Assembly (NCBI GenBank): GCA_009837725.1
Contig: VXSY01000145.1
Coordinates: forward strand, 1-53,231
Origin: Gammaproteobacteria bacterium
GTDB lineage: Bacteria > Pseudomonadota > Gammaproteobacteria > Pseudomonadales > Azotimanducaceae
Direction of reading: 5' to 3'
DNA length: 53,231 nucleotides
How positions within the stretch are numbered: position 1 is the first letter of the stretch; every line of letters begins with the position of its first letter. Both the position numbers and the translations under genes were made by a program. This document shows, piece after piece, positions 1-53,231 of this stretch. Under the pieces are notes generated by a model. That model saw only the letters and a list, made by a program, of their open reading frames with translations, had not been told where the DNA came from and ran no database searches.

Positions 1-137
1 GGCCTGGGGGAGCGTGGGGCTGGTTGGGGCTGGTGCGGCTGTGGGTTCCGGTTCGTCGCTCAAGAGTCCTGCCCCTCGCAAGGCCGCGGTCGTAAGCGGG
101 TATTCTGGCGCATCCCGACCATCGGAGCATCCAGCCC

Positions 138-1028
138 TTGAGCATCGAAGTTCGCGATCCGCGCTTTCTCGACGTCATTCCCGAAGACCTTGCCCTGGAG
201 ACCCTGGGCGAGGGCTTTGCCTTCACCGAGGGGCCCATCTGGCACCCGACCGAGCGCCATCTCACGTTCAGCGACATTCCGAACAGCCGCATGCACCGCT
301 GGAGCGCGGAGGGTGGCGTGACGGTCTTCCGGGACCCGAGCAACATGACCAACGGCAACACCTACGACCATTCCGGGCGCATCCTCTCGTGCGAACACGC
401 CACTTCCCGCGTCACCCGCACCGAGGCGGACGGCAGCGTCACCGTCATGGCCAGCCACTACGACGGCAAGGAACTGAACAGTCCCAACGACATCGTGGTA
501 CGACGCGACGGCAGCATCTGGTTCACCGATCCAACTTTCGGGCGTCTCGGCGGCACCGGCGTGGTGCGAGACCTCGAACTCGATCACGTCGGCGTCTATC
601 GCCTCGACCCCGATTCGCGGGAACTCACCCTGCTTGCGACGGATTTCGGCCAGCCCAACGGCCTCGCCTTCACGCTCGATCACGAGGGACTCTATGTTGC
701 TGACACGCCAAACCGCCACATCCGTCGCTTCGCCATCAACGACGACGGTAGCCTCTCAGGCGGCGAAGTCTTCGCGGAGTCCACCGGCGAGGGCGCCGGC
801 GCCCCGGACGGCCTCAAGATCGACAGCCAAGGCCACGTGTTCTGCGCCGGCCCCGGCGGCGTCCACGTCTATCACCCGGCGGACGGGACGTGCCTCGGCG
901 TGATTCACACCCCGGCGTTTTGCGCCAACTTCGCTTGGGGAGACGACGACCTCCTCACGTTCTTCCTGACATCCTCGACCTGCCTCTACCGAACGCGGGT
1001 GAAGGTGCCGGGGATCCCGTTGTTCTAA
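138..1028 (+). CDS. SMP-30/gluconolactonase/LRE family protein
   Basis: This is a 296-residue six-bladed beta-propeller of the SMP-30/gluconolactonase family. Known members hydrolyse sugar lactones using one bound divalent metal. The family's metal and substrate residues are visible: Glu31 in EGPIWHP, Asn117 in NSPNDI, Asn174 in QPNGLAF and Asp224 in APDGLKID. There is no signal peptide, so a cytoplasmic location is expected. The start is TTG at 138; no ATG lies nearby that would keep Glu31. It reads in the same direction as the two small genes that follow. A sugar isomerase/dehydrogenase pair lies 1.3 kb away, so a role in sugar or sugar-acid breakdown is plausible. The actual substrate cannot be read from the sequence. 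Confidence 0.88.
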   Translation: MSIEVRDPRFLDVIPEDLALETLGEGFAFTEGPIWHPTERHLTFSDIPNSRMHRWSAEGGVTVFRDPSNMTNGNTYDHSGRILSCEHATSRVTRTEADGSVTVMASHYDGKELNSPNDIVVRRDGSIWFTDPTFGRLGGTGVVRDLELDHVGVYRLDPDSRELTLLATDFGQPNGLAFTLDHEGLYVADTPNRHIRRFAINDDGSLSGGEVFAESTGEGAGAPDGLKIDSQGHVFCAGPGGVHVYHPADGTCLGVIHTPAFCANFAWGDDDLLTFFLTSSTCLYRTRVKVPGIPLF

Positions 1029-1056
1029 AGAGGCTGGCCCCGAAGGGAGAAACGAC

Positions 1057-1461
1057 ATGGGCATCTTCCACGTTGGTGCCAAGATTCGGAACTGGCAAAA
1101 CCGGTTTCTTCCGCCTGAACGGCAGGGCGAGGAGGTCGTATGTGACGTGCTTGTCGATTCCGGGGCGGCCGAACTCGCGCTGCCGGTGGAACGCGCCTGC
1201 GCACTCAAGCTCGAGGAGCTCGACAATGTGCGCGTGTTCACCGCCGATGGCGGTCAGGATGAGTACCGAGTGCTCGGCATCGTGGAGCTCGAAGTGCAGG
1301 GCCGGCTTTGCCAAGTTCGCGTGATTGAGCTGCCGCGTGGTGCCGAACCATTGCTTGGGGCCGTGCCCCTTGAGGAAATGGACTGGCGTATCGACCCGTC
1401 ACAGAAAAAACTGGTGCCGAACCCGCGATCGCCGGATCGTCCGTTGCTGCCGCTTTGTTGA
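1057..1461 (+). CDS. single-domain retroviral-type aspartic protease-like protein
   Basis: This 134-residue protein has the signature of clan AA (retropepsin-like) aspartic proteases: VDSGAAELALP at residues 31-41, which is the D-[ST]-G-A active-site loop followed by the usual hydrophobic stretch. A second family hallmark, LLGAVPLEEMDW, lies near residues 98-109. Such proteins would work as homodimers, each giving one catalytic Asp. No transmembrane segment or signal peptide is seen, and the protein is only the catalytic module. A GGGAG ribosome binding site precedes the ATG. It lies 28 nt after the SMP-30 gene and 3 nt before the methyltransferase, so the three may be co-transcribed. Substrate is unknown. 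Confidence 0.75.
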   Translation: MGIFHVGAKIRNWQNRFLPPERQGEEVVCDVLVDSGAAELALPVERACALKLEELDNVRVFTADGGQDEYRVLGIVELEVQGRLCQVRVIELPRGAEPLLGAVPLEEMDWRIDPSQKKLVPNPRSPDRPLLPLC

Positions 1462-1464
1462 TCG

Positions 1465-2160
1465 ATGCCGGCTGACCAGCCAGCGAGTCATTCCGTTCGG
1501 CGGCACCTGAATGTCGCGATAGAGGCCTACGACCGCACCATCCGGCAGTTCATTCCGGGGTATGAGGAGGGGATTGCGCGCGCGGCGGAGTTGGTGGCAC
1601 GGGCGAGGCCCGGGTGGGTGCTTGATCTCGGAGCGGGTACCGGCGCCTTGGCAGCCGCAATGCTGGCACGCGAGGGTGTTGGCGAAGTGGCCCTGATTGA
1701 CGTGGATGGCGAGATGCTGGCGCAGGCGCGCGTGCGTCTGGCGGCTTTTGGCGAGCGGGCGGCCTTCCACGAGCAGTCATTCGACGCATCGCTGCCTGGG
1801 TGCGATGCGGTGGCGGCCTCGCTGGCGTTGCACCACGTGCCGACGATGGCGCGGAAGATGGCACTGTATGCACGGATCCATGCGGCGCTGAGACCGGGCG
1901 GGGTGTTCGTGAACGCGGACGTGACCATGCCGGCAGAGGCCGCCTTGCAGGAAGCCACCTACGAGCGCTGGGCGCAGCACTTGGTGGCCAGCGGCATCGA
2001 GCCGCATCGGGCGCGGGAGCACTTCGCCGAGTGGGCTGACGAGGACACGTACCTCCCACTCGACGAGGAACTGGCGGCGCTGCGCGAAGTTGGCTTCGAA
2101 GCCGAGTGCGTGTGGCAGGAGACACCGTTTAGCTTGGTCGTCGGCAGGAAAGGCGGCTAG
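1465..2160 (+). CDS. class I SAM-dependent methyltransferase
   Basis: This is a 231-residue Rossmann-fold methyltransferase. Motif I, which binds S-adenosylmethionine, is VLDLGAGTGALAAAML at about residues 52-67. The acidic end of strand beta-2 is IDVDGEML (about residues 77-84) and the post-II region is ASLALHHV. The size fits small-molecule methyltransferases of the Methyltransf_11/25 type. The ATG lies 3 nt after the stop of the aspartic protease gene, which suggests translational coupling. The target molecule cannot be told from sequence or neighbours. The gene is followed by a convergent intergenic region full of hairpins. Confidence 0.88.
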   Translation: MPADQPASHSVRRHLNVAIEAYDRTIRQFIPGYEEGIARAAELVARARPGWVLDLGAGTGALAAAMLAREGVGEVALIDVDGEMLAQARVRLAAFGERAAFHEQSFDASLPGCDAVAASLALHHVPTMARKMALYARIHAALRPGGVFVNADVTMPAEAALQEATYERWAQHLVASGIEPHRAREHFAEWADEDTYLPLDEELAALREVGFEAECVWQETPFSLVVGRKGG

Positions 2161-2227
2161 GAGGCTGCGCCGTAGAAACGGCGCTGGCTCCTAGCCGGAG
2201 GGTGAGCGCAAGCGAACCCGTAGGCCA

Positions 2228-2308
2228 GCAGTTGCGGAGCAACTGCCGACGCGCTCGTAGAGCGCGCTAGTTCAACCCGGGCAGGACAAGCCCCGCCCCT
2301 ACGGGGCG
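2228..2308. repeat. hairpin cluster with a copy of a two-hairpin dispersed repeat
   Basis: The 207-bp gap between two convergent genes holds three perfect hairpins: GCAGTTGC/GCAACTGC with a GGA loop (2228-2246), GCGCTC/GAGCGC (2251-2265) and CGCCCC/GGGGCG (2294-2308). The first two, in this order and 4 nt apart, match the reverse complement of 9702-9745 with paired changes in the stems, so they look like one dispersed element. No U-run follows, but the cluster could still end transcription from both sides. Confidence 0.6.
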
Positions 2309-2367
2309 CTTGGTTTGCAGTTGGGCACCTGGCGGCTAGCGGGGCCAGCGGCCGACGTTGGTGCGGC

Positions 2368-3420
2368 CTAAATGCCCAAAACCGCCCGGTTGGTCGCCTC
2401 GTCCGCACCTGAGGAGGCGAAGTCGTCGAACGCCTTGTCGGTCACCCGGATGATGTGGTCGCGGATGAACTCTGCGCCCTCGCGGGCGCCGTCTTCCTGA
2501 TGCTTGAGGCAGCATTCCCATTCGAGCACGGCCCAGCCGTCGAAGTCATAGGCGGCGAACTTGGAGAAGATGGAGCGGAAGTCGATCTGGCCGTCGCCTA
2601 GGCTGCGGAAGCGGCCGGGGCGGTCCACCCAGTCCTGATAGCCGCCATAGACGCCGGCGCGGCCGTTCGGGTTGAACTCGGCGTCCTTCACGTGAAACAT
2701 GCGGATGCGCTCGTGGTAGTGGTCGATGAAGGCCAGATAGTCGAGCTGCTGCAGGATGAAGTGGCTGGGGTCGTAGAGGATGTTGGCGCGTGGGTGGTCG
2801 TCCACCTCGGCGAGGAAGCGCTCGAAAGTCACGCCGTCGTGCAGGTCTTCGCCGGGGTGGATCTCGTAGCAGCAATCGACGCCGGCATCTTCGAAGGCAT
2901 CGAGAATGGGGCGCCAGCGTCGCGCAAGCTCCTCAAAGCCGACGTCAACGAGGCCCGGCGGCCGTTGCGGCCACGGATACATCATTGGCCACAACAACGC
3001 GCCGGAGAACGTGACGTGGGCGGTGAGGCCCAGATTTTGGCTCGCCTTCGCGGCCAGCTTCACCTGCCGGGTGGCCCACTCGGTGCGGGCGGCGGGATTG
3101 TTGTGCAGCCGCTCCGGCGCGAAGCCGTCGAACAGGCGGTCGTAGGCGGGGTGCACCGCCACGAGCTGCCCTTCGAGATGCGTGGAGAGTTCCGTGATCT
3201 CGACGCCGCACTCGGCCACCCGACCATTTAGGTCATCACAGTAGCCCTTGCTCTCGGCAGCCTTGGCAACATCGATGAAGGCGGCATTGCCGATGGGCAC
3301 CTGAATGCCCTTGAAGCCGAGCCTGGACGCCCAGCGCGACATGGCCTCGATGTTGTCGAACGGGTCTTCGTCGGCCATGAATTGCGCCAGAAAGATGGCG
3401 GGGCCCTTGAGTGTCTTCAT
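2368..3420 (-). CDS. sugar phosphate isomerase/epimerase (AP endonuclease 2-like TIM barrel)
   Basis: This 350-residue protein has the xylose-isomerase-like TIM-barrel fold. Conserved metal/acid positions are visible in order: Glu in CCYEIHPGEDLHDG, Asp and His in LYDPSHF, His and Asp in FHVKDAEF, and Glu in VLEWECC. Relatives isomerise or epimerise sugars, inosose or keto-sugars. The start is the ATG at 3420 giving MKTLKG; the frame is open further upstream, but that part overlaps the next gene and has no homologous look. It lies 41 nt downstream of a Gfo/Idh/MocA dehydrogenase on the same strand. This pairing is common in inositol and sugar catabolic operons, so the two probably act in one pathway. 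Confidence 0.87.
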   Translation of the reverse strand: MKTLKGPAIFLAQFMADEDPFDNIEAMSRWASRLGFKGIQVPIGNAAFIDVAKAAESKGYCDDLNGRVAECGVEITELSTHLEGQLVAVHPAYDRLFDGFAPERLHNNPAARTEWATRQVKLAAKASQNLGLTAHVTFSGALLWPMMYPWPQRPPGLVDVGFEELARRWRPILDAFEDAGVDCCYEIHPGEDLHDGVTFERFLAEVDDHPRANILYDPSHFILQQLDYLAFIDHYHERIRMFHVKDAEFNPNGRAGVYGGYQDWVDRPGRFRSLGDGQIDFRSIFSKFAAYDFDGWAVLEWECCLKHQEDGAREGAEFIRDHIIRVTDKAFDDFASSGADEATNRAVLGI

Positions 3421-3461
3421 CTCTCGCTCCTTCGCGGGTCGCCTTTGCGCCCGCATGGGTG

Positions 3462-4622
3462 TCACGATTCGGGGAAGTCCATCCACTTTGCGCCGGCGCG
3501 GGAACTCGCCACGACGGTCTCGATGAACGCCATGCCGCGCACGCCGTCGGCAATGGTGGGAAAGTCGAGGTTCTCGGGCGTTGGCTCGCGTCCCTGGGCC
3601 TTCGCTTCGAGGGTGTCGGCGAAGTTGCGGTAGAGGATGGCGAAGGCTTCGAGGAACCCTTCCGGGTGGCCAGCCGGCAAGCGCGTGGCATCTGTGGAGG
3701 CATGGCCCACGCCCGGCCCTCCGGTGCGGCGCACCTCGAAGGGCCGGTCCGGCCAGCGCACGGTGAGGGAGTTCGGCTCCATCTGCATCCATTCGAGGCC
3801 GCCGGTTTCGCCATATACGCGCAGGCGCAGCCCGTTCTCCTCGCCAACGGCGATTTGGCTCGCAAAAAGCACGCCTCTGGCGCCGCCCTCGAACCGGAGC
3901 AGCACGTTGCCGTCGTCTTCGAGCTGGCGGCCGGGAACGAAGGTGGTGAGGTCTGCGCACAGGGAATCGATGCGAAGGCCGGTGACGTACTCGGCTAGGT
4001 TCTCGCCATGCGTGCCGATGTCGCCCATGCAGCCGGCGGCACCGGAGCGGGCGGGGTCCGTGCGCCACTCTGCCTGCTTGTTGCCGGCTTGTTCCTCTGC
4101 GCCTGCAAGCCAGCCTTGGATGTACTCCACAACCACGCGCCGAACCGCCCCGAACGCGCCCGAACGCACGAGATGCCTTGCCTCCTTCACCATCGGGTAG
4201 CCGGTGTAGTTGTGGGTGAGGCCGAAGACGAGGCTGGTCTCTCCGGTGAGCGCCGCGAGCTCCTGTGCCTCGGCGAGATCGAAGGTGGCGGGCTTGTCGG
4301 ACATGACGTGAAAACCCGCCTCGAGTGCCTCCTTGGCGATGGGGAAGTGCGTGTGGTTCGGCGTGGCGATGACGACGAAGTCCATGCGGTCGTCGGCGCT
4401 CAGCGCGGCCTCCGCTTGGAACATCTCATGGGTCGAACCGTAGCTGCGTTCGGCCGGCAAACCATATAGCGCAGGGCCGGCAGCGCGGGACCGCTCCGGA
4501 TCGCTCGAGAAGGCGCCACACGCAAGCTCGATGCGCCCGTCTAGCTCCGCGGCGATGCGGTGCACGGCGCCGATGAAGGCACCCTCGCCGCCGCCTACGA
4601 GTCCCATCCGCAGTTTCGCCAT
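3462..4622 (-). CDS. Gfo/Idh/MocA family NAD(P)-dependent oxidoreductase
   Basis: This 386-residue enzyme has an N-terminal Rossmann fold (LRMGLVGGGEGAFIG, residues 4-18). The family's EKP motif appears as SDKP (MSDKPATF, about residues 108-115), with the catalytic Lys retained. The C-terminal domain carries the GDIGTHGENLAEY stretch (about residues 196-208) typical of the substrate site. Known members oxidise sugars, inositols or related polyols. The start ATG gives MAKLRMG at the very beginning of the Rossmann strand. It is the first gene of a two-gene minus-strand operon with the isomerase downstream. The substrate is not identified. Confidence 0.88.
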   Translation of the reverse strand: MAKLRMGLVGGGEGAFIGAVHRIAAELDGRIELACGAFSSDPERSRAAGPALYGLPAERSYGSTHEMFQAEAALSADDRMDFVVIATPNHTHFPIAKEALEAGFHVMSDKPATFDLAEAQELAALTGETSLVFGLTHNYTGYPMVKEARHLVRSGAFGAVRRVVVEYIQGWLAGAEEQAGNKQAEWRTDPARSGAAGCMGDIGTHGENLAEYVTGLRIDSLCADLTTFVPGRQLEDDGNVLLRFEGGARGVLFASQIAVGEENGLRLRVYGETGGLEWMQMEPNSLTVRWPDRPFEVRRTGGPGVGHASTDATRLPAGHPEGFLEAFAILYRNFADTLEAKAQGREPTPENLDFPTIADGVRGMAFIETVVASSRAGAKWMDFPES

Positions 4623-4811
4623 CGCTCCCCCAAGCCCAGTCTCAGCCGGAGATTGAACGGGAGAACACCCTGTGCGGTCAACATCGCCCCGAACCGCGAT
4701 GCCGGCCAGGGTGAAGGGACGGCTTGGGCGGGCCTGTAGCGTTGCCGTCAGGCGACGATTCTTGTGGCGCTAGAATCCCGCCGTTACCGGCAGATGGAGT
4801 GAGGGGTCACC

Positions 4812-5816
4812 ATGCGCAAGCGGATTGCGGTCACATTGCCGGCGGGGCCGGTGCTCGAGGACAACATCGAGGTCGTGCGCTGGGCCGAGGACAACGGCTT
4901 CGACGACGCCTGGTTCAGCGATGCGATGGCACCGGACAGCCTGACGATGGTGGCCGCGATGGCGCCCCACGCCCGGCGGATGCGGCTGGGGGTGGCGGTT
5001 ACACCGGTGTATACGCGCACCCCGGCGGTGCTGGCCGCAACGGCGAACGTCTTGGGCCAGCTCCTGCCCGGGCGGTTTGCCCTGGGCCTTGGCTCGTCCA
5101 GCCAAGCCATCATGGAGCGCTTCAACGGCATCGCGCTGGAGAAGCCGCTCACGCGGGTGAAGGAGACGGCGGTCATCGTTCGCTCGATGCTGGCTGGCGA
5201 GAAATCGAACTTCGACCTGACGACGCTTTCGAGCCGAGGCTACAGCCAGACGCCGCTCGAACACCCCGTGCCCATCTTCCTCGCCGGCCTGCGCCCCAAG
5301 ATGATCGAGATGGCCGCGGAGCACGGCGATGGTGTGGTGTTCAACCTCTGGCCGCGCAAGGCGCTGCCGCGAATGCTCGAACACGTAAGGATTGGCGCAG
5401 CGCGGGCCGGCAAGACGCTCGACGACATCGAAATCCTCAACCGCTCGATGGTCTATGTGACGGACGACATCGAAGACGGCCGTGCCCGCTTTCGGCATCA
5501 CTTCGCGCCCTACTACGCCAACCCCGTGTACAACGACTTCCTCAAGTGGGCTGGCTACGAAGAGGAGGCGCAGAACGTGCTCGACGGCTGGGCCGCACGC
5601 GACCGCGAGAAGACGACCTCCTCCCTCACCGACGAGATCGTTGACGAGGTGGCCATCATCGGCACCGAGGAGCAGGTGGCGGAACGGGTGAAGGAACAGG
5701 CCGAGGCGGGCATCGACACCACCATCGTCGCGCCCATCGGCGCACCGCCTCCGGGGCCCGAAGAAGCGAAAGTCACCTTCCAGGCGTTTACGTCGGACCG
5801 CTTCCGATTCGACTGA
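4812..5816 (+). CDS. LLM class (luciferase-like) flavin-dependent oxidoreductase
   Basis: This 334-residue TIM-barrel protein belongs to the bacterial luciferase-like family, which uses FMN or F420. The N-terminus shows the family pattern IEVVRWAEDNGFDDAWFSD, then LGVAVTPVYTRTPAVLAATA and the LLPGRFALGLGSSSQ block at about residues 79-99. The C-terminal part contains IIGTEEQVAERVKEQAEAGID, the usual helix closing the barrel. The ATG follows a purine-rich GGAGTGAGGGG sequence. It is transcribed divergently from the Gfo/Idh operon, with a 189-bp gap. Two more paralogues occur at 7603 and 41167. The cofactor and substrate cannot be assigned with certainty. Confidence 0.85.
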   Translation: MRKRIAVTLPAGPVLEDNIEVVRWAEDNGFDDAWFSDAMAPDSLTMVAAMAPHARRMRLGVAVTPVYTRTPAVLAATANVLGQLLPGRFALGLGSSSQAIMERFNGIALEKPLTRVKETAVIVRSMLAGEKSNFDLTTLSSRGYSQTPLEHPVPIFLAGLRPKMIEMAAEHGDGVVFNLWPRKALPRMLEHVRIGAARAGKTLDDIEILNRSMVYVTDDIEDGRARFRHHFAPYYANPVYNDFLKWAGYEEEAQNVLDGWAARDREKTTSSLTDEIVDEVAIIGTEEQVAERVKEQAEAGIDTTIVAPIGAPPPGPEEAKVTFQAFTSDRFRFD

Positions 5817-5833
5817 CGCCCGGCCCCAACTCG

Positions 5834-5850
5834 CGCGCCCTTCGGGCGCG
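5834..5850 (+). terminator. strong GC hairpin after the LLM gene
   Basis: CGCGCCC and GGGCGCG form a perfect 7-bp stem with a 3-nt loop, 18 nt after the LLM stop codon. It is followed by the second palindromic block GGAGGG..GCCCTCC (about 5851-5869). There is no U-run, so it is not a classical intrinsic terminator. Confidence 0.4.
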
Positions 5851-5983
5851 TGGAGGGTGAGACGCCCTCCCTCCGAAGGCCCTCGGCGAGCTATTGCCCT
5901 TGCGGTTTCCCGTACCGCCGAGGACGTCGAGCCGCTGCGCACAAGGAACTAGATTAGGTGGGGTTCCCTGCCGTTGATAGGGG

Positions 5984-6084
5984 GCCCTCGGAGGGAAGGC
6001 ATCCTGCCTTCCTGGCACTGACCATGCACTTGCCAAAGGCGCCTTGTGGTGCCAGGGAAGGCAGGATGCCTTCCCTCCGAGGGC
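5984..6084. repeat. nested palindromic repeat, GGAGGGAAGGCAT family
   Basis: Two arms, 5984-6018 and 6049-6084, are reverse complements over 35 bp apart from one extra G in the right arm, around a 30-bp spacer. Each arm has a smaller palindrome of its own (GGAAGGCA / TGCCTTCC). A diverged relative with the same core lies at 41035-41148. The 367-bp stretch 5817-6183 holds only this element and the hairpin at 5834; I see no gene in it. It looks like a non-coding dispersed element, possibly a MITE or REP-like sequence, but no target-site duplication was identified. Confidence 0.7.
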
Positions 6085-6183
6085 ACATCCTCGTTCGTCA
6101 ACGCATTACGTTCGCCCTCCACCGTGCCGCGCGCTTCGTGTTGAGCGGTGGGATGGCGTCGGGTGCGGTAATCTGGCTCCCGT

Positions 6184-7536
6184 ATGTTGATCGCCATTCT
6201 CGTCGCCTACCAGATCGTGCTCGTCGGCATTGGCCTCTGGGCGCGCAATCGCAGTGCTAGCCATGACGATTTCCTCATCGGCGGCCGCCGCATGGGGGCG
6301 CTCGTCGCCAGCCTCTCCTACGCCGCCGGCGCATCCTCCGCATGGTCGATCCTCGGCGTCACCGGCATCGCCTACACCCAAGGCATATCCGCCGTCTGGC
6401 TGCTGCCCGGCACGATCACGGGGCACATCGTCGCGTGGTTCTTCATCGCGCCAAGGCTTCGCCGCCTGGCCGCAGAGAGGCAATACGTAACCCTCACCGA
6501 CTTCTTGGTCGACGGCCTCGATGCCGGCGAACGTCGCGCCGCGATTGCCGTATCCAGCGCCGCCATCCTCTTCTGTTTTTCGTTCTATGTCGCGGCGCAG
6601 TTTCAGGGTGCCGGCACCACTCTCGCGGCCTCGTTCGACATCAGCGCCGCCGCCGCCATCGTCATCGGCGCTGCCATCATCCTCGTGTACACGTGCCTCG
6701 GCGGCTTCTGGGCCGTGAGTCTCACCGACTCCCTCCAGGCCGTGGTGATGTTCGTGGCCGCGCTGGTCCTGCCCATCGCCGTGCTGGTGGAGCTTGGCGG
6801 CTTCGCTCCCATCTTCACGGCACTGGAGCCCGAGCAACTGAGCCCAACCGGCGCCAACGCCGGTTGGCTGGCGGCAGGCTTCCTGCTCGGCATGGTGTCC
6901 ATTGGCTTCGGCCCGCTCGGCCAGCCGCACATGCTGAACCGCATGATGGCGCTCGCGGACGAGGGCGCGCTTTCCCGGGCGCGCCTCATTGCCTTGGCGT
7001 GGTTCGTCGTCGTGCTCGGCGGGATGTTCATCGCCGGGCTCGCGGGTCATGCGCTGCTCGATCAGGTGCCCGAGCCGGAGTCCTTGCTGTTCCAGCTCTC
7101 CGAAGCGCTGTTGCCGGCTCTCGTCGGGGCGCTGCTGACCGTGGCCGTGCTGTCTGCCGTGATGTCCACGGCGGACAGCCAATTGCTGGTGGCGGCCGGC
7201 GTTGCGTCGCACGACTTGAAGCGTGCCAACTCTCGCATCTACGTCGTGCTCGTGGGCATCGTGGCCGTGCTGCTGGCGTTGTTCCTGCCGGAGACCATCT
7301 TCGCCCGCGTGCTGTTCGCCTGGAACGCGCTGGGCGCGACGTTCGGCCCCTTGGTCATGCAACGACTGCTCCGCCGCCCCATCAACCCGACGATGGCGCC
7401 GGTGGCGATGGCTGCGGGGTTCGCACTCACGGTGCTGTTCTACTCGCTGCCGGACACGCCGGGCGACGTGGCGGAGCGCGCCCTTCCGTTCGCGGTGGGC
7501 TGGCTGATCCTGATGCTGCCGGCGCGGCGCGGTTAG
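6184..7536 (+). CDS. sodium:solute symporter (SSS family)
   Basis: This 450-residue inner-membrane protein has about 12-13 hydrophobic segments and no signal peptide. It matches the SSS/PutP-type family. The N-terminal helix is followed by the family's FLIGGRRMGALVASLSYAAGASSAWSILG region (residues 32-60). YTQGISAVWLLPGT follows, and MSTADSQLLVAAGVASHDL (about residues 323-341) is the typical helix-8/9 Na+-site segment with Ser and Asp. Such transporters use the Na+ gradient to import proline, pantothenate, sugars or other solutes. The reading frame starts with ATG directly at the first membrane helix. It lies 66 nt before the second LLM gene on the same strand. The solute is unknown; proline-like substrates would be a reasonable guess. 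Confidence 0.85.
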   Translation: MLIAILVAYQIVLVGIGLWARNRSASHDDFLIGGRRMGALVASLSYAAGASSAWSILGVTGIAYTQGISAVWLLPGTITGHIVAWFFIAPRLRRLAAERQYVTLTDFLVDGLDAGERRAAIAVSSAAILFCFSFYVAAQFQGAGTTLAASFDISAAAAIVIGAAIILVYTCLGGFWAVSLTDSLQAVVMFVAALVLPIAVLVELGGFAPIFTALEPEQLSPTGANAGWLAAGFLLGMVSIGFGPLGQPHMLNRMMALADEGALSRARLIALAWFVVVLGGMFIAGLAGHALLDQVPEPESLLFQLSEALLPALVGALLTVAVLSAVMSTADSQLLVAAGVASHDLKRANSRIYVVLVGIVAVLLALFLPETIFARVLFAWNALGATFGPLVMQRLLRRPINPTMAPVAMAAGFALTVLFYSLPDTPGDVAERALPFAVGWLILMLPARRG

Positions 7537-7602
7537 AATGCGCCGCCCACATCCCGCGCCCGACGCAGGGCGCAGGCAACTCACACGAGATAAGGAACGC
7601 AC

Positions 7603-8607
7603 ATGAAGGTTGACGGCGGAGTCGGCTGGGATCTCGCCAAGGTTGGCGCCCAGGCACAGGAACTCGAGGAGATGGGCTACAGCGGCATTCAGTCGGCGGA
7701 AACCTCGCACGACCCTTTCCTGCCGCTGGCGTTCGCCGCCCAGCACACCTCGAAGGTGGACCTCATCACCGGCATTGCCGTCGCCTTCGCCCGCACGCCC
7801 ATGGTGCTCGCGCAAATCGGCCACGACCTCAACGCCACTTCAGAAGGGCGCTTCGTGCTGGGCCTCGGCTCGCAGATTCGTCCCCACATCACCAAGCGCT
7901 TCAGCATGCCCTGGTCGCACCCGGCGGCACGGATGCGCGAGTTCATCCTTGCCCTCCGGGCCATCTGGGCGAACTGGTATGACAACGAACCCCTCGCCTT
8001 CACCGGCAAGTTCTACACCCACACCCTGATGACGCCGTTCTTCACCCCCACCAACACCGAGCATGGCGCACCGCGCGTGTTCCTTGCCGCAGTCGGCCCA
8101 CGCATGACCGAGGTGGCAGGGGAAGTCGCCGACGGCATCATCGTGCACGCCTTCACCACCGAGAAGTACCTGCGCGAGACCACGATCCCGGCCATCGAGC
8201 GGGGCCTTGCGAAGTCCGGTCGAACGCGCGATGACTTCGAGATTTCCTATCCCTGCTTTGTGGTCACCGGTCGCGACGAGAAGGAGCAGGCGGGCGCGGC
8301 TCAAGCCACCCGCCAGCAGATCGCTTTCTACGGCTCGACGCCAGCCTATAAGCCTGTGCTCGACAGCGTCGGCGCTGGCGAGCTGCAGCCGCAGCTCAAC
8401 GCCATGTCGAAGCAAGGCCGCTGGGTGGAAATGGCGGAGCTCATCGACGAGGAACTCATGCGCAACTTCGCCGTGGTCGCCGAACCGGACGAGATCGCCA
8501 CCGGCATCAAGGAACGTTACGGCGACATCGTGGACCGTACCTCCGCCGCCTACGCCCAACTCGATTCGGGCCGTCGCCGCCGCGTCGTCGAAGCGCTGAC
8601 CGCATAA
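7603..8607 (+). CDS. LLM class oxidoreductase, F420-type (TIGR03617-like)
   Basis: This 334-residue TIM-barrel enzyme is of the luciferase-like family. The start VGAQAQELEEMGYSGIQSAE, the ITGIAVAFARTPMVLAQ segment and GRFVLGLGSQIRPHITKRFSMPW fit the subgroup annotated as probable F420-dependent (TIGR03617). The C-terminal half has the VFLAAVGPRMTEVAGEVADG block that closes the active site. The ATG follows a GATAAGGAA ribosome binding site. It is followed after 5 nt by a VOC family gene, suggesting a two-gene unit. Gammaproteobacteria do not always make F420, so FMN use remains possible. The substrate is unknown. Confidence 0.85.
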   Translation: MKVDGGVGWDLAKVGAQAQELEEMGYSGIQSAETSHDPFLPLAFAAQHTSKVDLITGIAVAFARTPMVLAQIGHDLNATSEGRFVLGLGSQIRPHITKRFSMPWSHPAARMREFILALRAIWANWYDNEPLAFTGKFYTHTLMTPFFTPTNTEHGAPRVFLAAVGPRMTEVAGEVADGIIVHAFTTEKYLRETTIPAIERGLAKSGRTRDDFEISYPCFVVTGRDEKEQAGAAQATRQQIAFYGSTPAYKPVLDSVGAGELQPQLNAMSKQGRWVEMAELIDEELMRNFAVVAEPDEIATGIKERYGDIVDRTSAAYAQLDSGRRRRVVEALTA

Positions 8608-8612
8608 AGCCC

Positions 8613-8978
8613 GTGCGCCTGCATCAAGTCAGCATGGCGGCCGGCGAAGACCTCGCCGAGACAACGCGCTTCTACCGCGACGTGGTAGGAGCGCGCCACC
8701 TCGCCACCTTCGACCCGCCTGGCCTCATCTTCTTCGACATAGGCGGCGTCCGCGTAATGTTCGAAGGCAACTCCGCGAGTTCCGTCCTCTACCTATGGGT
8801 GGACGACATCGACGCCGCCGTCGCCGAGTACGAAAGCCGCGGTGCCGACTTCACCGGCCCGCCACACCCCATCCACAAGGACGAAGACGGCACCTTCGGC
8901 CCGGCGGGGGAAACGGAGTGGATGGCCTTCTTCGAGGACCCCGCCGGCAACACCTTGGCGCTGGCGACGAGAAGGTAG
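8613..8978 (+). CDS. VOC family (glyoxalase/bleomycin-resistance fold) protein
   Basis: This 121-residue protein has a paired beta-alpha-beta-beta-beta fold of the vicinal oxygen chelate type. Family features are the N-terminal TTRFYRDVVGARHLATFD helix and strand, GGVRVMFEG, LYLWVDDIDAAVAEYESRGADF and the C-terminal EWMAFFEDPAGNTLALA, which gives the usual metal Glu and edge strand. Members include glyoxalase I, dioxygenases and antibiotic-binding proteins. The start is GTG at 8613; an ATG at 8634 would remove the first beta strand. The gene sits 5 nt downstream of the LLM gene, so they are probably co-expressed. Confidence 0.85.
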   Translation: MRLHQVSMAAGEDLAETTRFYRDVVGARHLATFDPPGLIFFDIGGVRVMFEGNSASSVLYLWVDDIDAAVAEYESRGADFTGPPHPIHKDEDGTFGPAGETEWMAFFEDPAGNTLALATRR

Positions 8979-9009
8979 TGGGGCTTGACGAGGCGCCGGC
9001 CAAGGCCGA

Positions 9010-9675
9010 TCAGTGGCGGGTGCGGCGGCCTTTGAGTCGCTCCAGTTCCGCTTCGGCGGCTTCCCGGGCTCTGCGCTCTTGCGCGATGGCGCGGTCCCGC
9101 TCGGCAAGGGCACGCTCCTGGTCCTTGATGATGCGGTACTTGTCGTGGTTGGTGAGAAGGAACGCACTGGTGGCCGAGTCGAACAGGCGCAGGCGGCTTC
9201 CGTCGAGGCACAGGTGGAGGCCCAACACCTTCGATTCGCCGCGCAGGGTTCCGTCCGGGGCGGTCGTCACGCGGATGGGGCGGTAGGCGCCAGTCGCGTT
9301 TAGGCGGCGCCCCTTCAGCACGGGTTCCAAGTAGTCCCCGGTTGGATCGAACTGCCAGTATTCGGTCACGCCCAGACGACGGTAGATGTCGCGCTTGCGC
9401 TCCTCGTCGTCTCTACGGGTGCTCTTCGAGGTCACTTCCAGAACGAAGTCCGCGAGCTTGCCCTCCTCCCACGTCTTCCACACTCGGCGCAGCGGCTCCC
9501 GGGACGGGCCGAAAGCGACGAACACGTCCGCCGAGACCGATTTGCGCGGTGAGTCCTCGACGTAGTACATCATCATGTTGCCGCCAACGTACACGTCGTC
9601 TCGTTCGGCGTAGTGTTCCTCGAGCGGCATGATGGCGTCGTTCATCGCCTTCATGTGGATGGGAGTCTCGGCCAT
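9010..9675 (-). CDS. Uma2 family endonuclease-like protein
   Basis: This 221-residue protein resembles the Uma2 family, which has a PD-(D/E)XK nuclease fold and is often found in many copies per genome with unknown biological targets. The likely acid pair is Asp in SVSADVFVAF and Glu in FVLEVTSKST, with the Lys that follows. The C-terminal 45 residues (ERALAERDRAIAQERR and onward) form a charged coiled coil, a common extension in this family. The chosen ATG gives MAETPIHM. The frame stays open to 9951, but that upstream part is a 114-bp tandem repeat whose second copy also encodes MAETPIH, so the longer form is probably not the native protein. Confidence 0.75.
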   Translation of the reverse strand: MAETPIHMKAMNDAIMPLEEHYAERDDVYVGGNMMMYYVEDSPRKSVSADVFVAFGPSREPLRRVWKTWEEGKLADFVLEVTSKSTRRDDEERKRDIYRRLGVTEYWQFDPTGDYLEPVLKGRRLNATGAYRPIRVTTAPDGTLRGESKVLGLHLCLDGSRLRLFDSATSAFLLTNHDKYRIIKDQERALAERDRAIAQERRAREAAEAELERLKGRRTRH

Positions 9676-9885
9676 CGGCTTACCGTCGGACTCCGGGTAT
9701 TCGCGCGCCCTTGCGGGCGCGTTGGCAGTTCGCTTCGCGAACTGCTGCGCATAGGACCTCGGGTCGGGGTGGATAGGAGTCTCGGCCATCGACTTACCGT
9801 CAGACTCCGGGGTACTCGCGCGTTCTTGCGGACGCGTTGGCGGTTCGCTTGGCGAGCTGCTGCGCACTGGACGTCGCCTCGGGAC
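9655..9885. repeat. 114-bp direct tandem duplication covering the Uma2 start region
   Basis: Copy A (9655-9768) and copy B (9769 to about 9885) are near-identical over their whole length. Each starts GTGGAT(G/A)GGAGTCTCGGCCATC and ends in a CTCGGG sequence. Copy B has one extra G near 9811, which shifts the frame of the upstream copy. Each copy contains the MAETPIH start codon region and a two-hairpin element. The duplication therefore doubled both the 5' end of the Uma2 gene and the hairpins. Confidence 0.8.
9702..9860. repeat. two copies of the two-hairpin dispersed element
   Basis: Copy A spans 9702-9745: stem CGCGCCC/GGGCGCG, then stem GCAGTTCGC/GCGAACTGC with a TTC loop. Copy B (9816-9860) is diverged, with broken pairs in the second stem. 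On the minus strand the order is the same as at 2228-2265: the GCAGTT stem, 4 nt, then the GC-rich stem. Confidence 0.65.
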
Positions 9886-10256
9886 GGTGGCGCTTGCGGG
9901 TACGGTGCGGCTGCGGTGCGGTGGGCATGGCGTTTTCCTTGGGCATGACACCGGCTGGTTGACGGGAAACTAGCACAGCCGCTGGCACCACGTCGGCTGG
10001 TGTTGCCTCGTGTGGAGGGCCGGCTGCTGTCCCTCGGGAAAGGGCTGTCGCTGTGTTCGGGCACGGATTGGCTCGGCCATCGTCTGGACTGTCCAACGGT
10101 GTCACGAAGTCAACCCGGGGGATGTAATCCATCACCGTTGCTTCGTGTGCGAAATCAGCGCTTTGTTGGGCTGGCCGAAGGCCCGTGAGGGGAAGGACTT
10201 GGCAGTGCGCGCCAGAACGCCCGCTCTGCCGAGGATCGTGTGCGGGGGAACCCGCG
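9886..10256. other. gene-free stretch upstream of the Uma2 gene
   Basis: These 371 bp contain open frames on the minus strand, but none has recognisable domains, a ribosome binding site or natural composition. Their products are Arg/Pro/Ser-rich, as expected for out-of-frame high-GC DNA. I see no hairpin repeat, RNA gene or clear promoter here. Confidence 0.5.
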
Positions 10257-11831
10257 TCAAGGTCGATACGGGATTGGTGGTTCGCCCAGTTGCGTGCGAA
10301 GGACCCGTTGGGCGTCTTCGGCGAACTCGCACAGGACGCTGCGGGTCTCTCTGGGGTCGATGATGTCTTGGCCAGTGGCTTCCGCCGTGCGGAACGGGGA
10401 GGCAATGGCGTTCAGGCGCTGTTCGATTTCCTGCCGCTTTGCGTCCGGGTCTTCGGCGTTGTCGATTTCGCGGCGGTAGGCGGCGGAGGTGCCGCCGGAG
10501 ATGTGCATGGAGCCCCAGGTCGCCGACGGCCAGGCGTAGCGACGGAACATGCCCGTGGGGCGGTGGTGGCATTGGCCGGCGACGCCGAACAGGCGGCCGA
10601 TGACGATGGTGATCCACGGCATTCGGCTTTGGCAGGTCACAGATACGAGCTGCGCTCCGGCTCGCTCGATGCCCTGTTTCTCGGATTCGAGCCCCACCAT
10701 GAAGCCGGGTTCGTCGGCGAGGCTGACGATGGGCAGGTGGAAGAGGTCGCACAGTTGCAAGAGGCGCATCACCTTGCCGCCGGCAGCCACGTCTGTGGAG
10801 CCGCCGTAATGGCGGGGGTTGTTGGCCATGACGCCCACCGGATAGCCGTCGAGTCTGGCGAGACCGGTGACGCGGGCGCGGCCGTGGCGCGGTGCAATCT
10901 CGAAGAACGAGCCTGTGTCCACCACAGCGTCGATCAAGGAGTGGACCTTGTAGATCTTGCGGCGGTCTCGGGGCATCAAGTCCACCAACGCCTCCTCCCG
11001 GCGTTCGGGGTCGTCGTCGGTGGCGTCGCGCGGTGCCATCTCCCAGACGTTGGCCGGCAGGTAGCCGAGGAAGCGCCGGATCATGTCGAACGCCTCTTCC
11101 TCAGTGTTCGCGAGATTGTCCACGCTGCCGCTGATGCGCGTGTGGATGTGGGGGCCGCCGAGCTCCTCCTTGGTGATGTCGTATCCGAGGGCCGCCTTCA
11201 CTACCGGCGGGCCGCCGGGAAAGAGCTGGCTCGTGTCCTTCACCATGAGGTTGAAATGGGCAAGGCAAGCGTTGATGGCGGGCAATCCGGCCACGGAACC
11301 CATCACCGCAGACACCACGGGCACCTTGGAGAGGAGCTCCACGTCGAATTGCGTCCAGCCGTTGCCGTCCGGCAGGTAGGTGCGGCCGATGTCCTCGAAG
11401 CTCTTGACGCTACCGCCGGCGGCGTCGAGGAGGCGCACATAGGGCAGCTTCCACTCGCGGGCGCGCTCGGTAGAGGAGAGCTCGTTGCCGAGGCCGCCCC
11501 CGCTTCCCCCAGACCCGCCACGCACGGTGAAATCGCCGCCCGACAGCACCACCTTGCGCCCGCCCAAGCGCGCCGTCCCTTCCACGGACCCTCGCGGAAC
11601 GAAGGACTTCAGCGTGTTGCCTTGATAGGTGCCGCTGCCCGCCAACGAATGAAACTCGCGGAAGCTGCCGGCATCCACCAATCCATCAATGCGCTCCCGC
11701 ACCGTGAGTTTGCCCCTCCGATGCTGACGCTCGATCCCCTCTGCACCGCCCATCTGCGCTCGCAGCTTCCGCCGCAAGTCGATCTGCGCCACCTCCGGCC
11801 GCCAGCCCGCGGCCCCGTCCACTTCCGCCAT
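10257..11831 (-). CDS. acyl-CoA carboxylase carboxyltransferase (beta) subunit
   Basis: This 524-residue protein has the two crotonase-like halves of the carboxyltransferase family that includes propionyl-CoA, methylcrotonyl-CoA and geranyl-CoA carboxylases. It transfers carboxyl from carboxybiotin to an acyl-CoA. Visible features are RRGKLTVRERIDGLVDAGSF (about residues 38-57) and SGGDFTVRGGSGGSGG. The C-terminal half has LVSVTCQSRMPWITIVIGRLFGVAGQC and ISGGTSAAYRREI. The start ATG at 11831 gives MAEVDG and is preceded by GGGGAAGGG; the frame could start 20 residues earlier without such a site. No biotin carboxylase or biotin carrier gene lies nearby, so the partner must be encoded elsewhere. 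Confidence 0.87.
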   Translation of the reverse strand: MAEVDGAAGWRPEVAQIDLRRKLRAQMGGAEGIERQHRRGKLTVRERIDGLVDAGSFREFHSLAGSGTYQGNTLKSFVPRGSVEGTARLGGRKVVLSGGDFTVRGGSGGSGGGLGNELSSTERAREWKLPYVRLLDAAGGSVKSFEDIGRTYLPDGNGWTQFDVELLSKVPVVSAVMGSVAGLPAINACLAHFNLMVKDTSQLFPGGPPVVKAALGYDITKEELGGPHIHTRISGSVDNLANTEEEAFDMIRRFLGYLPANVWEMAPRDATDDDPERREEALVDLMPRDRRKIYKVHSLIDAVVDTGSFFEIAPRHGRARVTGLARLDGYPVGVMANNPRHYGGSTDVAAGGKVMRLLQLCDLFHLPIVSLADEPGFMVGLESEKQGIERAGAQLVSVTCQSRMPWITIVIGRLFGVAGQCHHRPTGMFRRYAWPSATWGSMHISGGTSAAYRREIDNAEDPDAKRQEIEQRLNAIASPFRTAEATGQDIIDPRETRSVLCEFAEDAQRVLRTQLGEPPIPYRP

Positions 11832-11963
11832 GTCAGCCCTTCCCCAAGCGAAGACGTGGATGGTACGCGTTCCCTGCTCCCTTTCGGCCATCGCTCGCCG
11901 GCAGTACCTCAGCGGACCGGCAGGATCGGAGGGGCAAGAGGTGGTGCGCGCGGGGTGTGCTCG

Positions 11964-12428
11964 TCAGTCGTGTCCGTCACCCCGCACGAACGCTGGGGTC
12001 TCGGCGATGGCGTACGGGTGGATGAGGTGTTCGTCTAGGTAGTGGCGGTGGATGGTTACCGGCTCGACCGTCTCGCGGTGAAGCTGTTCCGCGCTGGGGT
12101 AGAGGGCGATGCTGTCGAGGCTGCGGAAGATGGGGTTGACGGCAGTGAGGCCGGTGAACTCGCAGCGGGTCTCGTGGTGGAACTCCTGCACATCGATGTC
12201 GGCGATGAGCGCCCAGTGCGTGAACTCCATGGGGTGCCCGGAGGCGAAGACGAGCGGCAGCGACTGACCGGCGGCTATGCAGCGCTCAAGCAGTTCTGCG
12301 GCTACCAGCCACGGATGGGTGTCGCGATAGACGCCCCGCGCAAAGGCCTCGGCGTGCTCCATGGCAGCTTCGAGGGCCCGCTCGGTGATGTCGGTGCAAA
12401 TGCAGTAGGGTGCTGGTTCCATCCGCAA
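11964..12428 (-). CDS. conserved-looking hypothetical protein
   Basis: I do not recognise this 154-residue protein. It looks like a genuine gene: balanced composition, aromatic and hydrophobic residues spread evenly, and an uninterrupted frame in a divergent arrangement with the Cys-cluster gene at 12495 (66-bp gap). It is rich in His and acidic residues (FTHWALIADIDVQEFHHE, PVTIHRHYLDEHLIHPYAI), which could serve metal binding, but no known motif is seen. No signal peptide or membrane segment is present. Its stop lies 132 bp from the carboxyltransferase start on the same strand, so they might share a transcript. No function is proposed. Confidence 0.6.
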   Translation of the reverse strand: MRMEPAPYCICTDITERALEAAMEHAEAFARGVYRDTHPWLVAAELLERCIAAGQSLPLVFASGHPMEFTHWALIADIDVQEFHHETRCEFTGLTAVNPIFRSLDSIALYPSAEQLHRETVEPVTIHRHYLDEHLIHPYAIAETPAFVRGDGHD

Positions 12429-12494
12429 TCCTTGCGCCTAGGCGCGCATACAATGGCGGCAAGCCTACCGCAGGGCCTTGGCTCGAACCGCAAC

Positions 12495-12743
12495 ATGCAA
12501 TGCCGCCCCGGTTGCGGTGCTTGCTGCATCGCGCCGTCCATCTCGTCGCCGATTCCGGGCATGCCAAACGGCAAGCCGGCCGGGGTGCGTTGCGTGCAGT
12601 TGACGCAGGACAACCGCTGCCGTCTCTTTGGCCTGCCTTCCCGCCCGACCGTGTGTCGCGATTTCGCACCGGAAGTTGCCGTGTGCGGCACGGACTTCGA
12701 GGAAGCGATGCAGCGGATCACCGCTTTGGAGGGGGTGTCGTAG
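12495..12743 (+). CDS. YkgJ/UPF0153 family cysteine-cluster protein
   Basis: This short 82-residue protein contains the UPF0153 cysteine pattern: CRPGCGACC at residues 3-11, then VRCVQL, NRCRLF, TVCRDF and VAVCGTD. These Cys are thought to bind Zn2+ or an Fe-S cluster; the biological role of the family is not established. The ATG at 12495 begins right before the first Cys, as in most family members, so the much longer open frame to 12042 is rejected as the true start. It is convergent with bamD. Confidence 0.85.
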   Translation: MQCRPGCGACCIAPSISSPIPGMPNGKPAGVRCVQLTQDNRCRLFGLPSRPTVCRDFAPEVAVCGTDFEEAMQRITALEGVS

Positions 12744-12845
12744 CGGAACGGTCAAGCCCGACCCCTCGACCCGCCTCGGCGAAGTCGCAGGATGCCTGTT
12801 CCCTGTGCGTCTGCGTTTGGGTACGACCCCAAAAAAACGGGGCCC

Positions 12846-13790
12846 CTACGTGTCGGCTGATCCCGAAGGCGATACTGCGGAAACTTGCTCCGGTTGGCGG
12901 ATGCGCAGGGGTGGTGGGGTCTCGGGGCGGTCCAGCAGGCCGAAGGTAACCATGTTCATCCACGAGCGGTCGCGGTTCTGGATGGCCGCGGCCAGCACCA
13001 GGTTGCCGCTTTCGTCGAAGCCCCGGTATTCCGGATAGTTGAGGGCGAGGACGCGGAGGGTGTCGTTCGCGGTTTCGGTGAGGCCGAGCTTCCAGCTCGA
13101 CTCCACCAGGATCGCCAGTGCATCCGGCGCTGCGGGCGTCTGCGAGTAGTTCTCGATGGCATAGCGGGCGCGGTTGGCCGCTGCCACGTAGGCCCCTCGG
13201 CTCATGTACCAGGTGGCCACGTGTACCTCGGATTGCGCCAGCACGTTGCGCAGATGAATCATGCGCTGGCGGGCGTCGCGGGCGTACTCGCTGGACGGAA
13301 ACAGCTTCAGGAACTCGTCGAAGTCATTGAAGGCCTTGCGCGCGGTGGTGACATCCCGCTTTGATTCGTCGATGGCGAAGATGCGGTTCAACACCCCGCG
13401 CGAGCGCGCCGTGGCGGCGAGCCCGCGCATGTAGTACGCATAGTCCACGTTTGGATGCTGCGGATGCAGCCGGATGAAGCGATCGGCCGCGTTGCGCGCC
13501 GCCTCGATGTCCCAGGCCATGTAGTTGGCGTAGATGAGTTCGAGCTGCGCCTGCTCGGCGTAGGGCCCGAACGGATAGCGGGCCTCGAGGCGTTGGAGGC
13601 GCGTGACGCTGTCGGAGAAGTTGCCGGTGCGCAGGCTCCGCTGGGCTGCCTCGTAGAGCATCTGGCGAGTGGAGGTGGCGTCCACAGCCTCGGTGTCTTC
13701 CTCGGTACCAAACAAGGCACAGCCGGTGAGCAGCATGGATGCGAGCAGCACAGGCATGAGCCTCGTCGCTCGCGTTCGCGCCTGTTGCAT
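12846..13790 (-). CDS. bamD: outer membrane protein assembly factor BamD
   Basis: This 314-residue lipoprotein is the essential BamD subunit of the BAM complex, which inserts beta-barrel proteins into the outer membrane. The lipobox LLTGC places the lipidated Cys at residue 24, after a short signal peptide starting MQQARTRATRL. The body carries TPR-like helix pairs with classic BamD segments: LYEAAQRSLRTGNFSDSV, LEARYPFGPYAEQAQLELIYANY, FIRLHPQHPNVDYAYYMRGL and FLKLFPSSEYARDARQRM. The C-terminus is extended by a Pro-rich tail (RPETPPPLRIRQPE). The length is longer than the roughly 245-280 residues usual for this family. It is divergent from rluD with a 61-bp gap, as in many Gammaproteobacteria. 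Confidence 0.94.
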   Translation of the reverse strand: MQQARTRATRLMPVLLASMLLTGCALFGTEEDTEAVDATSTRQMLYEAAQRSLRTGNFSDSVTRLQRLEARYPFGPYAEQAQLELIYANYMAWDIEAARNAADRFIRLHPQHPNVDYAYYMRGLAATARSRGVLNRIFAIDESKRDVTTARKAFNDFDEFLKLFPSSEYARDARQRMIHLRNVLAQSEVHVATWYMSRGAYVAAANRARYAIENYSQTPAAPDALAILVESSWKLGLTETANDTLRVLALNYPEYRGFDESGNLVLAAAIQNRDRSWMNMVTFGLLDRPETPPPLRIRQPEQVSAVSPSGSADT

Positions 13791-13851
13791 TGGCTTCCAG
13801 CTCCTTCGCTCGACGTTCCGCTTCCGCACTATTCTACCCGCCAGGGCCACG

Positions 13852-14874
13852 ATGTTCGAAAGGACCAAGCCATTGACGGATCAACCCGCACCGGCCGCGA
13901 GGGCGCCCGGCCACGACAGGGCTGGCGACCGCGTGGAGATCGACTGCGTCTTGCCGTCGGACCTCGCCGGTGAGAGGTTCGACCGTGCTGCGGCGCGGTT
14001 GTTCACCGCCATTTCGCGTTCCGAACTCACGGGCTGGATTCGAGCGGGGCAATTGACGCTCGACGGACGCGCCGTCAAGGCCAGCACGCCCGTCGCCGGG
14101 GGCGAGCGGATGCGAGGGTGCATCGAGCGGCCCCCGCGCTTCGACTGGGACACCGCCGAAGAGCTCGCATTCGAGGTTGTGCATGAGGACGGCGCGGTCA
14201 TCGTCGTGGACAAGCCGGCTGGTCTCGTTGTCCACCCAGGCGCCGGCCAGCCCCGAGGAACGCTGGTGAACGGCCTGCTGCACCGCTTTGCGAGCCTCGC
14301 CGTCCTACCCCGCGCCGGTCTCGTGCATAGGCTCGACAAGGACACCAGCGGCCTGCTGGTGGTAGCCGCGAATGCGGAAAGCCTGCTTCGGCTGGGGCAG
14401 GCGATGCGTGAGCGGCGCGTCGAGCGGCGCTATCTGGCGGTGGTGGAGGGTGCCGTAGATGAAGACCGCACCATCGACGCGCCCATCGGACGACATCCGC
14501 GGCAAAGGACGCGACAGGCAGTGCGCGAGGATGGGCGGCCCGCGGTCACCCACGTTCGCGTCCGCGAGAGATTCGCCCGGCATTCGTTCGTAGAGGCCCG
14601 GCTGGAAACCGGGCGCACACATCAGATTCGCGTTCATCTTGCCGCCATCGGTCATCCGCTGGTGGGGGACGGGCGCTACGGCGCCGATGGTCGTGTGCCG
14701 CCTGGGACCGCGCCGGATCAGGGCCGACGCTTTCGAACATTTCCGAGGCAGGCCCTGCACGCACACCATCTAGCCTTCGCCCATCCCAGCCGCGGCGGGA
14801 GGATGCGATTTGACTCGCCCTTGCCGCAGGACATGAGCGAGCTTTTGGCGACGCTGCGAGAGGCGCTGCCGTGA
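13852..14874 (+). CDS. rluD: 23S rRNA pseudouridine synthase RluD
   Basis: This 340-residue enzyme makes pseudouridines at positions 1911, 1915 and 1917 of helix 69 in 23S rRNA, if it is true RluD. An N-terminal S4 RNA-binding domain (RSELTGWIRAGQLTLDGRAV, about residues 58-77) precedes the RluA-type catalytic domain. The catalytic Asp is in GLVHRLDKDTSGLLVVA (about residues 158-174). Motif III is seen as LETGRTHQIRVHLA. The ATG at 13852 gives MFERTKPL; the upstream open frame overlaps bamD. The placement opposite bamD and upstream of pgeF supports RluD over the RluA or RluC relatives. Its stop overlaps the next start by 1 nt. Confidence 0.93.
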   Translation: MFERTKPLTDQPAPAARAPGHDRAGDRVEIDCVLPSDLAGERFDRAAARLFTAISRSELTGWIRAGQLTLDGRAVKASTPVAGGERMRGCIERPPRFDWDTAEELAFEVVHEDGAVIVVDKPAGLVVHPGAGQPRGTLVNGLLHRFASLAVLPRAGLVHRLDKDTSGLLVVAANAESLLRLGQAMRERRVERRYLAVVEGAVDEDRTIDAPIGRHPRQRTRQAVREDGRPAVTHVRVRERFARHSFVEARLETGRTHQIRVHLAAIGHPLVGDGRYGADGRVPPGTAPDQGRRFRTFPRQALHAHHLAFAHPSRGGRMRFDSPLPQDMSELLATLREALP

Positions 14875-15605
14875 TGGCGAGGGATCGGATGCCGATTCTC
14901 GAGGCGCAGCCAGCGTCTCCAGCAACACAGGCGCGCATATCCGCATTCACCACCATGCGCCCGCTCGACTTCAGTTCGGCGCTGCAGCGCGACGATCCGG
15001 CTGGTGCGACGCGTTGCCGCGAGCTGTTGCAGAAACGCGCCGACGTTCGCGCCGTTCAGTGGCTGCACCAAGTGCATGGGACGGACGTGATCCAAGCGTC
15101 GACCGAGACCGCTCAGTTTGTCGCCAGAGCCGATGCGGCGTACACGAGCGAACCGGGCATTGGTCTTGCCATCCGCACCGCCGATTGTGCCCCTCTCGTG
15201 CTACTCGCCAAGCGCAAGGGTTCAGACGCCATCGCCGCCGTCCACTGCGGCTGGCGCGGCACCGTGGCGGGCATCGTCGAAAACGCGCTCGCGGCCCTCG
15301 CGACCCCTCCCGACCGGGTCTCGGCCTGGATCGGCCCGGCCATCTGCCGCAACTGCTACGAAGTGGACACGCCCGTGAGGGACCAACTCACGGAGGAGGA
15401 ACGCGCCGCCGTCCTGACGAACGGACGAGACGCCGACCATTGGTGGATGGATCTCCTGGTTCTAGTTTCGCACCGCCTGGAAGCCGCCGGAGTCCGCAAC
15501 ATCGCCTCCGCCGCCGTTTGCACCGCTCATGATCCTGGCTTCTATTCCCACCGCAAGCGAAGCGACAGTGGCCGCATGGCGACCGTTGTCTGGTTGCCCG
15601 AGTAA
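14874..15605 (+). CDS. pgeF: PgeF/YfiH family multicopper-oxidase-fold purine nucleoside phosphorylase
   Basis: This 243-residue protein belongs to the YfiH/PgeF (formerly laccase domain, DUF152) family. In E. coli it is linked to peptidoglycan editing; homologues act as Zn-dependent purine nucleoside phosphorylases. The metal ligands are visible: His in WLHQVHG, Cys in IRTADCAPLVL and His in AVHCGWRGTV, followed by AWIGPAICRNCYEV. The C-terminal CTAHDPGFYSHRKRSDSGRMA is also family-typical. The ATG at 14874 overlaps the rluD stop by one base; a GTG directly before it is a possible alternative. The rluD-pgeF order is standard in Gammaproteobacteria. Confidence 0.92.
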   Translation: MARDRMPILEAQPASPATQARISAFTTMRPLDFSSALQRDDPAGATRCRELLQKRADVRAVQWLHQVHGTDVIQASTETAQFVARADAAYTSEPGIGLAIRTADCAPLVLLAKRKGSDAIAAVHCGWRGTVAGIVENALAALATPPDRVSAWIGPAICRNCYEVDTPVRDQLTEEERAAVLTNGRDADHWWMDLLVLVSHRLEAAGVRNIASAAVCTAHDPGFYSHRKRSDSGRMATVVWLPE

Positions 15606-15754
15606 CGCGGCGTACCAAGCCGGTGTTGGGGCGCCCCCTCCAAATGGGCGTCCTACAAGCTCGAGGTCCCTTGCGCGCCGGACGAGGTGGCGCGGCTATA
15701 CTGCGCCGCCCAGGCTTCTGCGAGCCTGTTCGGCGTGCGGAGGCGGCAAGCGCT

Positions 15755-18700
15755 ATGAATCCAAAGAGGACGCGGGCCCTCGCCGCTGGACATAGTCGTT
15801 GGCAGACGGTTGGCAGCGGGCGACTTTGGTGTCTGAAGCTGTCGGCTCTCGCGTTGGCCATTTGCTTCGCCACCGCCGCCGGTGCCGCCGAGGTTCGGCA
15901 AGTCACGATCGGCTCAACGCCCGGGCCCGACAACACCTACTCCGCCGGCGACCGCATCAGCGTCACCGTGCGATTCGATGCCTTGGTGGAGGTTTCCGGC
16001 ACGCCCGCGCTTGAGATCGACGTCGGCGGCAGCAGGCGCCGAGCGATGATGTGGATGCACGGTGGCAGTCGGCTGCACTTTGGCTACACAGTGCGCGCCG
16101 CCGACAACGATCCGGACGGAATCAGCATCGAGGCCGGGGCGATCAAGCTCGCCGGCGGGAGCATCGACGGGCCTGATGGCGACGCCGCTCTGCTCTCTCT
16201 TCGTGGCCACGGCATCGCCAACGCGCCAGGACACCGGGTGGACGGCGCTGGCGCCTGGCCGCCAAGCATTGTCTCGGTGTCCGTTACTTCCAACCCCGGC
16301 GTCGACGACACCTACAGCAGCGGCGACGTGATCGAAGTGACGACGGAGTTCGATGAACCGGTGTTCGTCGAAGGCTTGCCAACGCTCGCAATCGAAGTCG
16401 GAAACGAGTCCCGCGAGGCGCCCTATCGCGACGGCAGTGGCAGCAACAGACTCACTTTCACAACGAGGATCTGGCGCGGCGACCTCGCCGCCGGCGGTGT
16501 TGTGCTGCCGGAAAGCGGCCTTGCCGGCGGCGCTAGCATCCGCGATGCCGACGGCAATGTCGCGCAGACAGATTACTCGGCACCCGGCCGGCAGCGGCGC
16601 CATCGGGTGGACGCCGTCGGACCGCAAGTCGTTGGCCTGAGTGTGGTTTCGAGGCCGCCGTCTGGCAGCGTGTACCGCGAAGGCGACATGGTCGAGATCG
16701 AGGTGAGCTTTGACGAAGAGGTGTACCTGACGGGCCGTGCAAGCATGCCGGTCGGCGGATTGCCCCAGGTGGAAAGCACCCAGATGGGCGGCGGCGGGGA
16801 GAGAGCGGCAACCGCCGCGGAGAGCCGGCAGCGTTCCATCGTGTTTCGCTTCAACGTCTTGGCGCAAGACACCGTGGGGAGGATCTTCTTCGGCGCGGGC
16901 CCACTTGCTCGACCGGTGAGACTCGCGGAGCAATGGCCGTCCATTCAGGACCGTGCCGGCAACGCGGCCAGCACGGAATACAGCCAGGCCAATCAGTGGC
17001 ACGACGCGCCGATAGATGGCAGCCGGCCAGACACGACACCGCCGGCCGTCCACTCCGCCACCATTGCGTCGAGGCCGTTAGGCGCCGCCTATGGCAGGGG
17101 CGAGGCGATTGCCGTGCGGATCCGGTTCACCGAAGCGCTGCAGATGTCCGGAGGCGTCTGGGCGACAACGGACCTCTTGTTGGAAACCGGCACCAAGACG
17201 CTTGGGACCTGGATCGGCAGTGGGGCAACGTCGGCGACCTTCACGTATCTCGTAACCGCGGCCGACATCGACGCCGACGGCGTGTCCCTTGCCGGTGCCG
17301 TAAACGTGGGGCCGGTCGAGGACGCAGTCGGGAACGTCGTCGATGGCGAGTCGCTGGCGTTCACGCCATTCACGGACGTGGACCACAAGGTCGATGGAAC
17401 GCGAGTGGCCGCGGCCCGCCCCCGACAAGTCGGCTCCAGGCTGTCGTTCGGCGGAGGCCGATTGTCCTTCGACGGCATGGTTGTGGTTCGGGGAACGCCG
17501 GAGTTTGTTGTGGCCGGCGAGCGTCGCGTCACGCGCTTCGACAGGCCGCGACACTCCTTCGTGGACAAGGACAGGAACCTGTGGGACATCGGCTACCGCT
17601 TTCCCGGCTTCGCCGAGGACGACTTCGACTTTGTAGGCGTTCAACTGCCCCCCGAAGGTTGGGCCGACGTGTCGTTCCTCGATGGTCGGGGGCGCGAAGT
17701 CGTGGTTGATTCGATTGCGCTGCCCCGTTCGTTTGGCCCGGCAATCGGTTCGAGCTTCCACGGCGTTGTCCTTGAGCCGCCGGCCCATGGCGGCACGCGC
17801 TACGGCGAGGGACAAACCCTCACGTTTCATGTCGTCTTTACGGAGCCGGTGAACGTCGGCGGCGCGGCAAGGCTGAAGGTGGGGGTACGCGAGCTCCCGT
17901 GCACGCCTCGAAACGGGCGCGACCGCCATTTCGTCTGCAGCCGAATCATCCAAGCCGGCGAGAACGTGACGGACCTGGAGTTGGCAAGAGGGGCATTCCG
18001 CCTGCTCGCCATCTCCATCAGGGACGACGAAGGCAATGCCGTCAGCGGGGATCTTTCGGCCTACGCGGAGACGATCGAGCCCTTCAGCGTCGACACCAGG
18101 GTGCCCCGCATCGAAGGCGTGAGCATTGCCGCACCGGTAGCGAACGGCACCTTTGGCGCCGGCGCCGTTGTTTCGGTGGTGGTGCGATTCAGCGAGCCGG
18201 TGGTTGCCACCGGTTCCGAGCAGCTGGCGATTGTCATTGGTGACGGCACCCGGCTCGCGTCGTTCGATGGCAACGCCGGCGCCGACGGGCTGCGCTTTAG
18301 CTACGTGGTTTCGCGTGCCGATGCGGACGCCAACGGGCTCGCGATTCCGGCCGACGCACTTCGGCTCGAAGGCGGCGCGATCACGGACCTGGCCGGCAAC
18401 GAGGCATCGCTTGCGCACAACGCGGTGGGCGACAGCAGCACGCGCCGTGTGGACGGGAGCGTTGCGGACATCTCGACCACACCGGTGCAGATCCGCGTGG
18501 CCACGGCCCCCACCGCAACGCTCGGTTCACCCGCCCAAGCCGCGAGGTCAAGCCTGACTTGGGAGGCCACGTCCACATGGGCTGGGCAGCCGCGGATGTC
18601 CTACGCGGTGCAGGCAGATCACCCGGATGTCCTCATTGGCCGCGCCAGTGGCTTCGTGCGGCGCGGCCAGAGCGTCACCAACAACCTGCGGATGGCCTGC

Positions 18701-20203
18701 AGGGCCGGTGGAACCGCCAATGTGCGGCTGACGATTCGCGTGAAGAGCACCCGCGTGCCCGTGGCGTGGGACGTGCTCTGTCGAGACGGCGTGATTCGCG
18801 TAAGGGAAGTGGAGGTCTTTCAAGGGCCCCTCGCGGGCCGATTCGCCTTGGAAGGCGGAACCGGACGCGTGGACGCCATCGCCAACCGGCGCAGCGTCGT
18901 ACGGGTGCATGTCGAGCACGAGTCTGCGGCAACACCGCCACTCGCTGCCGGGATCCACGTCGCGGGTGTGGGAACGCCATTGGATGCCGAGTACGCCGGC
19001 TCCATGCGACGCGGCAGAAAGTGGGTGTCACGCTACACGATGCCCCTGCCAGCGGCGCAGTTTATGCGAGGAAACGGGCTTGAACTCGTGGCCGACCCCA
19101 GCGCGCAGTTGGACGCCGATGTCCTCGCGACCCCGCGACTGAACTTCGCCTCGCTCACGCCGAAGACGCTGCCGGCGCTCAAACCAGTGTTCGTGCCCGT
19201 TCAGGTCGTTGACACGACGCCGACCGTGAGCGCCGACGCCCTCCTTGAGGTGGCCCGCAGCCTGTTGCCGATTGCCCGCGTGCGTGCGCGGGTGCGAGCC
19301 GCACTCGTCTATGAACTCTCCGCCGCGGAGAGAAACAGCCGACGAGTTGATGCGGATCGGCTCTTCGACCGAGTGGTGCAGTTGGCCAACGAGGAGGGTG
19401 CGGCGGACGAGTTCTACATTGCCGTCGCGGCAATGCCGCCGGGATGGGAGCCCGACACCAACCACGTCTATGGCGGCGCAAATCAGGTCGTCCTCGGTGA
19501 CGCCACGTTGGCCGAACGGGTGGCGTTCGGACTCGGATGGGGCATGGGGCTGCGGTCGGTGCCTTGCCAAGCGTTGGGCGACCCTGCGTTCCCGTACGCC
19601 GGCATCGGCGCCGAGGGGAGCTACTCGTTCCTCGAGCAGCGGTTCATCACGGCGAGCGAGAGCTACTACGACCTGATGTCGGGCTGCGTGCCACAGCATA
19701 TCTCCACGTACAGCTACCAGAAGGCCGTGGCGTGGGGCGACGGGGCGAGCGAAGCGGCGGACCGTAACGGCGCCGCGATGCCGGTGGCGTCGGATGTCCG
19801 GAGCAACCTTGGCGGTGGCGGTCAGGGCGGGCACGCGATCGCAGTCGATGGTCGGGTTAGCGATGCCCCCGCCATCGTTCAGAGCCTCGCGCTGTCGGGA
19901 TCGGTGGACGAACACGGTTTCTGGGCCCTGTTCGCCGCTGCCACCAGCACCTCCTTGCCACGGATCGATGCACCCGGCGATTTCGTCCTCACGCTCCACG
20001 ACGACTCGGGGCTTGAGATGTACCGCCAACTCCTCGCCACCGCAGACATGGGCGCGTCGGCAGGCCGTGCCGGCGCGTGGGCCGTGCGTGTCCCCTTGCA
20101 GGCTCGCGAGGTACACGCCGTACGCATCCGCAATGCCGGCGGCAGCCTGCTGCTCGACAACGACGTGCGTCTCCCAGCCGGTCCACATGCAGAGGTACGT
20201 TGA
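15755..20203 (+). CDS. large secreted protein: Ig-like repeats plus inactivated metallopeptidase-like domain
   Basis: This is a 1482-residue extracellular or cell-surface protein. A signal peptide (LWCLKLSALALAICFATAAGA) spans about residues 24-45. Six diverged Ig-like repeats of about 110-160 residues follow, to about residue 920. Each begins with a pattern like YSSGDVIEVTTEFDEPV, as in bacterial surface-protein (SWM/Big-like) repeats. A beta-rich linker leads to a C-terminal domain from about residue 1015. This domain aligns with zinc metallopeptidases having HExGHxxGLxHAPC followed by an IMSYC-like Met turn. Here the first block reads VAFGLGWGMGLRSVPC (from residue 1256) and the second YDLMSGCVPQHIS, so all zinc ligands and the catalytic Glu are replaced. 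The chosen ATG at 15755 has GGAGG 11 nt upstream; the frame is open to 15623. Surface binding rather than proteolysis is inferred. Confidence 0.8.
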   Translation: MNPKRTRALAAGHSRWQTVGSGRLWCLKLSALALAICFATAAGAAEVRQVTIGSTPGPDNTYSAGDRISVTVRFDALVEVSGTPALEIDVGGSRRRAMMWMHGGSRLHFGYTVRAADNDPDGISIEAGAIKLAGGSIDGPDGDAALLSLRGHGIANAPGHRVDGAGAWPPSIVSVSVTSNPGVDDTYSSGDVIEVTTEFDEPVFVEGLPTLAIEVGNESREAPYRDGSGSNRLTFTTRIWRGDLAAGGVVLPESGLAGGASIRDADGNVAQTDYSAPGRQRRHRVDAVGPQVVGLSVVSRPPSGSVYREGDMVEIEVSFDEEVYLTGRASMPVGGLPQVESTQMGGGGERAATAAESRQRSIVFRFNVLAQDTVGRIFFGAGPLARPVRLAEQWPSIQDRAGNAASTEYSQANQWHDAPIDGSRPDTTPPAVHSATIASRPLGAAYGRGEAIAVRIRFTEALQMSGGVWATTDLLLETGTKTLGTWIGSGATSATFTYLVTAADIDADGVSLAGAVNVGPVEDAVGNVVDGESLAFTPFTDVDHKVDGTRVAAARPRQVGSRLSFGGGRLSFDGMVVVRGTPEFVVAGERRVTRFDRPRHSFVDKDRNLWDIGYRFPGFAEDDFDFVGVQLPPEGWADVSFLDGRGREVVVDSIALPRSFGPAIGSSFHGVVLEPPAHGGTRYGEGQTLTFHVVFTEPVNVGGAARLKVGVRELPCTPRNGRDRHFVCSRIIQAGENVTDLELARGAFRLLAISIRDDEGNAVSGDLSAYAETIEPFSVDTRVPRIEGVSIAAPVANGTFGAGAVVSVVVRFSEPVVATGSEQLAIVIGDGTRLASFDGNAGADGLRFSYVVSRADADANGLAIPADALRLEGGAITDLAGNEASLAHNAVGDSSTRRVDGSVADISTTPVQIRVATAPTATLGSPAQAARSSLTWEATSTWAGQPRMSYAVQADHPDVLIGRASGFVRRGQSVTNNLRMACRAGGTANVRLTIRVKSTRVPVAWDVLCRDGVIRVREVEVFQGPLAGRFALEGGTGRVDAIANRRSVVRVHVEHESAATPPLAAGIHVAGVGTPLDAEYAGSMRRGRKWVSRYTMPLPAAQFMRGNGLELVADPSAQLDADVLATPRLNFASLTPKTLPALKPVFVPVQVVDTTPTVSADALLEVARSLLPIARVRARVRAALVYELSAAERNSRRVDADRLFDRVVQLANEEGAADEFYIAVAAMPPGWEPDTNHVYGGANQVVLGDATLAERVAFGLGWGMGLRSVPCQALGDPAFPYAGIGAEGSYSFLEQRFITASESYYDLMSGCVPQHISTYSYQKAVAWGDGASEAADRNGAAMPVASDVRSNLGGGGQGGHAIAVDGRVSDAPAIVQSLALSGSVDEHGFWALFAAATSTSLPRIDAPGDFVLTLHDDSGLEMYRQLLATADMGASAGRAGAWAVRVPLQAREVHAVRIRNAGGSLLLDNDVRLPAGPHAEVR

Positions 20204-20349
20204 GCGGGGCCCCGTAGGCTCAACTCTTGAATGACGCCTAGCGGGGCGAATCCGAGGCCGTCGCCACGAGCGCTGGTGAGAAACATCGGCTAAGCGCCTG
20301 CACCGCAGACTTTCGCTCCACTGCCAAACTTGCCGCCCCGAAAATGAGG

Positions 20350-20369
20350 GGGCGTCTTCGCCCTTTTTT
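20350..20369 (+). terminator. intrinsic terminator upstream of the ilv operon
   Basis: GGGCG-TCTT-CGCCC followed directly by six T makes a classical Rho-independent terminator. It lies 147 bp after the stop of the large surface protein gene and 32 bp before the proposed ilv promoter, so it most likely ends the upstream transcript rather than acting as an attenuator. Confidence 0.65.
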
Positions 20370-20401
20370 CTCGGTTGGGGGCAAGGGCACTTGTGCGGTC
20401 T

Positions 20402-20410
20402 TGGTATGAT
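20402..20410 (+). promoter_or_regulatory. candidate extended -10 promoter of the ilv operon
   Basis: TGGTATGAT gives an extended -10 (TGn) directly in front of TATGAT, five of six matches to consensus, 38 bp upstream of the ilvI start. No good -35 box lies at the right distance, which fits an extended -10 promoter. No leader peptide rich in Ile, Val or Leu codons was found in the short leader. Confidence 0.4.
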
Positions 20411-20447
20411 TCGCGCCCTTTTTCGCGAGGGCTGAAGGCGGTTTCCT

Positions 20448-22211
20448 TTGGTGAGCGAGCAAACCGAACATCTTTCCGGTGGCGACATGCTGATTCGGGC
20501 GTTGCAGGATGCTGGGGTCGAGTACATCTTCGGCTATCCCGGCGGCGCGGCGCTGCACATCTACGACGCCATCTTCCGGCAGCAGCGGGTGGAGCACATC
20601 CTGGTTCGTCACGAGCAGGCGGCGACGCACATGGCGGATGGGTATGCCCGTGCGACCGGGAAGCCGGGGGTGGTGCTCGTCACTTCCGGGCCAGGTGCCA
20701 CCAACGCCGTGACCGGCATAGCCACCGCGTACATGGACTCCATCCCGATGGTGGTGATTTCCGGGCAGGTGGCGAACGAGTTCATCGGCACGGATGCGTT
20801 TCAGGAAACGGACATGGTCGGGGTCTCGCGGCCGGTCGTGAAGCACAGCTACCTCGTCAAGGAAGCATCCGAGATTCCGCGCATCGTCGCCGAGGCGTTC
20901 TACATCGCGAGCACAGGGCGCCCGGGGCCCGTGGTGATCGACGTGCCGAAGGACACCACCGATCCGGCCCAACTGTTCCCATACGAGTTTCCGGATTCGG
21001 TGACACTGCGTTCCTACAACCCGACGACGCGTGGCCATGGCGGCCAGATTCGCAAGGCGGCTACGGCGCTGCTCGAAGCCGAGCGGCCCGTCATCTACAC
21101 CGGCGGCGGTCTGGTGCAAGGCAACGCTGGCAGCACTCTCACCAGCATTGCCGACATGCTTGGCCATCCGGTCACCAGCACGTTGATGGGCCTCGGCGCC
21201 TACCCCGGCTCGAAGCCGCACTTTCTCGGCATGTTGGGCATGCACGGCACCTATGAAGCCAACATGGCCATGCACCATGCCGATCTCATCTTCGCGGTGG
21301 GTGCGCGCTTCGACGACCGCGTCACCAACGACCCGGCGCAGTTCTCGCCAGATGCCAAGATCGTCCACATCGACATCGACCCCGCCAGCATCTCGAAGAT
21401 CGTCCGTGCCGACATCCCCATCGTTGGGCCCGTGGACTCGGTGCTGCCGGAACTCAAGCGCATCGTCAATGCGGAGATGGCGCGGGACCCCTCGCGCCCC
21501 GACCGCGTCGCTCTCGCCGAATGGTGGGAGCGCATCGCCCGCTGGCGGGCCGAACACGGCCTCGACCACGACCAGCGCCATCGCAACGGGGCTGCGGGTT
21601 CGCTGTTGCCGCAGCAGGTGGTGCAGGCGGTGTATCGGGCGACGGGCGGCGACGCCTATGTCTCAAGCGATGTGGGGCAGCACCAGATGTTTGCCGCGCA
21701 GTACTATCACTTCGATCAGCCCCGGCGGTGGATCAACAGCGGTGGTCTGGGCACCATGGGCTTTGGCTTGCCAGCGGCGATGGGTGTGCAATTCGCCCAT
21801 CCCGATGCGGTGGTCGCCTGCATCACCGGCGAAGGCAGCTTCATGATGAACATGCAGGAGCTATCCACCTGCATGCAATATGCACTGCCCATCAAGATCA
21901 TTAACCTCAACAACAAGGCCCTCGGCATGGTGAAGCAGTGGCAGGACATGCAATACGGCGGTCGCCACTCGCACAGCACCTATCGCGATGCACTGCCGGA
22001 TTTCGTGCACCTGGTGGAGTCCTTCGGTCACGTTGGTTACCGGGTTCACGACCTCGGCGAACTCGATGCGGTGATGGCGGATGTCTTCGGCGAGAAGCAC
22101 AAGGGCGACCTCGTGTTCGTGGACGCGCACATCGACCCGGACGAGCATGTCTATCCCATGGCCATCAGGGGCGGCGCCATGAAGGACATGATCCTGGATC
22201 GGGCCGTCTGA
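20448..22211 (+). CDS. ilvI: acetolactate synthase, large (catalytic) subunit
   Basis: This 587-residue thiamine-diphosphate enzyme condenses pyruvate with pyruvate or 2-oxobutyrate, the first shared step of valine, leucine and isoleucine synthesis. The catalytic Glu is in LVRHEQAATHMADGYARATG (about residues 51-70), followed by VTSGPGATN. The ThDP/Mg site is ITGEGSFMMN (about residues 461-470), with NLNNKALGMVKQWQDMQYGG after it. GEG instead of GDG is, from memory, also seen in Pseudomonas-type enzymes. The start is TTG at 20448 or the adjacent GTG at 20451; GAAGG lies upstream of both. It leads the ilvI-ilvH-ilvC operon. Confidence 0.94.
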   Translation: MVSEQTEHLSGGDMLIRALQDAGVEYIFGYPGGAALHIYDAIFRQQRVEHILVRHEQAATHMADGYARATGKPGVVLVTSGPGATNAVTGIATAYMDSIPMVVISGQVANEFIGTDAFQETDMVGVSRPVVKHSYLVKEASEIPRIVAEAFYIASTGRPGPVVIDVPKDTTDPAQLFPYEFPDSVTLRSYNPTTRGHGGQIRKAATALLEAERPVIYTGGGLVQGNAGSTLTSIADMLGHPVTSTLMGLGAYPGSKPHFLGMLGMHGTYEANMAMHHADLIFAVGARFDDRVTNDPAQFSPDAKIVHIDIDPASISKIVRADIPIVGPVDSVLPELKRIVNAEMARDPSRPDRVALAEWWERIARWRAEHGLDHDQRHRNGAAGSLLPQQVVQAVYRATGGDAYVSSDVGQHQMFAAQYYHFDQPRRWINSGGLGTMGFGLPAAMGVQFAHPDAVVACITGEGSFMMNMQELSTCMQYALPIKIINLNNKALGMVKQWQDMQYGGRHSHSTYRDALPDFVHLVESFGHVGYRVHDLGELDAVMADVFGEKHKGDLVFVDAHIDPDEHVYPMAIRGGAMKDMILDRAV

Positions 22212-22244
22212 CCGTTCGTTGACTTAGGGTTTGGACACATCACC

Positions 22245-23797
<1,553 letters not shown>

Positions 23798-23812
23798 CGC
23801 GGGACCCTCAAC

Positions 23813-26800
23813 GTGTTCGTTGAGCGGCTTGAACCGCGCTTGGATCTCCTGCGCGAGGAGTATGTCCTCGTTCAGGCGTTCAAGAAGACGGCGTCCTACA
23901 TCCGGTACCACAGCTGGTATTCCGACACCCTCGCCCTTGACTTGGCGTCCGCCAACTTGCGGGTGTTTCTCGACGAGATCCGCCAGCGGCTCATGTTGCC
24001 GGAGACTTGGAGTGGTCGCCCTTTGCGCATCGTTCCCGCGCCCAAGAGCCAATCTTGGCAAGTGCGCCAGGGCGTTTGGGGGCCCGTCAAGACTGGCAAG
24101 ACGCCAGGACGGCTTCGACCGTTGGCGCATGTGGACTTAGCTGATCAAGTCGTAGCCACCGCGCTGATGCTCTGCCTCGCTGACCGAATTGAGACGATGC
24201 AGGGAGACCCCCGGCGCGACATACACGACCCCGGCGTGCGTGGACGCGTGGTTTCATATGGGAACCGCTTGTTCTGCGATGACACCAATGGTGAACTGCG
24301 CCACCGGTGGGGATCTTCCAAGCTTTATCGAGCCTACTCCCAGGACTACCAGACGTTCGTCTCCCGCCCTGAAGTAGCGGCCCTGTCGATTTCGCCCACC
24401 GAAAGGCAGCTTGTCTACGTTGTCCACGCCGACCTTAAGCAGTTCTATGACCGCGTGCGCCCGGATCTCCTCTCGGACGCCATTGAGGGCATCCAGCAGG
24501 CAAATGACGACCCGACGTTCTTCTCTCTGATGCGATCGGTGTTCGATTGGCGCTGGCACACGAGTGACGAGCGAGATGTCCAGATCTACGCTGAACAGGC
24601 GGAACTTGCAGACTTCACGCGGGTAGTTTTGCCACAAGGCCTTGTCGCGTCTGGGTTCTTTGCCAACGTCGTGCTGTGTCGATTTGACAATGCGTTGCGC
24701 GAAGCGGTCGGTACCGAAATTTCTGCGGGGATCGTATTGGAGGACGTGTGCCGATACGTCGACGATTTCCGGATTGTCGTGGCGGTTGAAACAACGGCTG
24801 CTGGGCTGAACAACCTCGGCGGCGCCATCTCCCAATGGCTGAGTCATGTGCTGGAGGAGCGTGCGAGCGGGCTTGCGCTCTCGCCGGAGAAGACGCAGGT
24901 AGCGATGCTCAAGGGCAAGGAACTACCGCTGGTCCGGCAAAGCGCCAAGATGAGACGTATCCAGTCCGCGGTATCGGGAGGGTTTGACGCCATTGCGGGC
25001 GAGGAGATAGTGGACGCCCTTCAGGGCTTGATGCGCTCGCAGGAAGCGGCGAGCGATGATGAAGGCGGGTGGCGACTTACGCCAGTTCCCGATGTGCGCG
25101 ACGAGACGGTGGCACGGTTCGCGGCGTTTCGATTCCGTCGCACATTTCGATCGATTAGGCCTTTGTTGGAGAGGGACGATGGGAGGGGTGCGACTCAGCC
25201 CGATGATGTGGATGAATTGGTCGATGTGCGCCGACCGACGCGTACGCAGCGGGAGCTGGATGAGGACGCACGGACGTTCGCGTTGGGCCTCGTCAAGAGA
25301 TGGGTTGATGACCCGTCGAATGTCCGTCTGCTACGCATCGGACTCGACCTCTGGCCGGACGCGGACATTCTGCGCGAGGTTTTGTCACTGCTTCGGCCCT
25401 TCACGGAAAAGGGGGGGCGGCGAAAGGCCCCGCGGCGAGTCGCTTGGTATTGCCTTGCTGAGGTTTTGCGTGCAGGAGCCACGGAGACGGGCTTGGTACC
25501 GGACACCGAGTTGCTCCCGACAGGGCTCGACCTTGTAGCCTATCGGGAAGAGCTTCGCACGGAAGCTATCCGGCTGGTGGCCATATCCGCACGCACGATT
25601 CCTTGGTATCTCCGACAGCAGGCATTGTTGTTTTTGGCGGCATGCGATCCCCACGCCGCACCGTTCACGCTCACGGGAAGAGTGGCAGAGACCCGGCACT
25701 ACCGGGAGCTCATTCGATTCCTGCGTGGCGAAGGAGAGAAGCTCCGGAGTTCCGACTTCGCGACGTTGGCTGTTGTTGCTAGGCGGGCGTTCGTTGGGCA
25801 TGCACGGGCGGTGGAATTGACCCGCCCAAGCTTGACTTCCGTACGGCGGCAGCAACTCGCTCAGCGAGACCCGTCGTTTCTCCTCGAACTCCTTGATGTC
25901 GCTGCGCGCGATCTCCCTGTCGACGGTCTGCCTGCCCGTATCAGTGAAGACCTCTGCCGAGGCGACGATGCCGCCATAGGCCCGCACGAGACCGTAACGC
26001 TGGCCCGGGCAGTGCTGAGTACGCACCCGAGAGATCCCCTTCGTAACGAGCTCTCCATTCCGCGTTTCGCGGCCGCCTTCCTCGAACATTGGATGCAACT
26101 GGAGCCGCCGCCGGACGTTGTCACACCTGGCCAAGTCAGATTGACGCTTGAGGACGACCAAGGCATCACCGATGTAGTTGAACTGGAAATCCTAGCAAGC
26201 CCGACCGCCACATCTGGTTCATTGTACGAGGTACCCGTATGGTGCGAGACCGACGAGCGGTGGCGCTTCCAACTCGGATTCATGCTGCGGTTCATCCTAT
26301 CTGGGCAACCGGACTTCACGCGCCCTGTTGCAAGTACGAGCTGGAAGGAAGAGCAGCCGTCCTATCGTCCGGCCGAGAGCCACTGGTACCAGCGTCTCTA
26401 TGGCCTCTTCAACGGGCAACCGGCCTTTGGGGACGATTGGCTTCCCATCACGGAATGGGTGGAGATGCTCCTATTGGCGCTTCTCCGTTGGCCGGGGTGC
26501 CGCGTCCCGGACTCCTATGGTTGGATCGAGGAAGGGATCGGAGAAACCACGAAGCGAATCAAGGGGCGAGTCGCCGAGTTGGAGCAGATGCGCGGCAACG
26601 CGACCGGTGTCTTGATGCTCCCGCTGTTAACGAAGCGGCCTACTGATACCGAGACAAAGCGGCCGTTGCGGGCTTGTGTGGTACAGACCGTAATCCCTTC
26701 TTCCGGCGACTTTCCGTCCGCAGATGCTGCGACGCTTGATAGCTTGGCGTTTAGTGGTCGAGCCATTCGCCAAAGGCATCGCAGGCATCTGTCGGCAGCG

Positions 26801-27625
26801 CTCGAGGCGGTGAAGCGAATGCTGGAGCTACGCACAACACACAAGGGGGGCAAACCGGAGCTAGATTGGCTGATCCTGCCCGAGCTTGCTGTCCACCCGG
26901 ATGATGTCAGGACGCACCTCTTCCCTTTCGCCCAAGCGTATAGAGCCATGATTCTGACCGGACTGACGTATCAGGAGGTGTTAAGCGGAGATCCGTTGGT
27001 CAATTCGGCACTTTGGATCATCCCGGAGTGGTCAAAAGCGCACGGGCTTCAGATTAAGACTCGCCGACAAGGAAAAGAGCACCTCATGAAGGGCGAGAAA
27101 GACTTCAACAGCCAAGTCCAGCGGCAGATGGTGATGGAGCAGATCGTCCATGTACCCGACACTGGCAGTACGCCAAAGTTGCAGGGCTTTCGGCCCTGCC
27201 AGTGGCTGATCGAGTACCCATGGTCGGCTTCGGATGACGACCCTCCTGTATGGCTGACGGGGGCCGTCTGCTATGACGCGACTGACCTGGGCCTCGCAGC
27301 GGACCTTCGGGACAAGTCGGACATCCTAGCGATACCAGCGCTGAACAAGGACGTGAAGACGTTCGATCAGATGGCCATGGCCTTGCACTACCACATGTTC
27401 CAGCTTGTGGTCGTTGCGAACAACGGTCAGTACGGGGGCAGCAACGCCTACTGGCCCCGGAGCAACCCTCACATCAGACAGGTCTTCCATAACCATGGGC
27501 AACCCCAAGCGTCGATAGCGTTCCTTGAAGTGGACGACATCGGGCGTTTTTTGGAGCGACGCGAAACGGCTAGCACGAACGCCAACGATTGGAAGTACCC
27601 CCCGGCAGGCTTGAACTCGCCGTGA
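23813..27625 (+). CDS. defence-associated reverse transcriptase-nitrilase fusion (DRT type 1-like)
   Basis: This 1270-residue protein joins an N-terminal reverse transcriptase to a C-terminal nitrilase-like domain. That is the architecture of the UG1/UG5-type RTs; UG1 is known as DRT type 1 antiphage systems. RT motifs in order are: motif A VVHADLKQFYD with Asp207, motif B LPQGLVASGFFANVVL, motif C CRYVDDF at residues 313-319 with Asp317 and Asp318, and motif D LALSPEKTQVAML. The nitrilase part has a plausible Glu1024 (LPELAVH), Lys1088 (GKEHLMKGE) and Cys1153 (GAVCYDATD) triad. The 500-residue middle is helical-looking and unrecognised. The start is GTG, 15 nt behind ilvC, and base composition is visibly less GC-rich than ilv. 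No retron or DGR elements are seen beside it. Confidence 0.85.
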   Translation: MFVERLEPRLDLLREEYVLVQAFKKTASYIRYHSWYSDTLALDLASANLRVFLDEIRQRLMLPETWSGRPLRIVPAPKSQSWQVRQGVWGPVKTGKTPGRLRPLAHVDLADQVVATALMLCLADRIETMQGDPRRDIHDPGVRGRVVSYGNRLFCDDTNGELRHRWGSSKLYRAYSQDYQTFVSRPEVAALSISPTERQLVYVVHADLKQFYDRVRPDLLSDAIEGIQQANDDPTFFSLMRSVFDWRWHTSDERDVQIYAEQAELADFTRVVLPQGLVASGFFANVVLCRFDNALREAVGTEISAGIVLEDVCRYVDDFRIVVAVETTAAGLNNLGGAISQWLSHVLEERASGLALSPEKTQVAMLKGKELPLVRQSAKMRRIQSAVSGGFDAIAGEEIVDALQGLMRSQEAASDDEGGWRLTPVPDVRDETVARFAAFRFRRTFRSIRPLLERDDGRGATQPDDVDELVDVRRPTRTQRELDEDARTFALGLVKRWVDDPSNVRLLRIGLDLWPDADILREVLSLLRPFTEKGGRRKAPRRVAWYCLAEVLRAGATETGLVPDTELLPTGLDLVAYREELRTEAIRLVAISARTIPWYLRQQALLFLAACDPHAAPFTLTGRVAETRHYRELIRFLRGEGEKLRSSDFATLAVVARRAFVGHARAVELTRPSLTSVRRQQLAQRDPSFLLELLDVAARDLPVDGLPARISEDLCRGDDAAIGPHETVTLARAVLSTHPRDPLRNELSIPRFAAAFLEHWMQLEPPPDVVTPGQVRLTLEDDQGITDVVELEILASPTATSGSLYEVPVWCETDERWRFQLGFMLRFILSGQPDFTRPVASTSWKEEQPSYRPAESHWYQRLYGLFNGQPAFGDDWLPITEWVEMLLLALLRWPGCRVPDSYGWIEEGIGETTKRIKGRVAELEQMRGNATGVLMLPLLTKRPTDTETKRPLRACVVQTVIPSSGDFPSADAATLDSLAFSGRAIRQRHRRHLSAALEAVKRMLELRTTHKGGKPELDWLILPELAVHPDDVRTHLFPFAQAYRAMILTGLTYQEVLSGDPLVNSALWIIPEWSKAHGLQIKTRRQGKEHLMKGEKDFNSQVQRQMVMEQIVHVPDTGSTPKLQGFRPCQWLIEYPWSASDDDPPVWLTGAVCYDATDLGLAADLRDKSDILAIPALNKDVKTFDQMAMALHYHMFQLVVVANNGQYGGSNAYWPRSNPHIRQVFHNHGQPQASIAFLEVDDIGRFLERRETASTNANDWKYPPAGLNSP

Positions 27626-30600
27626 TCAACCCGCCGCATTGCCTCGTGCTTGATCCGTCCCAAACCTCGTGCTGACATACGCTTTGGCGTCCTCGTCGCC
27701 CAGCCGAACTGATCCCGGACCGCTCCGAACGTAGAGGTCGCCTCCGGTCGTTTTCTCTAGGCCCTTCCAACAGAGGTACACCGGCTCTGGGCTCCGCTGG
27801 CAGCTCACAAGACAGACCGTCTTCCCATCAACGATTTGCGTTTTGGGATCGATGCATGTGCCGGCGCGGGCTCCGAGGCTGTTGCGGACGGACTGTGCCA
27901 AGTGGCGCATGAATTTGTCGTCGCTTGCCAGGCGGTCGTGCTCGATACCCAACACGTTGCCGTCGTCGTCTACGCCGATGAGGAGGTCGCCACCTTCGGT
28001 GTTTAGGAACGCCGCGATCGTCTTCAAGGCGGCGTGCGTGATGTGCTTGTCGTCCTTGCGATCCTCCTTCAGATTCCAGCGGAGGCTCGACTTGAACTCC
28101 AGGGTCTTGGACTCTTGCATCTTGAGCAGGTCCTCAATCCGCCGGTGACGACGGATGTAATCGTCAAACAGGAAGTTCTTGACTTGCTGGCCGAAGGCGG
28201 GATCGTCGGTGATGCGCCGGTAGAGGTCGAAGTTGGTCTCGACGATTTCCTGAATCTTGTCCTCCACCTTGGGATCGAAGGTCAATCGCACGTTCTCGCG
28301 GGTGTTGGTGCGCGCACTGGCGTCGAGACCTTCGTCACCGTCTAGGGCAGAGCGGATTTGGTCGAGAGTTATGCGGTGCTCGGGGCCTAGGTTCAGGCCG
28401 AAGCGCTCGTTCAGCGCCTCGATGATGTGCGAGAGAGGCTCCAGCTCCTCGCCCTGGGTGCTCGTGGCGGCTTTGCTTCCTGCGGGTTCGAGCGGTTGCG
28501 CTTGGCGTTCCAACGCAATCTGGCCATGGCTCGTCTGCTCGATGCGGAAGGACTCCATGTCGATGTTCTGGCGCACTTCGAGCGGCAACTCTTCTGGATT
28601 GGCCGGGAGCAGGCGACGCAGGTAACGCGCGAAGACGTAGAGCTTCTCCAGATCGGTGTCGGCGAACGTCAACACCTGTGACAGGAAGGCGTACATGCGG
28701 GCGTAGTCCGCGAGTTGGCGGCGGAACTCCCGCCCCTCGTCATCGTTCAGTTCAGCGAAACGCTGACGTGACGGCTCCAATGCCGTGTACAGCGCGTCTT
28801 GGCTCACCTTCACCTTGAAGAACACCTTGGCGAAGCTCTCAACATCTTCTTCGGCGAACACGCCGGAATCGAGGAGCCGGGCCTGTACCTCGTACAGGAG
28901 GTTGGGGTCGGTTTCCTCCGATAGGAGCGTTGTCTCGTAGTAGGGCTGAAACGCCTCCTTGATATCTTCCGCTTCGTTGGCGAAATCCAGAACCATCGTG
29001 CCCCGCTTGCCCTCGAACGTGCGGTTCAGGCGTGACAGCGTTTGAACGGCATTGACGCCACCGAGTTTCTTGTCCACGTACATCGTGTGCAGCAGCGGCT
29101 GGTCGAAGCCCGTCTGGAACTTGCTCGCGACCACCAAGAAGCGGTACGGGCGCTTGTCGAACTCGGCGGCTGTCTGCCGCTCGCCGATAGCGCGATCCTT
29201 GCCCGCGGAGTTCATTCCTGACTCTGTGTAAGACTGGCCACCATCGTTCACCGTTCCGGAGAATGCGACGAGCGCTTGCCAAGGGTGCCCGTTTGCCTTC
29301 AGGTAATGGTCCAGCGCGAGCTTCGTACGCACCGCATGCAGGCGCGAGCGTGTGACGATCATCGCCTTGGCGCGACCGTCAATCTCAGTCGCAACTTGTG
29401 CGGCGAAATGGTTCACGCAAATGGCGACCTTTTCGTCGATCGCATGAGGATGCAGTTCCACGAACGACTTGAGCAGGTACTCCGCCTTTTTCTTTTCGTA
29501 GCGCGGGTCGTCCTCGATCTTCTTGAGCAAGCGCCAATACGCGGTGTAGGTGGTGTAGTTTGCGAGCACGTCGAGGATGAAGCCCTCCTCGATCGCCTGA
29601 CGCATCGTGTAGCGGTGGAACGGTTCGAACTTGCCGTCGAGGCGCTTGCGGCCAAAGAGCTCGAGAGTCTTGGGCTTCGGAGTTGCGGTGAAGGCGAACG
29701 TCGAGAGGTTGGGCAGTCGCCCTCGGCTTTGAATCTCCTGAAGGACTCGGTCCTCGATCTCCTCTTCTGGCGTTTCGGCGCTCGCTTCTTCCTGCTCGGC
29801 ATCTTCGAGGCTTTCTGTCGCTAGCACCTCCTTCAGGCTCTTCGTGCTCTCCCCGGACTGCGACGAGTGCGCTTCGTCCACAATCACCGCGAATCGCTGC
29901 CCGGGAAGCTGCCCGATTTGTTCGGAGATGACGGGGAACTTCTGCAGCGTGGTGACGATGATCGTCCTGCCGGCTTCCAGCGCCTCGCGGAGTTGGCGCG
30001 ATGTCTGATCGATGTTCTCGACCACGCCGAGGGTCTGCTCGAACTGGCGGATCGCGCGCTGAAGCTGCCTGTCGAGGATGCGCCTGTCCGTCACCACGAT
30101 GACCGAATCGAAGACGCGCAGGTCTTCATGGTCATGCAGCACAGAGAGTTGATGCGCCAGCCAGGCGATCGTGAAGCTCTTGCCACTGCCCGCCGAATGC
30201 TGGATCAGGTAATGCCCACCCGCCCCCCTCTCGCGGGCGTCCTGCACTAGCTCGCGCACGCAGGCGAGTTGCTGGTAGCGCGGAAAGATCAGGAACCGTT
30301 CCCCAGTCTTGCGGCCACGGTCATCCTGCAGCTCAACTTCGTGGATAAACTGGCGGATGAGGTCCAGCACGCTGCCCTGCGCCCAGACCTCTTCCCAGAG
30401 ATAGCTGGTGGGATAGCCCGGCTGCGTTGGTGGAACCGGTGGATTCCCCGCACCGCCGTAGCGACCTTGATTGAAGGGCAAGAACCGCGTCTTGGGTCCG
30501 GCGAGTTGGGTTGTGACGAACACCTGTTCTGGATCGACAGCGAAATGGGCGAGGCAACGCCCGTAGGCGAAGAGCGGCTCGCGTGGATCCCGGTCCGTGC

Positions 30601-31180
30601 AGTATTGTTGGATCGCATCCTGTACGTCTTGTCCGTTCAGCAGATTCTTGAGTTCAGCCGTGAAGATCGGAATGCCATTCAGGAACAGCGCGATGTCGAG
30701 GCTTTGCTCATTTTGCTCACTGAAGCGGAGTTGCCGTACGACTGTGAAGAGATTCGCTGCACGAAGACGATGCAGCTCTTCGTTGAGACCACTTGCCGGA
30801 CGGAAGTACGCAAGGCGGAACTTGCAGCCTGAGTCCTTGATGCCGTTGCGAAGCACGTCTAGGCCGCCACGGCGCCCGATTTCGCGGGACAGGCGGCCAA
30901 GGAAGCGCGGCTTTAGGTCGGAGCCGTGGTGCTGTTCGAGCTTGGCCCATTCCTTTGGTTGCGTTGCCAGCAGGAAGTTAACGACGTCGGTTGGAAGCAG
31001 ACACAGCTTGCGGTCGTACTGCTCGGGGCGACGTTTGCTGTAGGCGCCTGGAACCGTGCCGATGTCGTACGGCGGCCGGGATTCCTGCACCTCGTTGCCG
31101 ATTTCTGGCTCGTCCGCGATGTGCAGCAAGGCACGTTCGATTGCGTCCTCGAAAGCTCGTTCCGATATGCCTATGGTCAC
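27626..31180 (-). CDS. hsdR: type I restriction endonuclease R subunit (HsdR) with C-terminal AlbA_2 (Schlafen-type) domain
   Basis: This 1184-residue motor-nuclease cuts DNA lacking the host methylation pattern. The nuclease site is Asp162 and Glu176-Leu-Lys178 (LDIALF...TAELKN). The SF2 helicase shows Walker A HSAGSGKSFT (328-337), DEAH at 435-438, FAFTATPK near 496-503 and a motif VI-like QTLSRLNRTF. After the usual HsdR C-terminus there is an extra domain from about residue 1021: ESKTLEFKSSLRWNLK, then KTIAAFLNTEGGDLLIGVDDDG, the signature of AlbA_2 domains as in Schlafen-like proteins. The paired Glu1023/Glu1028 resemble the nuclease acids of Schlafens. The start codon overlaps the hsdS stop by 4 nt. 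The stop abuts the stop of the RT gene on the other strand. Confidence 0.88.
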   Translation of the reverse strand: MTIGISERAFEDAIERALLHIADEPEIGNEVQESRPPYDIGTVPGAYSKRRPEQYDRKLCLLPTDVVNFLLATQPKEWAKLEQHHGSDLKPRFLGRLSREIGRRGGLDVLRNGIKDSGCKFRLAYFRPASGLNEELHRLRAANLFTVVRQLRFSEQNEQSLDIALFLNGIPIFTAELKNLLNGQDVQDAIQQYCTDRDPREPLFAYGRCLAHFAVDPEQVFVTTQLAGPKTRFLPFNQGRYGGAGNPPVPPTQPGYPTSYLWEEVWAQGSVLDLIRQFIHEVELQDDRGRKTGERFLIFPRYQQLACVRELVQDARERGAGGHYLIQHSAGSGKSFTIAWLAHQLSVLHDHEDLRVFDSVIVVTDRRILDRQLQRAIRQFEQTLGVVENIDQTSRQLREALEAGRTIIVTTLQKFPVISEQIGQLPGQRFAVIVDEAHSSQSGESTKSLKEVLATESLEDAEQEEASAETPEEEIEDRVLQEIQSRGRLPNLSTFAFTATPKPKTLELFGRKRLDGKFEPFHRYTMRQAIEEGFILDVLANYTTYTAYWRLLKKIEDDPRYEKKKAEYLLKSFVELHPHAIDEKVAICVNHFAAQVATEIDGRAKAMIVTRSRLHAVRTKLALDHYLKANGHPWQALVAFSGTVNDGGQSYTESGMNSAGKDRAIGERQTAAEFDKRPYRFLVVASKFQTGFDQPLLHTMYVDKKLGGVNAVQTLSRLNRTFEGKRGTMVLDFANEAEDIKEAFQPYYETTLLSEETDPNLLYEVQARLLDSGVFAEEDVESFAKVFFKVKVSQDALYTALEPSRQRFAELNDDEGREFRRQLADYARMYAFLSQVLTFADTDLEKLYVFARYLRRLLPANPEELPLEVRQNIDMESFRIEQTSHGQIALERQAQPLEPAGSKAATSTQGEELEPLSHIIEALNERFGLNLGPEHRITLDQIRSALDGDEGLDASARTNTRENVRLTFDPKVEDKIQEIVETNFDLYRRITDDPAFGQQVKNFLFDDYIRRHRRIEDLLKMQESKTLEFKSSLRWNLKEDRKDDKHITHAALKTIAAFLNTEGGDLLIGVDDDGNVLGIEHDRLASDDKFMRHLAQSVRNSLGARAGTCIDPKTQIVDGKTVCLVSCQRSPEPVYLCWKGLEKTTGGDLYVRSGPGSVRLGDEDAKAYVSTRFGTDQARGNAAG

Positions 31181-32475
31181 GACGCTTCCTCCCGGATGTT
31201 GATCTTGCCTGTTACGGCGGCGTAGATCAGAGCGGCCCGGAACTCCATTAGGCGGTCAATGGCCTCTTCAACCTGGGCGACCAGACGATCTACTTTCGCC
31301 GTTTCGCGGTCGAGCAGTTCTGAGATGCCGCGCTGTTCATTCAGCGGCGGAAACGGAAAGCGGTAATGCCGCAATCGGACTGCGGTGAGGTGGTCGATCG
31401 TATTCGGATTGCCGCCTGCGGAGAACACGCCTGATGTCGCTAGCGCCCGCATCACGAAGTAGAAATACCGTGGCAACTCAGATGCAGTTCGGGGTCGAAC
31501 CCGATGAATGGCCTTTTGGTAGAAACACTCTTCGAGTTCACCGGCCCAAATCGCTGACCTGCCCACCTCGCCTCCTTCACAAACTAGAAGGTCGCCCGGG
31601 CTTAGTCGGTATCGTTTGCGGTCCGATGGCGTGAAGTCCATTTCGGCGAGCTCCTGAACATTGATTTTGTCCCACTGGACATCGACGTTGCGCAGGTATT
31701 TGCCTGATGACAGGCCGGTGAGATTCTTCGAATCCAGCATCTTCCCTAGCTCGACTTCGTAACGCGCATAGACGGGAGCGATGTCCCAATGCGCCGGAAC
31801 CTTGCCCAGCCATGGGACGCCGGAATCTTCTTTGGGGACGCTTGTGTCCAGGCCCCGCACAATTGTCCGGGTGATGAGAGCGGCGCGTTTCTCCTGAAGT
31901 AGCTCGATCATTCGCCCCTTGCTCGCCACCAATGCATCAATCTTCATCGTCTCCCTGTCAAGGAAATCGGCGATCTTCCGCTGCTCCGACATCGAACCGA
32001 CCGCAATTCGACGTGCGTATGCATCTTCTCGGTCCAGCCCGGGTATCGCCGAGTCCTTCGAAGCTGCGTCCAGCCGGGCGTTTTGCAATGCGTAGTAGAG
32101 CCAACGAATGTTCCCCTTCGTGTATCGGCTATCCGTGAAGAACGTCGTGTCTATGGCGAATGCATCACTTTCGGTGTAGGTGACCTTTCCGAACGAGCCC
32201 TTCCGGCCCACGATCAGGGAAGGCCCTTGTGTGTTGGCTCTGTCGTGCTTGCCAATCGGGCCATTCGACCCAAACACATCCACATCCCCGTCGCCGCGGT
32301 CAGTTGCCGCAAGAGAATCGCCGTAGCAAAGCCGACAAACTCGCTTGATTGGGAGGGCATGCCAATTCTTCGGAATGGCGCCTAATGAGCTGTCCGCGGA
32401 GTCCTTGCAATCGTCGGCACGGCGGACCTTCCATGCCCGCCGGCTTTCACCTCCTTGGCCCTTCGACCCGCTCAT
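31177..32475 (-). CDS. hsdS: type I restriction-modification specificity subunit (HsdS)
   Basis: This 432-residue subunit chooses the DNA target for both methylation and restriction. It has two target-recognition domains, each ending in a conserved helical spacer: SEQRKIADFLDRETMKIDAL (first half) and NEQRGISELLDRETAKVDRL (second half). The matching phrases show the internal repeat usual for HsdS. The ATG at 32475 is chosen because it overlaps the abiEii stop in ATGA form; the frame is open 20 codons further. Its own stop overlaps the hsdR start by 4 nt. The recognition sequence cannot be predicted by eye. Confidence 0.88.
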   Translation of the reverse strand: MSGSKGQGGESRRAWKVRRADDCKDSADSSLGAIPKNWHALPIKRVCRLCYGDSLAATDRGDGDVDVFGSNGPIGKHDRANTQGPSLIVGRKGSFGKVTYTESDAFAIDTTFFTDSRYTKGNIRWLYYALQNARLDAASKDSAIPGLDREDAYARRIAVGSMSEQRKIADFLDRETMKIDALVASKGRMIELLQEKRAALITRTIVRGLDTSVPKEDSGVPWLGKVPAHWDIAPVYARYEVELGKMLDSKNLTGLSSGKYLRNVDVQWDKINVQELAEMDFTPSDRKRYRLSPGDLLVCEGGEVGRSAIWAGELEECFYQKAIHRVRPRTASELPRYFYFVMRALATSGVFSAGGNPNTIDHLTAVRLRHYRFPFPPLNEQRGISELLDRETAKVDRLVAQVEEAIDRLMEFRAALIYAAVTGKINIREEAS

Positions 32476-33428
32476 TGCGCTTTCGCTGGTCGCGGGGCGA
32501 ACTCTGCGGATTGCCAAGGGCCGCCAGCTAGCCACACTTGCAGGTGAGAGCGGCCCGCGATAACACTGTCGCTGACGGGGCCGAGGAAGCGTCGGATTTC
32601 GTCGCCAGTATCCACGAGTCGCACTGGCCCGTCGATTTCAGCGGCCATCTGTCGTCGCAACACCTGCCAGCGGTGGTCTCGGTCCACGTCCTCGTAGTAG
32701 CTCGGGAGCAAGGCCATGGGTCTTCCCGCGCCGAGGCTCGTCTGGCGCCGTCGAAACGTCTCCTCGACCGCTGCCCTGAGCGTCTCGCCGTCGAAGGGGA
32801 ACAGGCGGGCCATGCACGCAACATCCCAAAGGTCCTTCACGCGGGTATTCCTCGTGCCCAAGCTCACCATCGCCTCGAACTTCTCGGCCACGACGGTCTC
32901 GCGCGGGTAGGTCCACAGGCGAGGCGCTGGGAGGTCGAGCATCGTTGGGTAATCCCGTTCCTCGCGCCCAGGCGTAATCGCGTCGCCAAACCCCACGTCC
33001 ATTTGAAGCGTCAGACGGGCCTGGCCCAAGTTGCCCAAAACTCGCGCCCGCAGGCTTGAGTACTCCTGATCATGCTGGGCGTCGCGGATGTGAACCGCAG
33101 TCGGGTCGAACACGATGCCGTCTTCGGGACAAGACGCTCCGCAAATGGCCTGCACGATCTCACGCAGCCCCTGACGAACTTCACGTCCCGAACCGAGGAA
33201 ATCCACGTCCTTTGTCGGGCGCAGTTCATTTGCCGACCAGACGCGGTATAGCGCCGCTCCCTTGAGCGTGAACTCGTCGACGAACGGCGAAATCGTGAGT
33301 CGGTAAAGAAAACGCTCGGCAACATAGCGCTGGAGGATGCGGTTGAACTCCTCCCCGCGTTCGCGCGCGAGGTCCAGCAGGCGCCGGTGAACCGAAGCGG
33401 GGTAGTTGCGAATCTGCTTGGATGTCAT
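32472..33428 (-). CDS. abiEii: AbiEii/AbiGii-type nucleotidyltransferase toxin
   Basis: This 318-residue protein matches the AbiEii toxin family of type IV toxin-antitoxin/abortive-infection systems, a DNA polymerase beta-like nucleotidyltransferase. Relatives block growth by modifying RNA or nucleotides, and some (MenT-type) attack tRNA. The site is TLKGAALYRVW (about residues 54-64) followed by RPTKDVDFLG with Asp74 and Asp76. Further family residues are VVAEKFEAMVSLGTRNTRVKDLWD near 179-202. It overlaps abiEi by 4 nt on one side and hsdS by 4 nt on the other, so it is embedded inside the R-M operon. Confidence 0.86.
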   Translation of the reverse strand: MTSKQIRNYPASVHRRLLDLARERGEEFNRILQRYVAERFLYRLTISPFVDEFTLKGAALYRVWSANELRPTKDVDFLGSGREVRQGLREIVQAICGASCPEDGIVFDPTAVHIRDAQHDQEYSSLRARVLGNLGQARLTLQMDVGFGDAITPGREERDYPTMLDLPAPRLWTYPRETVVAEKFEAMVSLGTRNTRVKDLWDVACMARLFPFDGETLRAAVEETFRRRQTSLGAGRPMALLPSYYEDVDRDHRWQVLRRQMAAEIDGPVRLVDTGDEIRRFLGPVSDSVIAGRSHLQVWLAGGPWQSAEFAPRPAKAQ

Positions 33429-34057
33429 GTCGAGAGCACCTCAAGGGCCGGGCCGACGAGGGATTTCGCGCGACAGACTTCGGCCGCACGCCAGATTTCG
33501 TCTGCGCTAGCCTTGCGATCACGCAGTGCTTCCCGCAGCGCCTCTAGAGCCACATCCTTGCCGACGATGCGCCGGAAGCGGAAGCAGTCGACGACGGTAC
33601 GCGCCGGGCTGGTAATGCGGGCCGGAACGCCCTCGAAGGCGATGTCCTGGACCCCGTAGTGCAGGGACGCACTGGAGAAGCGTATGACTCTGATGGGGAA
33701 CTCTGCCACGCGTGGCGGGCGGGCCTTGTGGGGGATGGCCATCCACAACTCTCTTGGGAGCTGCGTACCGAGGCGGTGTACCACCAGAGCGGATAGCAGG
33801 CAGACGATCGCGCCAGGCACTCGTGCGCACATGGCCCCAAGGGAGTAGTGCTCGGACGTCGTGGCTGCCGCCCAGCGGTAGAGACCACGACCGACACGCT
33901 CTACGGTACCGCCCTTGACCAGACCTTGTAGTCTATAGGCATTCACTCCGAGGTCTGCCGCGTCACGAGGCCGAAAAAAAGCCTGGCCGACTAGACCGCG
34001 CAAGCGCTCGGCGTTCAATTCGCTGGCGGGAGTGGCAATGTTGGCAGCCGTGGACAT
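33425..34057 (-). CDS. abiEi: AbiEi-type antitoxin/transcriptional regulator
   Basis: This 210-residue protein fits the AbiEi antitoxin family: an N-terminal winged helix (FRPRDAADLGVNAYRLQGLVKGGTVERVGRGLYRW, about residues 28-62) and a C-terminal domain with ALVVHRLGTQLPRELWMAIPH and ITSPARTVVDCFRFR. In studied systems AbiEi neutralises AbiEii without binding it and represses its own promoter through inverted repeats. The gene precedes abiEii with an ATGA overlap. An inverted repeat over a candidate -35 box lies 60-100 bp upstream, which fits self-repression. No clear Shine-Dalgarno sequence precedes the ATG. Confidence 0.84.
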   Translation of the reverse strand: MSTAANIATPASELNAERLRGLVGQAFFRPRDAADLGVNAYRLQGLVKGGTVERVGRGLYRWAAATTSEHYSLGAMCARVPGAIVCLLSALVVHRLGTQLPRELWMAIPHKARPPRVAEFPIRVIRFSSASLHYGVQDIAFEGVPARITSPARTVVDCFRFRRIVGKDVALEALREALRDRKASADEIWRAAEVCRAKSLVGPALEVLST

Positions 34058-34093
34058 TGAGATTGCCGTCTGGTTTGAGAAGGAACGAGGGGG

Positions 34094-34159
34094 ACCCTAG
34101 CTAATGCCGTCGTTGCTGTCAAATTGTCGGCAATAGAACGTGTCTGCCGACATTTTGAC
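34094..34159 (-). promoter_or_regulatory. candidate AbiEi-repressed promoter with palindromic operator
   Basis: Reading on the minus strand, a perfect -35 TTGACA (34117-34122) is followed by a 17-nt spacer and TAGGGT (34094-34099), a weak -10. An inverted repeat overlaps the -35: GTCAAATTGTCGGCA at 34118-34132 and TGCCGACATTTTGAC at 34145-34159, 15-bp arms with one mismatch and a 12-nt spacer. The site lies between hsdM and abiEi, so it would drive abiEi-abiEii-hsdS-hsdR separately from hsdM. Confidence 0.6.
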
Positions 34160-34163
34160 GAAC

Positions 34164-36275
34164 TTACGCAGTAACTTCGCGGAGCATCGCGAGGATCTCC
34201 TGTTCCACCTCTTGGATGTCGGCCTGAATGTCTTCCAGCTCTCGTGGCGGACGGTATTCGTAGAAGTAGCGGTTGAAGTTGATCTCGTATCCGACGATGC
34301 CTACCTTCCCGTCTTGCGAGTCACAGCGTGCGGTATTGATCCACGCGTCTGGCACGTGGGGCCTTACCTCTCGGTTGAAGAACGCATCGACATCTTCGAG
34401 TAGCGGCACGTTTTCGGTGTCGCGGAGCTCGGGGTCTGGCTCAGGCTGCCCCTCCCGGTCGCGGCAGATTAGGGCACTCTCGTTGCGTTCCGCCAGCGCG
34501 GAGAGGATCGCCTTGCGGATGGGACCGGCGAGTTTGAGACCTGCGGTTGCAGCGGCGTCGGCGAGTTCGGCATCGAACTCCGCACGGTCCAGAAATAGCT
34601 TGTCCGGGAGTTGGTGAAGCATCGCCCGTATCGCGGCTTGGTGCTGTTGACCTGCTTCCTTGTCCTTTGCCTTGGCATCCCCTCGCTTGCGCGAGACCGC
34701 TAGGTTGATAAAGGCCCGCTCGTCGTCCAAGCGTGAGATTCGTTCGGGGTTAGCTTGGAAGTCCAAGCGAAGAGGGCGCTCCACAGTGATCTTTCGGAAC
34801 CCGAAATGGGTCGTGGGGTAGACGTGACTAACGATGGTCTGGCGCTCTTCGCCGTCCTCCTCCACCCTTCGCTTCGCCCCGTCGCTGAACTCTTCGAGCA
34901 GGCAGAGGATGTCCTGCTTTCGGTCGAACGGGACTTCCCGGCGCTTGGCACCGAGGCTCTTGCGAAGCTGCGTCCAGAAAGAGGTGGCGTCGATGAGTTG
35001 AACCTTGCCCTCACGCTCCGGGCGTTTGCGGTTGGTGAGGAGCCACACATACGTCGCGATGCCCGTGTTGTAGAAGAGCTGCTCGGGCAGCGCGATCAGC
35101 GCTTCGAGTAGGTCGTTTTCGAGGATCCACCGTCGAATCTCGCTTTCGCCGCTGCCCGCGTCCCCAGTGAAGAGCGGTGAGCCGTTCATGATGATGGCGA
35201 TGCGCGAGCCGCCCTCGTCGGGTTCCTTTACGTGCCCAAGCATGTGCAAGAGGAACAGGAGCTGACCATCGCTGATCCGAGGCAGCCCTGGCGCAAACCT
35301 GCCGCTTTCTCCCCGTTCGTGTTCAACACGCACGGTGTCTTGGTCGCGCTTCCAATCCTTGCCATACGGCGGATTGGCGATCATGTACTCGAAGCCGGTG
35401 CCCGGGTGACGGTCGTTCGAGAGCGTGCTGCCAAAGAGAATGCTTTCCGCATCGCGGCCGTTCTGCGACTTCATGTAGAGGTCGGACTTGCAGATGGCGA
35501 AGGTCTCCGGGTTCACCTCTTGGCCGAATACGTGGATGTCTGCTTCCTGATTCACCGGGTCGCCAAGCTTCTCGCCGTCCCGGATCTCCCCGACTGTGAT
35601 GTGCTCCTTGGTGATGGTGAGCATGCCGCCAGAGCCGCAGCAGGGGTCGTAAACGGACCGGATGATGCCCTGCGTCTGTAGCTGCTTCTCGTCGCCTGCC
35701 AGGAGCAGATCGACCATCAGGTGGACGACATCCCGTGGCGTGAAGTGCTCACCCGGATTCTCGTTCAGGGCTTCGTTGAACTTGCGGATGAGCTCCTCAA
35801 AGATCGTGCCCATCGTGAAGTTGTCGACGGCGTCTGGGTGCAGGTTCACCTTCTTGTCGGCGAACTGCTGCACGACTTGGTACAGCAGACCCGATTCGTC
35901 GAGCTTCGCGATCGTGTTGTCGAAGTCGAACTTCTCCAGCACTTCGCGCATGTTCGAACTGAAACCGGCGATGTAGTTCCGCAGGTTCGCGGCAATGTTG
36001 GGGGCATCGGCCAAGAGTCGGTCGAAGTCGTATCGGGACGTGTTGTAAAAGGCGAAACCGGACGCGCGCTGAAGTTGCGGCTCAAGGTTGTCGATCTTGT
36101 CCTTGTAGGTGGCCTGCACCTCGAGCACTTTCACCTTCGTCGGGGCAAGCACGCAATCAAGGCGCCGCAGGACGGTGAAAGGGAGGATGACGTCTTGGTA
36201 CTTGCCGCGCTTGAAGGTGTCACGGATGAGGTCGGCGACGCCCCAGATGAAGCTGACAATCTGGCTGTGATTCAT
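34164..36275 (-). CDS. hsdM: type I restriction-modification methyltransferase subunit (HsdM)
   Basis: This 703-residue N6-adenine methyltransferase protects host DNA and is part of the restriction complex. The N-terminal HsdM domain starts at SFIWGVADLIRDTFKRGKYQ. The SAM-binding motif is DPCCGSGGML (about residues 212-221) and the catalytic motif IV is NPPY in MIANPPYGKDW (about residues 303-313). It is longer than the roughly 500-residue classical HsdM, with an extended C-terminal half. The ATG at 36275 is preceded by GGGAG; a TTG at 36287 is possible. It is the first gene of the locus and is separated from abiEi by 106 nt, unlike the other four genes, which overlap. Confidence 0.9.
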   Translation of the reverse strand: MNHSQIVSFIWGVADLIRDTFKRGKYQDVILPFTVLRRLDCVLAPTKVKVLEVQATYKDKIDNLEPQLQRASGFAFYNTSRYDFDRLLADAPNIAANLRNYIAGFSSNMREVLEKFDFDNTIAKLDESGLLYQVVQQFADKKVNLHPDAVDNFTMGTIFEELIRKFNEALNENPGEHFTPRDVVHLMVDLLLAGDEKQLQTQGIIRSVYDPCCGSGGMLTITKEHITVGEIRDGEKLGDPVNQEADIHVFGQEVNPETFAICKSDLYMKSQNGRDAESILFGSTLSNDRHPGTGFEYMIANPPYGKDWKRDQDTVRVEHERGESGRFAPGLPRISDGQLLFLLHMLGHVKEPDEGGSRIAIIMNGSPLFTGDAGSGESEIRRWILENDLLEALIALPEQLFYNTGIATYVWLLTNRKRPEREGKVQLIDATSFWTQLRKSLGAKRREVPFDRKQDILCLLEEFSDGAKRRVEEDGEERQTIVSHVYPTTHFGFRKITVERPLRLDFQANPERISRLDDERAFINLAVSRKRGDAKAKDKEAGQQHQAAIRAMLHQLPDKLFLDRAEFDAELADAAATAGLKLAGPIRKAILSALAERNESALICRDREGQPEPDPELRDTENVPLLEDVDAFFNREVRPHVPDAWINTARCDSQDGKVGIVGYEINFNRYFYEYRPPRELEDIQADIQEVEQEILAMLREVTA

Positions 36276-36392
36276 CCTGACTCCCAAAGCCTGTAACCGT
36301 TGCCGCAGGAGAGGGCCGGCCGACCCCCCGTTGCCGCTACGCGAAGATTCTATGGGATTACTTGGCTCTGCGGACTCGGCCGAGAGACGCGT

Positions 36393-36917
36393 TCAATCGC
36401 CCGGCAGGACCCGAGTGCAAAGGCTCTGGTGGCGGGCTGGTTCGGCGTCGCGGTCGATGGCGTTGCAGGTCTCGTAGGCGATGCGAGCCTGTTGGACGAC
36501 AAAGGCTCGAATCGCTTCGGCGTCCTTCGTGCTGATGCTCGCCTTGAATGCCGGCATGCCGCCGGTGGCGTAGATGCCCTCAACGACGATTGCGTTCCAG
36601 GACCTGTGCACCGCAATGGGGGAGTAGCGAAGGTCCGAGGTCGCGCTGTCGGACACAGCCTCGTCGCCGTGGCACGAGGCGCACATGGCCGCGTAGAGCG
36701 AAGCGCCCCGGTCCACTTCCTCCCCGGTGGCTTCTAGCACTGGTGGTTCGGGGAGCTCCACGCGAAACTCGAACTCGGCTTCGTCGGGCGCGCTTTCGGC
36801 CGTCGCCTGTCCCGCCGCTATTGCGCTACACGCGACCGCCAAGACGGCGACTGCCCTTCGCGCGTAGCGCGCGGCGCCCGGTGTCGAAGCGGCCGACTCC
36901 CGCCACATCGGCGTCAT
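36393..36917 (-). CDS. secreted c-type cytochrome (class I)
   Basis: This 174-residue protein has an N-terminal hydrophobic export signal (RRAVAVLAVACSAIAAGQATA, residues 21-41) and one haem-binding motif CASCH at residues 79-83, preceded by RGASLYAAM. The axial Met is probably in GGMPAFKA. The domain resembles the cytochrome c module found at the C-terminus of PQQ-dependent alcohol dehydrogenases, but here it stands alone. It should carry electrons in the periplasm; its partner is not in the window. The ATG at 36917 overlaps the stop of the ABC exporter gene in ATGA form, so it is translated at the end of that operon. The functional link with an exporter is unclear. Confidence 0.8.
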   Translation of the reverse strand: MTPMWRESAASTPGAARYARRAVAVLAVACSAIAAGQATAESAPDEAEFEFRVELPEPPVLEATGEEVDRGASLYAAMCASCHGDEAVSDSATSDLRYSPIAVHRSWNAIVVEGIYATGGMPAFKASISTKDAEAIRAFVVQQARIAYETCNAIDRDAEPARHQSLCTRVLPGD

Positions 36918-38833
36918 GCGCCTTCCGGCTGCATGTCCGACGTTCCCCAATCCTGCGTCGTCTCGTTCAGGCTTTGCTGGCGGTATAGCTGGGCGTAGTG
37001 GCCCTGGGCGGCCATCAGTTCTTCGTGGGCGCCGAGTTCCACCAGCTCGCCACCGTCGATGACCGCGATGCGGGTGGCGTTGCGGATGGTGGAGAGCCGG
37101 TGGGCGATGACGAAGCTGATGCGGCCCGAGAGCACGTTCGTGAGGCCCTGCTGGATGCGCTGCTCAGTTTCGGTGTCCACCGACGAGGTGGCCTCGTCCA
37201 TCACGAGGATCTGCGGATCCGCGAGGATGGCGCGGGCGAATGACACGAGCTGCTTCTGGCCGGCAGAGAGGCGGCCGCCGCCTTCGCCCACCTCGGTGTC
37301 GTAGCCGTCTTCCATCGCCGCGATGAAGTCGTGAGCGCCGGCCAACACCGCGGCGGCTTTCACTTCTTCGTCGATGGCGTCGAGCCGACCGTAGCGGATG
37401 TTCTCCATGATGGAGCCGCTGAAGACGTGGGCGTTCTGCAAGACGATGCCGAGGTTCGACTGCAACCAGTGCAGGCTGCGGGTGCGATAGTCCACCCCGT
37501 CGATCAGCACCTGGCCGCTCACCGGCTCGTAGAACCGGCAGACGAGGTTGACGAGCGTGCTCTTGCCGCCGCCTGTGGGGCCGACGATGGCGATGGTCTC
37601 GCCGCTTTCCACCGCAAGGCTCACGTCGCGCAGCACCGGCCGGCGGGCGTCGTAGTGAAACGCCACGTTTTTGAGCTCGATGCGGCGGATGGCCTGGGCG
37701 CCGCCGTCGTGGGCGATGCGCGAGCGTGGCGGCGCACCGGATTCGTCCGCGGCCCGCTGCGCCGCGATGGCGCGCTTCACGCTCTCGGAATCCTCGATCT
37801 CCGGCTGCGCGTCGATGAGGCTCAAGACGCGCTCCGCCGACGCCTGCGCCATCTGCATTTCGGCGAACCAGTAGCCCATCATCTCCACCGGATCGAAGAA
37901 GTGCCGTGCCCAGACCATGAAGACGATCAGCGTCCCCGCGCCCACGAGGCCAAGGCTCATCTGCCAGCCGCCCACGGCCAGTGTCAGGTTCACCGACACC
38001 GCGCTGAAGATCAGCACCACCGGCAGGAAGATGGCCGCCAGCACCATGTTGCGCACCGAGGCGCCGTACATGGTGTGGGTGAGGTCGCCAAACTCGGCGC
38101 GGTTCGCGTCCTCGCGCACGAACGCCTTGCTGGTGAGCACGCCCATGATGCCTTCGTTGTAGGAGCCGGTGATGCGCGAGTTGGTGGCGCGCACGAGCCG
38201 GGCGCTCGTCAGGATGCTGCGGCGAAACTTGGCCGACACCCACGCCACCGCCGGCATCACTGCCAGCACCACCAGCGCAAGCTGCCAGTTGAGCACGAAC
38301 ATGACGACGGCGATGGAGAGCATCATCGTGCCGCCCCAGATGAAGTCGAGAAAGCCCCAAGCAAGGATGTTCGTCAGCCGCTCGCAATCGGCGGTCATGC
38401 GCGCCATCAGCCAGCCCACCGGACGATAGTCGTAGAACGAGAACGACAGCCGCTGCAGGTTGGCGAAGGCTTCCCGGCGCAGGTCGTGGCTGGCGGAGAC
38501 GCGAATCTGCCCCGCCACCCAGACGAAGGCGGCGACGGAGAGCGCCAAGAGCACGTTGCAGCCGAGCGCCACCATGCCCCAGAGCACGAAGTCGGCATCG
38601 GCGCCGTTCTCGGTCACATCATCGACGATCCACTTGGCCACCATCGCCGGATACACGGCCTCGAGCACGCCCGTAAGCGCTGCGGAGATGCCGAGCGCGG
38701 TCAACTGCCCGCGATAGGGCAGGATGAAGCCGAACAGGCGCTTCCACAGGTTCAGGTTGACGGATTCGGCGGCGGCGGCCTCGTCGAAGCCGTCCTGGAA
38801 GTTCTCGTCGTCGTAGTTGTCCACTTCAGCCAC
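36914..38833 (-). CDS. ABC exporter, membrane-ATPase half (consensus Walker B partner)
   Basis: This 639-residue half-transporter has six membrane helices, then an ATPase domain with Walker A GPTGGGKST, signature LSAGQKQLVSFARA and Walker B ILVMDEATSSVD with the catalytic Glu present. The signature LSAGQ departs from LSGGQ. It resembles the MdlB/YheH type, one side of heterodimeric exporters that move lipids, drugs or peptides outward. The start is GTG at 38833, preceded by GGGAGAG; the gene overlaps the end of its partner by 8 nt. The long upstream open frame is not used, because it would overlap the partner over 100 nt. The substrate is unknown. Confidence 0.88.
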   Translation of the reverse strand: MAEVDNYDDENFQDGFDEAAAAESVNLNLWKRLFGFILPYRGQLTALGISAALTGVLEAVYPAMVAKWIVDDVTENGADADFVLWGMVALGCNVLLALSVAAFVWVAGQIRVSASHDLRREAFANLQRLSFSFYDYRPVGWLMARMTADCERLTNILAWGFLDFIWGGTMMLSIAVVMFVLNWQLALVVLAVMPAVAWVSAKFRRSILTSARLVRATNSRITGSYNEGIMGVLTSKAFVREDANRAEFGDLTHTMYGASVRNMVLAAIFLPVVLIFSAVSVNLTLAVGGWQMSLGLVGAGTLIVFMVWARHFFDPVEMMGYWFAEMQMAQASAERVLSLIDAQPEIEDSESVKRAIAAQRAADESGAPPRSRIAHDGGAQAIRRIELKNVAFHYDARRPVLRDVSLAVESGETIAIVGPTGGGKSTLVNLVCRFYEPVSGQVLIDGVDYRTRSLHWLQSNLGIVLQNAHVFSGSIMENIRYGRLDAIDEEVKAAAVLAGAHDFIAAMEDGYDTEVGEGGGRLSAGQKQLVSFARAILADPQILVMDEATSSVDTETEQRIQQGLTNVLSGRISFVIAHRLSTIRNATRIAVIDGGELVELGAHEELMAAQGHYAQLYRQQSLNETTQDWGTSDMQPEGA

Positions 38834-40703
38834 GGTTCTCTCCCTGCATCTGGCGTGCCCTTGCGGGCTCGCCGTCACGCCTTGCGTTCTGCAAGTCGGC
38901 GTCGATGGATTCGTCCAAGGCGCCTTGGATTTCACACAGGCGGCGGTAGGGGCCGGGCAACGCCGCCAGCGTGCTGTGGTCGCCGTCCTGCACCAACTGC
39001 CCTTCGTCCAGCACGAGGATGCGGTCAGCGTCCCGCACCGACGACAGCCGGTGGGCGATCACGAGAGTCGTGTGCCGGCCCTGGCGGCGTCGGAGCGCTG
39101 CCAGAATCGCCAGCTCCGTGCCCGTGTCCACCGCCGAAAGGGAATCGTCCAACACCAGCACCGGCGGGTCCTTGAGCAAGGCCCGCGCCAATGCCAGTCG
39201 CTGCCGCTGCCCGCCCGACAGCGTGACGCCCCGTTCGCCCACCAGCGAGTCGTAGCCAGCGGGAAAGTCCTCGATGGCCTGGTGGATCGCGGCATCGCGG
39301 GTGGCGTCGATCAGGTCCTGCACCGGCGCATCGGGGCGCGCGACCCGCAGGTTCTCCTCGATAGAGCGGGAGTAGAGAAACGGGTCCTGCAAGACCACGC
39401 CCACCTGAGCCCGCAACCACTTGCGGTCCACGTGGGTGATGTCCAGCCCGTCGAGCGTGATCCGCCCCTGGGCGAAGGAATAGAGCCGAAGCAGCAGCCG
39501 GATGAGTGTGGACTTGCCGGAACCCGGCGCCCCGACGATGCCCACCGTCTGGCCGGCGGGAATGGCGACGCTCACGTCGCGCAGGACGAAGCGCTTGGGC
39601 TCGTAGCCGAAGGTGAGGTCCTCGAAGGCAAGATCGCCCCGGGCGCGGCCAATCTCCGGCACCGGCTCTTGCGTCTCTTCTTCGGTCTCCAGAATGTGGT
39701 TGATGCGCTTGAGCGCCACCATCGCCTTGCCGGTGTCGGTGAGCACCCGGCCCAAGTGCCGCACCGGCCACAACACCATGCCCACCAAGGTGATGAAGGC
39801 GAAGAGCTCCCCGACGGTGATGGTGCCCGCCGCCAGGAACGCGCCACCGGCGATCAGGACGATGGTGATCTGCGCCATGCAGAACAGGTCGCTGACGCCC
39901 CAATACAGCCCCATCAGCCGATTCATGCGGAAATAGTTGTTCCGGAACGCAGCGTTGCGCTCGCCAAAGCGCTTGATCTCGAACTCCTGCCGAGCGAATG
40001 CCCGCACCACGCGAATGCCGGTGAGGTTCTCCTGCAGCACCGCCGTCATGGCCGCCTCGGATTCGTCCACCTCGAGGAACACCCGCTTCACCCGCGTGAA
40101 GAACACCACCGCGCCCAAGACGATGAACGGCATCAGACACACCGACAGCATCGCCAGCCGCTCATCGCGCCAGAACAGCATCGGCGTCATGATCGCGAGC
40201 AGGAGCACGGCACGGCCAATCTCCACCACCTGCGCCGACAGGAACATACGCACGGTTTCCACATCCGAGCTGCAGCGCTGCACCAGGTCGCCGGTGTCCG
40301 CCGTGTCGAAGAACGATGCCGGCAGGTGGTGCAGGCGCTCATAGAGGGCATCGCGCAGCTTTCGGGCGATGGCCTCCGAAGCCATTGACGCCCAGCGACC
40401 GCGCAGATAGAGAAAGAGCCCTCCGAGCGCAGTGACGAGCACGCCGGCGAGGGCAGAGACGATCAGATAGGCGATGACCGGTGTGCCGCCGAACACCGAC
40501 GCAATGGCAAGCGCGGTTTCCGCGAGGCCAGGTGCACCCTGCTCCAGATCGTCGGCGGAAAGGGCGTCGAGCGCATACATCCCCACCAGCGGCGAGGACA
40601 GCATGAACAGGTTGCTCACCCCCATCGCCAGCACGGCGGCAAGATAACGCGCCCGCTGGCCGCGGGTGATGAACCATAAGTTTCGAGGTCGGGCCTGGGT
40701 CAT
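38826..40703 (-). CDS. ABC exporter, membrane-ATPase half (degenerate Walker B partner)
   Basis: This 625-residue half-transporter has six membrane helices followed by an ATPase with Walker A GAPGSGKST, canonical signature LSGGQRQRLALARAL and Walker B VLVLDDSLSAVD, in which the catalytic Glu is replaced by Asp. It matches the MdlA/YheI type. With the downstream partner it would form one normal ATP site (partner Walker B Glu plus this LSGGQ) and one degenerate site (this Asp plus partner LSAGQ), the pattern known from heterodimeric exporters. The ATG at 40703 has AGGGA just upstream; the longer start at 40745 has none. Confidence 0.88.
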   Translation of the reverse strand: MTQARPRNLWFITRGQRARYLAAVLAMGVSNLFMLSSPLVGMYALDALSADDLEQGAPGLAETALAIASVFGGTPVIAYLIVSALAGVLVTALGGLFLYLRGRWASMASEAIARKLRDALYERLHHLPASFFDTADTGDLVQRCSSDVETVRMFLSAQVVEIGRAVLLLAIMTPMLFWRDERLAMLSVCLMPFIVLGAVVFFTRVKRVFLEVDESEAAMTAVLQENLTGIRVVRAFARQEFEIKRFGERNAAFRNNYFRMNRLMGLYWGVSDLFCMAQITIVLIAGGAFLAAGTITVGELFAFITLVGMVLWPVRHLGRVLTDTGKAMVALKRINHILETEEETQEPVPEIGRARGDLAFEDLTFGYEPKRFVLRDVSVAIPAGQTVGIVGAPGSGKSTLIRLLLRLYSFAQGRITLDGLDITHVDRKWLRAQVGVVLQDPFLYSRSIEENLRVARPDAPVQDLIDATRDAAIHQAIEDFPAGYDSLVGERGVTLSGGQRQRLALARALLKDPPVLVLDDSLSAVDTGTELAILAALRRRQGRHTTLVIAHRLSSVRDADRILVLDEGQLVQDGDHSTLAALPGPYRRLCEIQGALDESIDADLQNARRDGEPARARQMQGENRG

Positions 40704-41166
40704 GACGGTTCCCTGGCTGGACATTGACGTGAAGGGGACGCGCATGTCAGCGCGTCCTGCGCAGGACGGACGAACCCGAGTGGGGTTGCGGTCAGGCTGT
40801 TTCGGGCGGCGCCAAGGAAGGACGCATCGCCCAAGGAGTCAGTTCAGCCCGTTCCGCCAGACGGCGGTGCCAGCGATCTGGCAAGACGACACACCCGGGG
40901 CGTCACGGCGAATTTGAACATTGTCCATCGGCATCGCTCCCAAGTGCTGTTGGAGAAGGCGGCGCACTATACGCGCCTGATCGGGAATGAACAATGGCTT
41001 GTGGCCGGTCGGGTTCCGCGATGGGCGCGCACCTTTGGAGGGAAGGCATGCGGCCTTCCCTTTGGCGCCGAACCGGCGCCTTGTCGGCAGGCGGGCGGCG
41101 AGTACGCGCCTGACGGCGCGTAGGGAAGGCAAAATGCCTTCCCTCCAATGCAGAGGAACACGAAAC
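40704..41166. other. intergenic region between ABC exporter and LLM gene
   Basis: This 463-bp stretch lies between divergent genes. Short open frames in it have no domain content. Its right part holds the palindromic repeat at 41035-41148. A promoter for the exporter operon should lie near 40710-40900, but no convincing -35/-10 pair was found by eye. Confidence 0.5.
41035..41148. repeat. palindromic repeat, second copy of the GGAGGGAAGGCAT family
   Basis: The outer arms 41035-41061 and 41122-41148 are reverse complements (TTGGAGGGAAGGCAT against ATGCCTTCCCTCCAA) with a few differing bases near the inner core. Each arm again contains a smaller AAGGC..GCCTT palindrome. The 60-bp interior is unrelated to the interior of the 5984 copy and contains its own GGCGCC and CGCGCC-type pairs. 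It ends 18 bp before the LLM start codon. Confidence 0.65.
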
Positions 41167-42225
41167 ATGCACCTCGGCGCCGTCTCGCCGCCCACACCGG
41201 CCAACCCGGCCACGGGTGACCTAACCGAACGCGCCCGCGAGCTTGAAGAGGCCGGCTTCGACAGCCTATGGGCCGTGCAAGCGGCCGGCCGCGGTGGCTT
41301 CCTGCCGGATCCGCTGCAAGTGCTTGCCGCGGCTGCTGCCGGCACGACACGCCCAAGGCTCGGCACCGCCGTGTTGCAGTTGCCGCTCTACCCGACCGCG
41401 GCGCTCGCGCACCAGCTCCTGTCACTCCAGCATTTCGCCGGGGATCGGCTTTGCATCGGTGTGGGCTGCGGCTCCACAGAGAGCGATTTCCGCATCTTCG
41501 AGCAGGATTACGCGAGCCGCTTCGAACAGTTCGACCGCCAGTTGGTGGAGCTGCGGCAACTTCTCACCACCGGCAAGGCGGAAGGCATCGACCTATCGCC
41601 ACCACAAGCGCTTGCCGGCGGCCCGCCCCTCCTCTACGGCACCTGGGGCAAGCGCGTCGCCCGCGCGGCGACAGAGTTTGCCGGCTGGATCGGCTCGGCT
41701 CTCTACCGCAGCGACGAGCAGGTAATCGCCTCGCTCAAAACCTACCGCGAACACGGTGGGAAGCGAGCCATCATCTCCTCCATAGCCATGGGCGCAGGCG
41801 ATGAGAAGTCCCACCGTGCACGACTCGACACCTTCGCGGAAGCAGGCTTTGACGAGGCAGTAGTAATGCTCCGCCCGGATGGACCGAAGGCCGAGTCGGT
41901 GCGCGGCTGGGTCTCGCCAGCCTTAAGCGCACCCGCTGCCTTGGGAGGGCCTTCTTTGGTAGAGGGCCGAATTCCCTACCCGCTGAGGATTCGACTTTCG
42001 ACGCAGCCCCGAATCCATAGTCAATCGCCGCGCAGTTCCGGCGGCCGAACCTCGACAGCCGCCGCGCTCTCGAACAGCTCCATGATCGCCCAGAGTTCCT
42101 TCTCCGCCCAGCCATTGGCAAGACCGGCCACGAACGGTTGTGTGGCCGCCGTTCCCACAGCCAACGGCGCGTCAACGCTTTGCGCCAGTTCGACGGCGAG
42201 CTTCATGTCCTTGGCGATGGTGTGA
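41167..42225 (+). CDS. LLM class (luciferase-like) oxidoreductase with unnatural C-terminal extension
   Basis: This 352-residue frame has luciferase-like family features: MHLGAVSPPTPANP, ERARELEEAGFDSLWAVQ, PRLGTAVLQLPLYPTAALAHQ and DRLCIGVGCGSTESDF, then LYGTWGKRVARAATEFAGW. The recognisable protein ends near FDEAVVMLRPDGPKAE, about position 41900. The remaining 110 codons are Ser/Arg/Pro-rich and run 205 bp antisense into the convergent dehydrogenase gene. They therefore look like read-through after loss of the original stop. The ATG at 41167 follows GAGGAA; the open frame back to 40987 crosses a palindromic repeat. The enzyme is shorter than its two paralogues and may be reduced or decaying. 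Confidence 0.7.
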   Translation: MHLGAVSPPTPANPATGDLTERARELEEAGFDSLWAVQAAGRGGFLPDPLQVLAAAAAGTTRPRLGTAVLQLPLYPTAALAHQLLSLQHFAGDRLCIGVGCGSTESDFRIFEQDYASRFEQFDRQLVELRQLLTTGKAEGIDLSPPQALAGGPPLLYGTWGKRVARAATEFAGWIGSALYRSDEQVIASLKTYREHGGKRAIISSIAMGAGDEKSHRARLDTFAEAGFDEAVVMLRPDGPKAESVRGWVSPALSAPAALGGPSLVEGRIPYPLRIRLSTQPRIHSQSPRSSGGRTSTAAALSNSSMIAQSSFSAQPLARPATNGCVAAVPTANGASTLCASSTASFMSLAMV

Positions 42226-42941
42226 AGGCCCATGTTGGCGGTCTGACCGGGCGGCGGGTCGGCGCTGAGGGTGGTGACACGTTCCACCATGGAGCGGAAC
42301 ATGGGGCTACCGCCGCTGCTTGCGCTGATGACCTCCTTGAGCGTCTCCACCGTCAGTCCCGCCTTCACCCCAAGTGCCAGCGCCTCCATCGCTGCAGCCA
42401 TGCCGATGCCGGCAAGCAGGTTGTTGACGATTTTCACGGTGGCGCCCGAGCCGGTGCCGCCCACATGGAAGACCTTCTCGCCGAACGCCTGCAGCACCGG
42501 CATGGCCTTGTTGAGCGCCGCCCCATCGCCACCCACCATCACCGACAGCGTCCCCTGCTGGCGCTGCTCAATGCCGCCACTCACGGGGGCATCGAGCGCC
42601 GTCACGCCCTTGGCGGCAGCCTGCTCTGCGATGCGGTGCACGATGCTTGGACTGATGGTGCTGAGCTCGATGTAGATGTCCCCGGACTTGGCGCCGGCCA
42701 GAACGCCATCAGCCCCAAGCGCCACCTCCTCGCTCGCCGCGTTGGACGGCAGCGAAGCCAGCACGATGTCAGACGCCTCGGCGACCTCGCGAGGAGAGGC
42801 CGCAACGCTGGCACCATGCCCCGCAAGCTCCTGGCACGGCTCGTCGCGCAAGTCACAAACGGTGAGCTCGAAACCCGCCCGCGCAACGTTGATCGCCATG
42901 GGCTTGCCGATGCCGCCAAGCCCGATGAAGCCGATCTTCAT
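42021..42941 (-). CDS. NAD(P)-dependent oxidoreductase, 3-hydroxyisobutyrate dehydrogenase family
   Basis: This 306-residue beta-hydroxyacid dehydrogenase has the N-terminal dinucleotide motif FIGLGGIGKPMAINVARAG (residues 5-23), the substrate loop DAPVSGGIEQRQQGTLSVMVGG (about residues 115-136) and the catalytic Lys in GSGATVKIVNNLLAG. Relatives include 3-hydroxyisobutyrate, tartronate semialdehyde and 6-phosphogluconate-type dehydrogenases. The ATG at 42941 is chosen because GGAGG lies 5 nt upstream; an ATG at 42956 is also in frame. The 3' end overlaps the LLM frame on the other strand. Confidence 0.88.
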   Translation of the reverse strand: MKIGFIGLGGIGKPMAINVARAGFELTVCDLRDEPCQELAGHGASVAASPREVAEASDIVLASLPSNAASEEVALGADGVLAGAKSGDIYIELSTISPSIVHRIAEQAAAKGVTALDAPVSGGIEQRQQGTLSVMVGGDGAALNKAMPVLQAFGEKVFHVGGTGSGATVKIVNNLLAGIGMAAAMEALALGVKAGLTVETLKEVISASSGGSPMFRSMVERVTTLSADPPPGQTANMGLHTIAKDMKLAVELAQSVDAPLAVGTAATQPFVAGLANGWAEKELWAIMELFESAAAVEVRPPELRGD

Positions 42942-43125
42942 TTCATCCTCCGCCATTCCCTATTCGCCGATGCACATTGTAGGGCCGGGGCTTGTCCTCG
43001 CCCGGTTTCTCGCATGACGGAAAACTCGTCTCGGTTGGTGCCGGCGCCCTGCTATCGGCGTGGCGTGGGCCCCGCCATCCTCGATACGACCACGCGGTGC
43101 GGTTGCCGGCTTGAGTCGCTCGCCT

Positions 43126-44340
43126 CTAGATCACGCGCCACCAAGGGAGTGCCAGCACGCCCGGGGCGAGCCACTCGATCGAGTTGCCCTCGTGCACAAC
43201 GATCCCAGCGCGGGTCACGTCGCTGTACTCCCTCTGGAACGAACGGATCCCTGCAGTGTCACGCAAGCGGGGGTTTCGGGTTGCCTTCACCTCAATCGGC
43301 AACAACTGGTCACCGTTGTCGATGACAAAGTCCACCTCGTCCCCGGCTACCGTGCGCCAGTAGAGGATCTCCGGGGCTGGGATCCTAGTGTCGCGCCAAG
43401 CGAGCAGGTCAGCGAGCACCACGTTCTCGAGATGGGCGCCGGCCGGGGATGGGGTACCGGCGATGTGCAGCGCAAGACCGGTATCGCCCCAGTACAACCG
43501 CGGCGACTTGATCAGGCGTTTGCCCCGGTTCACCGAATAGGCGGGCACGCGGACGAGCAGATAGCTGGCCTCAAGCAAGTTCAGATAGCGGTGCGCGGTG
43601 GCCTGTGGCAACGCGACGTCGCGGCCTAGCTCGGTCTGGTTCACGAGCTGGCCGAGGCGCAGGCAGGCAGCCCGCATCAGCCGCCGGAAATCCGGGAGGG
43701 AGGCAACCGCCGACAGGTTCAGGAGGTCGCGCTCTAGGTAGGTTCGCACATATCCGTCGAACCAGATCGTGCGCTCGGTGTCGTACGAGAGGTGAACTGC
43801 CGGCTCGGGGAACCCACCGCGGCGCGCAAGGTCGCGCCAGTCCTCCGGCGGTCCCCGCGACGCGGAAGCGATCTCGACCCACTCCGACTCGTCGTGCTGC
43901 AGCAGGTCGCTCCAGATGCCGGCCTGGCCGAGGCCGAGCTGCTCCCGCCGCGTCATTGGCCAAAGGGTGACGTAGCTCGCGCGCCCCGCCAACGACTCCG
44001 AGACACGGTTCATCAGCAGTAGGTTGGCCGACCCCGTGAGCAGGAATCTGCCGGCTTCGCGATGCCGGTCGATGTCCATCTTGACGGTGTGCAGGATCTC
44101 TGGAGCCCGCTGCACTTCGTCCAGCGTCACGCGACCACCGCCGAGGAGAGTCTCAGGGTCGCGTCTTGCCGTCTCCATGACGTCAAGGTCGTCGAGCGAG
44201 TAGTACCTCCGGCGGACATCCAGCGCTTTGGCGAGCGTGCTCTTGCCCGTTTGCCGGGCACCACTCATCACTACGGCAGGCATCACGCCAAGTCGCTCTT
44301 CAAGAGTCGTCCGGGCCAGTCTTGGTGCTAGATCATTCAT
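43126..44340 (-). CDS. AAA ATPase with DUF4143 domain
   Basis: This 404-residue protein has an AAA_14-type ATPase core: Walker A SGARQTGKST (about residues 26-35), Walker B RVTLDEVQRAP (about residues 70-80) and sensor LLTGSANLLL. The C-terminal DUF4143 part contains LVNQTELGRDVALPQATAHRYLNLLE (winged-helix-like) and the PD-(D/E)XK-like end ILYWRTVAGDEVDFVIDNGDQLLPIEVKAT. The family is widespread in mobile and accessory regions and its role is not settled. The ATG at 44340 is preceded by CGAGGC; an in-frame ATG at 44358 overlaps the candidate promoter. A paralogue of a different subtype lies at 50563. Confidence 0.82.
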   Translation of the reverse strand: MNDLAPRLARTTLEERLGVMPAVVMSGARQTGKSTLAKALDVRRRYYSLDDLDVMETARRDPETLLGGGRVTLDEVQRAPEILHTVKMDIDRHREAGRFLLTGSANLLLMNRVSESLAGRASYVTLWPMTRREQLGLGQAGIWSDLLQHDESEWVEIASASRGPPEDWRDLARRGGFPEPAVHLSYDTERTIWFDGYVRTYLERDLLNLSAVASLPDFRRLMRAACLRLGQLVNQTELGRDVALPQATAHRYLNLLEASYLLVRVPAYSVNRGKRLIKSPRLYWGDTGLALHIAGTPSPAGAHLENVVLADLLAWRDTRIPAPEILYWRTVAGDEVDFVIDNGDQLLPIEVKATRNPRLRDTAGIRSFQREYSDVTRAGIVVHEGNSIEWLAPGVLALPWWRVI

Positions 44341-44376
44341 GCCTCGGATGATAATCATTCAAGCTGTGAATGAAAA
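44333..44376 (-). promoter_or_regulatory. candidate promoter and repeated ATCATTCA boxes before the AAA/DUF4143 gene
   Basis: On the minus strand TTTTCA (44371-44376), a 17-nt spacer and TATCAT (44348-44353) form a plausible AT-rich promoter. The expected transcript start would be at or next to the ATG at 44340, implying a leaderless message. The octamer ATCATTCA occurs at 44333-44340 and 44354-44361, and its inverted form TGAATGA at 44367-44373, so an operator is possible. Confidence 0.4.
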
Positions 44377-44529
44377 TGATGCAAGGCGAGCTACACACGA
44401 GTCCATGCTGGTCACAACATTGAGCGGCATGGGGTCGCCAAACGCCGGGCCGTAGTGTCGCATCGACCGATCTGGCTGAGCTTCGCTATGCCGACGTTGC
44501 TGGACAAGGCTAGGCCTCGGTGGAGACCG

Positions 44530-45195
44530 TCACGTTTCGTCCTTTGCCATCACCACTCGGACGCGGTGGCGGTCGCAGGCCTTTTCGTACGCCCTTTGGG
44601 AGATGCGGCCGTCTTCGGCCATTTTTCGGAGTTCCGCGAGCTTGCGTTCCACCTCTGCCTCGCGGCGTTCGCGGGAGGCGTCGATGGGGGTGGGGCCGCC
44701 GGTGAGGGGACCGCGGTCCCTGAAGCCGTAGCTTGCCTCGCGGAAGGCGGTCTGTCGGTTCAGGCGGCGGACGGTCAGGTACAGCACTTCGATTGCGAGC
44801 AGGAAACCCGCCGTAACTGCGGCCGACTCAGCGCCGGCCAAGAGTGTCGCTTGCGCCACCAAGGCGACGTTCGGCAATTGTGCCAGCCCTGCGAACAGCC
44901 AGAGCATGCGCTTCTGGTACGTCCTCGTGTCGGAGTCCGCCTGTGCCTCTGGCGTCTCGTCGTCGCGCTCGGCATCGAGGCGCCAGCCGATGCGGTCGGC
45001 TTCGCCGGCGATGTGGCGGAAGAACTGGCCGACGATGACGAAGAAGAGGGCGAGGAGCGCTGGTTTCCAGCCGTGCAGGACTAAGGCCAAGGCCAAGAGA
45101 AGCGTATAGCCGGCGGCGATGCCGACGAAGAGTGCGCCCTTGGCGAGGCGTTGCAGGCGCAGGCGAGTGCTCTGACCCGATGCTGCTTCGTTCAT
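44530..45195 (-). CDS. multi-spanning membrane protein of unknown function
   Basis: I do not recognise this 221-residue protein. It begins MNEAASGQSTRLRLQRLAKG and has about four hydrophobic segments: GALFVGIAAGYTLLLALALVL, ALLALFFVIVGQFF, MLWLFAGLAQLPNVALVAQATLL and AVTAGFLLAIEVLYL. These are followed by a charged, coiled-coil-like tail (ASRERREAEVERKLAELRKMAE). It is likely in the inner membrane with the tail in the cytoplasm. The ATG overlaps the stop of the FG-GAP protein gene by one base (TAATG), so the two are translationally coupled. Confidence 0.75.
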   Translation of the reverse strand: MNEAASGQSTRLRLQRLAKGALFVGIAAGYTLLLALALVLHGWKPALLALFFVIVGQFFRHIAGEADRIGWRLDAERDDETPEAQADSDTRTYQKRMLWLFAGLAQLPNVALVAQATLLAGAESAAVTAGFLLAIEVLYLTVRRLNRQTAFREASYGFRDRGPLTGGPTPIDASRERREAEVERKLAELRKMAEDGRISQRAYEKACDRHRVRVVMAKDET

Positions 45196-46778
45196 TACGC
45201 TCCTCCGGCCATCAGGACAACGACCCGGTTTGCGGCTGTTTCGGATGGATGGAACAGCACCACGTCTTCCCGACCGTCGTGGTCCAAGTCGGCCATCATG
45301 GAGTTGAGCTCGTTGCTGGGGAGGTCCACCGTGACGTGCTGGGGCTCGCCGGCGAACGGGTCTGGCCCCTCGCCACCGATGTGTACCGACAGCCGGTCCC
45401 AGCGATTGCCGGTGAGAAGGTCCGAGCGGCCATCGCCGTCTATGTCGCCGATCAGCACCAAGGGAAACAGCACGCCGCGCTTGTCGAAGGGAGCGAAGCG
45501 GGTTCGCACGCGGCGGACGGCATCGGGTTCGGAGGGATAGGCGTTGTCGCGCAAGCGGTAGAGGGCGAGGTCGATGGTGATGGACTTGCCGACCATCGCC
45601 CGCGTCATGCCGCCGAGGCCCGTATCCACTGCGGCCAGGGCGAAGTCCGTCGCGCCGTCGCCGTCGATGTCGAGATAGCGCTGGGTCGCATAGCCCCATG
45701 CGAGGCCGCCGGCGGGGCCAGGTGTCGCGACCACCGTGTCGGGCGTGGCCGCGAAGGTGGTTGCACCCGGTTCCGGCCGTCCGAAGTGAATGCCGAACGT
45801 CCCGCGCAGGCTGAACACGCGCCGGCCGGAAAAGGAGACGGTGACGAGGTCCGCCACGCCGTCTCCGTTGAGGTCGTGGAAGCCGTGCAGGACGGTGTAG
45901 TCGAAGCGACCGCCGAGGCCGAGCAGGAGCGACGGCACGCCGCGGTCGCCGAACTGGAAGGCGAGCGCATAGGTGCCGTCGAAATCGAACTCCACATTAG
46001 TGGCGAGTTCCCGGGGCGTCGCACCGAAGCTGCCATCGGTGTTCTGGCTATGCAGCTCGAAATGGTCTTCGTTCCAGAACAGGAGGTCTTGGCGGCCGTC
46101 ACGGTCATAGTCCAGCCGGTGGATGCGCCCGAGATACCACGGGATGTTCTGCACCGTGATGCCGACTTCCCTGTAGGTGCGTTCGTCGCCGTATGCCTTC
46201 TCCATCAGGTGCGGCTCCCTTGGCCCAAGTCGAACGGGAGTGCCAAACGTGCCATCCGCCTTCTGCATGGCCATCCAAAAGCCATCGGCATCCGGCATCA
46301 CGAGGTCGTCGAGACCGTCACCGTTCAGGTCTACCGTCACGTCGACGCGGGGAAGACCACCGCCTTCGGGGGCTCGCACATGGAGCGGGAAGGGCACGAA
46401 GGCGCGGTCGCGGGCCTGGTGGACGTCGATAATGGCAAGGCCGCCGTCCCGATAGAGTACAGGGTGATCGCGGCCGTCCAACTGCAGGACATCCACGAAC
46501 GCCACCTGGCCCTCAGCCGCCGCCCCCGCCACGAACCGCCACTCGCCGGCCTTGAGCTGGAGAATCCTTACGAGGACGCCGCCGCCCACGCGCTCCAGCA
46601 CGGCGATTTCCGCGCTCTGTGGGTCGGTGAACGAACCGGGCACGATGGTCTGATGCTCTGCAATGCCGGTGTCGATTTCGTGGAGCTGGAAGGGGCAGAC
46701 CTCCTCTCCGGCCACGGCGGCGATGCTGCCGAACGTTGCCAAAAGCGTGGACAGAGCCTTGCCAAGATGCATGTTCAT
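45195..46778 (-). CDS. secreted FG-GAP/VCBS-type repeat protein
   Basis: This 527-residue protein has a signal peptide (MNMHLGKALSTLLATFGSIAAVAG) and at least six Ca2+-binding loops of the D-x-[DN]-x-D-G-x-x-D kind: DLNGDGLDDLV, DYDRDGRQDLL, DLNGDGVADLV, DIDGDGATDFA, DIDGDGRSDLL and DLDHDGREDVV. Such repeats form an integrin-alpha-like beta-propeller used for adhesion or matrix binding outside the cell. AGGAG lies 8 nt before the ATG at 46778. It is transcribed divergently from an HTH regulator, with a 114-bp gap, and is coupled to the membrane protein downstream. Confidence 0.85.
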   Translation of the reverse strand: MNMHLGKALSTLLATFGSIAAVAGEEVCPFQLHEIDTGIAEHQTIVPGSFTDPQSAEIAVLERVGGGVLVRILQLKAGEWRFVAGAAAEGQVAFVDVLQLDGRDHPVLYRDGGLAIIDVHQARDRAFVPFPLHVRAPEGGGLPRVDVTVDLNGDGLDDLVMPDADGFWMAMQKADGTFGTPVRLGPREPHLMEKAYGDERTYREVGITVQNIPWYLGRIHRLDYDRDGRQDLLFWNEDHFELHSQNTDGSFGATPRELATNVEFDFDGTYALAFQFGDRGVPSLLLGLGGRFDYTVLHGFHDLNGDGVADLVTVSFSGRRVFSLRGTFGIHFGRPEPGATTFAATPDTVVATPGPAGGLAWGYATQRYLDIDGDGATDFALAAVDTGLGGMTRAMVGKSITIDLALYRLRDNAYPSEPDAVRRVRTRFAPFDKRGVLFPLVLIGDIDGDGRSDLLTGNRWDRLSVHIGGEGPDPFAGEPQHVTVDLPSNELNSMMADLDHDGREDVVLFHPSETAANRVVVLMAGGA

Positions 46779-46805
46779 GGCGTTTCTCCTTGCGATGGAT
46801 GTGCT

Positions 46806-46877
46806 GGTACATTCGCCTCATGGACTAGCATTTGCAACCACCACCGCGAAAGTGTCATTGTACTAGCATCTTGGTAC
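46806..46877. promoter_or_regulatory. repeat-containing divergent regulatory region
   Basis: The gap between the FG-GAP gene and the HTH gene holds two direct copies of ACTAGCAT (46824-46831 and 46862-46869), each close to a TGGTAC (46805-46810 and 46872-46877). The AT-richer composition and paired boxes suggest binding sites for the adjacent regulator. No convincing -35/-10 pair was found. Confidence 0.35.
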
Positions 46878-46892
46878 TACATGGTGATACCC

Positions 46893-47636
46893 ATGTCCCA
46901 ATCGATGAGGATCGTCGGCGCGCTGAAGCGGGCCCTCAAGGCTCGCGGCGTCTCCTACGCCGACGTGGCACGGCAACTCAAGCTCTCGGAGAGCAGCGTG
47001 AAGCGGCTCTTCTCCACCGGCGCATTCTCCCTCGCCCGCCTCGAAGCGGTGAGTGAACTGGCGAACGTTGATCTCCTTGAACTCGCCCGTCTCGCCGACG
47101 AGCAGCGCCTTCGGGTGCCGTCTCTCACGATCGAACAGGAGCGCGAGGTGGTGAACAATCCGGCGCTGCTGCTGGTTTCCGTCTGTGTGCTGAACCGATG
47201 GTCGTTCGAGCGGATTCTGGCGCGCTACCGGTTCACCGAACCGCAGCTGATTGGCCTGCTCGCTCGCCTCGACCGCATGGGCGTCATAGAACTCTTGCCC
47301 GGCAACCGCATTCGTCTGCTCATCACGCGCAACTTCGCCTGGCTGCCGGACGGGCCGATCCATCGCTACTTCGTCGAGCACATCCAAGGAGACCTCTTGG
47401 CCGGCCCCTTCGACCCGGATCGAGACCTGCACCGGTTCGCCTGGGGCATGCTCTCGGCAGAGTCCGCCGCGCAGCTTCGCGTCAGGCTCGCCGAAGCAAT
47501 GGACGAGTTCGACGAACTCACCCGCAGCGACGAGGTGCGTGCCGATGCCGCCGCCACCGGCACGTGCCTACTGGTCGCCTTGCGCGAATGGGAACCGAAT
47601 GCCTTCCGCACGATGCACCGCAGCGAGGTTGCCTGA
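46893..47636 (+). CDS. helix-turn-helix (XRE/Cro-CI type) transcriptional regulator
   Basis: This 247-residue protein has an N-terminal lambda-repressor-like HTH: ALKRALKARGVSYADVARQLKLSESSVKRLFS, about residues 10-41, with the recognition helix at SESSVKRLFS. The rest (from residue 70) is a helical effector or dimer domain with no known ligand pocket. Similar architectures (HTH plus 170-residue tail) occur in proteobacterial XRE regulators. The ATG at 46893 is used; an in-frame ATG at 46881 would add four residues. It faces the FG-GAP/membrane protein pair and probably controls it. Confidence 0.82.
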   Translation: MSQSMRIVGALKRALKARGVSYADVARQLKLSESSVKRLFSTGAFSLARLEAVSELANVDLLELARLADEQRLRVPSLTIEQEREVVNNPALLLVSVCVLNRWSFERILARYRFTEPQLIGLLARLDRMGVIELLPGNRIRLLITRNFAWLPDGPIHRYFVEHIQGDLLAGPFDPDRDLHRFAWGMLSAESAAQLRVRLAEAMDEFDELTRSDEVRADAAATGTCLLVALREWEPNAFRTMHRSEVA

Positions 47637-47845
47637 GCCCGCTTGGGGCGCAGTGCGGTGAACCCTCACCCACCGAGAGCGCGGACGCAATCTCGGCAGA
47701 CGGGTTCCACGGCGCAGCCCCGAGGCTTATAGCCGCCGCCTATCGCCGGTGCTACAGTCGCCGGCTTCTGCGCCGCGCCATCGGCATGGCGTCCGCACAG
47801 GGCGGCGCCATCACAAAGCAAGACGCGAAGACACGGGAGGGAACA

Positions 47846-49390
47846 TTGGAAGACAACGTCGGCTGGTGGCTCACGAAGCGGGCGTTTCTGACGCCGCATC
47901 GAGAGGCGTATGTGGACAGCCACACCGGGGAGCGGCTCGATTTCGAGCAGTTGAACCTGCGCGCCAACCGGGTGGCGAATGCCTTCCTCGGCGCCGGCAT
48001 CGCCAAGGGCGAGCGGGTGGGGCTCTTGATGATGAACAGCCCCGAGTTCGTCGAGGCATTCTTCGCGCTAGGCAAGATCGGCGCGGTCGTGGTTCCGCTC
48101 AACTGGCGCCTCGTGGGAGATGAGCTCGAGTTCATCCTCAAAGACGCCGGTGTCACTCGACTCATCTTCGACGACGACTTCGCCGAGCTCGTGGCGGATC
48201 TGCATTCTCGAGGCGACCGCACCGACATTCACCAATGGCTCCAGCTCGAAGGCGCCGGCGAAACCGCGCATTTCGCGGAACCGTACCGAGCCTTCCGCGA
48301 CGCTGCCGCCGATGACGAACCTGCCATCGGCGCCGGCGCCGACGACATGCTCTACATCATGTACACCTCCGGCACCACGGGCCTCCCCAAGGGTGTGGTG
48401 CACACCCACTCCACCTCCATCTGGGCCTGCATCACCATCGCCGCCACCACCTACTACCGCGAGGACGACCGCTTTCTCTCGCCCCTGCCCATGTTCCATG
48501 TCGGCGCACTCACCCCCATCGCGGTGAACGTCTATCGCGGCGTCACCAGCATCGTCATGCGCAGCTTCGATCCGGTGCGCGCGTGGGAACTCGTTCAGGA
48601 AGAGAAGGTGAGCATCGCGGTGGCCGTTCCGGCGATGCTGAACTTCATGCTGCAGGTGCCAGACCTCTCCCGTTACGACTTCTCAAGCTGGCGCTGGTGC
48701 CTCTCCGGCGCCGCGCCGGTGCCGGAGTCGTTGATCGAGGAGTACGCCAAGATCGGCATCGAAGTGCATCAGATCTACGGCCTCACGGAGTCGTGCGGTC
48801 CGGCAGCCCTCATCGACCCGGAAAACGCGCTCAAGCGCATCGGCTCCACCGGCAAGGCGTTCTTCCACACCGACCTTCGCGTCGTCCGTCCAGACGGCAC
48901 GGACTGCGACGCCGACGAGGCCGGCGAAGTGCTGGTGGCGGGGCCGCATGTCATGCGCGAGTACTGGAATCGCCCGGAAGCCACGGCGGAAACGCTCGTG
49001 GACGGCTGGCTGCACACCGGCGATGTCGCCCGCATGGACGCCGACGGCTTCGTTTACATCGAAGACCGGATCAAGGACATGGTGATCTCCGGCGGCGAGA
49101 ACATCTATCCCGCCGAGATCGAGAAGGTGCTGCAGGAGCATCCGAACATCTCCGAGGCGGCCGTCATCGGCCAGCCAAGCGAGAAATGGGGCGAGTCGCC
49201 GTTCGCGGTGGTGGTGAAGACCGACCCGGCCCTGACGGAGGCCGACGTGGTGAACTTCTGCCAAGGACGGCTTGCGGGCTACAAGCAGCCCAAGGGGGCG
49301 GCGTTCGTGGAGACGATTCCGCGCAACCCAAGCGGCAAGATTCTGAAGCGCCTCCTGCGCGACCAGTTCCCCGGCCCGGCGCCGGTGTAG
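47846..49390 (+). CDS. AMP-forming acyl-CoA synthetase
   Basis: This 514-residue ANL-superfamily ligase activates a carboxylic acid with ATP and joins it to CoA. Visible motifs are the phosphate loop YTSGTTGLPKGVVHTH, the A5-type YGLTES, the hinge region LHTGDVARMDADGFVYIEDR and the catalytic Lys in NPSGKILKRLLRD. The start is TTG at 47846 with GGGAGG 5 nt upstream, giving MEDNVGWW. An ATG at 47786 in the same frame lacks such a site and adds residues without homologous character. The stop lies 11 nt before the phosphotransferase start. Medium- or long-chain fatty acids, or aromatic acids, are possible substrates. Confidence 0.9.
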   Translation: MEDNVGWWLTKRAFLTPHREAYVDSHTGERLDFEQLNLRANRVANAFLGAGIAKGERVGLLMMNSPEFVEAFFALGKIGAVVVPLNWRLVGDELEFILKDAGVTRLIFDDDFAELVADLHSRGDRTDIHQWLQLEGAGETAHFAEPYRAFRDAAADDEPAIGAGADDMLYIMYTSGTTGLPKGVVHTHSTSIWACITIAATTYYREDDRFLSPLPMFHVGALTPIAVNVYRGVTSIVMRSFDPVRAWELVQEEKVSIAVAVPAMLNFMLQVPDLSRYDFSSWRWCLSGAAPVPESLIEEYAKIGIEVHQIYGLTESCGPAALIDPENALKRIGSTGKAFFHTDLRVVRPDGTDCDADEAGEVLVAGPHVMREYWNRPEATAETLVDGWLHTGDVARMDADGFVYIEDRIKDMVISGGENIYPAEIEKVLQEHPNISEAAVIGQPSEKWGESPFAVVVKTDPALTEADVVNFCQGRLAGYKQPKGAAFVETIPRNPSGKILKRLLRDQFPGPAPV

Positions 49391-49401
49391 CTGAGACGTC
49401 C

Positions 49402-50445
49402 GTGGAACTGGACGAACTCACCGAGCGACTGGCGCCGTTCGCGGCGGCCCGATACGGCCGCGAGGACGTCGCCATCGAAGGCGTTCACACCATGCCCGGC
49501 CATGCCGGTTTCTCGTGGGGCTTCGACGTGGTTCTGGGCGAGGGTCCGGATGCAGGCCGGGAGTCGTGGTTCATTCGGCTGCCGCCGCCGAACGTCAACT
49601 GGCGCGGCACTGCCGACGTGCTGCGCCAGGTGGAAGTGCTGAACGCCTTGGACGGAACCGACGTGCCGCATTGTTCGGTGCAGTGGTCAGGCGCAGACCT
49701 CGAGTGGTTCGGCTGCCCCTACTTCGTCGTGCCGAAGCTCGAAGGCGACGTGCTGCGCTTGGGCCCCGGCGAGTGGACGGACGAGCTGCCAGACGAGATC
49801 AAGCACGACATGGGCCGCCAGGTGATGCAGGCGCTGGCCGGCATCCACGCGGTGGATCACGCCAAGACGCCGTACCTCGGCGACCCGGTGCCATTCAACG
49901 AAGACGTGGAGCGCTGGGATCGCTTCTTTGAGCGCGCCGCAGATCCGGAACTGCTCGCACGCGCACCCGATTGCCGCCGCCGTCTGCTCGAAACGCTGCC
50001 GGAAGACGCCCCGGTGGGCATCTTCCACGGCGACTTCCAAACCTCCAACGTCTTCTTCGAGCCCCCACCCGCGAACGGCGAACCGCCGAAACTCTTGGCA
50101 GTAATCGACTGGGAACTCACCGGCATCGGTGCCACCCTGAACGACGTTGGCTGGATCTGCACCTTCAGCGACCGAGCAGCCTGGGCCGCCAACCCCGACG
50201 GCGGCGCCGCCCCCCGCCCATCGTTCCTGGACCCGGACACGCTAATGTCCCTGTACGTCGAAGCTTGGGGCAAGCCCTTGCCCAACCTCAGCTGGTTCCG
50301 AGCGCTGGCGGCCTACAAGTTCGCCATCATCACCGGCTTCAACCTAAGCCTCCACCGCCGCGGCAAGCGCGTGGACCCAAGCTGGGAGATCACCCGCCTT
50401 TCCATGCCCACCCTAATCGACCGGGCGCTGGAGCTTTTGGGCTAG
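49402..50445 (+). CDS. phosphotransferase family protein (APH/ACAD10-like)
   Basis: This 347-residue protein has the aminoglycoside phosphotransferase/kinase fold. The catalytic loop is GIFHGDFQTSNVFF (about residues 210-223), with the Asp base and Asn ligand. The metal Asp is in LAVIDWELTGIG (about residues 231-242), the usual D-W-E form. Such proteins beside acyl-CoA synthetases resemble the bacterial homologues of the ACAD10/11 kinase domain, which phosphorylates hydroxy-acyl-CoAs; a role in fatty-acid or sterol degradation is inferred from context only. The start is GTG at 49402, 11 nt after the ligase stop. A fragment of a similar gene persists at 51804. Confidence 0.86.
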   Translation: MELDELTERLAPFAAARYGREDVAIEGVHTMPGHAGFSWGFDVVLGEGPDAGRESWFIRLPPPNVNWRGTADVLRQVEVLNALDGTDVPHCSVQWSGADLEWFGCPYFVVPKLEGDVLRLGPGEWTDELPDEIKHDMGRQVMQALAGIHAVDHAKTPYLGDPVPFNEDVERWDRFFERAADPELLARAPDCRRRLLETLPEDAPVGIFHGDFQTSNVFFEPPPANGEPPKLLAVIDWELTGIGATLNDVGWICTFSDRAAWAANPDGGAAPRPSFLDPDTLMSLYVEAWGKPLPNLSWFRALAAYKFAIITGFNLSLHRRGKRVDPSWEITRLSMPTLIDRALELLG

Positions 50446-50518
50446 ACCGCCAGTCGGACCTCGACGGCCCGTTGGAGGATGGATGGCGAAGCGCATCCAG
50501 ACTTGTCGCCTGCCGACG

Positions 50519-50551
50519 CTTCCGTTAAATTCACCGTAAATTTGACGGAAG
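50519..50551 (+). promoter_or_regulatory. palindromic operator candidate before the second AAA/DUF4143 gene
   Basis: CTTCCGTTAAATT (50519-50531) and AATTTGACGGAAG (50539-50551) are inverted repeats with one mismatch around a 7-nt spacer, ending 11 bp before the ATG at 50563. It is strikingly AT-rich for this genome. Its place over the start region suggests a repressor site or an mRNA hairpin that hides the start. Confidence 0.55.
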
Positions 50552-50562
50552 AACCGACACCA

Positions 50563-51771
50563 ATGTACGCTCGTCTGCTGTCATTGCCGAGCCAGAGCTT
50601 CTTCCTGTTCGGTCCACGCGGGACGGGTAAGTCCATGTGGCTCTCGCATGTCCTCCCAGACGCCGCCTTGAACATCGACCTGCTGCGGTCCAGCACCTAT
50701 TTGGCCTACAAGCGCGACCCGTCCCTGCTCGGGCGCGAGGTTGCAGCGCTGCCGCCCGGCTCGTGGGTCGTCATCGATGAAGTGCAAAAAGCGCCGGAAC
50801 TGCTCGACGAGGTACATGCACTGATGTTCGCGAGCGGTCACGACACTAGATTCGCGCTGTCTGGGTCGAGTGCAAGAAAGCTGAAGAAGTCCAATGCCAA
50901 CATGCTCGCAGGCCGGGCGTGGTCCAAGAGGATGTTTCCCCTGAGCGCTTTGGAAACGTCCGAGGACTTCCGCCTCGAGGAGGCGCTCCGCTATGGCCAA
51001 ATGCCGCTCCGGATCAATGCGGCCAGCACGGCAGACCAGGTTGAGTTTCTGGACGCCTACGTCGAGACCTACCTTCGGGAGGAGATCTGGCAGGAGGCAC
51101 TTGTCAGGAATCTTGATGCGTTTCACCGCTTCCTCTCGGTTGCGGCGGTCGTCAACGGCCAGATTCTCAATCTCAGCAACATCGCCCGAGACGTGGGCGT
51201 GGCCCGCTCCACCGTCCAAGGCTACTTCAGCATTCTCGAAGATACGCTGATCGGCTGGCAGCTGCCCGCCTGGCGCAAGCGCGCCAAGGTCAAGGAGGTT
51301 GCCCACCCCAAGTTCTATCTTTTCGACTGCGGCGTGCAGCGTGCCTTGGCTGGGCTGCACCGTGACAAGCCCTCTCGGGGCGAGCGTGGCGTCCTGTTCG
51401 AGACTTGGCTGCTGAACGAGTTTCGAGCGCTCAACGCCTACGGTTCGCACGGTGCGGAGATGTTCTATTGGCGAACGGAATCCGGCAACGAGGTGGACTT
51501 GATCTTCAAGCGCGGAGCGTGGGCGACCGGCATCGAGATCAAGTCCACCACGACGTGGAACGACCGCTTCAACAAAGGACTTCGCACACTGCTTGACGCT
51601 GGCGACATCGACCATGCCTTCGGCGTGTACGCGGGCGAGCGTGAACTACGCTTCGGCGACATTCGCGTGTTGCCTTACCAAAAGGCTCTGCAAGCGGCTT
51701 GGCAGGGCGATTTCATTGCCGAAGCCCGCAATGGCCATAGCAGCCCGGATGGAGGGCAGCATGTCCTCTAG
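50563..51771 (+). CDS. AAA ATPase with DUF4143 domain (second, different subtype)
   Basis: This 402-residue protein has Walker A FGPRGTGKSM (about residues 16-25), Walker B SWVVIDEVQKAP and sensor ALSGSSARKL. These are followed by the DUF4143 domain: LSNIARDVGVARSTVQGYFSILE and the PD-(D/E)XK-like end FYWRTESGNEVDLIFKRGAWATGIEIKST. It is only distantly related to the copy at 43126, so the two are not a recent duplication. The ATG at 50563 (MYARLL) matches the usual family start; the open frame to 50479 runs through a palindrome. Function is not established; the family often sits among transferred genes. Confidence 0.82.
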   Translation: MYARLLSLPSQSFFLFGPRGTGKSMWLSHVLPDAALNIDLLRSSTYLAYKRDPSLLGREVAALPPGSWVVIDEVQKAPELLDEVHALMFASGHDTRFALSGSSARKLKKSNANMLAGRAWSKRMFPLSALETSEDFRLEEALRYGQMPLRINAASTADQVEFLDAYVETYLREEIWQEALVRNLDAFHRFLSVAAVVNGQILNLSNIARDVGVARSTVQGYFSILEDTLIGWQLPAWRKRAKVKEVAHPKFYLFDCGVQRALAGLHRDKPSRGERGVLFETWLLNEFRALNAYGSHGAEMFYWRTESGNEVDLIFKRGAWATGIEIKSTTTWNDRFNKGLRTLLDAGDIDHAFGVYAGERELRFGDIRVLPYQKALQAAWQGDFIAEARNGHSSPDGGQHVL

Positions 51772-51803
51772 GGCAGCAGGGGTACCGCGCCCTGGCCGGC
51801 GAG

Positions 51804-51842
51804 GCGCCGAAACTCTTGGCCGTGATCGACTAGGAACTGACC
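51804..51842 (+). pseudogene. fragment of a phosphotransferase gene
   Basis: These 39 bp match 50083-50121 of the intact phosphotransferase at 34 of 39 positions and translate as APKLLAVID-stop-ELT, against PPKLLAVIDWELT in the intact gene. The Trp codon TGG is now TAG. Nothing on either side is clearly related, so this is a small relic rather than a gene. It lies 33 bp behind the second AAA/DUF4143 gene. Confidence 0.6.
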
Positions 51843-51945
51843 GCGCGAGGCGCGCCGCCTCCGCCTAGGAGCAAGAGCAATGGCGTTTCGCCCTCGTTAG
51901 CGCCGGAGGGGCTACGATGTTCCCGAACGCATTTCAGTCGAGAGA

Positions 51946-53231
51946 ATGTTGACCAGCGAAGCAGGACAGCGGATAGCAGGAGTGGCGGCGTTTTGCGCCG
52001 CGCTGGGCCTGATTTTCGGCGTGCCGGTGTTCGGGCAAGCATCGGCGGCTGGTGGTGGAGCGGATGACGCAGGCAGGACCGTCACCGTTCAAATCCGCCA
52101 AGGCGCTGTTCAAGGTGTCGAGCAGGATGGGGCTCTTCGCTTTCTTGGCATTCCCTACGCCGCGCCGCCTGTCGGCGCTGCCCGGTGGCTGCCGCCGGCG
52201 CCGGCTTCTGCGCATGACGGCACGCTTGAGGCAATGGACTACGGGCCGGTATGTCCTCAGCCGCGAGCGGAAAGCGCCGACGAGGATTGCCTCACCGTCA
52301 ACGTTTGGACTCCCGTGGCCGACGATGCCGTTCGCCCTGTGATGGTGTGGCTGCACGGCGGCGGGTTCCGCGCCGGATCGGGCGCCATCCCGGGCGAGCT
52401 GTTCGCCCAAGAGGGCATCGTGGTCGCCTCGATCAACTACCGGCTCGGCCCGCTCGGCTTCCTCGCCCATCCGGCGCTCGATCGCCCCGAAGCCAACTTC
52501 GCCCTCATGGACATGGTGCTGGCGCTGACTTGGGTGCGCGACAACATCGCGGCCTTCGGCGGCAACCCCGATCAGGTGACCATCTTCGGCATCTCTGCCG
52601 GCGGCATGGCCGTGAGCCTGCTTCTCGCGAGCGACGCTGCCGCCGGCCTCTTCCACGGCGCCATCTCGCAAAGCGGCTACGGCGCGTGGGCGTTGCCGAG
52701 GACATCGAGCGCTCCCACACCGGCGCCGCTCGGGATGGGACTCGATGCCGCACCCAACGCGGTGACGATGGGCAAGGAGCTCATCGCCCGCGTCTCAAAC
52801 GACGCCACCACAGCCGCAGACCTCCGCGCTCTCGACGCCGATGCCTTGGTGGCCGCGCTGCAAGGCTTCCAGCTACCCATTGTCGATGGCGTCACCCTCG
52901 TTGAAGAGCCGGGCATCATCGCCCTCCGAGGCGATGCCAACCCCGTGCCCGTGATCGCCGGCGGCAACAGCTTCGAAGGCAGCGTGATGCCCGCCTCCGG
53001 CGTCTCCGCCAGCCAATACCAGGCCTGGTGGGGCGACGACTTCCCCGCCGCGAAGGCCGCCTACGCCACCGACTTCGCCGTCAGCTACGAACGCGGCATC
53101 CAGAGGATGTTCGGCGACAACCGCTACCTCTTGGCAGCCCATGCACTCGCCGAAGGCATGACCAAGGCCGGTTCCCCAGCGTGGCTCTACTACATAGACT
53201 TCCCCGCCACCCCACCCGTGGAAGACTCCCC
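51946..53231 (+). CDS. secreted type B carboxylesterase, 3'-truncated by the window edge
   Basis: The frame stays open from the ATG at 51946 to the end of the window, giving 428 codons with no stop seen. A signal peptide ([23 protein letters not shown], about residues 11-33) indicates export. Features of the carboxylesterase/lipase family are [26 protein letters not shown], the oxyanion-hole [14 protein letters not shown] and the nucleophile elbow [14 protein letters not shown], with the Ser about residue 227. The usual sequence is GESAGG, so Ile replaces Glu before the Ser. The catalytic acid is probably Glu in GGNSFEGS; the His must lie beyond the edge. GAGAGA precedes the ATG. Esters of xenobiotics or lipids are likely substrates. 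Confidence 0.85.

Follow-up and report, generated by a model that had tools for sequence, protein, structure and literature searches.

A type I restriction-modification operon with an internal AbiE pair and a candidate AbiEi operator, adjacent to a DRT1 gene

Results

A defense insert behind ilvC

The window analyzed is a stretch of 53,231 nucleotides from a gammaproteobacterial contig. Between ilvC and a cytochrome-c-like gene it carries a 12.6-kb insert (23796-36388) that contains a DRT1 gene and the genes hsdM-abiEi-abiEii-hsdS-hsdR. The edges were defined by blastn against L217, a genome of the same genus whose site is empty: the match on the ilvC side runs to 23795, the match on the other side begins at 36389, and 74 bp separate the two flank matches in L217. 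An initial annotation had proposed that RT-nitrilase, AbiEi/AbiEii and HsdMSR modules lie behind ilvC with no mobile-element genes among them. Pfam and PADLOC placed all six genes where that annotation had put them, and Pfam detected no integrase or transposase domain in the six proteins. No tRNA gene was found in the window.

The lower GC content ascribed to the insert was also confirmed. In 1.5-kb windows, GC is 0.585-0.621 within the insert and 0.621-0.677 elsewhere, the neighboring ilv genes having about 0.63. The six genes of the insert have a GC3 of 0.66-0.78, compared with 0.79-0.90 for the six genes measured in the flanks. The abiE genes are an exception, as their overall GC (0.63-0.64) is not below that of the ilv genes. 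Recurrence of the set at the ilvC position had been envisaged as well. This idea was rejected: none of the 14 other genomes of the genus with sequence past ilvC has the insert genes there. The contig of a 15th genome stops 117 bp past ilvC.

DRT1 and its relationship with the neighboring operon

The gene next to ilvC (23813-27625, plus strand) encodes a 1270-amino-acid protein identified as DRT1 (Drt1a), with the full-length RT plus nitrilase architecture. Two PADLOC Drt1a models match it, with 1235 bits (PDLC03745, residues 5-1267) and 392 bits, and PDB entry 9yfd is matched with an E value of 4e-112. The YxDD catalytic motif of the RT is RYVDD in the window protein and aligns to RYVDD of 9yfd. 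In the nitrilase part, PELAVHP lies opposite SELAVHP of 9yfd in an alignment that ends short of the cysteine, and GAVCYD is seen by eye in the translation. The DRT1 of 9yfd has the same RT and C-terminal nitrilase over its whole length (PMC13275509). Opposite its published priming serine, S402, the window protein has a glutamate, in a gapped stretch where the alignment is of low confidence.

DRT1 and hsdR converge. As the initial annotation had noticed, there is no gap between them: zero bases separate the stop codons, which read TGATCA on the plus strand. The genes are contiguous and similarly low in GC and GC3, and a single empty site spans the whole insert, so that a single insertion event is possible. 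These features favor the proposal that the entire 12.6 kb forms a single co-selected defense unit that includes DRT1. The pairing is, however, unseen at the other loci examined. The flanks of 80 hsd loci, those of the best-matching 80 among 198 hsdM relatives, show no DRT1 (up to 10 kb per side, many contigs being shorter), and the hsd family of the window was near none of 10 DRT1 loci within the stretches examined. A search of genomes covering 50 of the 80 hsd loci detected DRT1 in two, in both cases elsewhere in the genome; for comparison, a draw of 398 genomes from the phylum of the window gave 8 with DRT1, its own genome included. A scan of genome contigs with the window protein alone, in which 25 stretches fit a pattern and none was confirmed, was replaced by protein and family searches. 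Six plasmid records carry DRT1, two of which were looked at. Hence, the proposal of a single co-selected unit is already largely refuted, and we consider it highly improbable; DRT1 looks like an unrelated neighbor of the hsd-AbiE operon and not part of a unit with it.

Genes of the hsd-AbiE operon

The remaining five genes are on the minus strand. The type I methyltransferase gene hsdM (34164-36275; Pfam HsdM_N and N6_Mtase; PADLOC MTase_I, 889.8 bits) is followed by abiEi (33425-34057; Pfam AbiEi_4; PADLOC AbiEi, 214.6 bits), for an antitoxin that is a predicted DNA-binding regulator. Directly downstream lies abiEii (32472-33428; Pfam AbiEii, 3.6e-39; PADLOC, 307.8 bits), the predicted nucleotidyltransferase toxin of a type IV toxin-antitoxin (TA) pair. 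The nucleotidyltransferase residues of AbiEii (G57, D74, D76, K183, D199 and D202) are near-invariant: of 41 full-length AbiEii proteins linked to hsd, 40 or 41 have each of them. The specificity gene hsdS (31177-32475; two Methylase_S stretches in Pfam) and the restriction gene hsdR (27626-31180; HSDR_N and helicase in Pfam; PADLOC REase_I) complete the type I domain set, with a two-target HsdS. HsdR ends in a Schlafen domain absent from the initial annotation (SLFN_AlbA_2, residues 1023-1159; Pfam). In the window, abiEi, abiEii, hsdS and hsdR are chained by 4-bp stop/start overlaps: ATGA between abiEi and abiEii, ATGA again between abiEii and hsdS if the favored hsdS start (ATG at 32475) is used instead of the listed GTG at 32535, and GTGA between hsdS and hsdR.

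Recurrence of the hsd-AbiE arrangement

Loci were selected on HsdM alone, and 18 of the best 80 were excluded because no hsdS was in sight. Among the 62 loci in which both hsdM and hsdS could be seen, which come from many phyla (HsdM identity of at least 63%), AbiEi is present in 50, and in 49 of those it lies between hsdM and hsdS. L177 and L179 have no complete hsdM, G003, whose contig is that of L106, was not counted, and near copies occur among the loci (L115/L116, L111/L113). Sampling by draw was used for the class and the phylum, and the sequence of several contigs stops near the gene. At the sequence level, the order hsdM-abiEi-abiEii-hsdS-hsdR recurs across phyla as a unit. Of the composite first envisaged, the hsd/AbiE half thus stands as an ordered set found in unrelated genomes, while the RT half does not; likewise, separate modules with no co-occurrence above chance describe the RT but not hsd and abiE.

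Seen from the AbiE side, linkage is less common. None of 25 AbiE loci in the class is linked to the hsd family of the window, while 6 of 30 loci in Acidobacteriota are (39 AbiEii matches gave the 30 loci examined). Two of these 30 have other R-M pieces beside AbiE and were not counted as hsd-linked: L250, with a partial HsdS match behind AbiEii, and L265, where an hsdR that is 46% identical lies some 1.6 kb ahead of AbiE. AbiE alone remains where hsd is broken (L300) or unseen within 19 kb (L298). Virus-borne copies of the unit were considered and rejected, as the nine viral hsdM relatives are 38-44% identical and none has AbiE in the stretch examined. Plasmids yielded 805 records with hsdM relatives, whose best places are all below 60% identity.

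Exchange of cassettes and loss of the toxin

Distances between HsdM and AbiEi correlate weakly (Mantel r 0.118, with 24 of 999 permutations as high), in contrast with those between HsdM and HsdR (0.877). This difference suggests that the AbiE cassette has often been swapped. Phylogenetic congruence of AbiEi with HsdM is weak and, therefore, vertical coinheritance is not claimed. The same hsd gaps harbor other cassettes: GmrSD, Fic, macro-domain, IrrE plus DUF4411, DUF1016, SIR2 and AAA_14-DUF4143. Of 111 candidate frames, 20 were scanned, and 17 of these gave a Pfam match. One locus, L105, has a GmrSD-AlbA_2 gene together with a 43-residue AbiEii remnant.

Such observations, along with the survival of AbiE beyond hsd in L300, would fit a scenario in which AbiE is a passenger in a hotspot for defense and TA cassettes, regulating itself and leaving hsdS and hsdR indifferent through read-through. 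We deem this scenario rather unlikely. AbiE is the commonest cassette scanned, the 50 of 62 loci with AbiEi exceeding any other. Most hsd-linked AbiEi proteins fall into one clade nearly confined to hsd (52 rows, support 100/99), made of 50 hsd-linked rows and two others, with identical rows in the tree (L162/A_L251, L161/A_L257). In the window, abiEii is coupled to hsdS by the 4-bp overlap. Furthermore, AbiEi is kept without the toxin: ten loci have AbiEi and no full AbiEii, and a comparison of AbiEi-only loci shows frames free of stops in which third codon positions change at roughly 2 to 5 times the frequency of first and second positions. In G014 and L145 AbiEii is in two open-frame pieces, which were scored as present in the dyad count described below and as short in the recurrence listing. 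Persistence of AbiEi alone is not, however, proof of a regulatory role, because in any TA pair the toxin is expected to be lost first.

A conserved dyad upstream of abiEi

A candidate AbiEi operator that the initial annotation had not reported, TGTCGGCA-N12-TGCCGACA, lies upstream of abiEi (34125-34152, minus strand). It has no mismatches, and the dyad continues 7 bp further on either side with one mismatch (34118-34159). The motif TGTCGGCA-N12/13-TGCCGACA is conserved, being found in 41 of 61 AbiEi loci and in 2 of 6100 shuffles. A plain inverted-repeat score gave a less clear result than the motif test, with 28 of 60 loci scoring higher than each of their 20 shuffles. Within 1.31 Mb, 48 of 53 matches are upstream of abiEi, all 48 with a spacer of 12 or 13. 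The dyad was found in none of 12 loci without AbiEi and in none of 75 regions upstream of hsdM, and the 300 nt upstream of hsdM in the window contain none. At the same stringency it is missing in 20 of the 61 AbiEi loci, among them 5 of 10 AbiEi-only loci and L106, of the same genus; some of the dyad-less loci have other dyads (L139, L146, L153). Because the dyad is also present upstream of abiEi in one of 25 solitary AbiE loci (L084), as well as in L265, L267 and L271, three AbiE loci of Acidobacteriota lying outside the hsd family of the window, its distribution indicates that it goes with AbiEi. By its sequence, the putative inverted-repeat operator upstream of abiEi fits type IV AbiE systems, which carry such an operator.

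As a strong dyad lies behind hsdM in many loci, it might also be read as an intrinsic terminator or attenuator and not as an operator. Several traits make this very unlikely: the spacer is fixed at 12 or 13, no T-run follows the window site, a -35-like TTG lies within or just past the dyad, the dyad stays close to abiEi in L107, L111, L112, L113, L174 and L176, with hsdM at least about 1 kb away, and it is absent from all 12 loci lacking AbiEi. In the window, a promoter-like TTGACA-N17-TAGGGT found by pattern matching (34094-34122, minus strand) adjoins the dyad, although its -10 element is weak. A pattern of the form TTGnnn-N16..19-TAnnnT occurs over or next to 21 of 48 dyads, compared with 36 of 960 shuffles, and is absent at the other 27.

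Discussion

We believe that the insert probably holds two independent defense modules: a single-gene DRT1 and an hsdM-abiEi-abiEii-hsdS-hsdR operon in which AbiEi represses an internal promoter. Published AbiEi proteins repress their own synthesis via upstream inverted repeats (PMC7319586). In the operon, AbiEi would bind the dyad and repress the internal promoter, so that autoregulation would cover the AbiEii toxin plus HsdS and HsdR, while hsdM would be transcribed from outside AbiEi control. A drop in AbiEi, for instance upon phage shut-off of host expression, would release AbiEii and the restriction half together, and restriction would be backed by growth arrest. DRT1 may act alone, by analogy with what has been published for another member, in which untemplated, protein-primed DNA synthesis controls a nitrilase effector.

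A related, more tentative possibility, which we hold at somewhat below even chances, is that AbiEi is a captured antitoxin turned into a dedicated repressor of HsdS and HsdR, with HsdM beyond its reach. A decrease in AbiEi would raise restriction and toxin together, and the toxin would be dispensable. According to this interpretation, held with the same reserve, the toxin has been lost repeatedly while the regulator stays, as does the operator in half of the cases seen.

Known systems offer partial parallels to the AbiEi-controlled operon that we favor. The RptR-RMS-DarTG2 island of enteropathogenic E. coli likewise has a TA pair within a type I operon and a DNA-binding operon repressor (PMC12255303); its TA pair, however, lies between hsdS and hsdR, and the first gene of the island encodes a repressor distinct from the pair that acts at the island promoter, whereas here AbiE separates hsdM from hsdS and repression, at an internal site, would be exerted by the antitoxin. 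The AbiE pair of Streptococcus agalactiae and related COG5340 pairs share the AbiEi-AbiEii order, upstream inverted repeats and antitoxin autorepression, but they are described as two-gene operons (PMC3985639, PMC7319586), while two restriction genes follow here in the same overlapping cluster. PrrC, in the type IC EcoprrI hsd locus, is also a suicide effector encoded inside an hsd operon; it is an anticodon nuclease checked by the R-M complex (PMC3710099, PMC12707154), whereas AbiEii, a predicted nucleotidyltransferase, is paired with an antitoxin. Taken singly, DRT1, AbiE and type I R-M are known systems. In the searchable literature we found no description of an hsd-AbiE operon with an AbiEi-controlled internal promoter.

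To our knowledge, RptR aside, little is known about how transcription of type I R-M genes is controlled. A family that spans phyla and carries a conserved dyad inside its operon provides a testable case of an antitoxin possibly setting the level of restriction, and the same control may couple restriction to a suicide response. The comparison also shows one hsd family serving as a chassis for interchangeable cassettes, AbiE being the commonest seen.

Insert boundaries and composition

The window, contig C165, belongs to a 303-contig assembly of 4.66 Mb. On one side of the insert is ilvC, ending at 23797; on the other is a cytochrome-c-like gene with a Pfam Cytochrome_CBB3 match (36393-36926 on the minus strand). 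In the same-genus genome G010, where ilvC is 96% identical, the cytochrome gene is 74 bp away and none of the six insert genes is found between them (locus L217), an empty site that sets the bounds of the insert at 23796-36388. The cytochrome gene was not found in the stretch beyond ilvC in 13 of 14 other genomes of the genus, and in the remaining one (G005) the contig stops 117 bp past ilvC.

DRT1 is on the plus strand, and the genes hsdM-abiEi-abiEii-hsdS-hsdR, on the minus strand, converge on it. The initial annotation had described this convergence as gapless, and indeed the DRT1 stop codon directly adjoins that of hsdR (TGATCA). The lower GC content that it had noticed was also borne out, with values of 0.585-0.621 within the insert, about 0.63 across the ilv genes and 0.62-0.68 elsewhere in the window. 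GC3 of the insert genes is below that of the six flanking genes measured, with a narrow margin for the cytochrome gene. The C-terminal end of HsdR (residues 1023-1159; window 27704-28114, minus strand) is a Schlafen AlbA_2 domain; when 51 loci with the start of hsdR in view were compared, the domain was present in 30, absent in 13 and cut in 8. Elsewhere in the window, a 1526-aa open frame (15623-20203, plus strand) overlaps a 499-aa frame (19028-20527, minus strand). Neither has a Pfam match at 1e-4, and probably no more than one of them is a real gene.

DRT1 as a neighbour

Of 57 other relatives, only G009 has a full-length relative of DRT1 (67% identity), and the hsd family of the window is not nearby there; G014 gave a weak partial match (E 5.7e-5). 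When 398 genomes sampled from the phylum were searched at the family level, 8 contained Drt1a, the window's own genome among them. The initial annotation had proposed that all modules form one composite unit. The hsd and AbiE part of this proposal stands, as AbiEi is found in 50 of 62 hsd loci, while DRT1 is separate in the loci examined. Within the stretches examined, hsd or abiE genes of the window family were seen at none of ten DRT1 loci (G009; G575, G363, G448 and G389; partial loci in G397, G468 and G414; two plasmid loci), and DRT1 was absent from the flanks examined around 80 hsdM relatives. It was present anywhere in the genome in 2 of 50 genomes of hsdM relatives; in G721 it shares a contig with the hsd locus but is 1.37 Mb away, and in G759 it is on a different contig. 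At one plasmid DRT1 locus, a fusion annotated as a type I endonuclease-methyltransferase lies about 7 kb off, so DRT1 can sit near other R-M genes. From gene neighbourhoods, DRT1 is best described as a neighbour of the hsd-AbiE operon, and DRT1 plus R-M genes are an ordinary defence island. A mechanism for another DRT1 family member has been published (PMC13275509).

Recurrence of AbiE within an hsd family

A genome collection (84,980 species) was scanned with the HsdM of the window and two same-genus HsdM proteins; no AbiE query was used, and all three seeds stem from AbiE-bearing operons. The best 80 of 198 HsdM relatives (63-85% identical) were kept. Their record titles include Acidobacteria, Chloroflexi, Planctomycetota, Gemmatimonadetes, Cyanobacteria (Microcystis, Cyanobium), Rokubacteria, Myxococcota, Armatimonadetes, Gammaproteobacteria and others. 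Together with the window and G014, 82 loci were obtained, with hsdM complete in 80 and hsdS downstream in 62. In 49 of these 62 loci AbiEi is placed between hsdM and hsdS, in one (L150) between hsdS and hsdR, and the other 12 lack it. Of the 62 loci, 38 have an AbiEii covering 250 or more model positions and 2 have it split into two pieces; L104 and L171 retain a short remnant, and 8 further loci have AbiEi but no AbiEii. In L105, which lacks AbiEi, only a 43-residue AbiEii end is left, beside a GmrSD-AlbA_2 gene.

AbiE was not seen in nine distant hsd loci (HsdM 26-50% identical; three further loci of this set have no hsdM on the stretch) or in nine viral hsd loci. In the HsdM tree, for which long-branch warnings were issued, a branch with support 100 separates 78 rows from 13 outgroup rows, and 6 of the 12 AbiE-less loci fall in the two groups closest to the outgroup. 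The 13 AbiEi-only rows, some on contigs ending early, are dispersed (12 changes, a count equalled or undercut in 232 of 500 shuffles). There is good support for hsd and AbiE recurring together as a unit, and for regarding this AbiE-bearing type I R-M operon as a recurrent variant.

Exchange of AbiE and other cassettes

AbiE also occurs as a free module. In a class sample of 274 genomes, AbiEii was found in 25 besides the own genome, with window-family hsd genes at none of the 25 loci within the stretches examined. In the phylum of locus L111, 36 of 247 genomes have AbiEii, and 6 of 30 loci read are hsd-linked: three with hsdM directly seen, plus L111, L113 and L268. In L268 (wider view L300, genome G809) an intact AbiE sits amid broken hsd genes, flanked by incomplete pieces of hsdM and hsdR; here the toxin-antitoxin (TA) pair seems to have outlasted the R-M system. 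L250 and L265, with other R-M pieces beside AbiE, were left out of the count. In L302 (G857) a partial HsdS match immediately follows AbiEii, and in L301 (G988) abiEi is preceded by an hsdR of 46% identity.

Of the 106 rows in the AbiEi tree, 52 form a clade supported at 100/99, the bootstrap being not fully settled; 50 of these rows are hsd-linked, and for 2 no hsd is seen. Because 13 other hsd-linked rows fall outside this clade, hsd operons have likely captured AbiE several times. Correlations of distances are 0.877 (r) for HsdM-HsdR, 0.757 for AbiEi-AbiEii, 0.412 for HsdM-AbiEii and 0.118 for HsdM-AbiEi. The AbiE pair therefore moves jointly, mostly among hsd operons of the window family.

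A survey of the hsdM-hsdS and hsdS-hsdR gaps of L102-L181 (20 of 111 frames scanned) detected other cassettes in the same family: Fic, GmrSD, macro-domain, IrrE + DUF4411, DUF1016 nuclease, SIR2 and AAA_14-DUF4143. The hsd operon of L151 holds an AbiE pair in each of the two gaps; its second AbiEii is below full-gene length and may be broken. In L158, a reverse transcriptase gene (RVT_1; 6060-7550), possibly a group II intron, lies between intact and partial hsdM copies.

An inverted repeat upstream of abiEi

The hsdM-abiEi gap of the window contains a dyad, TGTCGGCA-N12-TGCCGACA, at 34125-34152. A search of 1.31 Mb from the 82 loci (up to 2 mismatches, spacer 8-18) yielded 53 matches; 48 of these precede abiEi, and their spacers are all 12 or 13. 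The dyad is found in 31 of 43 loci with AbiEi and AbiEii, in 5 of 10 with AbiEi but without full AbiEii, and in 5 of 8 AbiEi loci without hsdS in sight. It is absent from all 12 AbiEi-less loci, from 75 regions upstream of hsdM and from the same-genus locus L106; in this per-locus test, 2 of 6100 shuffles matched. Judging by position, the dyad tracks AbiEi, since it remains near abiEi where other sequence parts it from hsdM (L107, L111, L112, L113, L174, L176) and also precedes abiEi in one of the 25 solitary loci (L084) and in 9 of 30 Acidobacteriota loci, including all 6 hsd-linked ones.

The dyad consensus has TTG within the spacer or immediately after the right arm, and a promoter-like pattern accompanies 21 of 48 dyads versus 36 of 960 shuffles. 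An ATG 6 or 7 bases past the -10 in L107, L111, L140, L170, L176 and L181 would suggest leaderless messages, if that ATG is the abiEi start.

Proposed control of restriction genes by AbiEi

In the window, abiEi/abiEii and abiEii/hsdS overlap by ATGA and hsdS/hsdR by GTGA. With these 4-bp overlaps, dyad and promoter-like site head an antitoxin-toxin-specificity-restriction cluster, with hsdM before it. Known AbiEi proteins are autorepressors acting via inverted repeats (PMC7319586); beyond autorepression, AbiEi probably sets HsdS and HsdR levels here. Read-through from hsdM into the downstream genes may also contribute. In seven pairs of AbiEi both without full AbiEii, differences are 0.16-0.28 at codon position 1, 0.11-0.20 at position 2 and 0.47-0.60 at position 3, with no stops. 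A coding signature is thus kept, which is suggestive only, as the toxin losses are undated. Altogether, we consider it fairly probable that DRT1 is independent and that AbiEi regulates toxin, HsdS and HsdR within an hsd-AbiE operon. Our confidence is slightly lowered because the dyad is missing from half of the AbiEi-only loci, from L106 and from 24 of 25 solitary loci.

TA and suicide genes within hsd operons are already known. Examples are DarTG2 with RptR (PMC12255303) and PrrC (PMC3710099, PMC12707154), and AbiE is known as a type IV TA system (PMC3985639). In the open-access literature searched, including passages of PMC12988326, PMC10354927, PMC10924106 and PMC10121019, nothing was found that describes AbiE as a standard component of one type I R-M family; an earlier notice is possible. 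Within that scope, no earlier description of this AbiE-bearing variant was found, and the regulatory role that AbiEi may have in it is testable.
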